From assembly GCF_024584785.1 (NCBI RefSeq), contig NZ_CP074112.1, positions 1,798,001-1,862,000 on the forward strand: 64,000 bases of DNA. Reading direction: 5' to 3'. The notes under the pieces were generated by a model, which worked only from the letters and a program-made list of their open reading frames with translations, did no database searches and had not been told where the DNA came from. Each line of letters opens with the position of its first letter. Position 1 is the first letter of the stretch. Source of the DNA: Idiomarina loihiensis. Its GTDB lineage: Bacteria; Pseudomonadota; Gammaproteobacteria; Enterobacterales; Alteromonadaceae. Positions 1-64,000 of the stretch are shown piece after piece. Position numbers and translations under genes: made by a program.

Positions 1-948
1 TTGCTTGGCATTAAGCACGTGATTGTTGCTGTAAATAAAATGGATTTAGTTGATTACAACCAAGATCGTTACAAAGAAATTCAAGACGAATACTTAAAGT
101 TGGCAGGACAACTAGATATTCCTGATATTCACTTTGTTCCGATTTCGGCGCTTGAAGGTGACAACGTCGTTAACCGCAGCGAGCATACGCCTTGGTTCCG
201 CGGTCGGACCTTGATGGAGTATCTTGAGACACTAGAAATCAGTCGTGCTAGCGACCACACGGATTTCCGTTTTCCGGTGCAATATGTTAACCGCCCTAAC
301 CTGGATTTCCGCGGTTTCGCCGGTACCATTGCCTCTGGAACGGTTAAAGTTGGTGATACTATTCGTGCCCTACCTTCCGGTAAAGTATCAACCGTAAAAG
401 GCATTCATACTTTTGACGGTGATTTAGACGAAGCTACAGCACCGCTAGCGGTTACGCTTACATTAAACGATGAGATCGACATTAGCCGCGGTGACATGAT
501 TGTCGAAAAAGATGCACTCCCTCATACCTCTAACCGCTTACGCGCAAAAGTTGTTTGGATGCATGAAGACGCCCTAGTGCCGCACCGTGACTATTACATT
601 AAATTTGGTACGAAATTCACCAGCGGCAGTGCTGAGAAAATTCATCACCGTATTGATGTGAACAGCTTCGAAGAGAAAGATGCAGAAACCTTGGCGTTAA
701 ATGAAATTGGTCTGCTAGATTTCAGCCTGCAAGAACCGGTAGTGTTTGATAAATACCGCATTAATAAGAAAACCGGCGCGTTTATTATTATTGACCGAAT
801 ATCTAACGTTACCGTCGGTGCTGGTATGGTTGAGCAACCATTAGCAGAAAAAGAAGACAACCAAGCCGAAGCAAGCGAGTTTGAAAAAGATTTAAACGCG
901 TTTGTGCGTAAGCACTTCCCACATTGGGGAGCTAAAGAAATAGTATGA
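1..948 (+). CDS. cysN: Sulfate adenylyltransferase subunit 1 (CysN), 5'-truncated by window edge
   Basis: GTPase subunit of ATP sulfurylase; with CysD it activates sulfate to APS for assimilation and for PAPS synthesis. Only the C-terminal 315 codons are present. The reading frame is open from base 1, so the first codon (TTG) is an internal leucine, not a start; the family is about 475 residues, so roughly 155 are missing. The G4 guanine-specificity motif NKMD is at the beginning, followed by the EF-Tu-like beta-barrel domains ([16 protein letters not shown]). The P-loop and G3 motif lie outside the window. The stop TGA overlaps the next gene in an ATGA arrangement, so the two are translationally coupled. 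Identification is secure. Confidence 0.95.
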
Positions 949-2699
949 TGCAGGCCTATGTAGGTCTTGTTATTGTCTTATTGTTTGCGGGGCTCATTTC
1001 TAATAGAGTGCGTCCCGCAACTCTGTTTGTTATAGCGGCCCTTGCACTTTATTTCCCCGGGCTACTTTCCGCTCAAGATCTACTAAACCACTATGTTAAT
1101 CAGAGCTTAGTAACACTCATGCTGCTACTAATTGGCTCAATGGCATTAGAGCGCACTCGTGCTCTACAGTGGGTAAGTCGAAATCTATTCCACAAAAGCC
1201 AATTAGTAACCTTACTAAGAATGATGGGCTTAGTTAGTTTCACTTCGGCGTTTCTTAACAATACTGCAGTTGTGGCCGCACTCATGTCTACGGTGCGTAA
1301 AAACCGTGACCATCCCGCCCAACGTCTTCTAATACCCCTGAGCTATTTTGCAATACTAGGCGGTGTATTAACTCTCATTGGTACATCCACTAACTTGGTT
1401 GTAAACAGCTTTTTAGTAGAAACTGGACACCCTGGGTTTCATTTCTTTGACTTCTTACCCATAGGGTTAGGAGTTTTAGCTATTGCAGGCTTAACTACTT
1501 GCCTTGCTGCCTACTTGCTACCAAGCCAACAAGTAGCCAGTGATATTAGCCAAGATTACTTTCTTGATGCAAAAGTAGCTGATAATTCACCTCTTATTGG
1601 CAAAACGGTGCAGCAAGCAGGGTTACGTGCCCTAGATGGATTATTTCTAGCTGAAATAATTAGAGCGGGTAACCTCATTAGTCCAGTGAAGCCAGAAACT
1701 ACTCTACAAGCCAAAGATCGTCTCGTCTTCTGTGGTGATGTTAAAGCCGCACAACAGGTATCGAATTTACCTGGGGTCAACATGTTTGCTCATGAAGCAT
1801 TTTCCGAAACTAATGGGTTATTAAAGGATAACTTAACTGAAGTAATCGTTAGCCCAACCTCTACCCTAGTTGGAAGAACATTAAAAGAAGCAAACTTCCG
1901 AGCACTTTTTGATGCTGCGGTGGTGGCGATTGGCCGCGGTGGTCAACGAATTTCTGGAAAGTTAGGATTAGTAGAAATAAAGGCGGGGGACAGATTGGTA
2001 TTAGCCGCTAGCGAAGATTTTTATCGGCATCGTAACCTGGAACGTAACTTTTTTGTATTGGAAGGAAAGCGTTTAAGCCCCACCCTAACTGGTAAACAAG
2101 AAATTATTACGATGCTTGGCTTTATCGCTATCGTGATTGGCGCAGCAACTCAAACCATCAGCTTATTTAATGGGCTATTAGGCTATCTCGGAATAATACT
2201 TGCAACCCAAGTGATATCGGCAGCAGATATTAGGCGGAGATTGCCATTAGATATCTGGTTAGTGATTGGTTCAGCCTTGTGCATTGCCGACGTGTTTATC
2301 AGTTCAGGCTTAGCAAGGAGTGTGTCACAGACATTATTTAGCTTTTTAGGTGACGGCCAGAACAGCGTTTGGTTGGCATTTATTGCGGTGTATACCCTAA
2401 CTTGGATCATCACTGAAATAGTCACCAACAACGCAGCTGCAGCTATCGTATTCCCTATAGCTGTAGGCATTGCAGCGAGCCTAAATGTGGATATCATGCC
2501 ATTTGTGATGGCTGTGGCATTTGGTGCTTCAGCCAGTTTTATCAGCCCATTTGGCTATCAAACGAACCTTATGGTTATGAACGCAGGAAACTATAAGTTC
2601 GGGGATTTTACTAAAATAGGGATATTGGTGTGGATGGCGTACAGTGCTTCTGCACTGTACTTAATTCCGAAGGTGTTTGGTTGGTTGGAGCCACTCTAA
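945..2699 (+). CDS. SLC13/DASS-family permease with two RCK-C (TrkA-C) domains, probable sulfate transporter
   Basis: A 584-residue integral membrane protein. Transmembrane segments occupy about residues 1-190 and 385-584 and carry the paired family motifs [12 protein letters not shown] and [14 protein letters not shown]. Between them are two cytosolic TrkA-C-like domains, about 203-275 and 303-370. This is the architecture of SLC13-type permeases that often sit beside cysD/cysN in marine gammaproteobacteria and are presumed to import sulfate. The start ATG overlaps the cysN stop; a second in-frame ATG follows immediately. Substrate is inferred from the neighbour, not from specific residues. 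It converges on the polysaccharide operon. Confidence 0.85.
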
Positions 2700-2725
2700 C
2701 AACGACTATTTATTTTAATTACAGT

Positions 2726-2743
2726 TACTGATAATTACCAGTA
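2726..2743. terminator. Possible weak bidirectional terminator between convergent genes
   Basis: The 49-bp gap between the permease and the end of the polysaccharide operon contains a TACTG...CAGTA hairpin (5-bp stem, 8-base loop) in AT-rich sequence. The stem is short and the T-runs are broken, so this is a tentative call. Confidence 0.25.
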
Positions 2744-2748
2744 CGTGA

Positions 2749-3297
2749 TTATTTCACTCGATCACCTGCACCTTTACCGGCAAGAGTCTGCAGAATAAAT
2801 CGAAAATAAGTTCTAATCGACATATCAGTAATCATCTTAGCATCAGTCTCCGCCAATAACTTGGGCGTAGACATATCTATCTCATTCACCTGTGCTAATC
2901 CAGTAATACCGGGCCGAACCGAATACACATGCCGCGCATCACGCTCGGCAATTAGTTCAACCTGGTTGAACAAATTTGGGCGTGGGCCAACTAAACTCAT
3001 TTCACCTGTCAAAACATTCCACAACTGTGGTAGCTCATCTAGCTTACTTTTTCGCAAAAAACCGCCGATCCGGGTAATAGACGCTGTAGATGCTAAGTGA
3101 CTTGCTACAGAGGAAGTATCGACCTTCATTGTACGAAACTTCACCAAAGTAAAAGGCTTTTTATTCCGTCCTACTCGCTCCTGCCAAAAAAGCGGCGATC
3201 CCGTATCAAAAAATCCGAGTACATAAACGATCAATAGTACTGGGAAACCAAAAACTAACCCCAACAGGGCAAAGGTAAAATCAAAAATACGCAACAC
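2749..3297 (-). CDS. Bacterial sugar transferase (small monotopic phosphoglycosyl transferase)
   Basis: Initiates repeat-unit assembly by moving a sugar-1-phosphate from a UDP-sugar to undecaprenyl phosphate at the inner membrane. It has 182 residues, i.e. only the catalytic PglC-like core without the WbaP/WcaJ membrane domain: an N-terminal re-entrant hydrophobic helix (about 5-28), then QERVGRNKKPFTLVKFRTM, the Asp-Glu dyad in KLDELPQLWN, and SLVGPRP. The start is GTG, one base after the upstream stop, with AGGAAT about 10 nt upstream. It is the last gene of the locus. Donor sugar cannot be read from the sequence; the adjacent SDR gene suggests an N-acetylated 6-deoxyhexosamine. Confidence 0.9.
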   Translation of the reverse strand: MLRIFDFTFALLGLVFGFPVLLIVYVLGFFDTGSPLFWQERVGRNKKPFTLVKFRTMKVDTSSVASHLASTASITRIGGFLRKSKLDELPQLWNVLTGEMSLVGPRPNLFNQVELIAERDARHVYSVRPGITGLAQVNEIDMSTPKLLAETDAKMITDMSIRTYFRFILQTLAGKGAGDRVK

Positions 3298-3298
3298 G

Positions 3299-4252
3299 TT
3301 ATTTATTCCTAAACATAAAATCAGCCACTGTCATTTTTATACCTTGTTTAACTGTAAACGGCGGTACCCATTCCAACAAAGTACGTGCCTTCGTTGAATT
3401 AACCTGTAAATCCCCCACCAATCGGTCTACCATCGCTGTCTTACCTGTTAGCCGACCCGCTAACTTTAACAACCAAATCGGTACCGGCAGCAAACGTGGC
3501 GAGTAGCCAAGAGATGAACGAATATAAGTAATCAGATTACGTAGTGAACAATCTTCTCCGTCAGACACGAGAAAGGTCTGATTTGCCGCCTCTGGATGCT
3601 GGATACAGCAAACAATAAAACTCGCCAAGTTACCCACATACAACATGCTGCGCTTGTTATTCACAGAACCGAACGGCAAAGGTACAGGCTTGCTTGCAAG
3701 GTTAATCAAATTTCGGAAATTACCGGGTGCAGCACCACCATAGACAAGTGGCGGGCGAATAATAACGATTTCCATCCCTGTTTCGTTGGATAACTTCCGT
3801 AACCCTTGTTCAGCCTCGTACTTAGAAACTGCATAAGCATCATGCGGTGCTTCGGTATCCGTCTCTTTGAATGGTCGTAACGAATTAAGCCCATGCACAC
3901 CAATACTGCTAATAAAAATAAAACGCTTAACACCCGCCACAACAGCCTGCTTAGCAAGATTTAGCGTACCTTCTACATTAACCTTACGGTATTCCGCAAG
4001 CGGGTCATCTTCTTTATCGTGTAGAATATGCGCTCGAGCAGCTGCATGAATTACAACATCAACGCCTTTAAGAGCGAGAGAATAATCCGTCGAACCACTA
4101 ATGTTTCCAACGACCACAATATCATCGGACGCAGAATAAACAGCAGAGCGAACAGCAGAGATCACTCTGCAGCCTACCATCTTCTGAATCTCAGAAAGTA
4201 AATGAGAGCCTACAAAACCAGTCGAACCGGTCAGCATTATAGTAGTAGTCAT
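3299..4252 (-). CDS. NAD-dependent epimerase/dehydratase (SDR), possible UDP-sugar 4-reductase/epimerase
   Basis: A 317-residue extended SDR protein. The Rossmann motif TGSTGFVGSHL is at the N-terminus and the catalytic YAVSK (YxxxK) is near residue 145, with an SSIG serine upstream. ATG start with CAGGAG 8 nt upstream. The pairing with a small phosphoglycosyl transferase recalls WbpV-WbpL of Pseudomonas O-antigen clusters, where the SDR reduces a 4-keto sugar to QuiNAc/FucNAc. No WbpM-type 4,6-dehydratase is in this window, so a GalE-like epimerase role remains equally possible. Confidence 0.75.
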   Translation of the reverse strand: MTTTIMLTGSTGFVGSHLLSEIQKMVGCRVISAVRSAVYSASDDIVVVGNISGSTDYSLALKGVDVVIHAAARAHILHDKEDDPLAEYRKVNVEGTLNLAKQAVVAGVKRFIFISSIGVHGLNSLRPFKETDTEAPHDAYAVSKYEAEQGLRKLSNETGMEIVIIRPPLVYGGAAPGNFRNLINLASKPVPLPFGSVNNKRSMLYVGNLASFIVCCIQHPEAANQTFLVSDGEDCSLRNLITYIRSSLGYSPRLLPVPIWLLKLAGRLTGKTAMVDRLVGDLQVNSTKARTLLEWVPPFTVKQGIKMTVADFMFRNK

Positions 4253-4288
4253 CGATAGACTCCTGTTCCTAACTTGACAAACTTCCGC

Positions 4289-4444
4289 CTAATTCCGGTA
4301 AGTGACAAACATACTCTCCAAGCCGTTCTGTCTTGTAGTGTAAATATCGGGTTGCCGTTTTAAAATTTCAGTAATTGTTGCACTGCCCGTTTTAGGAAAT
4401 CCCGCATATACAAAATTTGGAAGCTTTCTATTTAAATCGTCCAT
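4289..4444 (-). pseudogene. Truncated sulfotransferase (N-terminal PAPS-binding fragment, 51 codons)
   Basis: Starting one base after the upstream stop (TAG-A-ATG, with GAAGAG as ribosome site) is a 51-codon frame ending in TAG. It reads NFVYAGFPKTGSATI near its start, which matches the 5'-phosphosulfate-binding loop of PAPS sulfotransferases, followed by EILKRQPDIY. Nothing of the remaining 200 or so residues follows; the next gene begins 36 nt after the stop. I read it as the stump of a third sulfotransferase of the locus left by a deletion. It may still be translated by coupling but cannot be active. Confidence 0.7.
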
Positions 4445-4445
4445 T

Positions 4446-5636
4446 CTACTCTTCTTCACATTTTTGTAGGGAAAGAATGTTAGTCAACATTATTTGATTT
4501 ATTTTCATAACATCATATTTTTCAACTGCAATGGTCCGAGAGCGCCTTCCCATCACTTCTATAAGTTCGGGATCTTCTATAAATTTTTGCATCGCGAGCG
4601 CTAAAGGCTCAACAGCCTTCACTAGAACACGATAGCCATTATCACCGTCAATCACGGTTTCTCTACAGCCAGGCGCGTCGGTGGTAATAATTGCACGGCC
4701 CATCGACATTGCCTCTAACACGGAGCGGGGGGTTCCCTCTCTGTAGCTCGGCAATACAAATACATGACAGGATTGAATAAACGGCCGAACATCTGCTTGA
4801 TGCCCATGCCATTTAATCAGTCCCTCATGACACCATGCTTCAATTTCGTGCTGCTTGAGAGAATCTGGATTACTATCTAGTCCCCCTACCAGATGAAATT
4901 TAACGTGCGGATACTTCTTTTTTACAATCCTCGCGGCATCCACAAATTCACGTATTCCTTTGTCGCCCAGCATTCTTGCAATCAGCAGAAATGAAACCGG
5001 CTGCGGAGGTAACGGTGTATCCGGAAATTTATCAACATCGACCCCACTGCCATTTACAATATGTACCGGAACGTCTTTCGGTAACAATTTCAAGCGATTG
5101 AAGTCATTTTTATCGTCGTTATTCTGAAAGAAAATAATATTTGAGCGCTTCAATGCCGTTGCATAAAGTTTGCGAGCAATAAACTGGATAATACGGCGTT
5201 TACCGGAAGGTGTCCCCGTAAATGCGTACCCTAATCCAGTAATCAGGGACACTCGCATTTCTACCTGTGCCGCAGCAGCCGCCAGCGTTCCCCAAATTAC
5301 TGGCTTAATAGTATAAGCGAGAAAGAGCTGCGGCTTCACCTTACAAAATAGTTCTTTAAGCTGAAAAAACGCGCGTATGTCATGGAATGGATTAAGACCA
5401 GCCCGGTTGTAAGGAGCATTGTGGCAAATAATTCCATTCGACACCAACCAATCGAGTGCAGCCTTATCCCGTAATAATTCGGGAGCACAGGCATGCACCT
5501 CATACCCTCGATGAGCAAGGTCTAAAAGAAGCTGCCCTCTGAAATTGACTAAAGAACTCGAGGAAGAACCAAGGATTAAAAAGACCATTGGTCCGCTTTT
5601 TTGTCGGAAACAAGAAGATGTGGCCACGTCAAGCAT
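4446..5636 (-). CDS. Glycosyltransferase family 4 (GT-B fold)
   Basis: A 396-residue GT4-type glycosyltransferase for capsule repeat-unit assembly on the cytoplasmic face. It shows the N-terminal acceptor domain beginning near FLILGSSSSSLVNFRG, a GSGVD motif in the middle, and the C-terminal nucleotide-sugar site with SYREGTPRSVLEAMSMGRAI (E-x7-E type). The longest frame starts at 5636; an internal ATG at 5588 sits right before the first beta-strand and better fits family N-termini, so either could be used. It resembles CapM/PglA-like transferases that add HexNAc to a lipid-linked first sugar, but donor and linkage are unknown. Confidence 0.85.
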   Translation of the reverse strand: MLDVATSSCFRQKSGPMVFLILGSSSSSLVNFRGQLLLDLAHRGYEVHACAPELLRDKAALDWLVSNGIICHNAPYNRAGLNPFHDIRAFFQLKELFCKVKPQLFLAYTIKPVIWGTLAAAAAQVEMRVSLITGLGYAFTGTPSGKRRIIQFIARKLYATALKRSNIIFFQNNDDKNDFNRLKLLPKDVPVHIVNGSGVDVDKFPDTPLPPQPVSFLLIARMLGDKGIREFVDAARIVKKKYPHVKFHLVGGLDSNPDSLKQHEIEAWCHEGLIKWHGHQADVRPFIQSCHVFVLPSYREGTPRSVLEAMSMGRAIITTDAPGCRETVIDGDNGYRVLVKAVEPLALAMQKFIEDPELIEVMGRRSRTIAVEKYDVMKINQIMLTNILSLQKCEEE

Positions 5637-5647
5637 ATTCCTCTTCT

Positions 5648-6529
5648 CTACCAGTAAACCATTTCAGGATATATCTCCAGCATTTTTTGCCTATCAGTTT
5701 CATAGTATTGTCTTAGCAGCTGTATACTCCGATCATTCAAAACGTCTTTCGGATTTAGTGGACTATTGAATAAGGGTAGACTGCCGATGCGAGTCACTGC
5801 CGACCCAACAAGCCACAACAGCCTATTGCCGCGGTATTCCTTTCGAGTTCTTCCAGAATTAAACTTATACCGAATTCGATTTCCAGCATTTAAAAAAATT
5901 GCCTTTCGATAGTCATAACTTCCACGATTCTTAACTCTTTCGCTCTTACTAAATGATTCATAAGTAATACCCAGAAAATCACTCACTCTTTTCAATTCCG
6001 CGACCGTATTACTTCTGATTCTATTCTGATTTGTTAAAAATAAAGAGTTAGGTTGAGCCAATGATTCAGCGAAAAAAAGCGAGTCGAAATACAGGCCGTA
6101 GTGTAACAGCGAGATACCTGCAGGATGTTTATCTAAATAGTTTCCATAAAATATTTCCTCAACAGCCGTGTTTATGTTTTTTACAGGCAGCTTGCCGCTA
6201 TTAACCACATGAAAGTATGCAGAAACGAATCTATCAACAGGATCTCTTAGTACTACTATAACCTTGCAATTTGGTGAGTGTTGGAATAGTCGAGAAATAG
6301 CTCTTAAATCACCCAGAATGTTGGGGCGTTTTAAACCAACAAGTTTCTCATTGTGAACAAAGCGATCATCTAGTTCTCTGTCAACTCGACCTTGTTCAAA
6401 ATCAGGTGATTCAAATATCGCAAACTCGCCTAGTGGAAGTACAACCTTCGAGTGCGAGTTTAGGTAATGTTGAATTGTGGTAGAGGCCGCTTTTTGCGCG
6501 CCTATAATTGCGAAGTCTAATTCAATCAT
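5648..6529 (-). CDS. Sulfotransferase (heparan-sulfate-type, PAPS-dependent)
   Basis: A 293-residue protein transferring sulfate from PAPS to a carbohydrate. The 5'-phosphosulfate loop is IIGAQKAASTTIQHYL (residues about 8-23) and the 3'-phosphate motif is VVLRDPVDRFVSAYFH (about 100), as in HS N- and O-sulfotransferases (Sulfotransfer_1 family). It lies between two glycosyltransferase genes with gaps of 6 and 11 nt, so it is part of the repeat-unit operon and most likely decorates the polymer. The DNA here is markedly AT-rich compared with the flanks. Confidence 0.85.
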   Translation of the reverse strand: MIELDFAIIGAQKAASTTIQHYLNSHSKVVLPLGEFAIFESPDFEQGRVDRELDDRFVHNEKLVGLKRPNILGDLRAISRLFQHSPNCKVIVVLRDPVDRFVSAYFHVVNSGKLPVKNINTAVEEIFYGNYLDKHPAGISLLHYGLYFDSLFFAESLAQPNSLFLTNQNRIRSNTVAELKRVSDFLGITYESFSKSERVKNRGSYDYRKAIFLNAGNRIRYKFNSGRTRKEYRGNRLLWLVGSAVTRIGSLPLFNSPLNPKDVLNDRSIQLLRQYYETDRQKMLEIYPEMVYW

Positions 6530-6535
6530 GAAATA

Positions 6536-7696
6536 CTATTGTTCCTTATCAAATAGGGCTTCCAAAGAGGTTATTTTATGCTCATCCTCTAAGATTGACG
6601 TCGGGTATCCGCTTTCTGCTAGTCTCGTTCTTAGCTCTGAATCGCTAATTAACTCAGCAAGCCCTTCAACAATTGCGCTTACCTCTTGGTCTACGATAAG
6701 ACCGGTTTGCCTATCTATCAGTTGCTCATACACACCAGAAACTTTAGTAGCGACTACTGCCTTTTTCATCACCTTTGCTTCGTTGATAACTCCACAAAGA
6801 CCCTCATGATAAGAGAGCATTGCAACAACGTCTGCCATCCTATAGTAAGGGAAAGGGTTCTCCTTTAAGCCGAGTAGTATCATACAGTCTTCCAAGTGCG
6901 ATTTATGAATCAAGACCTCTAGCGCTTTTCGATCAGGCCCGTCACCAATTACATACCACTTAAATTCGAACCCTCGATCTCTTAAAATACTACAGACTTC
7001 TACCATACGAAAAATTGCTTTTGCAGAATCTTTTAATCGACATACCGAAAGCAAATTTATTGTCTCACTCGAGAAGCTTATACTAGCCTTCTTTAGCGAT
7101 TTTTCACGCATTTCCCCTGCATTTAGGATGTTGTAAACAACATGAGTTTTAAACTCTACTTGAGGACAAAGATCGATTAGACTTCTTTCAGCCGTTTTCG
7201 ATACACAAATATATTTATCAATATAACACCACCAAGTATTCACTGAGTTCTGAATCTTCATGGCGTTTGGAGTTTGCTTTAAGTCATTTCTAATCCAATG
7301 AAATTTCTTAATGGCTTTAACATATTTGCAGACAAAAAGCGGCTTTGTACCCATTAATAAAATACAGGCCGCGTCATATTCTCTTCTCGAAAATTCTCTT
7401 TTTTTTAAATAAGAGAAAATTGAATCATAAAGATAAAAAACAACTTGAGGAAATAAAAAAATCTTCCGAAAAAAATTCTTCTCAGCTTTAAACTCTACCC
7501 CTCTAAGTTTCTTCCTAATAGCTACTAATTCTACCTCAGGAGCTAAACCAGACTCTAAACTGCCACCGCCTACCTCAACAACAACTGTAACTTTCCAATT
7601 TCTTTGTATCAGACTATTAATCATTCTGACAGATGAACGCTCAGCACCACCAACATTTAGCTGGGAGATATGGAATAATACGCTACGTTGTCTCAC
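6536..7696 (-). CDS. Glycosyltransferase family 4 (GT-B fold)
   Basis: A 386-residue GT4 enzyme. N-terminal HISQLNVGGAERSSVRMI is the typical gly-rich acceptor-side motif, and the C-terminal domain has SYHEGLCGVINEAKVMKKAV (EGxxxxxxEA site) and GLKENPFPYY. Start is GTG with AGAGG about 7 nt upstream. The gene is the most AT-rich stretch of the locus, with long A and T runs around 7380-7480, suggesting a different origin from its neighbours. Specific sugar and acceptor unknown. Confidence 0.85.
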   Translation of the reverse strand: MRQRSVLFHISQLNVGGAERSSVRMINSLIQRNWKVTVVVEVGGGSLESGLAPEVELVAIRKKLRGVEFKAEKNFFRKIFLFPQVVFYLYDSIFSYLKKREFSRREYDAACILLMGTKPLFVCKYVKAIKKFHWIRNDLKQTPNAMKIQNSVNTWWCYIDKYICVSKTAERSLIDLCPQVEFKTHVVYNILNAGEMREKSLKKASISFSSETINLLSVCRLKDSAKAIFRMVEVCSILRDRGFEFKWYVIGDGPDRKALEVLIHKSHLEDCMILLGLKENPFPYYRMADVVAMLSYHEGLCGVINEAKVMKKAVVATKVSGVYEQLIDRQTGLIVDQEVSAIVEGLAELISDSELRTRLAESGYPTSILEDEHKITSLEALFDKEQ

Positions 7697-7707
7697 TACT
7701 GCCTCTA

Positions 7708-8760
7708 CTAAAATCGAAAAAAATCTCTATACCAAGCCACAAATTTATTAATCCCCTCTTGTACAGATGTGCTTGGTTTATAGCCCAAGTCGTCTACAAG
7801 GTCGGTTACATCGGCGAACGTAGCCGGCACATCACCCGCTTGCAACGGCATTAAATTCTTCGGTATTTCTTTACCCACGGCATTCTCAATAGCGTTAATA
7901 AAGTCCATCAATTTAACGGGGTTATTATTGCCGATATTGTAAACTTTATAGGGGGCTGAAGAACGACTGGCATCCGCACCTTCTTCTATCCAATTCGCTG
8001 CGGCTTGCGCTGGGTTATCAATTACACGGGCAACCCCTTCAACAATATCGTCTACATAGGTGAAGTCACGAAGCATATTACCATTGTTAAATACATCAAT
8101 AGTACGTCCTTCTAGCGCAGCTTTGGTGAAAAGAAACAAAGCCATATCGGGGCGGCCCCACGGACCGTAAACCGTAAAGAATCGTAATCCCGTAGTGTGA
8201 ATTCCAAATAGGTGCGAATACGTATGAGCCATCAATTCGTTCGACTTCTTACTCGCAGCATAAAGACTTATAGGGTGGTCCACATTATGCGAGGTTGAGA
8301 ATGGTAAAGTTTCATTCAACCCATAAACAGAAGAACTCGATGCATAGCTTAAATTCTTCACACCGTAATGACGGCAGGCTTCCAATATATTCAGGAATCC
8401 AACAATATTGGCGTCAATATAGGCTTGCGGATGCTCCAATGAGTAACGCACGCCTGCTTGTGCCGCTAAGTTACATACCGCATCAAACTTCTCTGTCTCA
8501 AATAGTGCGTCAAGAGCACTTTTGTCCTCCAGTTTCATTTGCAGAAAGCGGTAATTCTCATACTTTGTAGACTGAACTAGGTTACCGTACTGAATTTCTT
8601 CTTTGGCAATGCCGGTTTCAGCTAAGCGTCCATATTTCACGCGAATATCGTAGTAGTCGTTAATGCTGTCAAGCCCTACAACTTCGTCACCTCGCGCTAA
8701 AAGCTTTTGCGCCAAGTGAAAGCCAATAAAACCTGCAGTTCCTGTAATTAAAATCTTCAT
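7708..8760 (-). CDS. UDP-glucuronate 4-epimerase (CapI/GAE family)
   Basis: Converts UDP-GlcA to UDP-GalA in the cytoplasm. It is an extended SDR with TGTAGFIGFHLA at the N-terminus, SSSSVYG and YAASKKSNE (YxxxK) in the core, and family-typical segments DSINDYYDIRVKYGRL, LAAQAGVRYSLEHP and TVYGPWGRPDMALF. About 350 residues is normal. GTG then ATG stand in tandem at 8763/8760; ATG is taken, with CAGGAAT upstream. Its substrate would come from Ugd, encoded at the far upstream end of the locus, which supports incorporation of galacturonic acid in the polymer. Confidence 0.9.
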   Translation of the reverse strand: MKILITGTAGFIGFHLAQKLLARGDEVVGLDSINDYYDIRVKYGRLAETGIAKEEIQYGNLVQSTKYENYRFLQMKLEDKSALDALFETEKFDAVCNLAAQAGVRYSLEHPQAYIDANIVGFLNILEACRHYGVKNLSYASSSSVYGLNETLPFSTSHNVDHPISLYAASKKSNELMAHTYSHLFGIHTTGLRFFTVYGPWGRPDMALFLFTKAALEGRTIDVFNNGNMLRDFTYVDDIVEGVARVIDNPAQAAANWIEEGADASRSSAPYKVYNIGNNNPVKLMDFINAIENAVGKEIPKNLMPLQAGDVPATFADVTDLVDDLGYKPSTSVQEGINKFVAWYRDFFRF

Positions 8761-8841
8761 CACTCATAATTCCTGAATAAAGCTTGCAATCAAATCTTGT
8801 CGTGTAGCTCTAGGCTTCTATTTACGTTTGTAACTAATTCT

Positions 8842-9588
8842 CTACTCTGGAATATACCTTTCATATCCAGCCAGAATCAGTTTTTCACGCACCTCATTCC
8901 AGTTCGAAATTAAATCTCCTACAGGTTCTGGATTCTGCCGCTTTAAATTCGTTACTGGCGTCGACTCGGGCAAGCCCAAAAACTCTAGCACGCGCTGGAA
9001 CGTATGGTTCAAGTCGCTTGTTAATTCTTCATAAGAGATATTCAAAAGTTGATGCTTGGAAAAAAAATCATCCCCCCAACGTTCCCAGTGTAGTGTCTTC
9101 TCAATCCACTCAATCAACTCATTGGGGTCTACGCTGACACGTTTCTTGTCCGCACTAATGAGCGCACGGTTGGAGTTTGCGACATAAGTGTCATTTTTTC
9201 GGGCTATCATCCACGACAAAACACTTCTTAATGTATCTTCTCGTTTTAAATGAATAACTCGTAAATTTCGATTGTTCTGCAATAAAGAAAATAATTCCGT
9301 CGAATCGCCATGGTGTGGATGATAATAAAACACCTTACAACCCGCAGCCTTTATGTACCGTGGCTGCTTGCCAAACACATCACCATAACGCTTTTCGATA
9401 GAATCTCCATCCAAATGACCAAAATGTTCGCCTTTGACCCGAACATTTGGGTGACTAAGTAGACTAGAATTCAAAAAATTAGAGCCCGTTCGTGAGCGTG
9501 AGAGCACTATGAAAGGAACATAGTCTTTATATCCGAAAGGTTTTAGTAAGTAATACTTTGTTAGTCTGATTAAATCTTTTACTTCCAT
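8842..9588 (-). CDS. Sulfotransferase (Stf0/NodH-like)
   Basis: A 248-residue putative PAPS sulfotransferase. The N-terminal P-loop-like motif is VLSRSRTGSNFLNSSLLSHP (about 28-47), and a later segment with VIHLKREDTLRSVLSW matches the 3'-phosphate-binding region (R...S). NISYEELTSD and FLGLP are typical of the C-terminal part of the fold. ATG start with GGGAG 9 nt upstream. It differs strongly from the sulfotransferase at 5.6-6.5 kb, so the two probably sulfate different positions or sugars. Acceptor inferred as the capsular repeat from context only. Confidence 0.8.
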   Translation of the reverse strand: MEVKDLIRLTKYYLLKPFGYKDYVPFIVLSRSRTGSNFLNSSLLSHPNVRVKGEHFGHLDGDSIEKRYGDVFGKQPRYIKAAGCKVFYYHPHHGDSTELFSLLQNNRNLRVIHLKREDTLRSVLSWMIARKNDTYVANSNRALISADKKRVSVDPNELIEWIEKTLHWERWGDDFFSKHQLLNISYEELTSDLNHTFQRVLEFLGLPESTPVTNLKRQNPEPVGDLISNWNEVREKLILAGYERYIPE

Positions 9589-9613
9589 ACTGCTCGCTCC
9601 CTATAACGCACAT

Positions 9614-11048
9614 TCATTGCTCATATTTCAAAATCGTACGATCCCAATTGTATTTTCTGCCTAAATACCTAGAACCCAAAATTGTAAAGTGGCCATTGTC
9701 CCTATACAAAATGATGTCGTCTTCAAATGCCAAGCAGTAACCACTATTCGAACACACAGTTTCTGTTAAATCGACAAAGCTGACAGTAGACGAAACAGAA
9801 GCTTCCTGATTTTGCTTTAAGGCTATCTCACTTAAAAGAGTGGAAAGCTCCCGATACTCGCTTGGTAAATCGAACGCGCATTCACTAAACTCTATTTTGA
9901 AACGACCAGCCTTTTCAAGGCAGCGGCCGACATTAAATTCTGAGCGAGGAGGAGGTGCTACAAGAGTTACCGAAATATTAAGTGCCGAAAGCCTTGATAA
10001 CGTTTCTAATATTCCTTGCTCCATGGCAGCCCAAGAACCTTGTTGATCAACACCGTGTAGCTGAACCACGAAGTCTGGATTTGCTAAATAGAGAAACGGG
10101 CTAGCTAATATAACATTTCTAATTCGTTCTTTGTTGCTCTCTATGTAACCTAAAACACTTTCATTATGGTCTAAGCAAGATTGGAAATCATTGGAACGCT
10201 CTGTGTTTCTGACGTTTGCCAATCCGATAGTTGGAGCACAGCTACTTTTAGTCATTTGCAACAACTGTATATTTGGACTGTTAGCTAGAAGACCGTCAAC
10301 CAAGTGCATGGCATAACTATCGCCCCAAACAATGTTTACATCTTCTTTTACATCGCCATAAACGCAGTCGGAGCTCCAGTTATCAGGCATATCACACTTG
10401 GCTGATAGCCCTTTATTAGGAGCAAGGATTTCATTTTTCACAGTGTCTGTGGCGTAGATATAAGCTATCGACCCTGTCGACAACAAGGCAGCCCAAACAA
10501 AAAGCGCCAAGAACAAACGTCTCGAATGCTTGCTGTTAGAAAAGCCGAAACGCAGAGGCCTTTCAAAAAAGCGATAAGATATATATGCTAGGGCAAAGCT
10601 TACAAGGAGCCCTATAAGCAGCATTAATGCCGTGGGCTCTTTAAGGCTTTGTGCTCTGATAAAGGCTAGTACCGGTTGATGCCAAAGATATAAGCTGTAA
10701 CTCAGTATTCCAATGAAAACCATTGGCTTTACACTAAGTATACGATACACGAGAGATCCTTTTCTAGTGTAAAGCAATATAAGAATAACACCGATACATG
10801 GCAGCAACGTATAAACAGATGGCCATGGGGTAGCCGGCGATATGAGCCAAAAACTAAATACAAGTAAAAGCAATCCAAAGAGAGAGAATACGTCTGAGTT
10901 TGGCTTTCCAAACTTATTGACAACTACTGCGGCTAAAGCTCCTACTAAGATTTCCCATACTCTGAATGGGGTTAAATAAAATGCAGCATCTTGGCTTATT
11001 CCCAAAGCCCAAAGAGACAGAAAGAAGCTGCTCACAATACCAATAATT
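9614..11048 (-). pseudogene. O-acyltransferase (OafA/YrhL-type), C-terminal part separated by IS insertion
   Basis: The downstream part of an acyltransferase-3/SGNH fusion: the remaining membrane helices (to about residue 200 of this piece), then a periplasmic SGNH-hydrolase-like domain with the catalytic-serine block WGDSYAMHL and the Asp-His pair DNGHFT near the C-terminus. Removing the IS and one copy of its 9-bp duplication restores one uninterrupted frame of 648 codons with the piece at 12101-12618, the usual length of O-antigen/capsule O-acetyltransferases. A methionine at 11035 could start a fragment if transcribed from the IS, but it would lack the conserved catalytic His region, so acetylation is presumably lost. 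Confidence 0.85.
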
Positions 11049-12100
11049 GGCCTTGTTGATCAAATCCGTACCGAGGGTAAAATTGCCCCTTTCCCACCTA
11101 GGGTTAACGCACCATTTCGCTCACGGGCATGCCAAGGCGGGTTAATTTATTAAGTACGGCGACCCGTACATAACCCTCTCCGACCTGCGCGTTGTAACTA
11201 TGGTAACGCAACCGCTCGCCGGTCAGGCTTTTGAACCGCCACATCGCGGTTTCCGCTAATGAACGCTGGTGGTAACCGGTATCATGCTTCCATTGCGCTA
11301 ACTGGCCTTGCTTCAAGGCTTTAACTGCGTCGTTTCGCGGGTGGTCTCCACGCCAGTATCTAGCGTTGCTGCGCGGCGGTATACATGGTATTGCGTTTTT
11401 ACGGGCTATTTCCCGGTAACATTCTTTGGTGTCGTAGGCTCCGTCGCCGGTTACCTTGCCTACTTTTCGACGACGCATTTTCTTTAGCATCTTCGGGAGA
11501 ACTTCGTTGTCTCCGACATTAACCAGAGAGACTTCTTCACACACGACTTGTTGGCTTTCGACGTCTACGCCTAGGTGGAGTTTACGCCAAGTACGACGCT
11601 TTTCTTGGCCATGCTTGCGCACTTTCCATTCGCCTTCACCGAATACTTTTAGTCCGGTCGCATCAAACACCACGTGTGCTACAGGACCTGACGGGCGTGG
11701 TATTTTCACCTTCACCGTCCGAGCCCGCTTGCTGACACTGCTGTAATCAGGGCTTTTTAGCGGCACATTCATCAAATTAAACAAGGAGTTTAAGAAACCT
11801 TCGGTACTGCGCAAGCTGAGTTTATACACAGCCTGAAGCATCATGAACGTGACGATAGCTTGGTCGCTGTATGTCAGGTCTCTGCCACGTTTGCCGTTTG
11901 GTGTATCATGCCACCACTGAGCGATAGCTTTCTCGTCCAGCCAGAACGTCACTGAGCCTCGTTGTTTAAGGGCTTTGTTGTATTCAGACCAGTTTTTAAC
12001 TCGGTATTTTGCTTTGCTCATTGCGGTGTCTAGTATCAGCGTGGTTTGGCGATCTGATCAACGCTAACTGAGAAAGTTCCGCTATTTGTTCAACAAGGCC
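11049..12100 (-). mobile_element. IS5-family (IS903-group) insertion sequence, complete, 1052 bp
   Basis: The ends are GGCCTTGTTGATCAAAT (11049 onward) and GGCCTTGTTGAACAAAT (reverse strand from 12100), 16 of 17 matching, and close to the IS903 terminus GGCTTTGTTGAATAAATC. Both sides carry the 9-bp direct repeat CCAATAATT (11040-11048 and 12101-12109), the duplication size of IS903-group elements. One intact transposase fills the element. Perfect duplications and an intact transposase indicate a recent insertion. It lies in the same orientation as the interrupted acyltransferase gene. Confidence 0.95.
11104..12021 (-). CDS. IS5-family DDE transposase (IS903 group)
   Basis: A 305-residue transposase of the IS903/ISL-type Tnp_1 family. 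The DDE residues are visible in VVFDATGLKVFGEGEWKV (first Asp), VTGDGAYDTKE (second Asp) and RSLAETAMWRFKSLTG (Glu, with the Y-(2)-R-(3)-E-(6)-K-like context). The N-terminal segment TFWLDEKAIAQWW and DQAIVTFMML are family-typical. The frame is intact from ATG to stop and is centred in an element with well matched ends, so it should be active. Confidence 0.95.
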   Translation of the reverse strand: MSKAKYRVKNWSEYNKALKQRGSVTFWLDEKAIAQWWHDTPNGKRGRDLTYSDQAIVTFMMLQAVYKLSLRSTEGFLNSLFNLMNVPLKSPDYSSVSKRARTVKVKIPRPSGPVAHVVFDATGLKVFGEGEWKVRKHGQEKRRTWRKLHLGVDVESQQVVCEEVSLVNVGDNEVLPKMLKKMRRRKVGKVTGDGAYDTKECYREIARKNAIPCIPPRSNARYWRGDHPRNDAVKALKQGQLAQWKHDTGYHQRSLAETAMWRFKSLTGERLRYHSYNAQVGEGYVRVAVLNKLTRLGMPVSEMVR

Positions 12101-12618
12101 CCAATAATTACCAATGAAACAGCGAGCCATTTTGTCCTTTCCCGCCAAAGAAGTAACATCAGTAATGGAAAAACCAAATAGTATTGCTCTTCAACTCCGA
12201 GGCTCCATGTGTGTAAAAGAGGCTTTTCGTCTGCTCCGCTGTCAAAGTAACCACTATCACGCCAAAATTTAAAATTTGATACAAAGAATATTGAAGCAAT
12301 GATGCTCACCAAATATTTTTCGAAATCACCGGGCGATAGGAAATAGAAACTAAAAGGAATTGTGACTGTGATCACGAGAAGTAAGGCAGGAATAATACGG
12401 CGAACTCGACGCTGATAAAAGTCAGCGAGAGAGAATCGACCCGAATCTATTTGAGCGAGAATTATAGACGCAATTAAAAATCCAGATATAACAAAAAAAA
12501 TATCAACGCCAATATACCCCCCATTAAACCAGCTAACACCAGCATGAAATAGAAGCACAGGGATAACGGCAATTGTTCGTAGCCCATCTATATCAGGACG
12601 ATAACTTAAAGATGACAT
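12101..12618 (-). pseudogene. O-acyltransferase (OafA/YrhL-type), N-terminal part interrupted by IS
   Basis: Starts MSSLSYRPDIDGLRTIAVI, the classic acyltransferase-3 N-terminus, followed by LFHAGVSWFNGGYIGVDIFF with the conserved His, FVISGFLI, and RRVRRIIPALL. The native frame runs into the IS at codon 173 and stops shortly after, at 12082, adding a few IS-encoded residues. Intact homologues transfer acetyl groups to extracytoplasmic glycans; here the gene is split from its SGNH half at 9614-11048. Located in the middle of the capsule operon, so the insertion could also be polar on the seven downstream genes. Confidence 0.85.
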
Positions 12619-12640
12619 ATAACCTTACTCCGAAAGATTC

Positions 12641-13795
12641 TTACCAGTCATACCGGCTAAACGAATCCATATTCTTCCAATGCGGAGTAAGCTTGGCGGT
12701 TCCCGTTATTAACCGAACCACACGCTCCGAGGTATTGCGAATTTTATATTCTTCAGGAATTTCGCGTTCAGTGCCGGAAAATACCTCTCGGCTCGCTGTC
12801 GCAATTCGTACGCCTTCTACCAATGTGTCTTTATCTAGCCCCGTGAGCGCTATTGCGCCCGTGTCGAGGGCTTCTGGTCGTTCTATTGAGCGCCGCAAGG
12901 TTACTGCGGGGAAATTGAGTACCGACGATTCTTCACTAATGGTCCCACTGTCTGAAATAGCACAGAAGGCTTCCATTTGGAGTTTGTTGTAATCGAAAAA
13001 ACCAAACGGTTTCAAGAATCGAATATCACCGGTTACTTTGTCTAACCCCAACTTTTCAAGGCGATTTCTAGTTCGCGGGTGAGTAGACACGACAATAGGG
13101 TAGCCATAAACTTCGTAAAGCGCATTCAGCGCCTCCACTACTTTTGCAAGGTTTTCTTTGCTGTCTACGTTCTCTTCTCGGTGAACACTTACAATAAAGA
13201 ACTTGCCCGACTCTAGCTCGAGTTGAGAGAGCACCTCTGAGTTATTAATCGAGTCAATGGAATGCTCAAGCACTTCCCGCATGGGCGATCCGGTTAAATA
13301 GATAAACCGATGCGACAGCCCTTCACTAATTAAATGGCGGCGGGCATGTTCGGTATACACCAAATTAAAGTCGGCTAAATGGTCTACCAGTTTACGGTTA
13401 ATTTCTTCAGGCACGTTCGCATCAAAGCTACGGTTGCCGGCTTCCATGTGGTACGTGGGTACCTTCATACGCTTTGCCATAATGGTGGCTGTTGCGCTAT
13501 TCGTGTCGCCGAGCACCAACACCGCGTCGGGCTTTTCTTCTAGAATTACTTGCTCTGTTTTAATCAGAATTTCACCCAAGCTGCGACCCAAGCTAGAGGT
13601 ATCAACATTCAAAAAATGGTCGGGTTGGCGAACACCTAGTTCTTCAAAAAAAACGTCGTTAAGTTCGTAGTCATAGTTTTGACCGGTATGTACAATTTTG
13701 TGGTCTACAACTTGATCAAGCGCTGCCATAACCCGCGACAATCGAATAATTTCGGGCCGAGTACCTAAAATTGTCATTACTTTTAATTTTTTCAT
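12641..13795 (-). CDS. fnlC: UDP-N-acetylglucosamine 2-epimerase-like enzyme, UDP-L-FucNAc synthase (FnlC/CapG/WbjD)
   Basis: Last step of UDP-L-FucNAc synthesis: C2 epimerisation of UDP-2-acetamido-2,6-dideoxy-L-talose. The 384-residue protein has the non-hydrolysing 2-epimerase fold: ILGTRPEIIRLSRVM at the N-terminus, HTGQNYDYELNDVFF, VLGDTNSA, MEAGNRSFDANVPEEINRK, VHREEN and SDSGTISEES. The choice over WecB rests on its position directly after FnlA- and FnlB-type genes in the same order as E. coli O26 fnlABC, S. aureus capEFG and P. aeruginosa wbjBCD. ATG start; 95 bp separates it from the gene upstream. Confidence 0.9.
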   Translation of the reverse strand: MKKLKVMTILGTRPEIIRLSRVMAALDQVVDHKIVHTGQNYDYELNDVFFEELGVRQPDHFLNVDTSSLGRSLGEILIKTEQVILEEKPDAVLVLGDTNSATATIMAKRMKVPTYHMEAGNRSFDANVPEEINRKLVDHLADFNLVYTEHARRHLISEGLSHRFIYLTGSPMREVLEHSIDSINNSEVLSQLELESGKFFIVSVHREENVDSKENLAKVVEALNALYEVYGYPIVVSTHPRTRNRLEKLGLDKVTGDIRFLKPFGFFDYNKLQMEAFCAISDSGTISEESSVLNFPAVTLRRSIERPEALDTGAIALTGLDKDTLVEGVRIATASREVFSGTEREIPEEYKIRNTSERVVRLITGTAKLTPHWKNMDSFSRYDW

Positions 13796-13891
13796 TACAA
13801 AGTTCTACTTTTAATTGAAATTCGAGAATTTGAGTTCGAGGTAAGGTTTGAGTACTAAGGCTTCAGTAGTAAGGCTTAAATACCCGCGCAA

Positions 13892-15049
13892 CTAAACAGG
13901 CTTTACCACAGGGCAGGCATAAGTGTCGGGTTTTTCGCGATCAAATATTTCGTTGGCCCATAACATAACCACCATTTCTTCGTTACCAATATTCGTAATG
14001 TCGTGGCTCCAACCAGGCACCGTTTCCACAATTTCAGGGCGTTCACCATCGGTGAAAAGCTCATAAAACTCGCCAGTAACCATGTGGCGAAACTTGAAGC
14101 TTGCTTTTCCCTTAATCACTAAGAACTTTTCTGTTTTTGTATGGTGGTAATGGCCACCCCTAGTAATACCAGGGTGCGCAGTAAAATAGGAGAACTGGCC
14201 AGCGTCTGGCGTTTTCAACATTTCAACGAACACACCGCGCTCATCACCGTATTTAGGCACGGTATAGGTGAATGTTTCCGTTGGGAAATAACTCACATAA
14301 GTTGAGTAGAGCTTACGCACAAACCCTGTACCTACCCGCTCGGAGACGAGCGTTGAGCGGCTCTCCTTAAAGGCATAGAGTTGCTTTGCGATATTTCCAA
14401 CCGTTTGCTCATACACAGGTTCAATGTTCAAAAAGCCTGATGCCATGGGCTTAGCCTGCGCTTTAACAGCAGCAATCGCGTTCACCAAGCAGGTATACAT
14501 TTGCTCGACCACATCGTCGACATACACTAATTTAACTTGCGCGGTGTCGTCGTGAATCTCTATGGGTATATCGCGCACAATACGGTGACAAAAGGTTGCC
14601 ACCATAGAGTTATAGTCAGGTTTACACCACTTACCAAACACATTCGCAAGCCGATAAATATAAACACTATTGCCGGTATCTTCATGCAGCGCTAACAGCT
14701 GTTGCTCTGCTGCTTTTTTACTTTGCCCGTAAGCATTGTCGCGTTCTGCTTGAATAGATGAGCTATAAACCAGCGGTATATTGCGTTTATCCTGCTTTGC
14801 AACCTCGGCAACGGCACTTGCAAGCGCTTCGGTTAAGTCTGCATTACCGACTTTAAATTCGCTTTCATGTTCTGGGCGGTTAACGCCCGCTAAATGAATA
14901 ATGCCGTCTACGGCGCGAACCAAACTAGGCAGCTCGCTTAGTTCGTTGTCTCGCGTAAAAGAAACAACTTCTATTTCAGGTTTTTCACTCAAGTAAACAC
15001 TCAAGTTCTTGCCAACAAAACCGTTCGCACCTGTAATTAATATTTTCAT
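13892..15049 (-). CDS. fnlB: Bifunctional UDP-6-deoxy-4-keto-sugar 3-epimerase/reductase (FnlB/CapF/WbjC)
   Basis: Second enzyme of the UDP-L-FucNAc pathway. The two-domain structure of CapF is plain: an N-terminal SDR domain (TGANGFVGKNLSVYL; NAYGQSKKAAEQ as YxxxK), residues 1 to about 245, and a C-terminal cupin (about 265-380) with the metal ligands in HPGITRGGHYHHTKTEKF and the following WSHDITN. Length 385, slightly above CapF (369). The cupin epimerises C3 of the 4-keto intermediate and the SDR reduces C4 with NADPH. It lies between fnlA and fnlC on the same strand. Confidence 0.92.
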   Translation of the reverse strand: MKILITGANGFVGKNLSVYLSEKPEIEVVSFTRDNELSELPSLVRAVDGIIHLAGVNRPEHESEFKVGNADLTEALASAVAEVAKQDKRNIPLVYSSSIQAERDNAYGQSKKAAEQQLLALHEDTGNSVYIYRLANVFGKWCKPDYNSMVATFCHRIVRDIPIEIHDDTAQVKLVYVDDVVEQMYTCLVNAIAAVKAQAKPMASGFLNIEPVYEQTVGNIAKQLYAFKESRSTLVSERVGTGFVRKLYSTYVSYFPTETFTYTVPKYGDERGVFVEMLKTPDAGQFSYFTAHPGITRGGHYHHTKTEKFLVIKGKASFKFRHMVTGEFYELFTDGERPEIVETVPGWSHDITNIGNEEMVVMLWANEIFDREKPDTYACPVVKPV

Positions 15050-15109
15050 AGTAGCTTCTCTTACTCTTAGCTAATTTTCTGGGCTAGTTTTTTGTATTAG
15101 TTCCCTGTA

Positions 15110-16153
15110 TTAGCTCTCTGGATTAATGTATTTACCGGCCGCAAAAGCACGCATAAAATCAAGTTTAAGCAATAATTGCTTCATTCCAGCTACATCCAAA
15201 CGCTCTGTGTTATGCGAGTTATAGTCTTCAAACTCTGCTATTTTGCTGTCGCCTTCTTCAACAAACTTGGCATAGTTTAAATCACGCAAGTCTGGCGGCA
15301 CTCGGTAATAGTCGCCCATGTCTTCTGCACACACCATTTCTTCACGTGACAATAAAGCTTCGTATAGCTTTTCACCGTGGCGCGTACCCATAATTTGAAT
15401 GGGATAATCGGGCTTATCAATCAACTCCAAAATAGCTTTCGCGAGCACTTCAATAGTTGCGGCGGGCGCCTTCTGCACAAAAATGTCACCATTCTGGCCA
15501 TGTTCAAATGCATAAAGAACCAGGTCTACAGCATCATCTAGCGTCATCATGAAACGCGTCATACTTGGGTCTGTAATGGTAATGGGTTTATCAGCTCGAA
15601 TTTGGTCAACAAAAAGTGGAATAACAGACCCGCGCGATGCCATAACATTACCGTACCGCGTACCGCAAATAACGGTTTTGCTGTCGTCTACATTTCTCGA
15701 CTTAGCCACCATTACCTTTTCCATCATGGCCTTAGAAATACCCATGGCATTTATTGGGTAAACCGCCTTGTCGGTACTTAAACAAACAACCCGCTTCACC
15801 GCGTTTTGTATTGCGGCTTCCAGAACATTTTCGGTTCCAATAACATTGGTTTTCACCGCTTGCATAGGATGAAACTCGCAAGACGGAACTTGCTTTAACG
15901 CCGCAGCATGGTATATAAAGTCAACGCCTCGACTGGCATTCAACACACTTTGGTAGTCGCGCACATCGCCAATGTAAAACTTAAGTTTCGGATGATTGTA
16001 TGCTTTACGCATATCGTCTTGCTTCTTTTCGTCACGACTGAAAATACGAATTTCCGCAATATCCGTGTCGAGGAAGCGACGTAATACCGCGTTACCGAAT
16101 GAGCCGGTACCACCGGTAATAAGTAGAGTTTTTTCCGCAAAAACAGACGCCAT
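15110..16153 (-). CDS. fnlA: UDP-GlcNAc C5-inverting 4,6-dehydratase (FnlA/CapE/WbjB)
   Basis: First enzyme of UDP-L-FucNAc synthesis. The Rossmann motif TGGTGSFGNAVLRRFL is at residues 13-28. The usual catalytic YxxxK is replaced by MGISK, the signature of the FlaA1/CapE/WbjB subfamily, with SLSTDKAVYPINA before it. The start at 16153 has AGGATAGG just upstream and lies 4 nt after the preceding stop; a longer frame to 16201 would overlap that gene by 44 nt and is rejected. 347 residues, without the membrane domain of WbpM-like enzymes, as expected for CapE. Confidence 0.92.
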   Translation of the reverse strand: MASVFAEKTLLITGGTGSFGNAVLRRFLDTDIAEIRIFSRDEKKQDDMRKAYNHPKLKFYIGDVRDYQSVLNASRGVDFIYHAAALKQVPSCEFHPMQAVKTNVIGTENVLEAAIQNAVKRVVCLSTDKAVYPINAMGISKAMMEKVMVAKSRNVDDSKTVICGTRYGNVMASRGSVIPLFVDQIRADKPITITDPSMTRFMMTLDDAVDLVLYAFEHGQNGDIFVQKAPAATIEVLAKAILELIDKPDYPIQIMGTRHGEKLYEALLSREEMVCAEDMGDYYRVPPDLRDLNYAKFVEEGDSKIAEFEDYNSHNTERLDVAGMKQLLLKLDFMRAFAAGKYINPES

Positions 16154-16157
16154 TTTC

Positions 16158-17105
16158 CTATCCTTTCGAATTTTCAAAATCTTTTTGAGCCCACGCAACA
16201 TATTCGGGTAATCCGGTATCTATGCGTTTCACAGGATTAAAACCAAACGATGCCTGAGCCGCTTGAACATTTGCCAAACTGTGCAATACATCACCCATTC
16301 GGGTTGGTCCAAATTCAATGGCAACCGGTTCAGGTAAACACTGATTGATACGTTTAGCTAAATCTAAAATTTCAATTTGAGTGCCGCTTGCAATATTAAA
16401 CGCGCCCGACACACCTCTATTTTTTGCAGCTGCAATATTTGCTTGAACTACGTCGGCTACGTGAACAAAGTCTCGCGTTTGTTTACCATCGCCAAAAATT
16501 ATAATAGGTAACTGCTGAAGGGCACGAAAAACAAAAATTGGAATTACATTACCATAAGCGTCGAAACGCTGGTTAGGGCCATAAACGTTGAAGTAGCGTA
16601 AACAAATAGCTTCGAAACCATAGGTGTGAGCAAACGCTAGTGTTTGCTTTTCTGTGTATAATTTCGACACGCCATAAGGTGTTAGTGGCTCAATAGGGTG
16701 ACTTTCGTCAATAGGAATGGTTTTCAATTCGCCATATATGCCCGCTGAAGAGGACGACACCACTTTTTCAACACCCAAGTCTCGGGCTGCCTCAAGTACC
16801 CGAAGCGTTCCACTTACGTTAATGTCGCTATCTATTTCCGGATGATCAATTGAGCGTTTATTACCCACCGACGCAGCAAGATGAAAAACCGTGTCGGCAC
16901 CTTGCATTGCATCGCGGACCGCTGAAGCGTCACGCACGTCACCCTGAACGAAACGAACATGCTTTGCTGTAATTAGATCCGAAATATTTTTCTTGTGCCC
17001 TGAACTAAGGTCATCTAACACCGTTACTTCAGCGCCCTGCTCAAGCAAAGATTCAACAATATTTGAGCCGATAAAGCCGGCACCGCCTGTAACTAACGCT
17101 TTCAC
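16158..17105 (-). CDS. NAD-dependent UDP-hexose/HexNAc 4-epimerase-like SDR (GalE/Gne type)
   Basis: A 315-residue extended SDR: TGGAGFIGSNIVESLL, LDDLSSGHKKNI, SSSAGIYGE and YGVSKLYTEK (YxxxK), then CLRYFNVYGPNQ and VHVADVV. These are the features of short GalE/Gne/WbpP-like 4-epimerases that interconvert UDP-Glc/UDP-Gal or UDP-GlcNAc/UDP-GalNAc, or uronic-acid versions. Position next to fnlA and downstream of a WbpA-type dehydrogenase makes HexNAc or HexNAcA substrates attractive (WbpA/WbpP-like pair), but specificity cannot be read reliably. Confidence 0.8.
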   Translation of the reverse strand: MKALVTGGAGFIGSNIVESLLEQGAEVTVLDDLSSGHKKNISDLITAKHVRFVQGDVRDASAVRDAMQGADTVFHLAASVGNKRSIDHPEIDSDINVSGTLRVLEAARDLGVEKVVSSSSAGIYGELKTIPIDESHPIEPLTPYGVSKLYTEKQTLAFAHTYGFEAICLRYFNVYGPNQRFDAYGNVIPIFVFRALQQLPIIIFGDGKQTRDFVHVADVVQANIAAAKNRGVSGAFNIASGTQIEILDLAKRINQCLPEPVAIEFGPTRMGDVLHSLANVQAAQASFGFNPVKRIDTGLPEYVAWAQKDFENSKG

Positions 17106-17138
17106 TTTGTAATCCTTTTATTCGAATTCACTGACAGA

Positions 17139-18641
17139 CTAACTCGTGAGCTGCTTTCGGTTCAATAATCTGCCGATCAGCGCTCTTTCATCTCTATTGA
17201 GTAACAGTATGTAGGTTACCGCTACATACATTACTGAATACAAAACAACCGCTCCAGCAAAGGTTAACCAAGTAAACGTAATACCATGAGTCAACCACAG
17301 GGCCATACACACCATCACCGCATTAACCGGCAAGGTTTTTCCATAAACCCCTTTAATATATTTTAAGAAGCTAACTTCTGCTTTCGCTTGCAAAACACCG
17401 CCTAAAATAACATATCCTATTAACAACGCTGCCCCGGTTCCAACCGCGGCGCCAATAACCCCGAAACGCGGTAATAGAAGCAAGGTCAATATAATGTTAA
17501 TTATTGCCATAATTACCATTGTAAGCGACCGATACCAATACGCTTCTTTTACTTGCAATACAATATTTCGCGAATTCCCTATAATCTCTAAAGAAAAAGG
17601 CAACAAAACAAATAGCAGCACATAGTACGAAAGCGCAAAGTCTTCGTTGAGCCATAAAACGAGAAATTGCTGGCCAAACACGACCACGCCGCCTAGTACC
17701 AAATAGATAAAAAGTGCTTGGATACGAGAAATTCGCACCAGAAGCGAAAGAATCTCGGCACTTGAAATACCACTGTCAATTTTTCGAATAATATCTGGCG
17801 TGAATACACGGGTAATAACGATAGTGAGCGACATTACGTATTTATTAAACATCACACCAATAGCGTAAATAGACACCGCTGCAGCGCCAACCATCGAGCC
17901 AATTAAGATGTGATCTATTTTATGAAATAAAGGCCCCATCATCGCCGCAGCGAAAATAGGAGCCCCATAGAGCAAAATTTTTCTCAACTCAGGCCACTGT
18001 GGCAAGGCTAATCTAATTCGAAATTTGAGCGCGTTAGAAACATAAATAAAGCGACAAAGCCCGGTAAAAACCTTAAACGCACACATACTCCACGCAATCT
18101 CGATCAATCCGTAGTCATTTATGAGTAATAGATATATAACGACTATAGATAAAACCGATGTAAATATTTCTAAACTTCGGAGAAAAACAAAGCGCTCTTC
18201 GGCATAAATAAGGGATGAGAGCGGGTTGCTGGCAATCATAATTGCCGCCCCGACACCGACTATCTTGAACATCTCTTCAAGAACTAATATTTTGTCTAAG
18301 GTTAAGCCTTTCGCAAATATGCTTACGAAGGATTCGGCTAACAACCATACGACACTAATAATAAAGAAACCAACGAGGACGTACGTAAATAGCATTCTCC
18401 CTAAAAACTTTTCCTTTTCTTCAGTACTCCCTCTATGTTTTACAAAAAAACGCAGTAAACTGTCGTTCATACCGAGATCAAGAATGCTAATATAAGCGAC
18501 AAAAGCCATTGCAAGGTTCAAAATCCCATAGTTATCAGTGCCAAGCTCAGCAACTAAAACGGGAGTGAAAATTAATGCAGAAACTATACCCACAACAATA
18601 GCGACGTAACCGAGTAATGCACCTTTAGCTTTTTGCGACAT
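17139..18641 (-). CDS. wzx: Repeat-unit flippase (Wzx, polysaccharide transporter family)
   Basis: A 500-residue, very hydrophobic protein with about 12-14 predicted membrane helices over its whole length, starting KGALLGYVAIVVGIVSALIF. The segments ELGTDNYGILNL and LDLGMNDSLLRFFVKHRG, and the central SIYAIGVMFNKYVMSL, match the MVF/PST-superfamily Wzx/MurJ-like flippases. It would move the undecaprenyl-linked repeat unit from the cytoplasmic to the periplasmic leaflet for Wzy. It is the only flippase candidate in the locus. Confidence 0.85.
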   Translation of the reverse strand: MSQKAKGALLGYVAIVVGIVSALIFTPVLVAELGTDNYGILNLAMAFVAYISILDLGMNDSLLRFFVKHRGSTEEKEKFLGRMLFTYVLVGFFIISVVWLLAESFVSIFAKGLTLDKILVLEEMFKIVGVGAAIMIASNPLSSLIYAEERFVFLRSLEIFTSVLSIVVIYLLLINDYGLIEIAWSMCAFKVFTGLCRFIYVSNALKFRIRLALPQWPELRKILLYGAPIFAAAMMGPLFHKIDHILIGSMVGAAAVSIYAIGVMFNKYVMSLTIVITRVFTPDIIRKIDSGISSAEILSLLVRISRIQALFIYLVLGGVVVFGQQFLVLWLNEDFALSYYVLLFVLLPFSLEIIGNSRNIVLQVKEAYWYRSLTMVIMAIINIILTLLLLPRFGVIGAAVGTGAALLIGYVILGGVLQAKAEVSFLKYIKGVYGKTLPVNAVMVCMALWLTHGITFTWLTFAGAVVLYSVMYVAVTYILLLNRDERALIGRLLNRKQLTS

Positions 18642-18678
18642 ATATTTAATAACTACCGTCTAAATTGAAAATAAAAAA

Positions 18679-19953
18679 CTAATATTGTGCTTCAATAAAT
18701 TGCTTTAGCTCATTTGCGTAAATCGTTATGTCAAAATTGTTGACAGCTACTTGCCAAGCATGGGTTTGCATTTCTCCATAGCTAGATTCCGTTAGGCTCG
18801 CCACAGCAAAAATACACCGCTGAATCTCTTCTAAGTCCGTATTTTCAACTACAACACCAGTCTCAACACTATGATAAAGACCCAAATCAGACGTAAGGTT
18901 AGTAATTACAGGGCAGCCTAATGACATGCTTTCAACGTACTTGGTTGGAAAGCCAAACTCGCTCACTCTATTTCGCTCGCGAACAAAAATAGTAAAGTGC
19001 GCTTGCTTTAAGAGCTCCGAAACTTCCGCATGGGTAATCCGGCCGTGGCAGATTATCTTTGCTGTTGCCCCCCCCACTGCGTACCATTTTTGCGACTCTG
19101 GTGACTGTTCCATGTAGGCGTTGAACTCTAGTTGGTTCAAGCCAATAATATGAAGCTCAATTTCTCGCTGTGGTACGGTTAGGTTTTCAAGGTCTTCTTG
19201 CTTGCCTCGCAGTTTGTTTACTTGGGCAACCGCTATAGCAATTTTATCGAGCCGGTCTTTTTTGCCAGGGGAACCTGCATAAAATAGCTTAATTGGCCCA
19301 CTACCGAGCTTTGGCCGGTTTAATTGGTCCAAAGTACTTGTTGGTTCATAGAGTGTCAGCGTTGGGGGAATTCTCACTGTAGGCCGCTTTTTTGCTTGGT
19401 AGTAATGTTGCAATGCACTACTAATACAAATAACGCCGTCTGCTTTCGGAACCAAATATCGCATAGCGAATTCAGTATTAATTAAATATGGCGACATCCA
19501 AAAGCCTAGCCGTGATTCTGCGGCATACCACTCAACAGCATCGAAAATCATCTTAATGCCGCGTTTCTTCGCCCAGCCAGTAAAACTAAGCAAATAAGGG
19601 CTATAACCACTATAAATAATTATAGCTTTCGGCCAGCAGTCTTGTCGCTCAAGCCAGTCGCGCGACCGACGCCCCATGGTGAAATACTTAATAAACTTGA
19701 GCAGCTTGGGTAAATGCTCTGCTGAACGCTCATTTATTTGCACCGACTCAATTCCAGGCTGAATAGCTGTTGCTTCACCCTCGACTGCTCGTGCAGATAA
19801 ATAGCCCGACACCACAGTTACTTTATAGCCAGCAAGCACCAAGCTTTGCGACACTCCTAATACGCGCCGCGCGGCGGCACCGCCTTCAGGAAAATCGATC
19901 GGCCCAACGTAGGCGACCCAGTTTGCGTCGACTCCTTTCAATGAGGAATTCAC
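18679..19953 (-). CDS. Glycosyltransferase, GT-B fold (GT4-like)
   Basis: A 424-residue protein with an N-terminal gly-rich segment IDFPEGGAAARRVLGVSQSL, central FDAVEWYAAESRLGFW, and a C-terminal donor-site region SEFGFPTKYVESMSLGCPV. The middle and C-terminal motifs are repeated in diverged form in the glycosyltransferase at 22196-23419 (CTEWYGWEGR; NVGFSTKYVEAATLG), so the two are paralogues within one locus. Donor and linkage unknown. It is followed on the message by wzx. Confidence 0.75.
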   Translation of the reverse strand: MNSSLKGVDANWVAYVGPIDFPEGGAAARRVLGVSQSLVLAGYKVTVVSGYLSARAVEGEATAIQPGIESVQINERSAEHLPKLLKFIKYFTMGRRSRDWLERQDCWPKAIIIYSGYSPYLLSFTGWAKKRGIKMIFDAVEWYAAESRLGFWMSPYLINTEFAMRYLVPKADGVICISSALQHYYQAKKRPTVRIPPTLTLYEPTSTLDQLNRPKLGSGPIKLFYAGSPGKKDRLDKIAIAVAQVNKLRGKQEDLENLTVPQREIELHIIGLNQLEFNAYMEQSPESQKWYAVGGATAKIICHGRITHAEVSELLKQAHFTIFVRERNRVSEFGFPTKYVESMSLGCPVITNLTSDLGLYHSVETGVVVENTDLEEIQRCIFAVASLTESSYGEMQTHAWQVAVNNFDITIYANELKQFIEAQY

Positions 19954-19981
19954 TTTTTAAACCTTAGAAGTAGGAAATATC

Positions 19982-20899
19982 TTAAATTCTTAAAAATTCG
20001 GTTTTAATATAGCGGGCAATTCGCTTCGGCAACGAGCCTGAATATTTGTTTGCGAAAGTTCGAACAATGGCGTGACAATAAGTAGGTACGCTGAGCGTAA
20101 ATGTGCTGTCTTCAAATACAACTTCTGCATTGATCATGTCTGAAGCTTTTGTATGCACCCCAGAGCCGTCCATACCGATATTCTGCACTCGGTTATATCG
20201 CGGATAAATTGTATTTTTTTGCTGCAAAATCTGCCAACAACCAAACCGAATAGACCATGAGTCTATTTTGCCTTCAAGCTGGCGTTTCACACGTGCTACT
20301 CTGTCTCCACCGCCTTGGCGAAGTTTTGCTCTTAGTGCACGGCTCTGCCAAACTTGCCCTAGCCGTTCATTGCTCCAGTCTATTGTGTCCCAGCGGTCGC
20401 GCCATGTGGCCCAACCGTGGCTGCAGTTTCTTGGTGCAATATATACGTCGTGAGCATAATTACTTGGCAGTTTTTGCAATGGAGAAAAGCCAGATATTGA
20501 GCCAACATTCGCAATGGGTGCATAAAATTCAAGACAAGCGTTCATATAAGTAAGGAAGTCGGGAGCTACCAGTAAGTCGTCTTCAACTACAATGGCTTTG
20601 CCATGCTTCTTCATAACGTCGGAAACACCACCAATAATTGAATTGGCAAGCCCTTTATTGCGCTCAGACTGAATAACATTCACTACTGCGAAGTGTTTGG
20701 TTACTGCTACGCTCTGCGCTAGTGCGCGAACCTGTTCTATTTTTTCTAACTGTTCACCGCTGGCTTGCGGTTTCGGCCCGTCACAAAAAATATAAATACA
20801 GCTACTGGCGGCCTCTTTACACTGCGCTAATCGCTCAATGGTTTGCTGCAAATGATCAGGCCGGTTATACGCAAATAAAGCAACGGGTGCGAGTTCCAC
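19982..20899 (-). CDS. Glycosyltransferase, GT-A fold (GNT-I/GT2-like)
   Basis: The sequence APVALFAYNRPDHLQQTIERL at its start, FCDGPK, and IVVEDDLLVAPDFLTYMN (EDD as the metal-binding DxD equivalent) resemble bacterial GT-A enzymes related to the GNT-I (GT13) family; HGWATWRDRWDTIDW is also typical. I take the GTG at 20899, 4 nt after the preceding stop with AGGAA upstream. The longest frame would begin at a TTG at 20944 inside the upstream gene. 305 residues. Specificity unknown. Confidence 0.75.
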   Translation of the reverse strand: MELAPVALFAYNRPDHLQQTIERLAQCKEAASSCIYIFCDGPKPQASGEQLEKIEQVRALAQSVAVTKHFAVVNVIQSERNKGLANSIIGGVSDVMKKHGKAIVVEDDLLVAPDFLTYMNACLEFYAPIANVGSISGFSPLQKLPSNYAHDVYIAPRNCSHGWATWRDRWDTIDWSNERLGQVWQSRALRAKLRQGGGDRVARVKRQLEGKIDSWSIRFGCWQILQQKNTIYPRYNRVQNIGMDGSGVHTKASDMINAEVVFEDSTFTLSVPTYCHAIVRTFANKYSGSLPKRIARYIKTEFLRI

Positions 20900-20903
20900 G
20901 TGG

Positions 20904-22199
20904 TTACATTTCCTGTTGGTCTGCGGTTGTTGTTTGCTCTGCAAATCCTGTAATCAACAAGTAAGTGTCTACTAACGCCTTTACATTCCGCTCCGGATTG
21001 TGCGTGTGCATGGCTTTCTTTCTTGCATGTTGTGAAAGCCGGCAGGCTAATTCGTCAGACTCAAAAATACGCTTCAACTTCAACGCTAACATTGCAGGGT
21101 CGTCGGCTCTATAAAACAAAGCTTCTTGCTCGTCGGTAGCCATAGTTGGTGTACCGCCAGCAAATGCAGTAACGCAAGGAACCCCCATAATCATAGCTTC
21201 ACCTAATGTATTAGGGCTATTTTCAATAATAGAGCTCATTACATAAACATGGGAGCTTGCTAATTGCTTGGCCATATCTTGCTCTTGTAATACGCCCAAA
21301 AACTCTACGTTTTCATCTAACTTAAGCGTATGAATTAAATGGTTTATATAGCTACCATAGCCGATCATGCGCTTAACCGCACTAGCCTTTGTATGAGGGT
21401 TCTCTCCGGCTATACGAACACGAATTGCAGGAAAGTGCTGCTTTAATTGAGCTACTGCTTGGAGTAAAACATGTACGCCTTTTCGGGGTGAACCTGCATT
21501 GCCAACAAATAGCGTAAAACGTTTCGCCTGTTCAAGTTGCCATTGAGTTTGGTAAAAGGTGTCTCTAAGTATTCGGCTGCAACTGTGGTAACTCGCTGCG
21601 GGATTAATAGCAAAAGCCTGCGCTTGGTCCCACTCAGTACGCCCCATTAAATGGGTAGCGCACTGCATGGCTGCCCGCTCGTGGTTTAAACGGCTATTAA
21701 AGCGCCACAGCTTATTTACAATAAGAGCGACCGCCGTGAGCGCGACTTTAGGATGAAATGGGTTGAGCATATCCAACAGAGGTAGCCGCCCTAACTCGTA
21801 TTGGGTGTAACCGTTTATTACACCCTGCATAGACAGTAAGCGTTCGCCTTGCCATGTTTCTAGGAAGCGACGCGTGTAACGCATTTCTGCACCTTCACAG
21901 TGCAAAATATCGGGCTTAAAGTGGTTGAGCACACGGTCGCATACACTTTGCTCCACGTCGTACTGATCTGCCCTTAGTTGCGGCATGGCATAGTAGGTAA
22001 TGTTATCTTTTTCAATAACTTGAAAGTCTGAAATTGGGCAGCGCATCGCGATCGCAATTTTAAAGCGTTGGTCTTTTGCAAGCCCGCGTGTCATTAGCGT
22101 TAACCAGCCGCCAAACGGGCTTGCCGGCAACCCGAGTTGCTCTGCCACTGCAGGCAGAGGAATGTTGGCTGTCCATAGAATTTTTTTCACAGAGGTCAT
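20904..22199 (-). CDS. Glycosyltransferase family 4 (GT-B fold)
   Basis: A 431-residue GT4 enzyme. FVGNAGSPRKGVHVLLQAV is the start of the C-terminal Rossmann domain and SSIIENSPNTLGEAMIMGVP holds the donor-binding E-x7-E. The N-terminus has IPLPAVAEQLG and GGWLTLMTRGL. Its ATG overlaps the stop of the upstream glycosyltransferase by 4 nt (ATGA), so they are translationally coupled. Role: one of the sequential sugar additions to the lipid-linked repeat unit. Donor unknown. Confidence 0.85.
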   Translation of the reverse strand: MTSVKKILWTANIPLPAVAEQLGLPASPFGGWLTLMTRGLAKDQRFKIAIAMRCPISDFQVIEKDNITYYAMPQLRADQYDVEQSVCDRVLNHFKPDILHCEGAEMRYTRRFLETWQGERLLSMQGVINGYTQYELGRLPLLDMLNPFHPKVALTAVALIVNKLWRFNSRLNHERAAMQCATHLMGRTEWDQAQAFAINPAASYHSCSRILRDTFYQTQWQLEQAKRFTLFVGNAGSPRKGVHVLLQAVAQLKQHFPAIRVRIAGENPHTKASAVKRMIGYGSYINHLIHTLKLDENVEFLGVLQEQDMAKQLASSHVYVMSSIIENSPNTLGEAMIMGVPCVTAFAGGTPTMATDEQEALFYRADDPAMLALKLKRIFESDELACRLSQHARKKAMHTHNPERNVKALVDTYLLITGFAEQTTTADQQEM

Positions 22200-23419
22200 T
22201 TACGAACCACTAATTGGTTAAAGAAGGATTCAGCTTGTGATAGCCAGTGCTGGTAATTGAACGGCTGTAGCTTTCGACAACGCAAGTGCATAAGCTTACG
22301 TTCTTCAGCGCTGAGGGATACTGCTTGGGTGAGTGCTTGCTCTATCGCAGTATTTGAAAACTCCCGCGCTAAAAAACCGTTTTTACCGGGCTTAAGGTAA
22401 GCAGCTAAATCGCTGGTTTCATTACTAATCACCGGAATACCCAAAGTTGCAGCCTCCACATATTTTGTAGAAAAGCCCACATTTGCTACTCGGTTCGGCT
22501 TGCGAAAAAACACAGAAAAGTCGCTGCTTTTAAGCAAGCTAATAGACTCACTATGTGCTACTCGGCCAAAAAATTGAATACTGTCACCGAGCCTCTCAAT
22601 AGTATTTCTGTGTTCAGGCATTACAGCTAAGTACTGCTGTTCTGTAAGCCCAACTATATTTACTTTAAACACATGGGCTTGCTGCTTCAGTTTGGCAAAA
22701 GCGCTGACCATTATGGGTAGTCGGTCTTTATGCATGCCCGGCCCAGGGCTACCCGAATAGGTAAATACGGGCTGTTCGTTTTCTGGTAACGGCCCCTGTT
22801 GCCAACGAGTTTCGTTAGGGTCGACTACAAAAGGTAACTTTAATAAATGCTGTTTTGGTAAAAATCGTTCTAAAAAATAAGAGGCAACTATTACATTGCC
22901 CGCTTGCTTGGTTAGGTAGCGCATTTTAATGTGCACCCCAAACAGCCGGGTTATATTACGAATTATGTTGCGGCCTTCCCACCCATACCACTCGGTACAG
23001 TCGAGAATAGATGCAATACCATGCTGTCGACAGAATTGGTTTACTTTATTTGTGCCACGAGCCGAGTAATTATAAGTTAATATAGCGCGTACCGACCCGG
23101 CTCCAAGTTTTGCTACGAAAGCTTCAATGGGGTCTGCCGACACCACATAAGAGCGCCCCGAAAAGTCGCTTGTAGGCTTATTAATGCTAATGCATTCAAT
23201 ATCAGGTAAGCCATTTGCCTGCCAGAGCATACGATTAATGTCACGAGAGGTATCACTAGTCGGCAACTTGCCGAGCACGTACACCTTGTAGCCTAAGGTT
23301 TGTAAAAGCCTAGCGGTTCCCAATGCTCGTATTGCGGATGCGTTGCGGTCAGGCAGTTGGTAACCCCCGCATAATAAAATGGTGTCGCGCGCATCTTGTA
23401 AGCATGTGCTCTTACTCAT
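22196..23419 (-). CDS. Glycosyltransferase, GT-B fold (GT4-like)
   Basis: A 407-residue protein with ILLCGGYQLPDRNASAIRAL at its N-terminus, LDCTEWYGWEGRN in the middle and FRKPNRVANVGFSTKYVEAA in the C-terminal domain. It is a paralogue of the protein at 18679-19953, sharing the order and spacing of these motifs. Coupled by a 4-nt overlap to the next glycosyltransferase. Probably transfers one residue of the repeat unit; sugar unknown. Confidence 0.75.
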   Translation of the reverse strand: MSKSTCLQDARDTILLCGGYQLPDRNASAIRALGTARLLQTLGYKVYVLGKLPTSDTSRDINRMLWQANGLPDIECISINKPTSDFSGRSYVVSADPIEAFVAKLGAGSVRAILTYNYSARGTNKVNQFCRQHGIASILDCTEWYGWEGRNIIRNITRLFGVHIKMRYLTKQAGNVIVASYFLERFLPKQHLLKLPFVVDPNETRWQQGPLPENEQPVFTYSGSPGPGMHKDRLPIMVSAFAKLKQQAHVFKVNIVGLTEQQYLAVMPEHRNTIERLGDSIQFFGRVAHSESISLLKSSDFSVFFRKPNRVANVGFSTKYVEAATLGIPVISNETSDLAAYLKPGKNGFLAREFSNTAIEQALTQAVSLSAEERKLMHLRCRKLQPFNYQHWLSQAESFFNQLVVRK

Positions 23420-23446
23420 GTCCGATTGTTCATCTCCGTTGCGTTA

Positions 23447-24670
23447 TTATGCCGCGACTTCGTCGTCTCTGCTCACACGACTCGCGACCATAGTTGCAGC
23501 AAGCGGAAAAAGCAAAAACAGAATCAAACCTTGAGTGGCTACGAAGCTATTCATAAAGGTAATCGCTAACATACACACCACGATCGACAATGCCGCACCG
23601 TCTAACTTTGGGTGCTTGCCCATGTATCGAATAGGCAGATAGAAAATTAAATAAATAAAAAGGAAACCAAAGAAAACGCCTAATTTTGCAAAATTATCGA
23701 GAATCTCAGAGTGCTTACCAATATCGCGATTACTCCAAACGCCTAGTAAAGGGTTTTCAATAAACAATTTAGCACTACGTCGCCAGCGCTCTACCCTCTC
23801 ACTCGCGGTTCCTTGTGCCTCGCCTTGCTCAAGAGTTTCTAAAACATCGCGAATTTTAATAAAGTAATTAGTGCCTTGGGTAAAAGGCTGTATTGCAGTT
23901 AGGCTAGTGGACAAGACTGGCTTAAAACCAACCGACAGTATTGCAGCCAAAAACAGCGCAAACAATACCCGTGTAGTAGTAATATTGGCAAGAATAATAA
24001 GTGAGCCTAGAGTGGCGAACATAGTAATAACCGCAATACTAAACCCGGAACTCAGCACTAGGGTAATAGCTAACACAAGATTGCCAAATACCAGGAAGTT
24101 TTGCCAAGGTTTAAAGCCCAATTCCTTTCTGCTTCTGAATAACATATATATAATTGGCACCATAATTACGGTGCTGTAAGCTAAACCGAAGCCTCCGACA
24201 CCACTATTTGCTAGCTCTAACGCTGCGTCACTAGAACGAACCACCGTGCGCATTGCGTGTCCATTCACAAACCACAAGGTATAGATAGTTTTTACATAGG
24301 TAATAGGTAGGGTAAGCAGTATCCACCATAGAATGGGTAAAAATGACTCTACACTATGACGGCGACTTTCAATTACGTATAGAAAGAACAAGGCAATAAA
24401 AAGCTGGAAGTTCTGAATCAGGCCACCAAGCCCCAGTTGAAGGTAATCAAGAACGCCAATGTAAATAATAAATACCGTTGCGAGAATAGTAGGAATAGAA
24501 GGGCGCAGGAACAAATTTGTAGGCTTTAATAATTCAAGGAATAGCCAACCGGCAACGGCTAAAACCGCCAGCACCCGTGCAATTGTGCTATAACCGAGTG
24601 CTGGTGATGTAACCCACAGGGCTACATAGGCTATTGCTATATTCTGTAGCGAATTAATAGATATACGCAT
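23447..24670 (-). CDS. wzy: Capsule/O-antigen polymerase candidate (Wzy)
   Basis: A 407-residue integral membrane protein with roughly 10-12 hydrophobic segments and one longer extracytoplasmic loop (about 255-330) holding ERWRRSAKLFIENPLLGVW, a pattern seen in Wzy/O-antigen-ligase-like proteins. Sequence conservation in this family is poor, so the call rests on topology, the loop motif and position between a nucleotide-sugar dehydrogenase and glycosyltransferases in a locus that otherwise has no polymerase. It would join repeat units at the periplasmic face. Confidence 0.75.
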   Translation of the reverse strand: MRISINSLQNIAIAYVALWVTSPALGYSTIARVLAVLAVAGWLFLELLKPTNLFLRPSIPTILATVFIIYIGVLDYLQLGLGGLIQNFQLFIALFFLYVIESRRHSVESFLPILWWILLTLPITYVKTIYTLWFVNGHAMRTVVRSSDAALELANSGVGGFGLAYSTVIMVPIIYMLFRSRKELGFKPWQNFLVFGNLVLAITLVLSSGFSIAVITMFATLGSLIILANITTTRVLFALFLAAILSVGFKPVLSTSLTAIQPFTQGTNYFIKIRDVLETLEQGEAQGTASERVERWRRSAKLFIENPLLGVWSNRDIGKHSEILDNFAKLGVFFGFLFIYLIFYLPIRYMGKHPKLDGAALSIVVCMLAITFMNSFVATQGLILFLLFPLAATMVASRVSRDDEVAA

Positions 24671-24679
24671 AACAACGAG

Positions 24680-26026
24680 TTACAAACCACCCGTTGCTGT
24701 ACCAGCAGGTAAAATATTCTTAAGGTCGTATACTACATAGCTGTTAGCTGCATTACTGAAACGGGTGTCGTTCTCGTTGCTTGTCGAGTTAGAGTTAGCG
24801 CTAGCGCTAGAATTATCGAGCAAGTGCTCGAATCCTTTCTCGGCAAGTTGCACAAACTCTTGATGGGCTACAGCTAGCACAACTGAGTGGTAGTCGGCCT
24901 GCTCGGGTAGCTTACTTAAGAGCGAAACACCCAGTTCATGAGTAGCTTCTTCAGCGTCTGCCCAAGGGTCGTAGATGTCAACACTAGCGCCGAACGATTC
25001 CAGTTCGTGCACTAAGTCTATAACCTTGGTGTTACGAATGTCTGGGCAATTTTCCTTAAAGGTAACACCCAACATTAATACACTGCTGGTTCGAACTGGT
25101 TTTCCAGCCAATAGCATTTGTTTTACAATGTCGGCCGCAACATATTTGCTCATGTTGTCGTTAATTCTACGGCCAGCCAAAATCATTTCCGGGTGAAAAC
25201 CAATAGACTGCGCTTTGTGCGTTAAATAATAGGGGTCAACGCCAATACAATGCCCGCCCACTAGGCCTGGCTTGAAGGGTAGAAAGTTCCACTTAGTTGC
25301 TGCCGCAGCTAATACCTCATGCGTGTTTATACCCATTTGGTTGAACAGCATCGCCAGTTCGTTAATTAAGGCTATATTTACGTCGCGCTGAGTATTCTCG
25401 ATAACTTTTGCAGCTTCAGCAACCCGAATTGAGCTAGCCTTGTGAGTACCCGCCGTAATAATAGACGCGTAAAGGCTGTTCACAAAGTCTGCAACTTCCG
25501 GGGTTGAACCGGCTGTTACTTTTAAAATATTAGTAACGCGGTGCTCTTTGTCTCCGGGATTAATGCGCTCTGGGCTATAACCCGCGTAAAAGTCCTTGTT
25601 AAATGTTAAGCCAGACACTCGCTCTAATACCGGTACGCAGTCTTCTTCCGTTGCGCCTGGGTATACCGTCGACTCGTATATAACGATATCGCCCCTCTTA
25701 AGGAACTTACCAATGGTTTCGCTGGCTTTATACAGTGGGGTTAAATCGGGCTGTTTATGCTTATTAATGGGAGTAGGCACGGTTACTATAAAAACATTGG
25801 CGTGCGCTAAGTCGTCAGTATTTGCACTAAACTTAATATGGGTAGCCTGCGCAAGTTCTACCGCGTCAACTTCTTGGGTACGGTCGTACCCTTGTTGCAA
25901 CTCAGCAACTCGCGATGTGTTAATGTCGAAGCCAAGAGTTGGGTATTTTTTTGCAAACTCCACCGCCAAAGGTAGCCCAACGTAACCAAGCCCGATCACC
26001 GCTAACTTAACTTTCTGCAACTGCAT
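24680..26026 (-). CDS. UDP-N-acetyl-D-hexosamine 6-dehydrogenase (WbpA/TviB type)
   Basis: Oxidises C6 of a UDP-HexNAc to the uronic acid. N-terminal NAD domain [20 protein letters not shown], catalytic cysteine in [17 protein letters not shown], and the C-terminal UDP-binding domain [18 protein letters not shown]. The N-terminal [20 protein letters not shown] is the TviB/WbpA style rather than Ugd (which is encoded at 36.9 kb). A serine/asparagine-rich stretch (about 405-425) near the C-terminus is extra. The start ATG directly abuts the wzc stop (TAAATG) with GGAGAAGG upstream. GlcNAc versus GalNAc preference is not decided. Confidence 0.85.
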
Positions 26027-28213
26027 TTACGCCTTCTCCGACTTGTAGCTATAGCCATATTGGTAGCCGTAACTATATCCGTAACCGTAATAGGCACTTG
26101 CTTTTCGTTCAACGCTATTCAAGATAATACCTTTTACATCAACACCATTTTGCTCTAAGCGCTGAACTGTTGTTGTTACTTCCTTCACGGGTGTTTCACC
26201 AAATCTAGCGACTAATAATGTAGTGCCCACATATCGTCCTACAATAGCGGCATCTGTTACTGCTAGTACTGGAGGCGTATCAACGATCACATAATCAAAT
26301 TCATGCTCACACAGTTCAAGCAGCTCTTTCATGCGATCATGCATTAATAGTTCAGATGGGTTAGGAGCAGCCTCTCCTCGTGGTAAAAAGAACAAATTCT
26401 CTACGTATAGCTGTTTAATAACGCTATTAAATTCGCCTATCTGCTTGTCTTTGTCGGCTAAGAAGTCTGACAAGCCATAATCGTTACTAACATTAAAAAT
26501 ACTATGCATGTAACCGCGGCGAATATCAGCATCTATAACCAATACTTTTTTACCGCTTTGCGCCAAGACTGCAGCAAGGTTAGCTGTGACGAAGGTTTTA
26601 CCTACCGCCGGGCTTGGCCCCGTGATCATCAAGATATTATTCTTTGCCTCTAACATCGCAAAATGCAGACTGGTTCGTAGACCTCGTAACGCTTCAATAG
26701 CCAAGTCGGTAGGGTCTTCCTTGGCCAGCAAAGGCATATGTAGTGCTTGCCGTTCTTTACTGCGAGCGAAACGTTCAAGCTTTAAGTTAAAACTCTTTTG
26801 AGCATCAGATAGAGGTACTGATGCGTAAACATTTAGGCCTTCTTCTTCGAGTTGCTCAGGGCGTTCGATTCCCTTGTTGAGCATCGCTCGTACTAGTACC
26901 CAAGTAATACTAAAAAAAGTACCTAATAAGAAAGAAATAGCAACAATGACCGATTTTTGCGGTGCTACTGGACCAAAGGTTGCTTGTGCTGCATCGAGTA
27001 TACGTACATTTCCAACAGTACTAGCTTTGGCGATATTAAGTTCCTGCATGCGATTAAGCAGTTGTAAATAGATTTGCTGAGATACTTCTACATCTCGCAT
27101 CAGCCGTAAAATCTTCTGCTGTGTTTCTGGCAGACCTTGCACGCGCTCAGATAAGCTTTCTCGTTCTTCTAAGACACGATTTTTCTGTTCAAGTAAGGCT
27201 TGGTAACTAGGATGTTCTTTAGTGAATAACCGCGAAATTTCACTCTCCTGAGCCTCTAGATCATTTACTACTTTATCTAGTTCGACGATGCGCTCGAGCA
27301 AACTTTGCGTTTCTGTTTGAAGATCTATTGATTCAGCACTGATGCGGTAACTATTTAGAGCCGCTTCGGCTGTATCTAAAGTCGCTTTAACTTCTGGCAT
27401 TTGCTCTTGCAAAAATTTCAAGCTGTTTTGTGCTTCGGCTGCGCTTCGACGAATATTCTGTAATTGATACTCTTCTATCACTGCGTTCAACGTACGTTCC
27501 GCGCTCTGTCGATCTGGATTCTGTAGTGACACTTCAAGAATGCCTGTCCGAGTACCCATTTCAGTGACTCGTAAACTATTTGCTAGGCGATTAATCGCAG
27601 CAGCTGCTCGCGTTTTCACTACTTTAAATTCTTCGGTATTATTGGCTTCTAAGCTAGTGACATACACTTTGAAGCCATTTTGTTCGAGCAATTGGTTTGT
27701 TTTACCAGACACTAATAACTCATCAAATTGATAAATCTCAAAGCTATTCGCGCCGGTCACGACTAAATCGTAGGTTCCTGGTGATGGCGGATTAAACGTT
27801 TCAAACACGATGCTATCTGGTTTACCACTGCGACGCGCTAGCCATTCACCAATAAAAGGCATGTATTGAGGTTGAACGTTAATATTCAAACCTAATCTTT
27901 CAACTACTGGGCCTGCAACCATTCTCGATCTTAAAATAAAAGCTTCCGCCTCGGTTTCATTGGTTCCCCGAAACATCGCAGCCATATCTAAGCCAGGGAT
28001 AGATGATTGCTTTTTCTCAATCTGAATTAATGCATCGGCACGATAAATTGGAGTAGATAAAGTCGCAACCAAATAACCAACGAGTGTGGAAATAACAATA
28101 GCAGCAATTAGTAGCTTCTTATTATCAATGATGATCCCAATAAAACGCCCAATATCAATGGCGTCATCTGTTACTTTGTTGATCGGTTGCGAGCTGGTTT
28201 TCGTCGTTGTCAT
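26027..28213 (-). CDS. wzc: Wzc/Etk-type capsule co-polymerase and BY-kinase
   Basis: Inner-membrane chain-length regulator and tyrosine autokinase controlling Wza-dependent export. 728 residues: an N-terminal Wzz domain with TM1 (about 33-53), long periplasmic coiled-coil (about 260-400), TM2 (VIVAISFLLGTFFSITWVL, about 430), then the cytoplasmic kinase with Walker A GPSPAVGKTF, Walker A' VLVIDADIRRG and Walker B YVIVDTPP. The tail YYGYGYSYGYQYGYSY is the autophosphorylated tyrosine cluster. Together with wza, wzb and the gfc-like genes it reproduces the gfcABCDE-etp-etk order of group 4 capsules. Confidence 0.95.
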   Translation of the reverse strand: MTTTKTSSQPINKVTDDAIDIGRFIGIIIDNKKLLIAAIVISTLVGYLVATLSTPIYRADALIQIEKKQSSIPGLDMAAMFRGTNETEAEAFILRSRMVAGPVVERLGLNINVQPQYMPFIGEWLARRSGKPDSIVFETFNPPSPGTYDLVVTGANSFEIYQFDELLVSGKTNQLLEQNGFKVYVTSLEANNTEEFKVVKTRAAAAINRLANSLRVTEMGTRTGILEVSLQNPDRQSAERTLNAVIEEYQLQNIRRSAAEAQNSLKFLQEQMPEVKATLDTAEAALNSYRISAESIDLQTETQSLLERIVELDKVVNDLEAQESEISRLFTKEHPSYQALLEQKNRVLEERESLSERVQGLPETQQKILRLMRDVEVSQQIYLQLLNRMQELNIAKASTVGNVRILDAAQATFGPVAPQKSVIVAISFLLGTFFSITWVLVRAMLNKGIERPEQLEEEGLNVYASVPLSDAQKSFNLKLERFARSKERQALHMPLLAKEDPTDLAIEALRGLRTSLHFAMLEAKNNILMITGPSPAVGKTFVTANLAAVLAQSGKKVLVIDADIRRGYMHSIFNVSNDYGLSDFLADKDKQIGEFNSVIKQLYVENLFFLPRGEAAPNPSELLMHDRMKELLELCEHEFDYVIVDTPPVLAVTDAAIVGRYVGTTLLVARFGETPVKEVTTTVQRLEQNGVDVKGIILNSVERKASAYYGYGYSYGYQYGYSYKSEKA

Positions 28214-28234
28214 TATTTGCCCTAGAACATCTTA

Positions 28235-28690
28235 TTAATTAAGTTTATTTACCCAACTATCTACAGCTGCTTCCAGTAACTCGTAGACAAATATAAAGGC
28301 CTCATCGCTTTTACGGTAAGGATCGGGAATGTCTTTTGCTTCATGTTTGGCACCCAGCCAGTTACCTAGCAGTAGAGTTTTACCTCGTGCTTCTGGATAC
28401 ATGCGCGCTAGCTGCTCTCTGTGCCCTTGTTCCATGACTAACACTAAGTCTGCCCATTTAACCAAATCATTTGAAATCTGTGTTGCCACATGGTCTTCAA
28501 TCATCAGGCCGTGCTGGGCAGCTATTGATTTAGCTTGCGCATCTATTCCGTTGCCAGCTAAGCCACTTTTTTCAGTAGCTAAGCCAGCTGAACGAACGTG
28601 TTTGTGTGGTAACCTAGCTCGTAACATATGCTCTGCAGTGGGGCTACGGCAAATATTTCCTACACATACGACTAGAATTTTATCAAACAT
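28235..28690 (-). CDS. wzb: Low-molecular-weight protein-tyrosine phosphatase (Wzb/Etp)
   Basis: Dephosphorylates the tyrosine tail of Wzc, allowing cycling of the export machine. 151 residues with the active-site loop CVGNICRSPTAE (C-x5-R-S) at the N-terminus and the catalytic-acid loop IPDPYRKS near residue 122. It lies between wza and wzc with 12- and 21-nt gaps, the standard order. Confidence 0.95.
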   Translation of the reverse strand: MFDKILVVCVGNICRSPTAEHMLRARLPHKHVRSAGLATEKSGLAGNGIDAQAKSIAAQHGLMIEDHVATQISNDLVKWADLVLVMEQGHREQLARMYPEARGKTLLLGNWLGAKHEAKDIPDPYRKSDEAFIFVYELLEAAVDSWVNKLN

Positions 28691-28702
28691 TTACCTTACC
28701 TA

Positions 28703-29857
28703 TTAGCGAGTTAACTCACTATTAGCTCGACCAACCGAGTACAAGCCACTAACTGTAGGTAACAGTTGACTCAACACACGGTTCCACCGTGCGACAGGAG
28801 CCGCTGTGACATAGACAATATCACGTTCTTGGAGTGTAAACTGTTCTGCCATGATTAAAGCAACTGCGTTTTTTGCGTTAAGTTGGTACACATCGGCAAT
28901 CAAACCGCTATCGGCATCTGCTTGTCGGAGTACAAAGATACCTGAAGCATTAGCGCTTTGTTCATCAAAACCACCTGCTTCAGTGAGAGCTTCAGCGAGT
29001 GTCATGCCACGACGCCCCATCACAAAGCTTTGTGGGCGAACCACTTCACCAAGAACAAAGACTTTACTGTTTTCATTCCGCTCAACGTGCAACACATCAT
29101 CCGTACGCAGTACTAGATTCTGAGAGGTATCGCCATAGCGATAGAGATCACGCAAGCTGAACACCATATCTCGACCATCTCGAGTTACGGTTACCCCTGC
29201 CCAATCAGCGCTGGCACTTAAGCCACCAACTCTGTTAATAGCCTCAAGCAGGGTTAAAGGTACATTGGTGATGGGCAGAGTTCCAGGATTACTCACTTCA
29301 CCGGTGACATAAACTCGTTGCGAACGAAACGCAGCAATAGTGACATCTACTTGAGGATTTTCAATATATTTTGCTAATCGAGCCGAGATAATCTTTCGAA
29401 TTTCTGGAATAGTCTTGCCGGCTACTTCAACACGACCAATGTAAGGGTAAAAAATAGTTCCATCATTATGAACCCAGTTTCCGGCTTCTTCTGCACTTCG
29501 GTTTGAGCCAGCTGGAATAGTAAGTTCTGGATGATTCCAAACAGTTATACTAAGTACATCACCCTTTCCGATCCTGTAGTCATAATTTTCTAGTTCAGCA
29601 GTCAATGAAGTATTAACTTCCACTGCTGGTTTCGTGGCATTCATCTCAGCTATTAACATTGGGGTGATAGCATACCGCCGAACAAGTTTATCTAAATCAG
29701 CTTCCTCAAAGGCCTCACTCACATACTCAGTGTTCGCATTTTCATAAAGTCCGTTAGGCACATCCGTTGGAATATGAGAACCAGGTACCATGGTACAGCC
29801 TGTAAGGGCAAGAGCTAAACCTGCCGTAAGCGTAAGAGTTGATTTGTTTATTATCAT
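28703..29857 (-). CDS. wza: Outer-membrane polysaccharide export lipoprotein (Wza/GfcE)
   Basis: Forms the octameric outer-membrane exit channel. 384 residues; lipobox LTGC with the lipidated cysteine at residue 21; polysaccharide-export domain (YRIGKGDVLSITVWNHPEL, about 95-190) with QVDVTIAAFRSQRVYVTGEV; SLBB domains to about 345; and a C-terminal amphipathic region ending in the SELTR tail. Length matches E. coli Wza (379). GGTGGG lies upstream of the ATG. A 127-bp gap separates it from the gfcD-like gene, the largest gap between gfcA and wzc. Confidence 0.95.
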   Translation of the reverse strand: MIINKSTLTLTAGLALALTGCTMVPGSHIPTDVPNGLYENANTEYVSEAFEEADLDKLVRRYAITPMLIAEMNATKPAVEVNTSLTAELENYDYRIGKGDVLSITVWNHPELTIPAGSNRSAEEAGNWVHNDGTIFYPYIGRVEVAGKTIPEIRKIISARLAKYIENPQVDVTIAAFRSQRVYVTGEVSNPGTLPITNVPLTLLEAINRVGGLSASADWAGVTVTRDGRDMVFSLRDLYRYGDTSQNLVLRTDDVLHVERNENSKVFVLGEVVRPQSFVMGRRGMTLAEALTEAGGFDEQSANASGIFVLRQADADSGLIADVYQLNAKNAVALIMAEQFTLQERDIVYVTAAPVARWNRVLSQLLPTVSGLYSVGRANSELTR

Positions 29858-29984
29858 TGTGTACCCACCATGAGTTTTTAGTTCTAAATACTAGTACGTG
29901 TGCTTTGATGCACGAAAGCCTGTGTTCCAATGCAGTCACTAACTCCGGCTAGGACGCTAAGGACAACCATTTATCTTACTCTCA

Positions 29985-32123
29985 CTACCTGTATAAATGG
30001 GGGCGACGTAACATTTGGCCGCCGTCGCGTAGTATCGGCATCCAGCCTAGGCTACCGCGCGCTTTGGTGTTACGCACAAAGAATAAATCGAAGGGGATAC
30101 TTAAGTAAAACCCTTTGGTAAAACTGCCTTCGCCATACTCTTCGTCACTAACGTTCGTAAACGCGGCAAAGGCACCGGCTATTACGCCGCTATCAAATTC
30201 GTGTTGTAGCTCTAAGTGCACGCCTTCGTCTTTGGCTAAGAAGCGTCCGGCCCTGGCAATCAAAGTGGTATTAGGTATATAAGGCGTATCCCAATACACC
30301 GAGGCATGGCCGGTGAGTACGTCGTAATCATCAAAGCCAAGATCTTTATATGGGTCGCGCTGCTTCACGTAGTTAACGTCAAAGCCAAAGGCCCAGTTGC
30401 TATTCGGTGCTTGCTTTAATACTTCAGCCCCTACCCCACCAAACATCCGCTCTAGGTAGCCGCCGTAGACTTGTCCATAGAGGTTACGGCCTAACTGCTC
30501 GGTGTAGCGGGCGCTTAAATGTTCTAGCCACACTTCTTGGTTAATGGCGTATTCCCGGATACGAGTACGTACGCGCGGTAAAGTCGCGCCTTGGCTATCA
30601 AGTAAGTAATTAAACTTGTCGTAGCTATTGGCTAAGTTAATGCCCATTTTGCCACTAAGCTGCAGGGCATCGTTAAACTGATAGTTAGCACTGGCTTTTA
30701 AGCTAAGCTGATACAGGTAAAAAGATTCAGCGCCGCCAAAACTTTGGTCTAGGTCTGGCTCTATCGACCAACTGAATTTATCTTGCTTAAAGCTCACTTG
30801 CTGCTGCGATGGCGTGGCGCTGGTGGTTCTGATGGCATTATCTGTATCAGCTAACATGCGCTCGCCACGATAAGCAGCTTTGTAGGCCTCAGCATTAACT
30901 ACATGCGTGGCCTTGCCAAGGTTGCCATCGTATTCGGTGATGCGATACTCAGTCAGGCTCTCGGGCATGCTATCGGCTAGGATACGTGCGGCACGGTCGA
31001 CGGCTTCATCGGTATCACGAAAACGTGTTTGCGTGGCGATGAGTTCGATGCTGTTGGTTTTGTTTGTGGCGTTTGCGTTGGTGCTTTCGTTAACGTGAGC
31101 ACCTGTGCCTTCAGCTAGTTTCCAGCCTGACTCGGTAAGTAGATCGTTGGCAAGCTTCTGATAATCCACCTCATTGATACTCGCAGGAGTGGTGTTATCG
31201 CTCTTTGCGATGCGCTTGGCTGGCTCTACTTTATGCTGATAAGCTTTGTTAAAGTTGTAGTTAAAGGTCACGCCAAAGGTGACTGTATTGCCGCGCTCGT
31301 ACCCTAGCTTAAAGCTGACAGTGTCGTTGTAAGCATAATGGGCGCCAAGGTTCCAAGGGGAATCAACGTCAATATCACGCCCAGCGTTATCCAGTTGATA
31401 GTCGTTTGGATCGTACTCCGCCATCAGGCTTAGGCCATCGATAGGCGTGTAGTACTGCACACCACCAAAAAGTGCAGCAGGGCCTCGGAACCATTTATCG
31501 ACTTCAAATTTACCGCCAGAACCGCTCGTTCCTCTGGGGCGCTCACACATGCGGTCAGCTATCTCACAAAACGGGTTACTGATATTATCGCGCCGACCTA
31601 AATAGCCCCAACCCATGCCTAGGCTAACATCAAAGCTGCCAAGCTCACTGGTACTAAAGCGCTTGTTGGCAACTAGGTATTCACCAGCGAAGATCCCAGT
31701 ACCGCCCACGTCTTGCAAGCCTAGCGCTAGTTGCGGCAGGTACTTGCCTTCTTGCGATAGCAAGACTTTGGCGTCAAAGCCTTTGTCTTTGAGGGTTTGG
31801 TCGCCACTAAAATTGGAATCGCCGCTGTACAGTTGATATCTGATATCAGTGTAACGAGCGGTCGCAGTTAGCCAAGGGAACAGCTGCAAGCTGACGGCGG
31901 TACGGCGATATTCATCGGCATCGCTGTAGTTAATGCTTAGCTCACCATACGGGTTCATCCGCGCGGTTGGCGTTTGTAGTAAGCCTACGCCACCAAAGTC
32001 ACTTTGCGCTAACGGGCCGTCGATGATATCTGCTTGTGCTTGGCTAGCAGTAACTAACGAGGCTAACGCCAAAGTGATGGCAAGTGCGAGCTTGGCTGGC
32101 TTAGCGGGCTTAGTGCTTGGCAT
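29985..32123 (-). CDS. gfcD: YjbH/GfcD-family outer-membrane exopolysaccharide protein
   Basis: A 712-residue secreted protein: signal peptide (about 1-32, cleavage after AQA), then a beta-strand-rich sequence typical of the YjbH family, thought to be an outer-membrane beta-barrel in group 4 capsule and yjbEFGH operons. Characteristic segments are FGGVGLLQTPTARMNPYGEL at the start of the mature protein and PWLTATARYTDIRY. The C-terminus is aromatic-rich (MPILRDGGQMLRRPHLYR). Its ATG overlaps the upstream gene by 14 nt. Precise role in secretion is not known for the family. Confidence 0.9.
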   Translation of the reverse strand: MPSTKPAKPAKLALAITLALASLVTASQAQADIIDGPLAQSDFGGVGLLQTPTARMNPYGELSINYSDADEYRRTAVSLQLFPWLTATARYTDIRYQLYSGDSNFSGDQTLKDKGFDAKVLLSQEGKYLPQLALGLQDVGGTGIFAGEYLVANKRFSTSELGSFDVSLGMGWGYLGRRDNISNPFCEIADRMCERPRGTSGSGGKFEVDKWFRGPAALFGGVQYYTPIDGLSLMAEYDPNDYQLDNAGRDIDVDSPWNLGAHYAYNDTVSFKLGYERGNTVTFGVTFNYNFNKAYQHKVEPAKRIAKSDNTTPASINEVDYQKLANDLLTESGWKLAEGTGAHVNESTNANATNKTNSIELIATQTRFRDTDEAVDRAARILADSMPESLTEYRITEYDGNLGKATHVVNAEAYKAAYRGERMLADTDNAIRTTSATPSQQQVSFKQDKFSWSIEPDLDQSFGGAESFYLYQLSLKASANYQFNDALQLSGKMGINLANSYDKFNYLLDSQGATLPRVRTRIREYAINQEVWLEHLSARYTEQLGRNLYGQVYGGYLERMFGGVGAEVLKQAPNSNWAFGFDVNYVKQRDPYKDLGFDDYDVLTGHASVYWDTPYIPNTTLIARAGRFLAKDEGVHLELQHEFDSGVIAGAFAAFTNVSDEEYGEGSFTKGFYLSIPFDLFFVRNTKARGSLGWMPILRDGGQMLRRPHLYR

Positions 32124-33924
32124 GAGCTAATTCTGTTGTGTCAGGCTGCGTGGTGGTTTTGGTGCTAGCTGTAGCACTGGCGGCCGCCCAATCCCAATGT
32201 TGTAAGAACATGGCCAGTTGATAATTCACGTCTCTGAAGCCTTTCGGTAAATCTTTATCGGCGATACTACGTAACACCAATGCGCCTGGCTGGTGGGCCA
32301 ATGCCCGTTGCTCCGCTGTGCTGTTGTAGCTTTGTAGCGGCACCAAACTGATTTGGCCATGAGCATCGGTCACATACACCTGTTCATGATCGCTTAACTG
32401 GGTGGCCAAACCAACCTGCAGGCTGCTAGTTTGCGGCGCTGGGTTCAAGCTTAGCTCGTAACTTGGGATCACACTGTTACTGTCAGCGGCATCGGCTAAA
32501 TTCAGTGCTTTGTTTGTTGCTTGGTTAATACGAGCATCACCTAAAGACCAGCCGTGAATATAGGTAGCACGCAGCGGCCAGCTCTGAAATGCTTGAGTAA
32601 GCTCAGCGGCTTGGGCAGCAAGTTGCGTTTCGCCATCGGCTTTGTAGGTTTGTTCTAACATGCGTAAGCGCACTAACATACCGGCTTTACGCCCCGCAAA
32701 CCATTGGTCTAGCTTGGGGCTGTGCAAACGCGTTAAAGGTGCATAAGGTACCTGCTCTAACCCCAACCGGTGAAACTCGGTCATGATATCGTTAAGGCGC
32801 AGGCTACGGGTGGCTTGCTGGCTAGGGTTTGAGTTCGATTGCTGGCCTGCTGGAAGAGCAGGCACGGTTGCGAAAAATAGCCCGCTGAAGAGCTGCGTTT
32901 GTTGTTGGGCTGCTTGTTTCGTTAAGGGCTGCGTTAGCTTGACCCGCAGTTGGCGATACTGGGTTGGGTCGCTGCCGTCTTGGGTTTTCAAATCTTGAAA
33001 CCCGGGCTGCGCTGGTAAAGCGCTATAGCCCCAATTTTGGGTTGGTCCACCGACACCGTTAAAGGGCTGCACTTCGGTCATTTCAAAATAACCTAGCTCA
33101 GCGCCTAACCACTGCTTGCTCTTCACCACACGGCCGCTAGCTAGATCACGATAGAATTCGTTGGTGGCGATGGGCTGCTCGTTTTCGTACTGGCTGTTGT
33201 TTTGGCTGTTGTTTTTGTTTGGCAGCGGATACAGCCGTTCTTCGGTAACGAGCACATGTAAGGTGGTGCCGTTGGGCATGGCAAGGCTCTGCTCACGCTG
33301 GCTTTTAACCACCCGATAGCTCTGGCGTACGGTCACAAAATGAGGCTTGTGCTCGGTATGAAACGCCGAGGTTTGTCGTACGTCGTAGCTAAGTTCGGTG
33401 CTGGCTTGGGCCAGCCACACTGCTTTAACTGTAGAATACTTTAAATTCTGTAGGCTTTGTACCCGGCCTTGCACGGTTTCAACGATTTCGTTGCTATTGG
33501 TGAACCACTGCAGACGCTGCGCATAGATCGCATCAGGGTTTTGCCCCTGCACTAAATTATCGGCTTCGCCTAACACTACCAAGGAACGTGGCGAATCACC
33601 TAACCTGATATAACTAGCTGCATACGGCAGAGCCTGAGCTTGCTCGGGCGTGAGCTCGATATCTTCTTTTGCACCGAAGGCTAAATCAATACTCTCACTT
33701 ACGTTTTTACCCAACAACCTATCTAATAGCGACTCTGTTTGGGTTGCTGTTGTTTGCGTGGCTTGGTCTACTTGAGCTGCTTCGGCTGCATTGAACAAGC
33801 CTGCACTTTGTATAGATACGAGTGCAGCGCAAGCAATAAAAAAGCCACTTAACCTAAAAGGCTTTAGCGGCTTTTTGTTTTGCTTATTGTTTTGCTTAGC
33901 TTTCAATAACATGCGCTGTGGCAA
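32110..33924 (-). CDS. Fused GfcB(YjbF)-GfcC(YjbG)-like capsule periplasmic protein
   Basis: 604 residues. After a signal peptide (to AEA near residue 50), the first half (about 75-300) matches YjbF/GfcB: LPYAASYIRLGDSPRSLVVL lines up with the E. coli YjbF segment PYASLYVRLDDGPQAFVVLG. The second half (about 305-595) matches GfcC/YjbG, with ending YQLAMFLQHWDW. In E. coli these are two genes. GfcB/YjbF is a lipoprotein, but no lipobox is visible here, so this version is probably a soluble periplasmic protein. ATGs at 33924 and 33912 are both possible. Position between gfcA- and gfcD-like genes agrees. Confidence 0.85.
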   Translation of the reverse strand: MPQRMLLKAKQNNKQNKKPLKPFRLSGFFIACAALVSIQSAGLFNAAEAAQVDQATQTTATQTESLLDRLLGKNVSESIDLAFGAKEDIELTPEQAQALPYAASYIRLGDSPRSLVVLGEADNLVQGQNPDAIYAQRLQWFTNSNEIVETVQGRVQSLQNLKYSTVKAVWLAQASTELSYDVRQTSAFHTEHKPHFVTVRQSYRVVKSQREQSLAMPNGTTLHVLVTEERLYPLPNKNNSQNNSQYENEQPIATNEFYRDLASGRVVKSKQWLGAELGYFEMTEVQPFNGVGGPTQNWGYSALPAQPGFQDLKTQDGSDPTQYRQLRVKLTQPLTKQAAQQQTQLFSGLFFATVPALPAGQQSNSNPSQQATRSLRLNDIMTEFHRLGLEQVPYAPLTRLHSPKLDQWFAGRKAGMLVRLRMLEQTYKADGETQLAAQAAELTQAFQSWPLRATYIHGWSLGDARINQATNKALNLADAADSNSVIPSYELSLNPAPQTSSLQVGLATQLSDHEQVYVTDAHGQISLVPLQSYNSTAEQRALAHQPGALVLRSIADKDLPKGFRDVNYQLAMFLQHWDWAAASATASTKTTTQPDTTELAHAKH

Positions 33925-33981
33925 TGTAATTAGGTTCTTAAGCGTTTAATAAATCAGCTAGGTTCTACTTCAAACAACAAC

Positions 33982-34281
33982 TTAGTTGGTTGCAGTAGTA
34001 GTAGTGATTGGAGCTGGGGTCTCTTCGTCGTCTTCAGTTGCAACACTGATCAAAACAGAAGCGCCTATTGCAGCACCTGCGATTACTGGAATAGAAAAGG
34101 CACCAAAAGCGAAGCCGCCCGCTGCACCAGCGCCTGCTGCGCCTGCGCCAGGAATTGCTGGTGCTGGTAGTGGAGCTGGTAGTGGAGCTGGTGCTGGTAG
34201 TGGAGGTGGAGGTGGTTGAGCGAACGCAGCTGAAGACATTGCTAAGATTGCAGCAGCGGTTAAAGCTGTAAATGTTTTCAT
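33982..34281 (-). CDS. gfcA: YjbE/GfcA-like small secreted Pro/Ala/Gly-rich protein
   Basis: 99 residues, starting at an ATG with AAGGAG 6 nt upstream; a longer frame to 34341 lacks a good site. The signal peptide MKTFTALTAAAILAMSSAAF is followed by a proline-rich stretch (PPPPPLPAPAPLPAPLPAP), an Ala/Gly-rich hydrophobic segment and a threonine-rich C-terminus (TTTTATN). Small size, composition and first position in the operon match GfcA/YjbE. The family has no established biochemical role. Proline repeats are unlike E. coli YjbE. Confidence 0.75.
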   Translation of the reverse strand: MKTFTALTAAAILAMSSAAFAQPPPPPLPAPAPLPAPLPAPAIPGAGAAGAGAAGGFAFGAFSIPVIAGAAIGASVLISVATEDDEETPAPITTTTATN

Positions 34282-34760
34282 AATAACTCCTTGGAAATAT
34301 CCGATATCGTATTTCGATTTAAAAATACTTATCAAAAGCATAGCAATCCCTGATTAATTTGCAACCAGTTTTACATGCCCTTGCCGTTAAACTTTACTTA
34401 CAGACACGCTACCGCCCTTAGGTTGCGGCTCCTAAATACCGATAACGAGATTTTGACTGGTATCGTTTTTTAAATATTTAACAATTAAGGAAAGTCAGAC
34501 CATTCGCATGAAGGATGTTGATGGGTACTTTCCGTATACCAGTTCTTATTATTTATTATTAAGTTAGCTTTACGTTTTGCTACAAGTGTGAATTTGTACG
34601 CTAAACTTTTTCGCTAACGAGGCTGATCGATTAAATGTTAAACAAAATCGAAAAACCCCACAGACCGCACTATTAAAGCACATTAGCAGATCTCCTACAA
34701 CGTGCATTTAACAATTTTTACACTCGATGAATGTTATATTACAGCAGGCTTGTGAAGCTT
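34282..34760 (-). promoter_or_regulatory. Long untranslated leader/promoter region of the capsule operon
   Basis: 479 bp without a gene between rfaH and gfcA. It is AT-rich and contains the ops element (34406-34416). A possible late promoter on the minus strand is TTGATA, 18 bp, TACGAT (about 34306-34335), which would lie after ops; a promoter upstream of ops must also exist for ops to function but I cannot pick one confidently. No Rho-independent terminator is evident between the rfaH stop and ops. Confidence 0.6.
34406..34416 (-). promoter_or_regulatory. ops element (RfaH recruitment site)
   Basis: Reading the minus strand, the sequence is GGCGGTAGCGT, an exact match to the E. coli operon-polarity-suppressor element (GGCGGTAGYNT), followed by GTCTG. 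It lies 125 nt before the gfcA start, in an untranslated leader, as ops sites do in front of long capsule, LPS and hly operons. RNA polymerase pauses here and loads RfaH, which suppresses termination over the distal genes. The encoded RfaH lies immediately upstream. Confidence 0.9.
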
Positions 34761-35261
34761 TTATGATCGCCGAATTTGGCTAAATTCAAACTGCGTTTCA
34801 ACTTCTTGTTGTAACCAATTGAGCAGCACAATACAGCGGCTTTCACCATCTAACCCTATGATTTGCGCCATGAATCCTTTAAACGGGCCTTCGGTGATTT
34901 CTACCTGTTCACCAATTTGTGGCATGGCTGCAGCTGTAGCTTTTTGAATGGTGCTAGACTGCGCATTAAGTTGCGCCATCTCGGCAATCAGAGCGTCGGG
35001 CACTGTCGCAGGGCGCTCGCCAAAGGTTAATAACTTGGTGACCCCAAAGGTGCTGCGAACCTTGTGAAACTTCCCGGCATAATCATCCAGTTGCGCAAAC
35101 ACATAGCCCGGAAACAAAGGCTCGGTAACGGGAGTACGCTTGCCACGGCGAATTTTCTGCAGCGTGATTTGCGGAAAAAAGGTCTCAATCTCTTGGTTCT
35201 CAAGATTCAGTTTGGCCCGGCTTTCTTGGCGTGGCTTGGTGCGTACTACGTACCAGGTCAT
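34761..35261 (-). CDS. rfaH: Transcription antitermination factor RfaH
   Basis: NusG paralogue that binds paused RNA polymerase at ops and promotes elongation and translation of long operons. 166 residues from the ATG at 35261 (AGGAG upstream): NGN domain starting MTWYVVRTKPRQESRAKLNL, EPLFPGYVFAQLD, then a linker and a KOW-type C-terminal domain (IGEQVEITEGPFKGFMAQI). The length and the sequence FFPQITLQKIRRGKR favour RfaH over NusG. A longer frame to 35348 only translates an upstream REP and is rejected. Gene is on the same strand and upstream of an ops site. Confidence 0.95.
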   Translation of the reverse strand: MTWYVVRTKPRQESRAKLNLENQEIETFFPQITLQKIRRGKRTPVTEPLFPGYVFAQLDDYAGKFHKVRSTFGVTKLLTFGERPATVPDALIAEMAQLNAQSSTIQKATAAAMPQIGEQVEITEGPFKGFMAQIIGLDGESRCIVLLNWLQQEVETQFEFSQIRRS

Positions 35262-35288
35262 GGTAGCTCCTGCTGGTTGATGTTCCTG

Positions 35289-35346
35289 GAGGAACTGTCG
35301 GCCCCAGCTACGGACCTGGGTCCGTAGCTGGGGCCGCAAGTCCCTC
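35289..35346. repeat. REP palindrome, copy 1 (pgi-rfaH junction)
   Basis: Outer arms GAGGAACTGTCGGCCCCAGC and the reverse complement of GCTGGGGCCGCAAGTCCCTC, with a nested ACGGACC/GGTCCGT centre. It lies between the pgi stop and rfaH, about 30 bp before the rfaH start codon, and touches the last codons of pgi. It makes a very stable hairpin in the rfaH leader. Confidence 0.9.
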
Positions 35347-36841
35347 ACATGCGGCGGATGATGCTGTCGGTGCTGGCGTCGAAGGTGGTGTCGGTTTGGC
35401 CGTCAATCACCTTCAGGATATCGGTGGCGCAGGTTTTGCCTTTTTCGACGCCGGGCTGATCGAAACTGTTGAGGCCCCAAATCACGCCTTGAGTAAACAC
35501 CTTATGCTCGTATGCGGCAATGATAGCACCAAAGCTATGAGGGGTTAACTCATCCACGTACAACAAATTGGTCGGATGATTGCCGATATAGGTGTGGCGG
35601 GCGTCGTCGCTATTATGCCCTTCCCACATAAGTTTGCGGTGGGCTAAGCAGTTACTTACGGCCAGACGTTGCTGTTCGCGTAATGACTCTTGTACGGCGG
35701 TCGTAAAGCCCGGCGCGTGGCGATGCAGCACTGCAATAAAATCAGCGGTGAAGGTATCCCAACCTTGGTGCAGATGCTGGAAGAATGCGTGCTGCCCGTT
35801 CGGACCGTAACCGCCCCAGATGATAGGACCGGTCGGGGTAGTTAGCGGCTGGTTGTCATGGGTGGCTTGCTTGCCGTTACTTTCCATATCCAGCTGCTGC
35901 ATGTAGCTGGGCAGGTAACGCAGGCGACCGTCGTAAGGCAAAATGGCGACGTTGTTGATGTTGCGCTGCTCGCGGTTGTATACGCCAAGTAGCGCCAGCA
36001 ACACCGGAATGTTCTGGATTGGGTCGTCCACTTCAGCGAAGTGCTCGTCCATGGCTTTGGCGCCGTCCAGCATTTTGCTGAATTGGTTGGTGCCGATGGT
36101 CAGCGCAATCGGCAGGCCAATCGCCGACCACATGCTGAAGCGTCCACCTACCGAATCAGCAAAGCTCAGTTGTTGGCTGGGCGGGATGCCGAAATCTGTC
36201 ATGGCTTGGTTGTTGGCGCTAACGCCAATCACGTGCCGACTCAGCCATTGCTCTTCGGTTAGGTGCGGCTGCAGCCACTGTTTTACGGTGTTGACGTTTG
36301 CCAAGGTGTCGATGGTACCGAAGCTTTTGCTCGCGATAATAAACAATGTGGTTTCAGGGTCGATGATGGGCAGCACCGCGTACAGCTGCCCGCCATCCAT
36401 CGAGCTCACAAAATGGGTGTGCAGCGTGTGCAGGCTATTGTCGTCGGCGAATTCTTTGAGCGCAAACGAGCCCATCATGGGGCCTAAGTCGGAGCCACCT
36501 ACGCCGATATTGACCACGTCCGTAATAGGTTTACCGGTAGCACCCAGCCACTGGCCGCTGCGCAGGCTACGAACGATTTCAGTGAAGCGATTCTTACCAT
36601 TACCGGCTTTCACCACATTGTGAATGCTGCGGTTGAGCACGTGGCTGACGTTACGGTTCTCGGTTTTGTTCTGGAATTGGCCTTTCATCAGCTGCTGTTT
36701 CAGCTTGGTGAAATTGGCCGGCAGCTTGGTTTGGGCGTATTCGGTGATCTGCTCAGGGGTAAGTCCCTGATAGCTGTAATCGAGGTTCAGAAATTCCGTT
36801 TCGACGGTGTAGGTCGTGGTAGTCGGGGTGTTGTTGACCAT
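35345..36841 (-). CDS. pgi: Glucose-6-phosphate isomerase
   Basis: Interconverts glucose-6-P and fructose-6-P; here probably feeds nucleotide-sugar synthesis as well as glycolysis. 498 residues from the ATG at 36841 (AAGGAGC upstream). Recognisable blocks: NIGVGGSDLGPMM, SKSFGTIDT, SVGGRFSMWSAIGLP (signature), DMESNGK and NSFDQPGVEKGK (active-site Lys). The segment WGGYGPNGQHAF has Gly344 where the E. coli/rabbit enzyme (WGEPGTNGQHAF) has its catalytic Glu. The protein is about 50 residues shorter than E. coli Pgi. The longer frame to 36919 is REP-derived and rejected. Confidence 0.93.
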   Translation of the reverse strand: MVNNTPTTTTYTVETEFLNLDYSYQGLTPEQITEYAQTKLPANFTKLKQQLMKGQFQNKTENRNVSHVLNRSIHNVVKAGNGKNRFTEIVRSLRSGQWLGATGKPITDVVNIGVGGSDLGPMMGSFALKEFADDNSLHTLHTHFVSSMDGGQLYAVLPIIDPETTLFIIASKSFGTIDTLANVNTVKQWLQPHLTEEQWLSRHVIGVSANNQAMTDFGIPPSQQLSFADSVGGRFSMWSAIGLPIALTIGTNQFSKMLDGAKAMDEHFAEVDDPIQNIPVLLALLGVYNREQRNINNVAILPYDGRLRYLPSYMQQLDMESNGKQATHDNQPLTTPTGPIIWGGYGPNGQHAFFQHLHQGWDTFTADFIAVLHRHAPGFTTAVQESLREQQRLAVSNCLAHRKLMWEGHNSDDARHTYIGNHPTNLLYVDELTPHSFGAIIAAYEHKVFTQGVIWGLNSFDQPGVEKGKTCATDILKVIDGQTDTTFDASTDSIIRRM

Positions 36842-36856
36842 GGGTGCTCCTTTGTT

Positions 36857-36926
36857 GAGGAACTTGCGGCCCCACCTCTGGACCCGGCTCCGGAGCCGGG
36901 TCCAGAGGTGGGGCCGCAAGTCTCTC
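36857..36926. repeat. REP palindrome, copy 2 (ugd-pgi junction)
   Basis: A nearly perfect 70-bp palindrome: arm GAGGAACTTGCGGCCCCACC, inner TCTGGACCCGGCTCCGGAGC, then its mirror. It fills most of the 106-bp gap between ugd and pgi and lies just before the pgi ribosome-binding site. It is the longest and most symmetrical copy. Confidence 0.92.
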
Positions 36927-36947
36927 TTTTCTCTTATCTAGCTTGGG

Positions 36948-38114
36948 TTAGTCTGAGCCGAATAGATCACGGGTATAGACGCGATCAGCGACGTCTTGTA
37001 GATCGTCGGTGAGTCGGTTCGACACAATCAAGCAGCATGAGTTCTTAAACTCGTTCAAATCATTGATAACTTTTGAATTGTAGAAAGTCGGCTCTTGTAG
37101 CACTGGCTCGTACACGATTACTTCAACGCCTTTGGCTTTGAGGCGTTTCATGATGCCCTGCACGGCTGAGGCACGGAAATTATCGGAGCCGGCCTTCATC
37201 ACTAGGCGGTAGATGCCGACGCATTTAGGTTGGCGCTTGAGAATGCTCTCTGCGACAAAGTCTTTACGGGTGCGGTTGGCATCCACAATGGCTTGAATTA
37301 AGGTTTGCGGCACGTCTTCGTAGTTGGCCAACAATTGCTTGGTGTCTTTGGGTAGGCAGTAGCCACCGTAACCGAAGCTTGGGTTGTTGTAGTGGCCGCC
37401 AATGCGCGGGTCAAGGCATACCCCATCGATGATCTGCTTGGCATTTAGGCCATGCGTTTCGGCGTACGAATCGAGTTCATTAAAGTAGGCTACACGCATC
37501 GCCAAAAAGGTGTTGGCGAATAGTTTGATGGCCTCAGCTTCAGTGGAGTCGGTAAACAGCACCTCGACGTCTTGCTTGATGGCGCCTTGCTTTAATAACG
37601 CGGCGAACTGGTTGGCCGCAGCGGTTTGTGCGCCAACGATGATGCGGCTCGGGTGCAAGTTATCGTAAAGCGCACGGCCTTCACGCAGAAACTCTGGCGA
37701 GAAGATAATGTTGCTGTCGTTACGCTGCTGCTGTAGCTGCTTGGTGTAACCCACCGGCACAGTCGATTTGATGACGATGGTGCAGTTTGGATTCACTTGG
37801 CGCACGGCATCGATGGCTTTCTCAACTGTGCTGGTGTTGAAATAGTTGGTTTTAGGATCGTAGTCCGTAGGCGTTGCGACAATCACAAAATCGGCATCTT
37901 GGTACGCCTGCACGGTATCTGTGGTGGCGCTCAGCTGCAATGGCTTGGTGGCCAGATACTCTTCGATTTCTTTATCGACAATCGGCGATTGTTTGTTATT
38001 AATCAGCGCTACTTTGCTTTCAATGATATCAACGGCAACTACCTGGTTATGTTGCGCCAACAACACGGCGTTCGACAAACCGACATAGCCCGTTCCCGCT
38101 ACTGCAATTTTCAT
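36948..38114 (-). CDS. ugd: UDP-glucose 6-dehydrogenase
   Basis: Makes UDP-glucuronate from UDP-glucose with two NAD+. 388 residues, identical in length to E. coli Ugd: [20 protein letters not shown] (NAD site), [20 protein letters not shown], catalytic Cys in [17 protein letters not shown], and the C-terminal [15 protein letters not shown]. It is upstream of pgi and rfaH on the capsule strand. Its product is the substrate of the 4-epimerase at 7.7-8.8 kb. Confidence 0.96.
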
Positions 38115-38148
38115 TGTAACCTCGTCCTTGTTGCGCTGCTTCGACGTT

Positions 38149-38190
38149 GAGGGGGTGTCGGCCCCAGCTAGGGAGCTGGGGCCGATAGTT
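38149..38190. repeat. REP palindrome, copy 3
   Basis: GAGGGGGTGTCGGCCCCAGC, short centre TAGGGA, then GCTGGGGCCGATAGTTC. The inner stem (38158-38185) is a perfect 11-bp arm pair; the outer arms have diverged. It lies in the leader of ugd. Confidence 0.85.
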
Positions 38191-38317
38191 CGTCTATCCC
38201 TCTCGTTCGTTCAGCGAGCAAATAGTAAACTTTGTAAATTTGTTAACACATGGTGGCTATTGTATGGCGCAGGCGCAGCTAGCGCAAGAGGCTTGTGTGG
38301 GAGTTTGACGGACCCGT

Positions 38318-38375
38318 GAGGGACTTGCGGCCCCAGCTACGGACCCAACTCCGCAGCTGGGGCCGCAAGTTCCTC
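38318..38375. repeat. REP palindrome, copy 4
   Basis: GAGGGACTTGCGGCCCCAGC at the left, centre TACGGACCCAACTCCGC, mirror GCTGGGGCCGCAAGTTCCTC at the right. The arms pair perfectly over about 19 bp. One of three copies just upstream of the RAYT gene. Confidence 0.9.
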
Positions 38376-38452
38376 CGCTCCGCAACATTGCTATGGTGGT
38401 AAACTAGCTGCTTAAGCGGGATGGAGTTGGTTGGTGGGTTTAGCTGGGAGTT

Positions 38453-38510
38453 GAGCTGGGGTCAGCCCCACCTACGTAGCAGGCTCCAGAGGTGGGTCTG
38501 CAAGTCCCTC
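38453..38510. repeat. REP palindrome, copy 5 (degenerate)
   Basis: GAGCTGGGGTCAGCCCCACC, centre TACGTAGCAGGC, right arm GAGGTGGGTCTGCAAGTCCC. The left outer arm is eroded, the right is intact. It ends 36 bp before the RAYT start codon, so the copy may influence its expression. Confidence 0.8.
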
Positions 38511-38546
38511 AAGTTTTTCAGGGAATTTACACAAGGATGGTGATTT

Positions 38547-39278
38547 ATGTCGCGTAGAAATCGGTATCGAGGCGCTGGAATTACTCAGCATATTTATGAT
38601 CGTGGTAATAACAAACAGATTATTTTTGTCGACGACATTGACCGAGCTGCTTTTATGTCGAGTCTGTTTACCCGCGCGGCTGATTATGAAATTGCCTTAC
38701 ACGCGTGGGTGCTGATGTCGAATCATTTTCATATTCTGGCCACGCCTAAACATCCGGGTGCCATCAGCAAGTTTATGCAAGCGGTGAAAAGTAGCTACAC
38801 CCAGTATTTTAATTCGCGGCATTCACGCACCGGCACCTTGTGGGAAGCGCGATTCAAACAAGCGCTGTCACAAGACGACAACCACATTCTGATTCTCTAT
38901 CGATATATCGAGCTTAATCCTGTTCGCGCCGGCATGGTTAGAGGGCCCCGGCAATATCATTGGAGTAGCTACCATACCAACGCGCGGTTAGTGCCGAGCG
39001 AAAACATCACACCGCATCCATATTATCTGCTGCTAGGCATTGATGAGTTTACCCGCGCTCAGGCTTATCGGAATTACGTGGCAGGAAGTTTTGATAAAGA
39101 TAAATCGCAGTATGAAGCGGAAGTTGCGGTGCTAAAAACGACAGCCGCGAACTTAGCAGTATTTGGCAGTGAAGAGTTCTACAAGAAGCTTTCGGCGGAG
39201 ATTGACTACCCAATCACCCATTTTCAGCGGCTCACTATCCTCGCAGAGCGCTATGCCGCCGAAGAAGACGAGCTTTGA
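38547..39278 (+). CDS. REP-associated tyrosine transposase (RAYT, Y1/IS200-like HUH)
   Basis: Single-copy, domesticated-type HUH nuclease that nicks and moves REP hairpins as single-stranded DNA. 243 residues: YRGAGITQHIYDRGNNKQII at the N-terminus, HUH motif NHFHILATP (about residues 63-71), catalytic tyrosine in FMQAVKSSYTQYFN, then GTLWEARFKQALSQDDNHIL and YIELNPVRAGMV, the standard RAYT order. No IS200 ends flank it; instead REP copies 3-5 precede it and copy 6 overlaps its stop codon. It is the only plus-strand gene between 2.7 and 52.3 kb. Confidence 0.95.
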   Translation: MSRRNRYRGAGITQHIYDRGNNKQIIFVDDIDRAAFMSSLFTRAADYEIALHAWVLMSNHFHILATPKHPGAISKFMQAVKSSYTQYFNSRHSRTGTLWEARFKQALSQDDNHILILYRYIELNPVRAGMVRGPRQYHWSSYHTNARLVPSENITPHPYYLLLGIDEFTRAQAYRNYVAGSFDKDKSQYEAEVAVLKTTAANLAVFGSEEFYKKLSAEIDYPITHFQRLTILAERYAAEEDEL

Positions 39279-39322
39279 GGGACTTGCGGACCCAGCTCCG
39301 TAGCTGGGGCCGCAAGTTCCTC
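39277..39322. repeat. REP palindrome, copy 6 (overlaps RAYT stop)
   Basis: GAGGGACTTGCGGACCCAGC, centre TCCGTA, mirror GCTGGGGCCGCAAGTTCCTC; a compact 46-bp form. The TGA stop of the RAYT uses the first two REP bases. It separates the convergent RAYT and mscS genes and may act as a 3' hairpin for both messages, although no T-run follows. Confidence 0.92.
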
Positions 39323-39331
39323 AACACCTAA

Positions 39332-40150
39332 TCACTCGGGCTTGTGAAAATGCACATCCATTTGTGGGTATGGAATGCCGATGCCGTTGTTGTCTAGGGC
39401 GATCTTGATTTCGCGCATCAGATCCCAGTACACGCCCCAGTAGTCGGTGCTGTTCACCCATGGGCGTACGATAAAGTCTACAGATGAGCTGTTTAGCGCA
39501 TGTACTTGGATGTTCCAAGCTGGCTCTTTCAGCAAGCGACTTTCCGCTGCCAGTACGCTTTCTAGCACTTCTTTGGTTTTGTGCAAGTCAGCGTCGTAGC
39601 TCACGCCAATCAGCAAGTCTACGCGGCGCGTATCTTCGCGGCTGTAGTTGGTGATGGGCTGGCTGGTGATTTGTGCGTTTGGCACAAACACCACTTTATT
39701 GTCTGGCGTTTTTAGCACGGTGTTGAAGATGTTTACTTCGTCTACGGTGCCTGATACGCCGCCAGCGTCTACGTATTCACCGGCGCGGAACGGACGGAAT
39801 AGAATAATCAACACGCCCGAGGCCATGTTCGACAGCGAGCCTTGCAGCGATAAGCCGATGGCTAAACCGGCAGCACCCAAGATGGCGATAAACGAGGTGG
39901 TTTCGACGCCTACTTGCGACAATGCCATTAAAATCGCGGCAATAAAAATCACCGATTTGACGATGGCGCTTAAGAAGCTGATCACGGCTTTGTCGGTGCC
40001 GCGCTTCTCCATGCCTTTGCCCATCATTTTTGCGACTGAGTTGGCAATCATTTTACCGACAATCAAAATGATGATGGCGACGATAAATTTCACGGTGTAG
40101 CTTAAAATCAGCTCTTGATTCTCGCTAATCCAAGTGACCACTTGATCCAT
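39332..40150 (-). CDS. mscS: Small-conductance mechanosensitive channel (MscS)
   Basis: Inner-membrane osmotic-downshock valve. 272 residues: three N-terminal helices (about 18-38, 58-80, 86-115), the pore-lining TM3 ILGAAGLAIGLSLQGSLSNM with the Gly/Ala packing pattern, then the beta domain (FRPFRAGEYVDAGGVSGTV) and C-terminal cage. Length close to E. coli MscS (286). AAGGAG precedes the ATG. Placed between the RAYT and the T2SS operon, transcribed in the T2SS direction and possibly as its tail (67-bp gap). Confidence 0.95.
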   Translation of the reverse strand: MDQVVTWISENQELILSYTVKFIVAIIILIVGKMIANSVAKMMGKGMEKRGTDKAVISFLSAIVKSVIFIAAILMALSQVGVETTSFIAILGAAGLAIGLSLQGSLSNMASGVLIILFRPFRAGEYVDAGGVSGTVDEVNIFNTVLKTPDNKVVFVPNAQITSQPITNYSREDTRRVDLLIGVSYDADLHKTKEVLESVLAAESRLLKEPAWNIQVHALNSSSVDFIVRPWVNSTDYWGVYWDLMREIKIALDNNGIGIPYPQMDVHFHKPE

Positions 40151-40217
40151 GTATTACTCCTTGTTGCTGTTGTAAGGGCTGTTGTTGCTGGCTGGGGTAC
40201 GGTTTACGGCGTACGGC

Positions 40218-41042
40218 TTACCAGTTAAACGGGATACGCCCTTGACTATCAGGTTGTCCGATAAAACTAACCATTTCTGCCACCGGCTGTGGCGCTTGTG
40301 TGGTGGGCTTGATGCTGCCTGCCACGGATAACTGGGGACGCCCCATCGAGCCCTGCACTTTGGCCTCGACGATAAGTCCTAACCAATTGTTATCCTTGAT
40401 TGTAGCAGATATTGACTGGTTAGCGGTACAGCCCAAGTGTAAGCGATAGTCTCCAAGAGCGTGCCAAGCTTGATTCAGCCGAATTTCGCTGGAGGTCCAA
40501 TCTAACCTGCCTTGCATGCTATCGCAGAAACGACCGCTCGCCGTGTTGCGATTACTGTACTCATCCAGCTGCAACTGCCACTCGCCCGCCACCGTCAATG
40601 GCACCGGCAAGCGCAACTGATTCACCGACGCCTGCACATTGCCCGCCAGCTCACCACTGAGTTGAAGGACTTGCAGACCCACCTCCGGACCCTGCTCCGT
40701 AGCTGGGGCTGCAAGTTCCTCATCGGCGCTAGCAGCGACCAGCTGCACTTGGCCTTCGAATACGTTGCCGGCGGGGATGCTGAGTTGTAGGTCGAGTTTG
40801 CCCAGCAGCAGCGCCAGTGGGCTGAGCTGCCATTCTACTTGCTCGAGGTTGAGGCTGGCACCGGTGGGCAGTTGCGCCTGTAGGTTCATGGTGCCGCGCC
40901 ACAAGGTACCTTGCAGTGGCGTGATGTGGGTGCCGGCTGGCAGGGCATCATTAGCAAGGCTGAGCCAACGCGCTGGGGCAGTGGCGAGTAAAATAATCAG
41001 ATACAGCGGCAGTAACCACCACCATAATTTAAATAACTTCAT
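40218..41042 (-). CDS. gspN: Type II secretion system protein N, with REP-encoded insertion
   Basis: Accessory inner-membrane protein of the T2SS. One N-terminal TM helix (LWWWLLPLYLIILLATAP) then periplasmic sequence with LPAGTHITPLQGTLWRG, typical of GspN. The ATG at 41042 is chosen; a GTG at 41060 would overlap gspM. Residues about 108-126 (ELAAPATEQGPEVGLQVLQ) are translated REP copy 7, inserted in frame without a stop. Last gene of the gsp operon. Confidence 0.88.
   Translation of the reverse strand: MKLFKLWWWLLPLYLIILLATAPARWLSLANDALPAGTHITPLQGTLWRGTMNLQAQLPTGASLNLEQVEWQLSPLALLLGKLDLQLSIPAGNVFEGQVQLVAASADEELAAPATEQGPEVGLQVLQLSGELAGNVQASVNQLRLPVPLTVAGEWQLQLDEYSNRNTASGRFCDSMQGRLDWTSSEIRLNQAWHALGDYRLHLGCTANQSISATIKDNNWLGLIVEAKVQGSMGRPQLSVAGSIKPTTQAPQPVAEMVSFIGQPDSQGRIPFNW
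40664..40721. repeat. REP palindrome, copy 7 (inside gspN)
   Basis: GAAGGACTTGCAGACCCACC, centre TCCGGACCCTGCTCCGT, right arm AGCTGGGGCTGCAAGTTCCTC. Slightly diverged arms. It lies wholly within the gspN reading frame, in frame and without stops. Confidence 0.88.
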
Positions 41043-41049
41043 CTTGGGC

Positions 41050-41574
41050 TTAAGCTCCACTTACTTGTAAACGCCGCACTCGCACCACACCTGGCTCGTT
41101 CGCCGCCACCGCATCTACTTGCTCAACGGTTAGGCCGGCTTGGCTTTGCAATTGCTCTATCAGGCGCAGCAGGGTGTTAAATTCGATGCTATCAATCACC
41201 ACAATCAGGCTGTTGGATTGCGGCTGCATGCGGGTGATTTCGATTTGGTTGCGACTGGCCAGTTGCGTGACTCGCTCGCTTAAACCGCCGCGGATGCTAG
41301 CGTTAGGTGCGGTGCTAGCTGTAGCGCTTGCCCCTTGGCCTTTAGCGGCCAGATAGCGACCGGTGTTTTCACGTACCCATTGCAGCAGCTCTTGTTGCGC
41401 TTGAATCTGCAATTGACGGTCGCGCTTGCCATCGGCAATCGGTTTATAGGCTAGAAAATACAGCAGGGTGATGAGGAATAACGAACCGCACACCACCACC
41501 AGCAGCCGCTCGCGCGAGTTCAGCTGGTGATAACGTTCTTGCCATGGCGCTAATGTCTTGTTGATAAAATCCAT
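41050..41574 (-). CDS. gspM: Type II secretion system protein M
   Basis: Inner-membrane platform protein that partners GspL. 174 residues from the ATG at 41574 (AGGAA 8 nt upstream, 19 nt after the gspL stop); the longer frame to 41637 overlaps gspL and is rejected. N-terminal TWQ-type segment LAPWQERYHQLNSRERLL, one TM helix (VVCGSLFLITLLYFLAY), then a ferredoxin-like periplasmic domain. An alanine/serine-rich linker (about 75-90) is present. Confidence 0.93.
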   Translation of the reverse strand: MDFINKTLAPWQERYHQLNSRERLLVVVCGSLFLITLLYFLAYKPIADGKRDRQLQIQAQQELLQWVRENTGRYLAAKGQGASATASTAPNASIRGGLSERVTQLASRNQIEITRMQPQSNSLIVVIDSIEFNTLLRLIEQLQSQAGLTVEQVDAVAANEPGVVRVRRLQVSGA

Positions 41575-41593
41575 AGATGTTCCTGTGTTGCTC

Positions 41594-42883
41594 TTAGCCT
41601 GCACGTTTGATGGTGAGGTTGCCGTTAATCGCGCCATCTTGGTTACTGGTTGGCCCCTGCTCTACGCTTACCTGGCCGCCTTGGTTGGCTACTTTTCTAA
41701 AGTTTTCGAGGCTGGCAAAGCTTTCGGCACGTACTTGCAAGCGTAAGGTGTTGGCGTCGTAGCGCACCAACTCTAGTTTAATGTCTTGCTGTGCGTTAAA
41801 GGCGGGCTCGAGTGCTTGCAGCAAAGTAAGTGGTGACTCACTTGCGCCCTGACCTCCGATACCACTGAGGTGTTGATTCAGCTGGCTGCGTACATTAACG
41901 ATACGGGTTTCGTTCGGGAACACGCCTTTATAAGTGTCTTCAATGGCTTGTTGCAAGGCGGTGGATTGCTGCCCTAATTGCACGTATTCAATCACTTGGC
42001 TGGCATAACCTAGCACCACCAAAATGCCGGCGGCGATGGCGGCTGATTTGTATTTAAAACTGCCGCCGCTGCTCTTTTTGCGTACCGGCTTGTAGCTGTG
42101 TTGACGGAGGTTTATCGGAGCGATTTGGCGCTGATAACGTACGTTGGCTTTCTTTTCATCAGCACTGGTATCAGTGTCGGCATCAGTGCTGGCATCAGTA
42201 TCGTTCAGTTGGTTATTGTAGGTCAGCGCCATCAACGAAAGCGGGTGCTCAAGGTTGGCTGTTGGATCAATCAACGTGGCTTGTTGCTCGCCTACTAGCT
42301 GCTCAAGCAACATCTGCGCGATGGCAGGCTCGGCACTAAAACCGCTGTATGCCCCGGTGCGCACCAGCTGCTCTTTGCCGAGTGGCCCTTCGATAATACA
42401 GGTGGTGATGATGGCTTCGGGCGTTGCTGCCACCGGCAGCATAAAGCTGTCGGCGTACATGGCATCAACGCTTAAACCCTGTGCTTCAAACGCCGCCAAC
42501 CATTGCTCCATTTTGTCGTGGGCAACCACGTTTACCGGTATCGGCCCTTGGTGCTTGCGCGCCAGGTTTGGCCAGCAAAAATGTAAGTCAGCGATATCCT
42601 GCGCTAGTTCGTCTTCTAAGGTGTTGGGGATAACTTGCGCTAGCATGCGCATGGCCGAAGCCGGCAGCTCTACTTGCGTTTGCAGCACTTCGGTGCTGGG
42701 CACATAGGCAATCAGGCGCCGCGTGCGCGCTTGCTCAGTTAATTGCGCCAATTGTTGCGGCTGACTTATTTCGCCGCTGGCAATCACCTCGCGCTGGCCA
42801 ACATTCCAGCACAGCCACTGCGCTCCAAGCAAGGGCTCGGCACTGGGGGCGTTAGCACTAAGGCGAATAAATAGCTGTTCCAT
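41594..42883 (-). CDS. gspL: Type II secretion system protein L
   Basis: Links the cytosolic ATPase GspE to the membrane. 429 residues: actin-like cytoplasmic domain (LFIRLSANAPSAEPLLGAQW at start; LAQVIPNTLEDELAQDI), a Thr/Asp-rich linker (TDASTDADTDTSADEK, about 225-240), a TM helix (about 276-295) and a periplasmic ferredoxin-like domain. Its ATG overlaps the gspK stop by one base (TAATG). Confidence 0.94.
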   Translation of the reverse strand: MEQLFIRLSANAPSAEPLLGAQWLCWNVGQREVIASGEISQPQQLAQLTEQARTRRLIAYVPSTEVLQTQVELPASAMRMLAQVIPNTLEDELAQDIADLHFCWPNLARKHQGPIPVNVVAHDKMEQWLAAFEAQGLSVDAMYADSFMLPVAATPEAIITTCIIEGPLGKEQLVRTGAYSGFSAEPAIAQMLLEQLVGEQQATLIDPTANLEHPLSLMALTYNNQLNDTDASTDADTDTSADEKKANVRYQRQIAPINLRQHSYKPVRKKSSGGSFKYKSAAIAAGILVVLGYASQVIEYVQLGQQSTALQQAIEDTYKGVFPNETRIVNVRSQLNQHLSGIGGQGASESPLTLLQALEPAFNAQQDIKLELVRYDANTLRLQVRAESFASLENFRKVANQGGQVSVEQGPTSNQDGAINGNLTIKRAG

Positions 42884-44016
42884 TACGGCTCTCCTAACCC
42901 GCGATACAGTACTTGGGTCTGCTCGTTGGTAATTAATAACTGGCTATGCGCATCGATTTCAAGGTCGCCGACCGTAATGCGGCTATGGACCTCAAAATAT
43001 TTGCTTTTTACATCAAAATCTTCCAGCGCCCCACCAAGAACCTCATTGGTGACGCTAGGATCTCGCGGGCCACCGCCTAAATTTGGCCGAATTTGCCCTT
43101 GGGCGGCGTTATTCAGTACGCCATTGCCCTTAGCGTCTTCCACTGATTCATAGCCGGCTTGCGGACGATTATTAATAAAGCTTTTCGCATCTTCAAGGCT
43201 GAGCGCGCCTAAGCTCACGGCATGCAGCAAGTTCGCTTGCTCTGACGATACCGTATTAAGATTAATCTTCAAGCTGTTATCCCGTGGGATAACGCATACG
43301 TACGGCTTGATTTTGTGGTACAGCGGTGCGGTTACCCCGCGCACTAATCTAAATTCACTGATATGGTTCAGCCATGTATTACCGGCATTGTGCGGAAACT
43401 GCTGACTCTGATAGTCACTGGTTTCGGCGCCATAGGTACCGCTACCACCGGTACCTATGTCATCATCAGGATCTAACCAATCGGCCAGTGAATCCACTAT
43501 CACATCCACTGCGTAGGCTTCCATGCTGTCGTCGATTGCCATCAGCAACATGCGCAGTTGCGCTTTACGCCGTACTAAGCGCATTTTGGTGGCTTCATCT
43601 AGCGCGCTGCCGTCTATGCCGCCGGGGTTGTTATTATCATTACTAGTAACCATGCGTAAAGAATTCAGGTTAAAGCAGCTGTGTAAATCTTTAATGCGCC
43701 CGGCAATGCTGCCTCCCACCACGGGAAAGGCCACGCCGTTTTGGCTTTGCTGATACCACACTTGGTCTTGGCTGGCGATGCCTTCGCTATCGGCTAATTC
43801 GCGTTGTAATAATTCTCGTACCACTTCTTCGGCGCTTAAGCTGTACCAATAAGCTTGCTCTGCTTGTTGTAAATTGCCGGTGCGTAGAACGCTAGTTTGT
43901 AAGCGCCCACTTAAGCTAATAGCCAGCACGCTCACTAAGGCGACTACTAATAGCACCATTAACAGCGCTACTCCGCGCTGGCGTGAAGGAAGCTGCGCCC
44001 TAACTGCCCTAACCAT
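42883..44016 (-). CDS. gspK: Type II secretion minor pseudopilin GspK
   Basis: Large minor pseudopilin capping the T2SS pseudopilus. About 377 residues; prepilin cleavage context RQRGVALLMVLLVVALV with Leu at the usual Glu5 position, as typical for GspK. The long alpha domain with DWLDPDDD and NLNTVSSEQANLLHA is characteristic. The ATG at 44016 has AGGTG 8 nt upstream; a GTG at 44025 is the alternative. Overlaps gspJ by 8 nt. Confidence 0.94.
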   Translation of the reverse strand: MVRAVRAQLPSRQRGVALLMVLLVVALVSVLAISLSGRLQTSVLRTGNLQQAEQAYWYSLSAEEVVRELLQRELADSEGIASQDQVWYQQSQNGVAFPVVGGSIAGRIKDLHSCFNLNSLRMVTSNDNNNPGGIDGSALDEATKMRLVRRKAQLRMLLMAIDDSMEAYAVDVIVDSLADWLDPDDDIGTGGSGTYGAETSDYQSQQFPHNAGNTWLNHISEFRLVRGVTAPLYHKIKPYVCVIPRDNSLKINLNTVSSEQANLLHAVSLGALSLEDAKSFINNRPQAGYESVEDAKGNGVLNNAAQGQIRPNLGGGPRDPSVTNEVLGGALEDFDVKSKYFEVHSRITVGDLEIDAHSQLLITNEQTQVLYRGLGEP

Positions 44017-44674
44017 TACCGTCACCTGGTTGTTGCTGCTGCTCGGCTTCGCGGCGCTGAGTTTCTTCTACTTCGCTCATTGGCGTCAGTAACAACACCC
44101 GTTCAATCACGCCCCAGCTGTTGGTGTGCACGCGCAGCAGCAGTGCTGGCGGTAATTCGCCGGTGGCTCGTTGGCTTTGAATATTGCGGCTACTACCAAA
44201 CTCGTTGGCCTGGTCATTGAGTTCTTTGCTGTAGCCTAAGAACTCGACTTCTAGCGCGGTGACGCCTTCTAACATCGGCCGTTTGGTAAAGGAGTCTTCG
44301 CCATCGGCTACATCCACAAAGATCGCTGATTGCCGCCACAAGGTGTCCTCTTCAATGCTGTAGACAACCGGCTGCAATTCGCTGCGCGGAAAGATGCCAG
44401 CGGGGTTAAACCAACCGCTGCGGACAAAAGCTAACAGGTTTTCTTCGGCTAAGAGATAGAAATCGGTGCTGGTTTGGCGCGGTACTATGTGGCGGATATC
44501 TTGCTCAATCAGCAGCATGGTGTATTGCAGTTGTTCTAATTGGGCAATGGCTTGTTCGCTTTGCTCGCTGGTGCGCATCATGGCGTTCACCACGGCAGCG
44601 CTGGCTAGCCCGATTACCGCCATAATGGCAACCGTAACCAGCACTTCAACTAAGGTAAAACCAGCGCGGCGCAT
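44009..44674 (-). CDS. gspJ: Type II secretion minor pseudopilin GspJ
   Basis: Minor pseudopilin of the tip complex with GspI and GspK. 221 residues from the ATG that overlaps the gspI stop (TGATG). Prepilin motif MRRAGFTLVEVLVTVAIMAV; QLEQLQYTMLLIEQDIRHIV and YSIEEDTLWRQ are typical. The C-terminus is Gln/Glu-rich (EAEQQQQPGDGNG). Confidence 0.95.
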   Translation of the reverse strand: MRRAGFTLVEVLVTVAIMAVIGLASAAVVNAMMRTSEQSEQAIAQLEQLQYTMLLIEQDIRHIVPRQTSTDFYLLAEENLLAFVRSGWFNPAGIFPRSELQPVVYSIEEDTLWRQSAIFVDVADGEDSFTKRPMLEGVTALEVEFLGYSKELNDQANEFGSSRNIQSQRATGELPPALLLRVHTNSWGVIERVLLLTPMSEVEETQRREAEQQQQPGDGNG

Positions 44675-45111
44675 CAGTCGTCCCACTCGTTATTATTCAC
44701 CGAGCGTTGATCGGTGGCAGATTGGGGGCCTAAAAAGCGTGCTAACTGATGCAACTCGCGGGCATCTGCAGACGGGCCACTAATCACAGAGCTTTCTTGG
44801 CGCGGCTCGTACACACTCACCACTACTTGATAGACGCCAGCAGTGGCTGTTTTGCTGACACTGGCGCGCCACGGCCAATACTGGTCAGCGATCAGCTCAC
44901 TGCCGCTGTCACCATTCTCCGGTGGATAAGCTAGGGTCATGCGCGCTAACGCATTAGACGCGGCTAAGCGCGCCATAGTTTTTTCTTGCATGTAACTGAG
45001 GTTGCTCAGATGCTGACTAGAGGCCATCACCGCTGCCGTTGCTGCGAGCGCAAAGATGCTCAAGGCAATCATTACCTCCACCAAGGTGAAGCCGCGTGCT
45101 AACCTAGTCAT
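44674..45111 (-). CDS. gspI: Type II secretion minor pseudopilin GspI
   Basis: Minor pseudopilin. Prepilin motif RGFTLVEVMIALSIFALAA, then SNLSYMQEKTMARLAASNAL, as in GspI. ATG at 45111 preferred to a GTG at 45114; overlaps the gspH stop by 8 nt. 145 residues, a little longer than E. coli GspI because of a C-terminal extension. Confidence 0.94.
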   Translation of the reverse strand: MTRLARGFTLVEVMIALSIFALAATAAVMASSQHLSNLSYMQEKTMARLAASNALARMTLAYPPENGDSGSELIADQYWPWRASVSKTATAGVYQVVVSVYEPRQESSVISGPSADARELHQLARFLGPQSATDQRSVNNNEWDD

Positions 45112-45778
45112 CACGTACTCGCTCGAGGCTTAGCGCTAGGCCATCGCTGCTGTGAATGCGCCATGCGGTACCGGCGCGCAGCGCAAAATCATCCTGCAGC
45201 ACCAGCTCAAAGGGCTGCATCTCGCCACTGCCAAAAATCATCAGTTGCGGCATTGGCTCGCTTTTGCGGCTTGCTCGCGCGCCTCGGCCCGCTTCATCGT
45301 CACCCGACTGTAATACATTGCCCCGAGCACTGCCATTGCTGGAATTACGATCCCCACTAGCAGTACTAGTAGATGAACTGGCGAAAGCGTCATCTTCAAC
45401 TCCAAAAATATCCACTAAATCTATGTCTTCTTGCTCAAGTAGGGCAAGCTCGGTACTACTAATTTGCATCGAAAGCTGTTGATCTAACTGATGCGGACGT
45501 AACCCTCGTTCGTTGATGTTCTGCCAAATGCCATCGCGGTACTGCACAAAGCGATAGCTGATGCCGTCATCAATACGTAGGCCTAAAATGGCATGACGCA
45601 CCAGCGCATAGTCGCGGGCGTAGTTTAACCTTTGATACAGCATCCGCGCTTGGTCTTCGACACTGGTATCACGCCGATCGGGCACCACAAAGCTGACGGT
45701 AAGGGCCAACATGGCAATAACCGCCAAAGTGACCATCACTTCAATTAAGGTAAAACCGCGGCGGCGCTGCATTCCCAT
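45104..45778 (-). CDS. gspH: Type II secretion minor pseudopilin GspH
   Basis: Minor pseudopilin. Prepilin motif RRRGFTLIEVMVTLAVIAML, then QARMLYQRLNYARDYALVRH. 224 residues, longer than the usual 160-200: a Ser/Gly/Asp-rich insertion (about 130-172, starting ASSSTSTASGD) precedes the conserved C-terminal strands (MIFGSGEMQPFELVLQ). This insertion is not REP-derived. Confidence 0.94.
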   Translation of the reverse strand: MGMQRRRGFTLIEVMVTLAVIAMLALTVSFVVPDRRDTSVEDQARMLYQRLNYARDYALVRHAILGLRIDDGISYRFVQYRDGIWQNINERGLRPHQLDQQLSMQISSTELALLEQEDIDLVDIFGVEDDAFASSSTSTASGDRNSSNGSARGNVLQSGDDEAGRGARASRKSEPMPQLMIFGSGEMQPFELVLQDDFALRAGTAWRIHSSDGLALSLERVRDD

Positions 45779-45794
45779 CAGTTACTGGTATCCG

Positions 45795-46214
45795 CTACTG
45801 ATCAAGGTTCCAGTTGCCGATATCGTCATCGGTACCAGGTTGACGATCTTCGCCGGCTGAAAAAATATCGATATCGCCATTCTCGCCCGGGCTAAGTAAG
45901 AGATAATCGCTCCCGTACGGGTCTTTCGGTAGGCGTTTAATGTAGCCACCACGGCGATAGTTACGCGGCGCTGGCTCGCTGGTTGGCTCGTTCACTAAAG
46001 CCTCTAAGCCTTGCTCAGTAGTAGGAAACAAACCGTTATCTAGGCGATACTGCGCTAAGGCATTCTCGAGCGAGATAATATCGGTTTTGGCTTTTTGGCG
46101 GTTGGCCTGTTCACCGGCACCTAACACGTTGGGCAAAATCAACGAGGCTAAAAGACCCAAGATGGCGATAACTACCATCACTTCGATAAGACTAAAACCT
46201 GTTTGTTTTTTCAT
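45795..46214 (-). CDS. gspG: Type II secretion major pseudopilin GspG
   Basis: Main subunit of the pseudopilus piston. 139 residues from the ATG at 46214 (AGAGGTG upstream). MKKQTGFSLIEVMVVIAILG carries the prepilin peptidase site and Glu5; NRQKAKTDIISLENALAQYR and the C-terminal calcium loop DIFSAGEDRQPGTDDDIGNW are classical GspG features. Confidence 0.97.
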   Translation of the reverse strand: MKKQTGFSLIEVMVVIAILGLLASLILPNVLGAGEQANRQKAKTDIISLENALAQYRLDNGLFPTTEQGLEALVNEPTSEPAPRNYRRGGYIKRLPKDPYGSDYLLLSPGENGDIDIFSAGEDRQPGTDDDIGNWNLDQ

Positions 46215-46241
46215 CGGATTCACCTCTAATAACAAGAATAA

Positions 46242-47534
46242 TTACAAGCCGACGCTTTGATTAAGCGCCAAAATCGGCTGAATAATAGCTAGTACAATTA
46301 ATAAGACCACGCCGGCCATGCCAACGATCAGTGCTGGCTCAAATATTTTTAGCGCAACGTTCATGGTGGTCTCAAAATCACGGTCTTGGTTATCCGCAGC
46401 CCGCCCGAGCAATTGCTCGAGTTCACCGGATTTTTCACCGGCCGCAATCATGTGCAGCATCATCGGCGGAAACAGTTTGCTCTGCGCCAAGGCGGCGCGC
46501 AAGCTACTGCCCTCGCGTACGCGGTCGCAGGCTTCGTCGATGGCGATTTGCATAGCGCGGTTGGTCATCACCTTGCCAGTAATTTTCAGCGCATCTAACA
46601 AAGGCACCGCCGACGCCGCTAAGATACTAAGGGTGCGAGCAAAACGTGCGGTATTCACGGCCTTGATCACCCGCCCCACTAACGGCACTTTCAATACAAA
46701 CGCATCAAATTTATCGCGCCGTTCAGGTTTGCGCAGCAATTGTCCGCCCACTGCTAACCCGAGCAAGATCATAATCAAGGCGATCAGCCCATAGGCTTGT
46801 AAGAATTCGCTGGCCGCCAGCAAGAACCGGGTGGTAGCTGGCAAGGCTTGGTCTAGGTCGCTGAATTGTTCCACGATTTGTGGCACCACGCTCACCAATA
46901 AGAAGATAACCACGCCTATCGCCACTAAGGTCATGATGGCGGGATAAACCAGCGCTTGCACCAACTGCCCTTTGAGGCGGTTGCGTTGCTCGGTGTAATC
47001 AGCCAAGCGGTTCAGCACCTCGCCAAGATGGCCCGAGCGTTCGCCAGCGGCCACCATTGAGGTGAATAACTTATCAAACACATGGGGGTATTCGGCCATG
47101 GCTTCGGCCAACGAATAGCCTTCCACAACCTTGGAACGCACCGCCATCAGCAGCTTCTGCAAGCGCACCTTATCGGTTTGTTCGGATACCGCAAACAACG
47201 CCTGCTCCAGTGGTAACGCTGCACTTACTAAGGTGGCCAACTGGCGCGTGATCAGCGCCAAATCGCCGGCACTTACCCCACGCGTCTGCAACCTGGTTAA
47301 TAGCGAGGGACTTGCGGACCCAGCTCCGGACCCGGCTGCGGAGCGAGCTCCAGAGCTGGGGCTGACAGTTTCTCCACGGGCGCGGCTGCGTCCTTGCTCG
47401 GCGAGCTCGACGCTGACCGGGATCAGCCCTTGCTCGCGCAGTTGCGAGCGCACTTGGCGCTCGGTATCGGCTTCAATCACGCCTTTGGTTTTACGGCCAC
47501 TGGCATTCAGTGCCTGAAATGCATATGCTGCCAC
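46242..47534 (-). CDS. gspF: Type II secretion inner-membrane platform protein GspF, with REP-encoded insertion
   Basis: Polytopic platform protein. 430 residues with two T2SSF domains (about 90-215 and 295-420), GERSGHLGEVLNRLADYTEQ and GEKSGELEQLLGRAADNQDR as the duplicated motif, and three TM helices. Start is GTG with GAGGAG 7 nt upstream. Residues about 54-77 (GETVSPSSGARSAAGSGAG...) are translated REP copy 8, sitting in the variable linker between the short N-terminal domain and the first T2SSF domain. Confidence 0.95.
   Translation of the reverse strand: MAAYAFQALNASGRKTKGVIEADTERQVRSQLREQGLIPVSVELAEQGRSRARGETVSPSSGARSAAGSGAGSASPSLLTRLQTRGVSAGDLALITRQLATLVSAALPLEQALFAVSEQTDKVRLQKLLMAVRSKVVEGYSLAEAMAEYPHVFDKLFTSMVAAGERSGHLGEVLNRLADYTEQRNRLKGQLVQALVYPAIMTLVAIGVVIFLLVSVVPQIVEQFSDLDQALPATTRFLLAASEFLQAYGLIALIMILLGLAVGGQLLRKPERRDKFDAFVLKVPLVGRVIKAVNTARFARTLSILAASAVPLLDALKITGKVMTNRAMQIAIDEACDRVREGSSLRAALAQSKLFPPMMLHMIAAGEKSGELEQLLGRAADNQDRDFETTMNVALKIFEPALIVGMAGVVLLIVLAIIQPILALNQSVGL
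47305..47374. repeat. REP palindrome, copy 8 (inside gspF)
   Basis: GAGGGACTTGCGGACCCAGC, a nested CCGGACCCGGCTGCGGAGCG centre, then GAGCTGGGGCTGACAGTTTC. Double-hairpin (long) form, about 70 bp, in frame in gspF. Confidence 0.88.
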
Positions 47535-47537
47535 GCC

Positions 47538-49100
47538 CTACTCCTCGCGCGTTACCCGCAACACTTCTTCTAAAGTGGTGCGGCCTTGCAGCACCTTAGC
47601 TAAGCCGTCGTCACGGATGCTGGGAGCGTGTTTGCGGGCATATTTTTCGATAGCTTGTTCACCATGTCCGCTGTGGATAAGTTCACGGACTTTCTCGTCC
47701 ACCACCAACAGCTCATGGATACCGGTACGGCCGCGATAGCCGGTGTGATTACATTTGTCGCAGCCCACCGCACGGTACAAGGTTGCGCCTTTTTTCTTTT
47801 TAATCTCAAAGGCATCAGCCACGTAGGCCAGTTCGTCTGCGGTGGCTTCGTAGGCTTCTTTGCAGTCGTCGCACAGAGTACGTACTAAGCGCTGCGCCAG
47901 TACCGCCAGTAACGACGACGACAGCAAGAAGGGCTCCACGCCCATGTCTTCTAGCCGCGAAATGGCGCCGGCGGCGGTGTTGGTGTGCAACGTAGAGAGT
48001 ACCAAGTGCCCGGTTAACGAGGCCTGTACGCCAATTTGTGCGGTTTCTACGTCGCGGATCTCACCCACCATCACCACGTCTGGGTCTTGCCGCAAGATAG
48101 CGCGCAAGCCACGGGCAAAGGTCATATCAACTTTGGCGTTTACCTGCATTTGGCCGATGCCTTCGATGGAATATTCAATCGGGTCTTCAACGGTCAAAAT
48201 ATTTCGGTCGCGCGAATTAATTTCCATCAAGCCGGCGTATAAGGTGGTGGATTTACCCGAGCCGGTGGGCCCGGTCACCAAAATGATGCCGTGTGGCTTG
48301 TTAATCAACTGCGAAAAGACCTTGCGGTTGGCTTCGGTCATACCCAGTTGTTCGAGGTTCAAACGCGCATTATTTTTGTCGAGCAAGCGTAGTACCACCC
48401 GCTCGCCATGGTTGGATGGCATGGTTGATACCCGCACATCTACGGCACGGCCGGCAATCAGCAAGCTAATACGGCCATCTTGTGGCACCCGCTTTTCTGC
48501 GATATCCAGCTGCGCCATGACCTTAATGCGTGACACCAACAGCGAGCTTAACTTGCGATTGGGGCGAATGATTTCGCGCAGTACGCCGTCTATCCGAAAG
48601 CGCACCAACAGTTCTTTTTCAAAGGTTTCGATATGGATATCTGAGGCGCCTTCTTTGATCGCCTCAGACAACATGGCGTTGATAAGCTTGATGATGGGCG
48701 CATCGTCTTCGCTTTCTAATAAATCTTCGGTTTGCGGTAGCTCATCGGCTAACGAGAATAGGTTGCTTTCGTTACCTATGTCTTCCATCAGCTGTTTCGC
48801 TTCAGACGAATCGCGCTGATAGGCTTGGGTGAGGATGGCCTCAAACTCGTCGTTAGGGTGATACTCAATGGCAAAGCTACGCCCGAGCACCCGCCGTACT
48901 TCAAGCAAGGTGTGGGGGCTAACGCCCTGGCGCGCATGCACCACCGGCTTACTCGTGACCTCGGTGGATTCGTCGGCGGCTACATCAGTATTGTCAGGCG
49001 CGGACGCCGGCATGGCCACTATCACTCCGTGACGCTTCGCAAACGCAAAAGGCAACCGCTTCGGTGCCACTTGCGCGGCAACATCAGCGATATCAGTCAT
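47538..49100 (-). CDS. gspE: Type II secretion ATPase GspE
   Basis: Hexameric secretion ATPase. 520 residues: T2SSE N-terminal domain (about 60-160), Walker [15 protein letters not shown], Asp and His boxes, Walker [17 protein letters not shown], and the zinc-binding tetracysteine CDDC...[12 protein letters not shown]. Overlaps the gspD stop by 8 nt (coupled) and is followed by gspF after 3 nt. Confidence 0.97.
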
Positions 49101-51243
49101 TGTTGTTACCTTCTGTGGAGGAACTTGCAGACCCAGCTCCGGACCTGGCTCCAGAGGTGGGGCTGACCCCCTCCTCCAACCCCTGCTCCCAGTTCGGTGG
49201 CAAGATCAGCTCATCATTGTATGCTGGCAGGCGCGGCTGTGAGGTGAGTGGCATCAAGGCGATGCCCTCTTCGTCGCGCTGCAATTGCTGGGCCCGAATA
49301 AAGTTGTATTTACGGCTAGAGATCTGGCTTGCTACGCCACTATCGCGCACAATGCGGGGCCGTAAAAATACCATCAGGTTACGTTTTTGACGGGTGGTTG
49401 AGGTGCTCTTAAAGAGGTTGCCCAACCAAGGAATATCACCGAGCAATGGCACTTTGGAGACGGACTCTTGCACGTCTTCGTCAATCAGGCCGCCCAGCAC
49501 GATGGTTTCGCCGTCTTCAGCCATCACCACGGTGCTCAGCTCACGTTTGTTGACAATGATATCGACGCTGGTAGCCCCACTGATGCTGGACACTTCCTGC
49601 TCAATCACCAATTGTACGGCGTTACCTTCGTTGATTTGTGGGGTGACTTTAAGCTTAATACCTACGTCTTCACGCTCTACTGTCTGAAACGGATTGTCGT
49701 TACTAGAGCCGGTGGTTGAGCCGGTAATAGTAGGTACCGATTGGCCCACCAAAAACGAGGCTTCTTCGTTATCCAAGGTCATGATGCTGGGCGTGGCCAA
49801 GATGTTCGAGTTGGTGTTGCTGCTCACCGCTTGAATGATGGCGCCCCAATCGTTACGCAATACGCCTACCATCATGCCGTTCACGTTACCTAACACCTGC
49901 GCTAACAACGAGGCATCGCCGGGAGTATCCGGCTGACTGGTGGTTAACGGGTTGCCGGCATTGTCTATCTGGGTGGTGGTGGTTCCTTCACGCTCGCGCG
50001 CCATGTAAGCCCCCAAAGCGAGCTGACCGATAGGCGCTTGCCGACCGTTGTTGTATTGCACCATACCACCGTCTTCGCTAATCCATTGCAGGCCTAAATC
50101 GATGCCATCGCCTTCCATGATTTCTACGATAATGGCTTCTACATGCACTTGGGCGCGGCGAATATCCAACTGCCGAATCACGCTTTCTAGGCTAGTCAGC
50201 AAATCAGGCGCAGCGGTAATAACCAACGAGTTGCTGGCTTCGTGGGCGCTGATGCTGATTTCGGCGCTGCTGCCACCGGTGCGGCGCGCGGCTGCGGCTG
50301 GCACTGTGCCACCACCCGAGGCGGCTTTTTCTGCTTGTAAGCTTTGGCTCACGCCTTGCAATACGTCCACTAAATCTGGCGCCTTAGCATATTTCAGGTA
50401 ATAGACGCGGGTGTTACCTTCGGTTTTCAAATCTTGATCGAGCTGGTTGATGAGTTTGACCACTCGCTCGCGGGCGCGCGGCTCACCACTAACCACCACG
50501 CTGTTGGTACGTTCGTCGGCAACGATTTTAGGAATCAACAACGCAGGCGAGCCATCGTTGGCTTTTTCAAATAAAGCCGAGGCAATCCGCACCACCTCTG
50601 AGGCCGACGCGTACTCGAGTTTAATCACTTCAACGTCTTGGTTTCCGGCACGGTCGACGCGCTCAACAATCTCCACAATACGCTGCACAGTCTCGCTGCG
50701 GCCAGTAATGATCAGCACGTTCGACGAATCGTAGTTGACCACGTTGCCGCCGCCGGCTTGGTCGTTCAGCAACCGCAATAATGGCGCTAGCTCACGTACG
50801 GCCACGTTTTGCACCGGCACCACGCGGGTGATCAAGGTATCGCCACCTAACGAGTTATCGTCAACTACCGGAATGGCACCGTTGCGTGCGTCTTTGTCGC
50901 GCATCACTTTAATCACCCCAGACTCCATGGTGACCGTTGCAAAGCCGTGCACTTCTAAGATATTCAAAAAGAACTGCCAGTATTGCGATTCAGTCATCAC
51001 ATCGTAGCTACGCACATCAATGCGGCCGCGCACGTCAGGATCGATGATGATGGTTTTGCCGAGGTTACGGCCCACCACCTGAATAAACTCAGTGATTTCG
51101 GTGTTTTTAAAGCTGGCCGTATATTCCACCGGTTTATCTTGAGCCTGCCGTGCAGCTTGCGCGAAGGCTTGCTCAGGAGCGGTGTAGGCAGCGCCGAGCG
51201 CGAGGCCCAAGGCGATAGCGACCGAAAGTGAGGTTTTACGCAT
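49093..51243 (-). CDS. gspD: Type II secretion secretin GspD, C-terminus extended by REP
   Basis: Outer-membrane secretin. 716 residues from the ATG at 51243 (AAAGGA upstream; another ATG at 51258 overlaps gspC). Signal peptide to AFAQA, N0-N3 domains ([40 protein letters not shown]), secretin domain with [17 protein letters not shown]. The last 30 or so residues include [20 protein letters not shown], which is translated REP copy 9, at or beyond the S-domain. No GspS pilotin gene is present in the window. Confidence 0.96.
49118..49176. repeat. REP palindrome, copy 9 (3' end of gspD)
   Basis: GAGGAACTTGCAGACCCAGC, centre TCCGGACCTGGCTCCAGA, right arm GGTGGGGCTGACCCCCTCC. The right outer arm has diverged. 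It encodes part of the GspD C-terminus and lies 18 bp before the gspE start. Confidence 0.86.
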
Positions 51244-51257
51244 ACGGGTTCCTTTCA

Positions 51258-52208
51258 TTACTCTTCACCTTGCGGTAAATCATTGATATCTAATCGCAAG
51301 TCGATGTATTCAGTGCCGCGCACCACGGTGACAGTGGCAGCGGTCATGGTCGCCAACTCATTAGTTAGTTTGATGGCGGTGGCGATGTTGGTTAAATCTT
51401 GGCCATTGATAGCCACGGCTAAATCGCCGCTTTTAAACCCGGCTTGGTTAAACAGCGCGGGGTTGGCTCCGGGCGAGAGGCGATAGCCTTTTAAGCCGCT
51501 ACCTTCGCGCACCGGCGCTATCCGAATAAAAGTAAGCAAGGCTTGCGCTTTGGCTTGGGCAGCGCCTTCAAGCTGTGGGCCAGGGTCAGTGGCGGGCACG
51601 CCGCGGTCGGTTGCCGTAGGCGGTAAGCCACCGGCGACGGGCCCGGCTGCAACGTTGGCGCCGGCTTGATTGTTGTTACGCTGCATGTTCGCCATGGTCA
51701 GCGATAAGCCTTCGCTTAACTCACCTATGCCTTCTAGCTCTAAGGTTTCTAAGCGACCGTTGTTATCTAAGATCACGCGGTCGGCGTAAATTTCGTGAAT
51801 ACCCACCTGCGTGCCCGATAGTTTTTCGCCCACCACATAGACTTCTTGTTTACCGGTACGTTCAATGATGGCGGCCGAACGGGCTGGGTTGGAAGATGCC
51901 GACACCCCCAGCAAGCGTACATTCAAGGTGGTTTTGGGAGCGTTCTGAGCGGCTACTTGTTGCTGTTGTTTGACCTCGGCGCTGCCAAATAATTGCAGCC
52001 GCACGAGGCCACTGATGCTTGGCGCAACGTTGCTATTGGCACTGGCTGGCTGGCGAATCGGGCCGGTTGGCACCTCCGCGCGAGGTGTGATCAGCTGCCA
52101 GGTGAGCTGGGCGGCAAACCACACGGCAACGACGGCACATACGGCGGTAATAAGGCTGTTGCCGTAACGCTGCAACAGGGCAACGGCTTGATTATTCTGT
52201 ATCTGCAT
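51258..52208 (-). CDS. gspC: Type II secretion protein GspC
   Basis: First gene of the operon. Inner-membrane protein contacting GspD. 316 residues: TM helix (about 20-40), HR domain (LFGSAEVKQQQQVAAQNAPKTTLNVRL split over about 70-130; RSAAIIERTGKQEVYVVGE), and a C-terminal PDZ domain (GYRLSPGANPALFNQAGFKS, then AVAINGQDL). Divergent from hslO over a 151-bp gap that must contain the operon promoter. Confidence 0.95.
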   Translation of the reverse strand: MQIQNNQAVALLQRYGNSLITAVCAVVAVWFAAQLTWQLITPRAEVPTGPIRQPASANSNVAPSISGLVRLQLFGSAEVKQQQQVAAQNAPKTTLNVRLLGVSASSNPARSAAIIERTGKQEVYVVGEKLSGTQVGIHEIYADRVILDNNGRLETLELEGIGELSEGLSLTMANMQRNNNQAGANVAAGPVAGGLPPTATDRGVPATDPGPQLEGAAQAKAQALLTFIRIAPVREGSGLKGYRLSPGANPALFNQAGFKSGDLAVAINGQDLTNIATAIKLTNELATMTAATVTVVRGTEYIDLRLDINDLPQGEE

Positions 52209-52307
52209 GGATGATTAATGCGCTTTCGTTATAATTTTGTGACATCTGCATGGTTAGGTCATTCTAGCTTGCTCTGCGCCAAGTGAACAGATCAAAATTG
52301 CGGAATC

Positions 52308-52316
52308 TGGTATAAT
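52308..52316 (+). promoter_or_regulatory. hslO: Extended -10 promoter for hslO
   Basis: TGGTATAAT, a perfect -10 hexamer with the TGn extension, 43 bp before the hslO start. No good -35 is present at 16-18 bp, as is usual for extended -10 promoters. Whether heat-shock sigma factor also acts here is not visible. Confidence 0.6.
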
Positions 52317-52359
52317 GCCTACAACTTCTTACATTAATATTACTGTTGTGGATGAACCT

Positions 52360-53193
52360 ATGAATTACCCAACCGATCAGCTGTTACGCTACACCTTTAT
52401 TGACCAAGATGTGCGCGGCGAATTAGTGCAGCTTACCAGTAGCTACCAGCGGATGCTACAAGGACATGATTATGCGGCGCCAGTACAACGCCTGTTAGGC
52501 GAATTGATGGCGGCCACCTCGCTGTTAACGGCGACCTTGAAGTTTGAAGGCCATATTGCGTTGCAGCTGCAAGGCGATGGCCCGATTAACTTTTTGGCGG
52601 TGAATGGTTCGCATCATCAGCAACTACGCGGTATCGCCCGCGTGCGTGAAGCCATCAGCGATGAGCAGACCGGGCTGCGTGAGTTGTTGGGCAAAGCGGT
52701 GATGGTGATTACCCTAACCCCACTTGAGGGCGAGCGCTATCAAGGGGTGGTGAGCGGTGATGGCGATAGCATTGCGGAAATTATTGAAAACTATTTTATG
52801 CAATCCGAGCAGTTAAACACGCGCTTGTGGTTGCACGCCGATGGCGAACATGCAGCGGGGATGCTATTGCAGGTGATGCCGGCGGCTGGCAAAGATTTGA
52901 CTGGGTTTGAGCACTTGCAACATCTTACTGCCACCATGACCGCTGCCGAACTCTACAGTTTGCCTGGCACTGAAGTGCTGCACCGCTTGTATCATGAAGA
53001 ACAAGTAGAAGTGTATCCGCCAATGCCGGTTAGTTTTGAGTGTGGTTGTTCGCGTGAGCGTACGCTAGAGGCGTTAGCCACGGTAGAGCCAAGCGAGCTG
53101 CATGAGATTTTAACGCAAGATGGCGAAATCGTGATGACCTGCGAATATTGCAACGCACAATATGTGTTTAGTGAAGCCGATTTAGTGGGTTAA
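52360..53193 (+). CDS. hslO: Redox-regulated chaperone Hsp33
   Basis: Holdase activated by oxidative unfolding. 277 residues from the ATG at 52360, chosen because MNYPTDQLLRYTF aligns with the family N-terminus; the frame is open upstream to 52315 but that lies in the promoter. Conserved VRGELVQLTSSYQRML, GDGPINFLAVNG and LLQVMPAAG. Zinc redox switch: CGC in FECGCSRERT and CEYC near the C-terminus (C-x-C...C-x2-C). Confidence 0.96.
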   Translation: MNYPTDQLLRYTFIDQDVRGELVQLTSSYQRMLQGHDYAAPVQRLLGELMAATSLLTATLKFEGHIALQLQGDGPINFLAVNGSHHQQLRGIARVREAISDEQTGLRELLGKAVMVITLTPLEGERYQGVVSGDGDSIAEIIENYFMQSEQLNTRLWLHADGEHAAGMLLQVMPAAGKDLTGFEHLQHLTATMTAAELYSLPGTEVLHRLYHEEQVEVYPPMPVSFECGCSRERTLEALATVEPSELHEILTQDGEIVMTCEYCNAQYVFSEADLVG

Positions 53194-53220
53194 GTGCCGC
53201 CGAACATAACAACGCCGCTG

Positions 53221-53592
53221 TTATTGCTGTTTGAACTTCAGCAATTGGCGGCGTTCTTTTTTGTCGGGTTTGTGGTCGGGGTGCGGATTATAAAGCGCAT
53301 TCATTTTGCGCAGCTCGGCTTCTTTTTCGCGCCGCTCGATGCTGGCTGGGGTTTCTCGGTAAAGCTCTTGGGCCAGCGGAGCGCTGAGGCGGTTTTCGCT
53401 CAGACCTAACACTTCAACTTCAAACAAATCATGGCCGCGCGGGGCTTTGATCAGCTGCCCCACGTTGACCATTTTGGCTGGCTTACACTTCTGGCCATCT
53501 ACCGATACTTTACCGGATTGCACCATTTGGCGTGCTAGCGAGCGGGTTTTGTAAAACCGCGCTGCCCATAACCATTTGTCGATGCGCACCAT
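53221..53592 (-). CDS. hslR: Heat shock protein 15 (Hsp15, S4 RNA-binding)
   Basis: Binds 50S subunits carrying nascent chains and helps recycle stalled ribosomes. 123 residues: S4 domain MVRIDKWLWAARFYKTRSLA and basic C-terminal tail (DHKPDKKERRQLLKFKQQ). Convergent with hslO, 27 bp apart; in many gammaproteobacteria hslR and hslO are neighbours. Follows der by 9 nt on the same strand. Confidence 0.96.
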   Translation of the reverse strand: MVRIDKWLWAARFYKTRSLARQMVQSGKVSVDGQKCKPAKMVNVGQLIKAPRGHDLFEVEVLGLSENRLSAPLAQELYRETPASIERREKEAELRKMNALYNPHPDHKPDKKERRQLLKFKQQ

Positions 53593-53601
53593 AGGCTACA
53601 C

Positions 53602-55197
53602 CTACTTTCTCTTTTTAATAAACTTCATCAAGCGCTTACGTTTGCGCATTTGAGTCATGGTGAGTTTATTTTTGCGGCCAGCAAACGGGTTAACCGACTC
53701 TTTAAACTCCACCTTGATGGGGGTACCCATCACCGCTAAGCTCTTGCGGAAGTAGTTCATCAGATAACGCTTGTACGAGTTAGGCAGGTGATCCACTTGG
53801 TTGCCGTGTACGATAATACGCGGTGGGTTGTAGCCACCGGCGTGGGCGTACTTGAGTTTCACCCGACGTCCGCTCACCAACGGCGGCTGATGGTCATCGA
53901 CAGCGGCTTCTAAAATACGGGTAAGTTTTGCTGTACCTACGCGCGCTGACGCCGAGGCGTAAGCTTCTAGTACCGACTCAAACAAGTTGCCAACGCCGCT
54001 GCCATGCAGTGCTGAGATAAAATGCACTCGCGCAAAATCAACAAAGCCTAAGCGACGGTCTAGCTCGCGTTTGATTTCTTCGCGCTGATCGTTCGAGAGG
54101 CCATCCCATTTGTTCACCGCAATCACGATCGAACGACCGGCATTTAAGGCAAAGCCAATCAGGTTCAGGTCTTGATCTGAAACGGTTTCGCGCGCATCCA
54201 TCACCGCAATCACCACGTTGGCGTCTTCGATGGCTTGCAGGGTTTTGATGACCGAGAATTTTTCTACGGTTTCATCAATGCGGCCACGGCGACGTACACC
54301 GGCGGTATCAATCAAAATGTATTGGCGACCATCGCGCTCCATCGGAATATACACCGAATCGCGTGTGGTGCCTGGCATGTCATACACCACCACCCGTTCT
54401 TCGCCAAGAATACGGTTGGTTAGGGTCGATTTACCGACGTTAGGCCGACCGACAATGGCGAGTTTCAGCGGTAGCGCATCGTAATCAATTTCGTCGTGAT
54501 CACGAGTACCCAGCTGGCCGATGATGTTGCCTTCATGGTCAATAATATGGCCGTCGGCATCCACAATGTTGCCTTCCGGGTCATAAATATTGCCATCTTC
54601 GTCGGGCTCAACCACGGCGCCTTCGGCATCAATCAGATTACCTTCAGCGTCGATATCGACCGCTTCGCCACTGGCAGCAACCGGAATTTTCACCTCGGGG
54701 TAAGCTTCTAATAACGGGTCAAAGCAGCCTTGTAGCAAGGCCTCTACGCCGCGGCCATGAGCCGCAGCAATGCCGTGCACTTCGCCTAGGCCTAGCTCGT
54801 AGAAATCCGCCCGCGCCGCGTTAGCGTCGATACCATCGATTTTATTAGCAACCACGTAGGCCTGTTTGCCAATGCGACGCAAGTGTGCGGCAATGCCCAT
54901 ATCGGCGGCTGTGATACCATCGCGAGCATCCACCATAAATAGCACCACGTCGGCTTCGTCGATGGCCCGCAAGGATTGCGCCGCCATCTCCGCATCGATG
55001 CCTTCTTCGTCGCCGTGCACACCCGCGGTGTCCACCACAATAAATTGGTACCCGTCGTAGTTCGCCTGGCCGTATTTGCGATCACGCGTTAGCCCAGGAA
55101 AGTCCGCCACTAGCGCATCGCGCGTGCGGGTTAAACGATTAAACAGGGTTGATTTGCCCACATTGGGGCGCCCGACCAGGGCCACTACGGGTAACAT
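53602..55197 (-). CDS. der: Ribosome-assembly GTPase Der (EngA) with repeat-expanded linker
   Basis: Tandem-GTPase protein needed for 50S maturation. 531 residues, about 40 more than E. coli. G1 domain: [19 protein letters not shown]2 domain: GRPNVGKST at about 250, [15 protein letters not shown]-like C-terminal domain with [20 protein letters not shown]. The linker between the GTPases (about 172-245) contains six heptads of D-x-E-G-N-I-I type (see 54520-54651). Catalytic motifs are intact. Confidence 0.97.
54520..54651 (-). repeat. Six 21-bp coding repeats in the Der interdomain linker
   Basis: Encodes residues 183-226: [14 protein letters not shown], (EP) [28 protein letters not shown]. 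One dipeptide interrupts the array. Repeat copies differ in codons, so the array is not brand-new. Acidic Asp/Glu-Gly-Asn turns resemble simple calcium-loop or beta-helix repeats, but this is only resemblance. Confidence 0.85.
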
Positions 55198-55203
55198 ATA
55201 GGT

Positions 55204-56397
55204 TTAAATCCTTACCGCGAGTAACGTGCCGTCGCGTAATTGTAAATACAAGGTATCGCCATCGGCTACCGGCGCCACATAAACGCCTTCGCCTACTTCT
55301 AAGCGGCCCACGGTGTCACCGCTTAAGATATCTAAAAAGTGCAGGTAACCTAAGCTGTCACCCACCACAATGTAATTGCCAAAGCGCACCGGTGCGGTTA
55401 AGCCACGGCCGGTATAATCGGTGTTCGACCAGATCTCTACGCCGCCATCAGTGTTCACCGAGCTGACGGTGTCTTCATGGTCGGTTAAGAATAACCGGCC
55501 ACCCGCCATGATCAGGTTTTGAAACGACGAGTACTCGCGCGTCCACACGGTACGGCCGCTGCGCAATTCGATGGCTGCTAATTGGCCGTTATAGGCTACG
55601 TTATACGCTAAGCCACCCGATACCACTGCGGCCGAGTCTAAATCCACCATGCGCTGTAATTCGGTATTGCCTTTAGGTACCGCTAAGCGCGCCTCCCAGG
55701 CTGGTTGGCCGTTTTCAGCGATAATCACCATCAACTTACCGGTTGCGGTGCCAACAAACACCCCGCCTGCGGTCATAACTGGTGCGGCCGTGCCACGAAG
55801 ACTTAAGGCTGGCGATTCAGTGACCATGTCCCACACTTGCTCGCCAGTTTCCGCATCAAGCGCAATCACTTCACCGGTAGCGCCTTTGACAACCACCAAA
55901 CCGTCGCCCACGGCTGGATCGGCTAAGATTTCGCTTTGTACTTGGGCATGCCAAATCAGCTCGCCGTTGTCGGCATTAAGCACTACCACATCGCCATTTT
56001 CGCTGGCTAGGTACAAGCGCCCTTCAGCTAAGGTCAAGCCGCCGCTGATTCGAACTGGTTCGCCGCTGCTCCAAAAACCACCGCTTTCTAAACCTAACAT
56101 ATCCAGCAGGTTTACTTGCCAAATGGCTTGGCCGTTAGCTTTGTTTAATGCGGCTACGACGCCTTCGCGGTCGGCTGCAAAAATACGTTCAGCATCGGTC
56201 ACTGGGTTTAGGTGCGAGAAGTATTCGCCCACGCCACTACCTACCGACTCGTCCCACACTACCCGTGGCTGCACTTGCTGATCAAACGGCTGCAAGAACT
56301 TATAGGTAGGTTCTTCGTCGTCAAATATCGAGCACCCTGCTAGCACTAAACCAGCCAAGGCTACTGCGGTGAGTTTTGCTGTTACTGCTAATTTCAT
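55204..56397 (-). CDS. bamB: Outer-membrane assembly lipoprotein BamB
   Basis: Subunit of the BAM complex. 397 residues: lipobox LAGC (Cys at 22), then an eight-bladed PQQ-type beta-propeller with repeated G-x-x-W motifs (NGELIWHAQV, TGEQVWDMV, NGQPAWEARL, SGRTVWTREY). Starts by 4-nt overlap with the yfgM stop; followed by der after 6 nt, the common yfgM-bamB-der order. Confidence 0.97.
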   Translation of the reverse strand: MKLAVTAKLTAVALAGLVLAGCSIFDDEEPTYKFLQPFDQQVQPRVVWDESVGSGVGEYFSHLNPVTDAERIFAADREGVVAALNKANGQAIWQVNLLDMLGLESGGFWSSGEPVRISGGLTLAEGRLYLASENGDVVVLNADNGELIWHAQVQSEILADPAVGDGLVVVKGATGEVIALDAETGEQVWDMVTESPALSLRGTAAPVMTAGGVFVGTATGKLMVIIAENGQPAWEARLAVPKGNTELQRMVDLDSAAVVSGGLAYNVAYNGQLAAIELRSGRTVWTREYSSFQNLIMAGGRLFLTDHEDTVSSVNTDGGVEIWSNTDYTGRGLTAPVRFGNYIVVGDSLGYLHFLDILSGDTVGRLEVGEGVYVAPVADGDTLYLQLRDGTLLAVRI

Positions 56398-57002
56398 GAT
56401 GCCGCCGGAATGCTTTTAAGTTTTAAATCAGCCAAGCTGTTCGGATTTGCCGCTACTGCTGCTTGATAGGCTGCACGCGCGCCGGCTAAATCGCCTTTGG
56501 CTTGCAACACATCCCCTTTAATTTCAGCTGCGATGGCCTGAAAACCTTCCATAGTTTCTGCTGCTTGCACGGCTGCTAAAGCTGCGTCATATTGCTCTTG
56601 GGCGAACAATAAGCGCGCCTGACGGATATCAGCAACCGCCTTCAAGGCACCTTTGGCTTGGTCGCGCACGCTTTGCAACGCGCTTACTGCGGTAGCTAAA
56701 TCGCCTTGTTTAGCTGCGGCACCAGCTAGCTCTAACGCCGCCAAATGGGCGTAGGTGCTGCCGCTGTTGGCGCTCATAAATTCTTGTGCCGCTACCGAGG
56801 CTTGCTCATCTTCGGCGGTAAGCTTAGCAACGATTTGAGCATAGTCGCTCGATTGCTGCTCTTGCTTGGCGATGGTTTGCGCATCGTAATAGCGCCATCC
56901 GTAAAACAGTGCAAAACCAATCACTAAGCCAGCAACGATGCCTTTACCGTGATCTTTCCAAAACTGTTTGATTTGTTCGACTTGTTGTTCTTCAGTTTCC
57001 AT
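56394..57002 (-). CDS. yfgM: YfgM-family SecYEG-associated TPR protein
   Basis: Inner-membrane anchored periplasmic protein linking the translocon with chaperones. 202 residues: cytoplasmic ETEEQQVEQIKQFWKDHGKG, one TM helix (GIVAGLVIGFALFYGWRYY) and alanine-rich TPR-like helices ending NPNSLADLKLKSIPAAS. Position before bamB and after hisS is conserved in gammaproteobacteria. Confidence 0.93.
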   Translation of the reverse strand: METEEQQVEQIKQFWKDHGKGIVAGLVIGFALFYGWRYYDAQTIAKQEQQSSDYAQIVAKLTAEDEQASVAAQEFMSANSGSTYAHLAALELAGAAAKQGDLATAVSALQSVRDQAKGALKAVADIRQARLLFAQEQYDAALAAVQAAETMEGFQAIAAEIKGDVLQAKGDLAGARAAYQAAVAANPNSLADLKLKSIPAAS

Positions 57003-57032
57003 GTTTAACCTCGTTGGTAGGTTGTAAAAACC

Positions 57033-57119
57033 TAGCTGTTAGCTGTTAGCTATTGGATATTACAAAACCCGTTGCCGCAGCTGCTCGTGCCTAATGTCTA
57101 ATAGCTAATGTCTAATAGC
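57033..57119. repeat. Heptamer repeat arrays in inverted pair (hisS-yfgM gap)
   Basis: 57033-57062 reads TAGCTGT TAGCTGT TAGCTAT TGGATAT TA. 57091-57119 reads, on the other strand, TATTAGA CATTAGC TATTAGA CATTAG. The two arrays face each other across 28 bp. The second includes the hisS stop codon: the last sense codons of hisS (GAG CGC TAT) belong to the repeat. Related arrays lie at 59603-59660. Confidence 0.8.
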
Positions 57120-58374
57120 GCTCTTGCATTTCACCCAATAACTCCGGGATGGCGGCGGCGGTGACCGGCTCGGCATCACGGTTACGCAAATGCTTTAATT
57201 CATAATCGTTATCGCGTACTACTAGCGCAAAGGTTGCTCCAGATTTGTCCGCTTTGGCTAACTTCTTCTTCATGTTCTGCGCGCCGCTGTGCAGTTGTAC
57301 CATCAGTTGCGGCTGCAGGTTACGAATGGTTTCGGCAACGGCTGGGGCGTTAAGTTCCCCAGTTTCGGTGGCGCCCATCACGTACACATCAATGCTGGCA
57401 GCTGGTGGGATCTTACCTTGTGATTCCAGTAATAACACCAGGCGCTCCATGCCCATCGCAAAGCCGACGGCTGGGGTGGCTTTACCACCAAGCTGTTCAA
57501 CTAAGCCATCGTAGCGACCGCCGGCACACACGGTGCCTTGCGCGCCTAGTTCGGTGGTGACCCACTCAAACACGGTGCGGTTGTAGTAATCCAGCCCGCG
57601 TACTAGGCGCTCGTTCAAGCTGTAGTTAATGCCGGCAGCATCTAAGCGCTGGCATAAACCGTCAAAGTGCGCGCGTGATTCGTCATCCCAGTACTCGGAT
57701 AAGCTTGGCGCGTTGGCCAAAATCGCTTGAGTTTCTGGTGATTTAGAATCCAGTACCCGCAACACGTTGGTGTCCAAGCGACGCTTAGAATCTTCGTCGA
57801 GGTGCTCTTCGTGAGCGCGCAAAAACTCGCGTAAGGCGTCGCGATAACGGGCACGTGCTTCGTTTGAGGCTAATGAATTAAGTTGCAGCTCTACCTGGTC
57901 AGCAATGCCAAACAGTTGCCACAGACGCGCCGATAGCAAAATGATTTCAGCATCAATGTCAGGGCCTTCCATGCCAAACGCTTCAATACCAAACTGGTGA
58001 AACTGGCGATAACGGCCTTTTTGCGGACGCTCATGTCGGAACATCGGGCCTAAATACCACAGCCGCTGAGTTTGGTTGTAGAGCAAACCATGCTCGTTAC
58101 CCGCGCGGACACAGCTGGCCGTGCCTTCTGGCCGTAACGTCAGGCTATCGCCGTTGCGGTCATCGAAGGTGTACATTTCTTTTTCTACGATGTCGGTAAC
58201 TTCGCCAATTGAGCGCTTAAATAGGTCGGTACTTTCGAGTACCGGCATACGAATCTCTTGATACGAATACTGCGCCGCCACTTGTCGCAATACGCCTTCT
58301 ACGTACTGCCAAGCAGGCGATTGGCTGGGCAAAATGTCGTTCATGCCCCGAATTGCTTGTATGTTTTTAGCCAC
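57112..58374 (-). CDS. hisS: Histidyl-tRNA synthetase
   Basis: Class II synthetase charging tRNA-His. 420 residues: [12 protein letters not shown] at the start, motif 1 region, motif 2 [20 protein letters not shown], the HisA motif [15 protein letters not shown] and motif 3 [19 protein letters not shown] start. The C-terminal residues (ERY) and stop fall in a heptamer repeat array. Confidence 0.97.
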
Positions 58375-58433
58375 GGTTATTCTTTCGCTTTCGTCGTAAA
58401 CAGATAAAAAATGGCGCCTAGTATACCCTAGCT

Positions 58434-59555
58434 TTAGCCTTGCTTCACGGGAATCTGTTCGGCCGCCGCTCGTTTTTGCTGGCGTTCCACTTCAGACCGA
58501 ATATGCTGCTCTAATCTGTCTACTAAGTTATTGTTATCTAAACGTTCTTTTTGGCGCTCGCCATTGAGATAAAAACCACTCTTGTTCTTGGCGCCGGCCA
58601 AGCCCACGTGCGAGATCAGCGCTTCGCCCGGCCCATTCACCACGCAGCCAATGATAGACACGTCCATCGGCGTGGTAATGTCTTCTAGCCGTTGCTCAAG
58701 GGCATTCACCGTTGCTATCACGTCAAATTCCTGCCGCGAGCAGCTCGGGCATGCAATAAAATTAATGCCACGGCTACGAATTCGCAGCGACTTCAAAATA
58801 TCAAAGCCCACTTTCACTTCTTCTACGGGGTCTGCTGCTAAGCTGATCCGTAAGGTATCGCCGATACCCTCGGCGAGCAGCATGCCCAAGCCAATAGATG
58901 ACTTTACCGAACCACTACGCAAGCCGCCCGCCTCGGTGATACCCAGGTGTAATGGCTGCTCGATTTGCTTGGCCAATAAGCGATAACTTTCTACCGCTAG
59001 GAACACGTCTGACGCTTTCACACTTACTTTAAAGTCTTGAAAATTCAGCCGATCTAAAATGTCCACGTGACGCATGGCTGATTCAACCAAAGCCGCCGGA
59101 GTGGGTTCACCGTACTTTTCTTGAATTTCTTTTTCCAGCGAGCCGCCATTCACCCCAATGCGAATAGGAATGCCGCGGTCGCGCGCTGCATCAACCACCG
59201 CTCGAATACGCTCTTCGTTACCAATGTTGCCTGGGTTAATGCGCAAACAATCGACACCGTACTCCGCTACTTTGAGCGCAATGCGGTAATCAAAATGGAT
59301 ATCTGCCACTACCGGAATGGGGCTTTGTTGCTTGATTAACTTAAAGGCTTCAGCAGCATCCATGGTGGGCACACTAACCCGCACCAAATCAGCACCGGCA
59401 TTGGCGATGGCCTGAATTTGCTTCACCGTTGCTGCCACATCGGTGGTCTCGGTGTTGGTCATGCTCTGAACTGCAATCGGGGCGCCGTCACCAATAGGCA
59501 CGTTGCCAACGTAGATACGGCGTGATGGTCGACGTTTTATTGGATTGTGATGCAT
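58434..59555 (-). CDS. ispG: 4-hydroxy-3-methylbut-2-enyl-diphosphate synthase (IspG)
   Basis: [4Fe-4S] enzyme of the MEP isoprenoid pathway. 373 residues: [45 protein letters not shown], and cluster ligands in [14 protein letters not shown] and [11 protein letters not shown] short gene-free gap (139 bp) with heptamer repeats separates it from rodZ, so the usual rodZ-ispG-hisS order is kept. Confidence 0.97.
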
Positions 59556-59602
59556 GGGTTACCTATTTGAGTTCAAATTCGATAGTTAAATACAAGAGCG
59601 AT

Positions 59603-59660
59603 GTTAGCTATTAGATATTGGATATTAAAATACCAGAGCGCTGTTAGCTATTGGATATTA
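59603..59660. repeat. Heptamer repeat arrays (ispG-rodZ gap)
   Basis: Two direct copies: 59603-59627 (TTAGCTA TTAGATA TTGGATA TTA) and 59643-59660 (TTAGCTA TTGGATA TTA), each preceded by GAGCG(A/C)TG. The same GAGCG plus heptamers occurs in inverted form at the 3' end of hisS. Same family as 57033-57119. Confidence 0.8.
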
Positions 59661-59694
59661 GGGCTGCCGGTTCCTAGCTGATCGCTGTTGGTGG

Positions 59695-61176
59695 TTATTC
59701 GATGGTCATGGTAACGCTGCGATTGCGGCGGTAGTTGCTTAAGTCTACGGGCGCATCGTTATAGGTTATGGTGACCGCTTCGGGTTTACACAAAATCAAG
59801 TCAAACGGCGCATTGCCGGTAAGTGGCATGCGATAGCCGGGTTCTTTGACGCCGATGGCGATGTCGTTGCCGCCGGCTTCGGTTACTTTCACCCAACAGC
59901 GCTGGCTGAATTCTAAGACTAGGGAGTCTTGGCCGGCGGTGTTGCTACCGGTGTTGGCGGAGCTGCCTGTGCTGCTACCTGTGGTGCCTGTGCTGCTACT
60001 TGTGGTGCCGCTGGTGCTGTCGCTGGTGTTGTCGCTGGTGTTGTCGCTGTTGGTACCATCGGTGTTGGTTCCGCCGGTGCTATCGCTGGTATTTCCACCG
60101 CTGTTGTCGCTGGTAGTATCGCTGGTGCTTCCGCCAGAGGTGCCGCTATTACTGCCACCGGTATTTCCGCCGGTGCTGCTAGCTGCACTTCCGCCGGTAC
60201 TGCTAGCTGTGTTACCGCTAGTGCTTTCACCGTTGTTGCCGCTAGTAGTATCGCTGGTATTTCTGCCGTTGCTGTCGCTGTTACTACCGCTAGTATTTCC
60301 ACCGCTGCTGCCGCTAGTAGTATCGCTGGCGTTTCCGCTGGTGCTTCCAGCAGTCGTGCCGCCGGTGCTGCTGCCTGCGTTGCCGCTAGTTTCGGTGTTT
60401 CCACCGCTGCTGTTGCTGCCATCGGTGTTGTTGCCAGTGGTGGTGCCGTTGGCGGTGCTACCTGTGTCCAGCGGGACTGTGGTGGCACGGCGGGCGTTGC
60501 CTTCGGGGCTGTTGGTTTCGGTGACTTCGCTGCGAGGCTCAACTTGCGCATCGCTGTCGTTGTTTTGGGAATCTTGCCACCACCATGCTACGGCCATAGC
60601 AATCACAAGTGCGATGATGATGTAGCTGATCAGCATCAGACGGCTGTCATTGCGCTCGCGGACTTTGCGGCGCGAGAAACTTTGCATTTTCAGCTCAGCC
60701 GCGGGTGCTTCGCCAAAGCCTTGGGCTTGGTAGGCGGCAAAGACTTTGGCGGAGTCGACGTCGAGGGCTTTGCTGATGGAGCGTAAATAGCCGCGTACGT
60801 AGGTGGCGGTGCCGAGTTTTTCAAAATCATCGGCTTCGATGGTTTTGACGACAATTAGGCGCAAGCGTAGGCTGTCGGCGACTTGTTGTTCGCTAAGGCC
60901 TTTGGCTTCGCGGGCGGCACGCAAAATTTGTCCGGCGGTTTCACCGCTGTAGGCTGCTTCGCTGTCGCTTTGAGACTCGGTTTCTTGGCCGGCTTGTTGG
61001 CTGTGCTCTTGGCCGGCTTGTTGGCTGTGCTCTTGGCCGGTTTCTTGCCCGGTTTCTTGGCCGCGTTCTTGAGCTGCTTTTTGGCCAGCGTCGGCGTTAG
61101 CATCCTTGTGCTCGTCGGCAAAGATGTCGTCGGTTTGTGGCTTGGAGTTATTTGATTTCGATTGCTTATTTGTCAT
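59695..61176 (-). CDS. rodZ: Cytoskeleton protein RodZ with expanded low-complexity regions
   Basis: Links MreB to the elongasome and controls rod shape. 493 residues against 337 in E. coli. Residues 40-66: tetrapeptide repeats (GQET, GQEH, SQQA). Residues 80-150: HTH_25 domain (GQILRAAREAKGLSEQQVAD). TM helix 181-200. Residues 238-416: a 179-residue Gly/Ser/Thr/Asn-only linker. Residues 417-493: RodZ C-terminal domain (RCWVKVTEAGGNDI). The linker is several times longer than usual and repeat-built. Confidence 0.95.
   Translation of the reverse strand: MTNKQSKSNNSKPQTDDIFADEHKDANADAGQKAAQERGQETGQETGQEHSQQAGQEHSQQAGQETESQSDSEAAYSGETAGQILRAAREAKGLSEQQVADSLRLRLIVVKTIEADDFEKLGTATYVRGYLRSISKALDVDSAKVFAAYQAQGFGEAPAAELKMQSFSRRKVRERNDSRLMLISYIIIALVIAMAVAWWWQDSQNNDSDAQVEPRSEVTETNSPEGNARRATTVPLDTGSTANGTTTGNNTDGSNSSGGNTETSGNAGSSTGGTTAGSTSGNASDTTSGSSGGNTSGSNSDSNGRNTSDTTSGNNGESTSGNTASSTGGSAASSTGGNTGGSNSGTSGGSTSDTTSDNSGGNTSDSTGGTNTDGTNSDNTSDNTSDSTSGTTSSSTGTTGSSTGSSANTGSNTAGQDSLVLEFSQRCWVKVTEAGGNDIAIGVKEPGYRMPLTGNAPFDLILCKPEAVTITYNDAPVDLSNYRRNRSVTMTIE
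59929..60465 (-). repeat. Coding low-complexity tract (Gly/Ser/Thr/Asn) in rodZ
   Basis: Encodes residues 238-416 with recurring short units such as SGGNTS, SDTTSG, NTGGSNS and STGG. On the plus strand it appears as runs of gctggt/ccgccggt-type hexamers. Every frame is open on both strands, which creates long spurious antisense reading frames. Confidence 0.85.
60985..61068 (-). repeat. Seven 12-bp tandem repeats in the rodZ 5' region
   Basis: Plus-strand units TTGGCCGGCTTG and TTGGCTGTGCTC alternate twice exactly (a 24-bp perfect duplication), then TTGGCCGGTTTC, TTGCCCGGTTTC and TTGGCCGCGTTC. They encode tetrapeptides of the [GS]Q[EQ][THA] type in the cytoplasmic N-terminus of RodZ. Multiple-of-three length keeps the frame when copy number changes. 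Confidence 0.85.
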
Positions 61177-61185
61177 GCGGTGCCA

Positions 61186-61965
61186 CTACTTATTAAGTTG
61201 TTGATAATTGTGCGCTTGGTCCGATTGCGGAAAACGCGACAACAAGAGCGCGCCAAACTCATCGCGTTTGTTATGGTTTCTTTGAGCGTGAGCTAATTGC
61301 ACTTCTAGCCATAAATAACTTGCTGAAAGCTGAGGGAAATCAGCGCGTTGCGCGATAACCTCGGCAGCTTTGGGGTAATTGCCCTGAGCTAATAAAAAGG
61401 TCGCATAGCTTTCTAACATGGCGACGCTGCCGCCACTATGATTCAGCGCTAATTGATAATATTGGTCGGCTAATTGCCACTGCCCAGCTAGATTAGCACA
61501 GCGCGCTAAGTTCTCATATGTTCCTGCAACTTTAACGTAGCCAGGCTGGTCGATAGCCCGCTGAAATTGCTGTTCAGCTTCGGCAAAGCGCCCTTGGTTA
61601 CAGAGTAACACGCCTAGGTTATTGTAATTATTACCATCGGTAGGTTGCAGTTTGAGTGCTTGGCGGTAATAGGATTCGGCTTGCTGGGGGTCTCGCACCT
61701 GCTGATAGTAGAACGCAAGACCCGTATAAACACCAGGATTATCAGGGGTATAGCTAAGGGCGCGCTCTAAATTGGCTTTGGCTTGCTCAAAGTTGCCGCT
61801 GCGCAAATACTGCAGGCCAAGAGCTAAGCGTGTTTGCGCCGCTTCTTGCGCGTCAAATTGTTGAGCTGGCTGCGATTTGCCATCTAGGGTACGCTGACTT
61901 ACGCAACCATTGGCTAAGACCAGGCTGACGATCGCGATAAGCAGTGTGTACAGCTGTGTGCGCAT
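61186..61965 (-). CDS. pilW: Type IV pilus biogenesis/stability lipoprotein PilW (PilF)
   Basis: Pilotin-like TPR lipoprotein that helps assemble the PilQ secretin. 259 residues: lipobox LANGC (Cys at 21), then about six TPR motifs (TRLALGLQYLRSGNFEQAKA; YYRQALKLQPTDGNNYNNLG). Its position between rlmN and rodZ is the standard gammaproteobacterial order. GGGGGA upstream of the ATG. Confidence 0.95.
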   Translation of the reverse strand: MRTQLYTLLIAIVSLVLANGCVSQRTLDGKSQPAQQFDAQEAAQTRLALGLQYLRSGNFEQAKANLERALSYTPDNPGVYTGLAFYYQQVRDPQQAESYYRQALKLQPTDGNNYNNLGVLLCNQGRFAEAEQQFQRAIDQPGYVKVAGTYENLARCANLAGQWQLADQYYQLALNHSGGSVAMLESYATFLLAQGNYPKAAEVIAQRADFPQLSASYLWLEVQLAHAQRNHNKRDEFGALLLSRFPQSDQAHNYQQLNK

Positions 61966-62043
61966 GTAAATTCCCCCGTAAAGACAGCTATCTTAACCCG
62001 ATTACCTTTCAGGTCAAGCGACAGCGCACGGTCGCGGGCTTAT

Positions 62044-63177
62044 TTACAGCGCCTTGACATCGATGCCATCGCCACCGCGTTGGGCTTGCTGCTTTTTCAG
62101 AATCCGTTTGGTGCGGTCAATCACATCGCCGACTAACTGGCCGCATGCGGCATCAATATCATCGCCACGAGTACGACGGACGACGACGATGTAGCCTTTT
62201 TCCATCAGCACTTTGGCAAAACGGTCAATGCGTGAGTTGCTGGAGCGCCCGTAATCAGAGCCCGGGAATGGGTTAAATGGGATCAGGTTGATCTTGCTCG
62301 GGGTATCTTTCAATAACTCGGCAAGTTCCGCGGCCTGTTCCATCGAATCGTTGATATGATCCAGCATTACGTATTCGATGGTGATGTTTTTATTGGCTTT
62401 AGAGCCTTCGATGTAATCGCGGCTAGCTTTTAAAAACTCTTGAATATTGTACTTTTTATTGATGGGTACGATTTCGTTACGTAGCTCATCGTTGGGCGCA
62501 TGCAAAGAGATCGCAAGAGCCACGTCGATTTGTTCTTTGAGCTTATATAAAGCCGGCACCACGCCAGAGGTGCTTAGAGTGACGCGACGTTTGGACAAAC
62601 CAAAAGCGTTGTCGTCGAGCATCAGATCCATGGCTGGCACCACATTGGTCAGGTTGAGCAAGGGCTCGCCCATGCCCATCATCACTACGTTCGTCACGGC
62701 TTTCACGCCGGTATCGCCAAAGGCACCTAGCAGTTTGTTCACCCGCCACACCTGGCCAATGATTTCGGCCACGCGCAAGTTCCGGTTGAACCCTTGCTGC
62801 GCCGTTGAGCAGAAAGTGCATTCTAGTGCACAACCTACCTGCGAACTCACGCACAAAGTGGCGCGGTCACGATCTGGGATCCAAACCGTCTCCACGTCTT
62901 GGCCATCAAACAAGGTCATCGCGAACTTGATGGTGCCATCGGCAGACTGCTGCTGCAGCCGCACTTCCGGGGCACGCACCTCGGCAACTTGCTTAAGCTT
63001 TTCGCGCAACGCCTTGTTAAGGTTGGTCATTCGGTCAAAATCATCAATGCAGAAATGATACAACCACTTCATCACCTGATCAGCGCGAAATGGTTTTTCG
63101 CCCAATTCTTGAAAGAACTCACGCATTGCGGCGCGGTTCAAATCGAGCAAATTCACTTTTTTATCAACTGCATTCAT
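62044..63177 (-). CDS. rlmN: Dual-specificity 23S rRNA/tRNA C2-adenosine methyltransferase RlmN
   Basis: Radical-SAM enzyme methylating A2503 of 23S rRNA and A37 of some tRNAs. 377 residues: radical-SAM cluster motif [16 protein letters not shown] (C-x3-C-x2-C), GMGEPLLN, the SLHAPND block, and the C-terminal resolving-cysteine region [10 protein letters not shown]-terminal [18 protein letters not shown]-type segment near 285. ATG at 63177. Confidence 0.97.
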
Positions 63178-63216
63178 TTAATTAAAACCTTAGTGCGATA
63201 TTGGGTATTCGTAATT

Positions 63217-63306
63217 CGTGGTTCGTACGTTCACTTCGTTCACTGTTCGTCCGCTACGCTATTCGCGAACAGCGCAAAGCGCGGACGAACAGCGAAGCGT
63301 ACGAAT
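63217..63306. repeat. Long imperfect palindrome between ndk and rlmN
   Basis: Left arm starts GTGGTTCGTACGTTCACTTC and contains CTGTTCGTCCGC; the right arm, read on the other strand, starts TTCGTACGCTTCGCTGTTCG and contains the same CTGTTCGTCCGC. About 90 bp, occupying most of the 149-bp gap between the two genes. Different in sequence from the REP family. Confidence 0.8.
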
Positions 63307-63326
63307 AACGATTAACGCTCTTACTA

Positions 63327-63758
63327 TTAACGAGTACGAGCGCAGATTTCTTCGTCGCTGAAGAAGTACGCGATTTCACGTGCTGCTGATTCTACTGCGT
63401 CAGAACCGTGTACTGCGTTCTCATCGATAGATACAGCATAGTCTGCGCGCAAGGTACCTGCCAGTGCGTCAGCTGGGTTGGTAGCACCCATGATATCGCG
63501 GTGACGTTTAACCGCGTTGTCGCCTTCAAGTACTTGCACCATGATTGGGCCAGAGGTCATGAAATCTACCAACGCGCGGAAGAAAGGACGCTCTTTGTGT
63601 TCAGCGTAGAAGCCTTCTGCTTGCTCAGTGCTCAGGTGCATCATTTTAGCTGCAACGATACGGAAACCAGCAGTTTCGAAACGGTTGTAGATAGCGCCGA
63701 TGACGTTTTTGCCAACAGCGTCTGGCTTGATAATTGATAAAGTGCGCTCTAAAGCCAT
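63327..63758 (-). CDS. ndk: Nucleoside-diphosphate kinase
   Basis: Transfers gamma-phosphate between NTPs and NDPs. 143 residues from the ATG at 63758 with GGAG 8 nt upstream; a longer frame to 63770 is not needed. [20 protein letters not shown] at the start, and the active-site histidine in [20 protein letters not shown] at 63812-63817 (minus strand) is a likely -10. Confidence 0.98.
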
Positions 63759-63846
63759 GATTTTCTCCAATCAAGTTTAAAAGTTAAAGGGTCAAAATCT
63801 TAGTCGCGCGGATTATACATGAACGCCGCTGGCGCGGCTAGTGCGG

Positions 63847-63892
63847 GAGGAACTTGCGGACCCAGCTCCGGAGCTGGGTCCGCAAGTCTTTC
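63847..63892. repeat. REP palindrome, copy 10
   Basis: GAGGAACTTGCGGACCCAGC, centre TCCGGA, mirror GCTGGGTCCGCAAGTCTTTC. The most perfect compact copy, 46 bp. It lies upstream of ndk, about 24 kb from the RAYT gene. Confidence 0.92.
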
Positions 63893-64000
63893 AAGAGGAG
63901 GTGGTAAAATAGCTCATCGGTAATTCACGGCTGAGTGCAAAAGGCACGGCAGTGGCGGGATGCGGTTGCTGATAGAAATTGTTTGATGGTGGGTGAAGCT
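63893..64000. other. Window end, no gene recognised
   Basis: The last 108 bp contain no credible coding start or RNA gene that I can support. Confidence 0.5.

Follow-up and report, generated by a model that had tools for sequence, protein, structure and literature searches.

REP elements read in frame within several genes of a type II secretion operon that adjoins a RAYT-like transposase gene

The window, i.e., the whole stretch of 64,000 nucleotides that was analysed, corresponds to positions 1798001-1862000 of a 2.90-Mb genome assembled as one contig (G000 in comparisons with relatives). Present in it are a type II secretion system (T2SS) operon, the genes of which overlap or nearly abut, a RAYT-like transposase gene approximately 1 kb from gspN, and REP elements located between as well as within genes. 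The features concerned, numbered from the first position of the window, are:

35289-35346, REP in the first 20 codons of ORF 34761-35348 (minus strand), the start of which is probably downstream
36857-36926, strand not given, 70-nt REP between two genes, overlapping the upstream extension of a 524-aa ORF
38149-38194, strand not given, intergenic REP with divergent ends
38318-38375, strand not given, intergenic REP
38453-38510, strand not given, REP left of the RAYT gene
38547-39278, plus strand, RAYT-like transposase gene (243 aa, NHFH motif)
39277-39322, strand not given, REP right of the RAYT gene, touching its stop codon
40664-40721, minus strand, REP in gspN (ORF 40218-41060, minus strand), coding for EELAAPATEQGPEVGLQVLQ
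47305-47374, minus strand, REP in gspF (46242-47534, minus strand), in the linker ahead of the first T2SSF domain
49118-49175, minus strand, REP at the 3' end of gspD (49093-51258, minus strand), coding for part of the C-terminal tail
63847-63892, strand not given, intergenic REP

The product of the RAYT-like gene matched Pfam Y1_Tnp above cut-off (8.4e-12) and NCBIfam REP_Tyr_transpos below the cut-off of 80 (7e-21, 74.7 bits), and the gene is flanked by the same REP on either side. This REP has the form GAGGAACTTGCGG(A/C)CCCAGCTCC GGAGCTGGGTCCGCAAGTTCCTC, lengthened by 12-nt steps. The half-site ACTTGCGGMCCCAGCTCCGGA, allowing no more than three mismatches, was matched 15 times in the window and not once in 100 shuffles. 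Genome-wide, two patterns combined gave 22 loci of this short palindrome, with 59 and 38 matches to the true patterns compared with 5 and 2 for reversed-pattern controls. The GTAG tetranucleotide that precedes the palindrome in REPs of relatives G007, G008 and G018 was absent from the printed copies of this genome's REPs when these were inspected by eye; some published REP families, e.g., the TIR type, are described without this tag (PMC3733652).

Eight of the 22 loci were inside ORFs, namely gspN, gspF, gspD, a histidine-kinase-like gene, a TPR protein gene with two copies, an NtrC-type regulator and rlmA, while 14 were outside ORFs or at their edges; gene models for this count, and for the counts of element spans and reading frames below, were the longest non-overlapping ORFs as opposed to annotated genes, and a ninth ORF (L004) with a REP near its start was omitted. 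The TPR protein gene is probably mshN, judging from its domains. In the regulator, also named from its domains, the REP lies between the AAA lid and the Fis domain. The REP in rlmA accounts for 16 residues within the Zn_ribbon_RlmA match, and each of the four rlmA matches found among 11 relatives searched had a shorter loop at this place. For the histidine-kinase gene, the relatives contained only weak homologues (best E 5.5e-7), none of which covered the insert.

As proposed by the sequence-only reading of this DNA, the REPs in gspN, gspF and gspD are in frame and without stops, the ORFs spanning all three copies, and the identities given to these genes were borne out by matches to T2SSN (5e-30), T2SSF (1.8e-60) and Secretin (1.4e-52), respectively. 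Inserted residues number 18-24 per copy. Those of GspN (residues 114-133 in the numbering of the GTG-started ORF) lie inside the T2SSN match (40-274). Those of GspF (residues 54-77, GETVSPSSGARSAAGSGAGSASPS) end before the match at 96-218 and so precede the first T2SSF domain, while those of GspD (residues 697-714, 18 aa, a span set by the motif, the 58-nt copy being slightly longer) lie beyond the end (647) of the TIGR02517 match; both locations agree with the earlier reading, which had placed the latter insert at the extreme C-terminus.

Those relatives that have names place this genome in Pseudidiomarina. GspF was found in 56 of the 59 genomes searched, this one included, T2SS regions were taken from 15 relatives, and the REP-coded residues were marked on alignments of eleven Gsp proteins from ten species. 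Throughout the ten species, a REP-like peptide at a T2SS site was always accompanied by REP DNA. Homologues without the REP motif were also without the peptides, and the extra residues of GspD, GspF and GspN were absent from them; the finding that the earlier reading had named as a sign of chance resemblance, the same peptide segments in homologues free of REP DNA, was not seen. The insert of this genome in GspN corresponded to a clean gap in the nine other aligned species. The GspF insert is common to more than this genome, as REP DNA occurs in the same linker in six sister species (G012, G017, G019, G011, G022 and G024), and in these species parts of GspD, E, F, J, K, L, M or N were coded by REPs, distributed as follows:

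GspD tail: G000, G012, G017, G019
GspE N-terminal region: G012, G017, G019
GspF linker: G000, G012, G017, G019, G011, G022, G024
GspJ: G012, G017, G019, G024
GspK and GspL: G012, G017, G019, G011, G022, G024
GspM: G024
GspN site 1: G012, G017, G019, G011, G022
GspN site 2: G000 only

The operons of G010 and G021 gave no match to the REP motif, and those of G002 and G009 no REP-like palindromes. A tree of conserved Gsp columns placed G000 and the other six species together, with G010 and G021 next, and branching inside the seven was weakly supported (0.30 and 0.62).

REPs of other families were noted in the same operon. Thus, P. taiwanensis (G025) contained a short REP resembling GAGGGGCAGCCCCTC in the GspD tail, the GspE N-terminal region, the GspF linker, GspN site 1 and elsewhere, although single matches to this short motif with three mismatches may be due to chance. 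In P. salinarum (G007), GTAG REPs occupied a different site of GspE, positions close to the N-termini of GspL and GspI, and the GspJ site also used by the G012 group. A further family in P. mangrovi (G014) was present in GspM and at the N-terminal ends of GspI, GspJ and GspK. Motif sites within 12 kb of operon numbered 13, 6 and 6 for G025, G007 and G014, respectively, compared with no more than one for permuted motifs; part of these sites are intergenic, and the N-terminal extensions may be untranslated. Some T2SS tails and linkers (those of GspD, E, F, J and N) are therefore reused by different REP families.

An AlphaFold2 model of GspN from this genome, 274 residues long, had a mean pLDDT of 91.2; in it the insert (residues 108-127) is a predicted loop with a block value of 67 that joins strands 95-104 and 125-135. 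For GspK of L092, the named copy of G017, pLDDT was below 50 over residues 146-157 and 159-172 of an insert located at approximately 139-177, which is predicted to be a disordered loop. Compared with indel-variable positions in 57-65 REP-free outgroups, four of eight insertion sites were within 3 residues, six within 6 and all eight within 10, a result that depends on width in that the share of all residues qualifying also grows with the width allowed; such outgroup variability lends mild support to tolerance of the insertion sites. The suggestion of the earlier reading that the inserts may be tolerated is supported by their in-frame positions, which, from the species comparison and, for GspN, the predicted structure, are a C-terminal tail, an inter-domain linker and a strand-connecting loop.

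Whole elements of G012, G017 and G019, whether genic or not, spanned 36, 48, 60, 72, 84 or 96 nt, apart from a minority of 59, 71 or 83 nt. Between the ends used for this genome, 15 of 22 loci measured 46, 58, 70 or 82 nt. Orthologous copies differed by whole units, as seen in gspN (36, 72 and 48 nt) and gspL (84, 84 and 72 nt). The preservation of reading frame is attributable to variation mostly by 12 nt; as it is in large part a property of the element, it does not in itself indicate selection. Frame choice, on the other hand, may do so. The element consensus, read by eye, is open in three frames, of which the third is rich in Arg, Leu and Trp, and all 18 full-length copies at internal sites were read in the two hydrophilic frames (P 0.0007). 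Addition of three short copies from the G011/G022/G024 group changed this to 19 of 21 (P 0.013), the exceptions in the third frame being gspM of G024 and a 460-aa ORF of G022. These P values serve as a guide only, since the hydrophilic frames were named after the data had been seen and a site present in several related species was entered a single time, by judgement. The third frame is also found in copies at ORF ends. The count was made without the L004 ORF, whose REP (residues 30-57, first frame) precedes its only domain; ORF 34761-35348 and the PGI ORF of L086, each with a third-frame REP among its first 20 residues that is probably not translated; the upstream extensions of ORFs for RAYT (L075, L079 and L086); an 85-aa ORF of L076; copies partly inside ORFs; and copies at the 3' end of histidine-kinase genes of L073, L082 and L085 (59 or 71 nt, starting in the third frame).

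REP loci were clustered around the RAYT gene in the three genomes counted. In all, 11 of the 22 loci in this genome were within 30 kb of the RAYT gene as opposed to 0.46 expected, or 9 of 20 without the two copies that flank it. The corresponding numbers were 22 of 28 loci within 50 kb (1.08 expected) for G012 and 42 of 56 within 150 kb (6.5 expected, among the 100 matches listed of 115) for G008. A match to PF01797 (Y1_Tnp) was present in 19 of the 26 genomes searched within the genus. Eleven of these 19 had a match no more than 20 kb from gspF, to one side of the operon or the other, and the remaining eight did not. The simplest explanation for the concentration of REPs in the T2SS operon is that a RAYT gene adjoins it, and with nearness as the explanation, a special attraction of REPs to T2SS genes is not needed, though it may also play a part. 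The association was not uniform. Half of the loci in this genome are far from the RAYT gene, and four of eight in-ORF copies are more than 200 kb away. The RAYT gene of G018 is adjacent to the operon, but the operon REPs noticed there are at the gspH-gspI junction. Conversely, G022 and G024 have in-gene REPs yet gave no Y1_Tnp match in the search of 26 genomes; the RAYT of these species has perhaps been lost.

The explanation that we consider probable is that the inserts are REPs, presumably mobilised by RAYT, that landed near the RAYT gene and survived in loops, linkers and tails in hydrophilic frames. Non-autonomous palindromes would thus have been moved by the product of 38547-39278, with new copies coming to rest mainly close to the RAYT gene. 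Because the T2SS operon lies beside this gene and its own genes nearly abut, copies landing there would usually be inside genes. Entry presumably occurred without target duplication, and later gain or loss of units would add or remove whole codons. The survivors would be copies in a loop, linker or tail that are read in one of the two hydrophilic frames. We infer that the REP-coded peptides are translated and that the proteins are made and working.

A smaller number of events is conceivable, though we regard it as the less probable course: shared sites would mostly descend from one old insertion, rewritten in each lineage by gene conversion between REPs or by local turnover of units. Copies of the G012 and G011/G022/G024 groups in gspF, gspK and gspL end, by eye, within 1-3 codons of each other and in the same frame. 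Arm identity was 0.967 and 0.811 between different sites within each group; across the groups it was 0.734 for the same site and 0.728 for different sites, which indicates that the groups have sites in common but not site-specific sequence. These values, however, are also compatible with separate insertions. Frames differ between the two groups at GspN site 1 and between the G012 group and this genome in the GspD tail, and separate insertions are therefore needed at these two places; in addition, other REP families occupy some of the same sites in G025 and G007. The copies in gspF, gspK and gspL of both groups could be old shared insertions that were later rewritten.

An extension of the favoured explanation, RAYT-driven insertion with survival in tolerant positions, appears rather doubtful to us: Pseudidiomarina REPs may have served as raw material for T2SS linkers, in that stop-free palindromes of 12-nt units, adjustable in steps of four residues, would have been taken repeatedly from different families and kept by selection on linker length or flexibility. 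It seems quite unlikely that the in-gene copies were instead kept for a role of the REP as RNA or DNA, such as a hairpin in the T2SS messenger, stability, pausing or protein binding, with the peptide as a by-product. REPs are described as acting at the RNA level (PMC8266576, PMC3733652), and several copies are still palindromic (palindromy 0.96 in the histidine-kinase gene and 0.91 in rlmA), but the T2SS copies are worn (0.79, 0.71 and 0.58) and the frame bias of full-length copies points toward the peptide level; palindromy ranges overlap between the eight genic copies (0.53-0.96) and 11 others (0.58-1.00). Chance resemblance of low-complexity Gly/Ser/Ala/Glu linkers to REPs, which might be imagined as REP-coded peptides are themselves of low complexity and T2SS linkers vary in all species, has a negligible probability and is rejected for the main sites by the 15 half-site matches compared with none in shuffled sequence, by the 4-13 REP sites in operons of five relatives compared with one at most for 60 permuted motifs, and by agreement of the in-gene copies of each lineage with that lineage's own REP motif.

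Intragenic REPs, located in linkers and loops and recurring at the same sites, are already published, including recB of two Xanthomonas species, which was struck at about the same site (PMC3733652). The intragenic GTAG and CGTC REPs of Di Nocera et al. (2013, PMC3733652) are like those described here in being read through in frame in ORFs, in adding tens of residues and in the linkers or loops suggested as locations. According to the parts of that paper available, they differ in occurring in scattered genes, many of them for DNA repair, as opposed to many genes of one operon in many species and by several families, and the REP of this genome has neither tag and is built of 12-nt units. Neither a single operon with this many genes struck by several REP families nor a REP that varies by 12-nt units was found in the accessible portions of the literature searched; T2SS genes may, however, be included in the supplementary intragenic list of PMC3733652.

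Rickettsia palindromic elements (RPE) are likewise palindromic repeats in frame in genes of working proteins (PMC3733652). As with RPE-type insertions, the inserts in the T2SS genes and rlmA are in conserved proteins and missing from homologues. To our knowledge, RPE are longer elements for which no transposase is known, whereas a RAYT gene lies beside the operon here. REPtrons resemble the present case in the concentration of REPs near a transposase gene, e.g., in Marinomonas, where REPs crowd near tnpA-REP (PMC8266576), and in-gene copies are not mentioned in the available text of that report. REPINs (Bertels and Rainey 2011, PMC3116915) are also RAYT-associated, non-autonomous palindromic elements, but are described there, as far as the accessible part goes, as doublets placed at random in extragenic space, compared with the mostly single, regionally clustered and often genic palindromes noted here.

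Occurring in about ten related species, in the presence or absence of RAYT and with several REP families, this operon constitutes a natural series for measuring how REPs spread, how they are tolerated within proteins and how selfish DNA is converted to protein sequence. Their crowding at RAYT bears on how REPs move, and for the T2SS, the in-frame copies provide a map of loops and tails that accept foreign peptides.

In DNA from the relative G022 (stretches L087-L090), intergenic REPs were the short palindrome GGGGTGCAGTCCTTGGACTGCACCCC whereas most of the copies within T2SS genes retained an extra inner unit. No Y1_Tnp match was found in a profile search of this genome.

Pattern searches for GTAG REPs, in which this tetranucleotide precedes the palindrome, gave 115 matches in G008 and 117 in G018. 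The majority of the G008 matches listed formed a cloud (C1, 1.11-1.38 Mb) around a short RAYT-like gene, the median of REP loci among these matches being 1235914 as compared with 1244791 for the gene. The G008 T2SS operon adjoins this gene. In G020 (stretch L060), the GspI and GspJ ORFs had long N-terminal extensions, possibly untranslated, with a repeated peptide encoded by GTAG REPs.

A different Y1_Tnp gene was present on either side of the T2SS operon in both G012 (C9:392571 and C9:410751) and G019 (C4:40373 and C4:23740). The four 149-aa Y1_Tnp matches on C1 of G000, the genome containing the window (at 529860, 596277, 1185205 and 2151120), probably represent an ordinary IS200 element present in several copies.

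A REP insert was also noted in another G000 gene:
L009:1268-2224 (at about 2.67 Mb in the genome), RlmA gene, insert in the zinc ribbon
The insert comprises 16 residues, including one additional Cys.

Other repeats were noted in the window:
57037-57069, 59602-59634 and 59635-59667, a 33-nt repeat beginning TGTTAGCTGTTAGCTATTGGATATT and present three times
59695-61176, minus strand, gene of a presumed RodZ-like protein, tandem repeats at about 59939-60440
The 33-nt repeat is unrelated to the REPs. The tandem repeats, of 12, 24 and 36 nt, encode a long Ser/Thr/Gly/Asn linker and are not REPs; like REP-coded linkers, this linker can change in length by four residues at a time.
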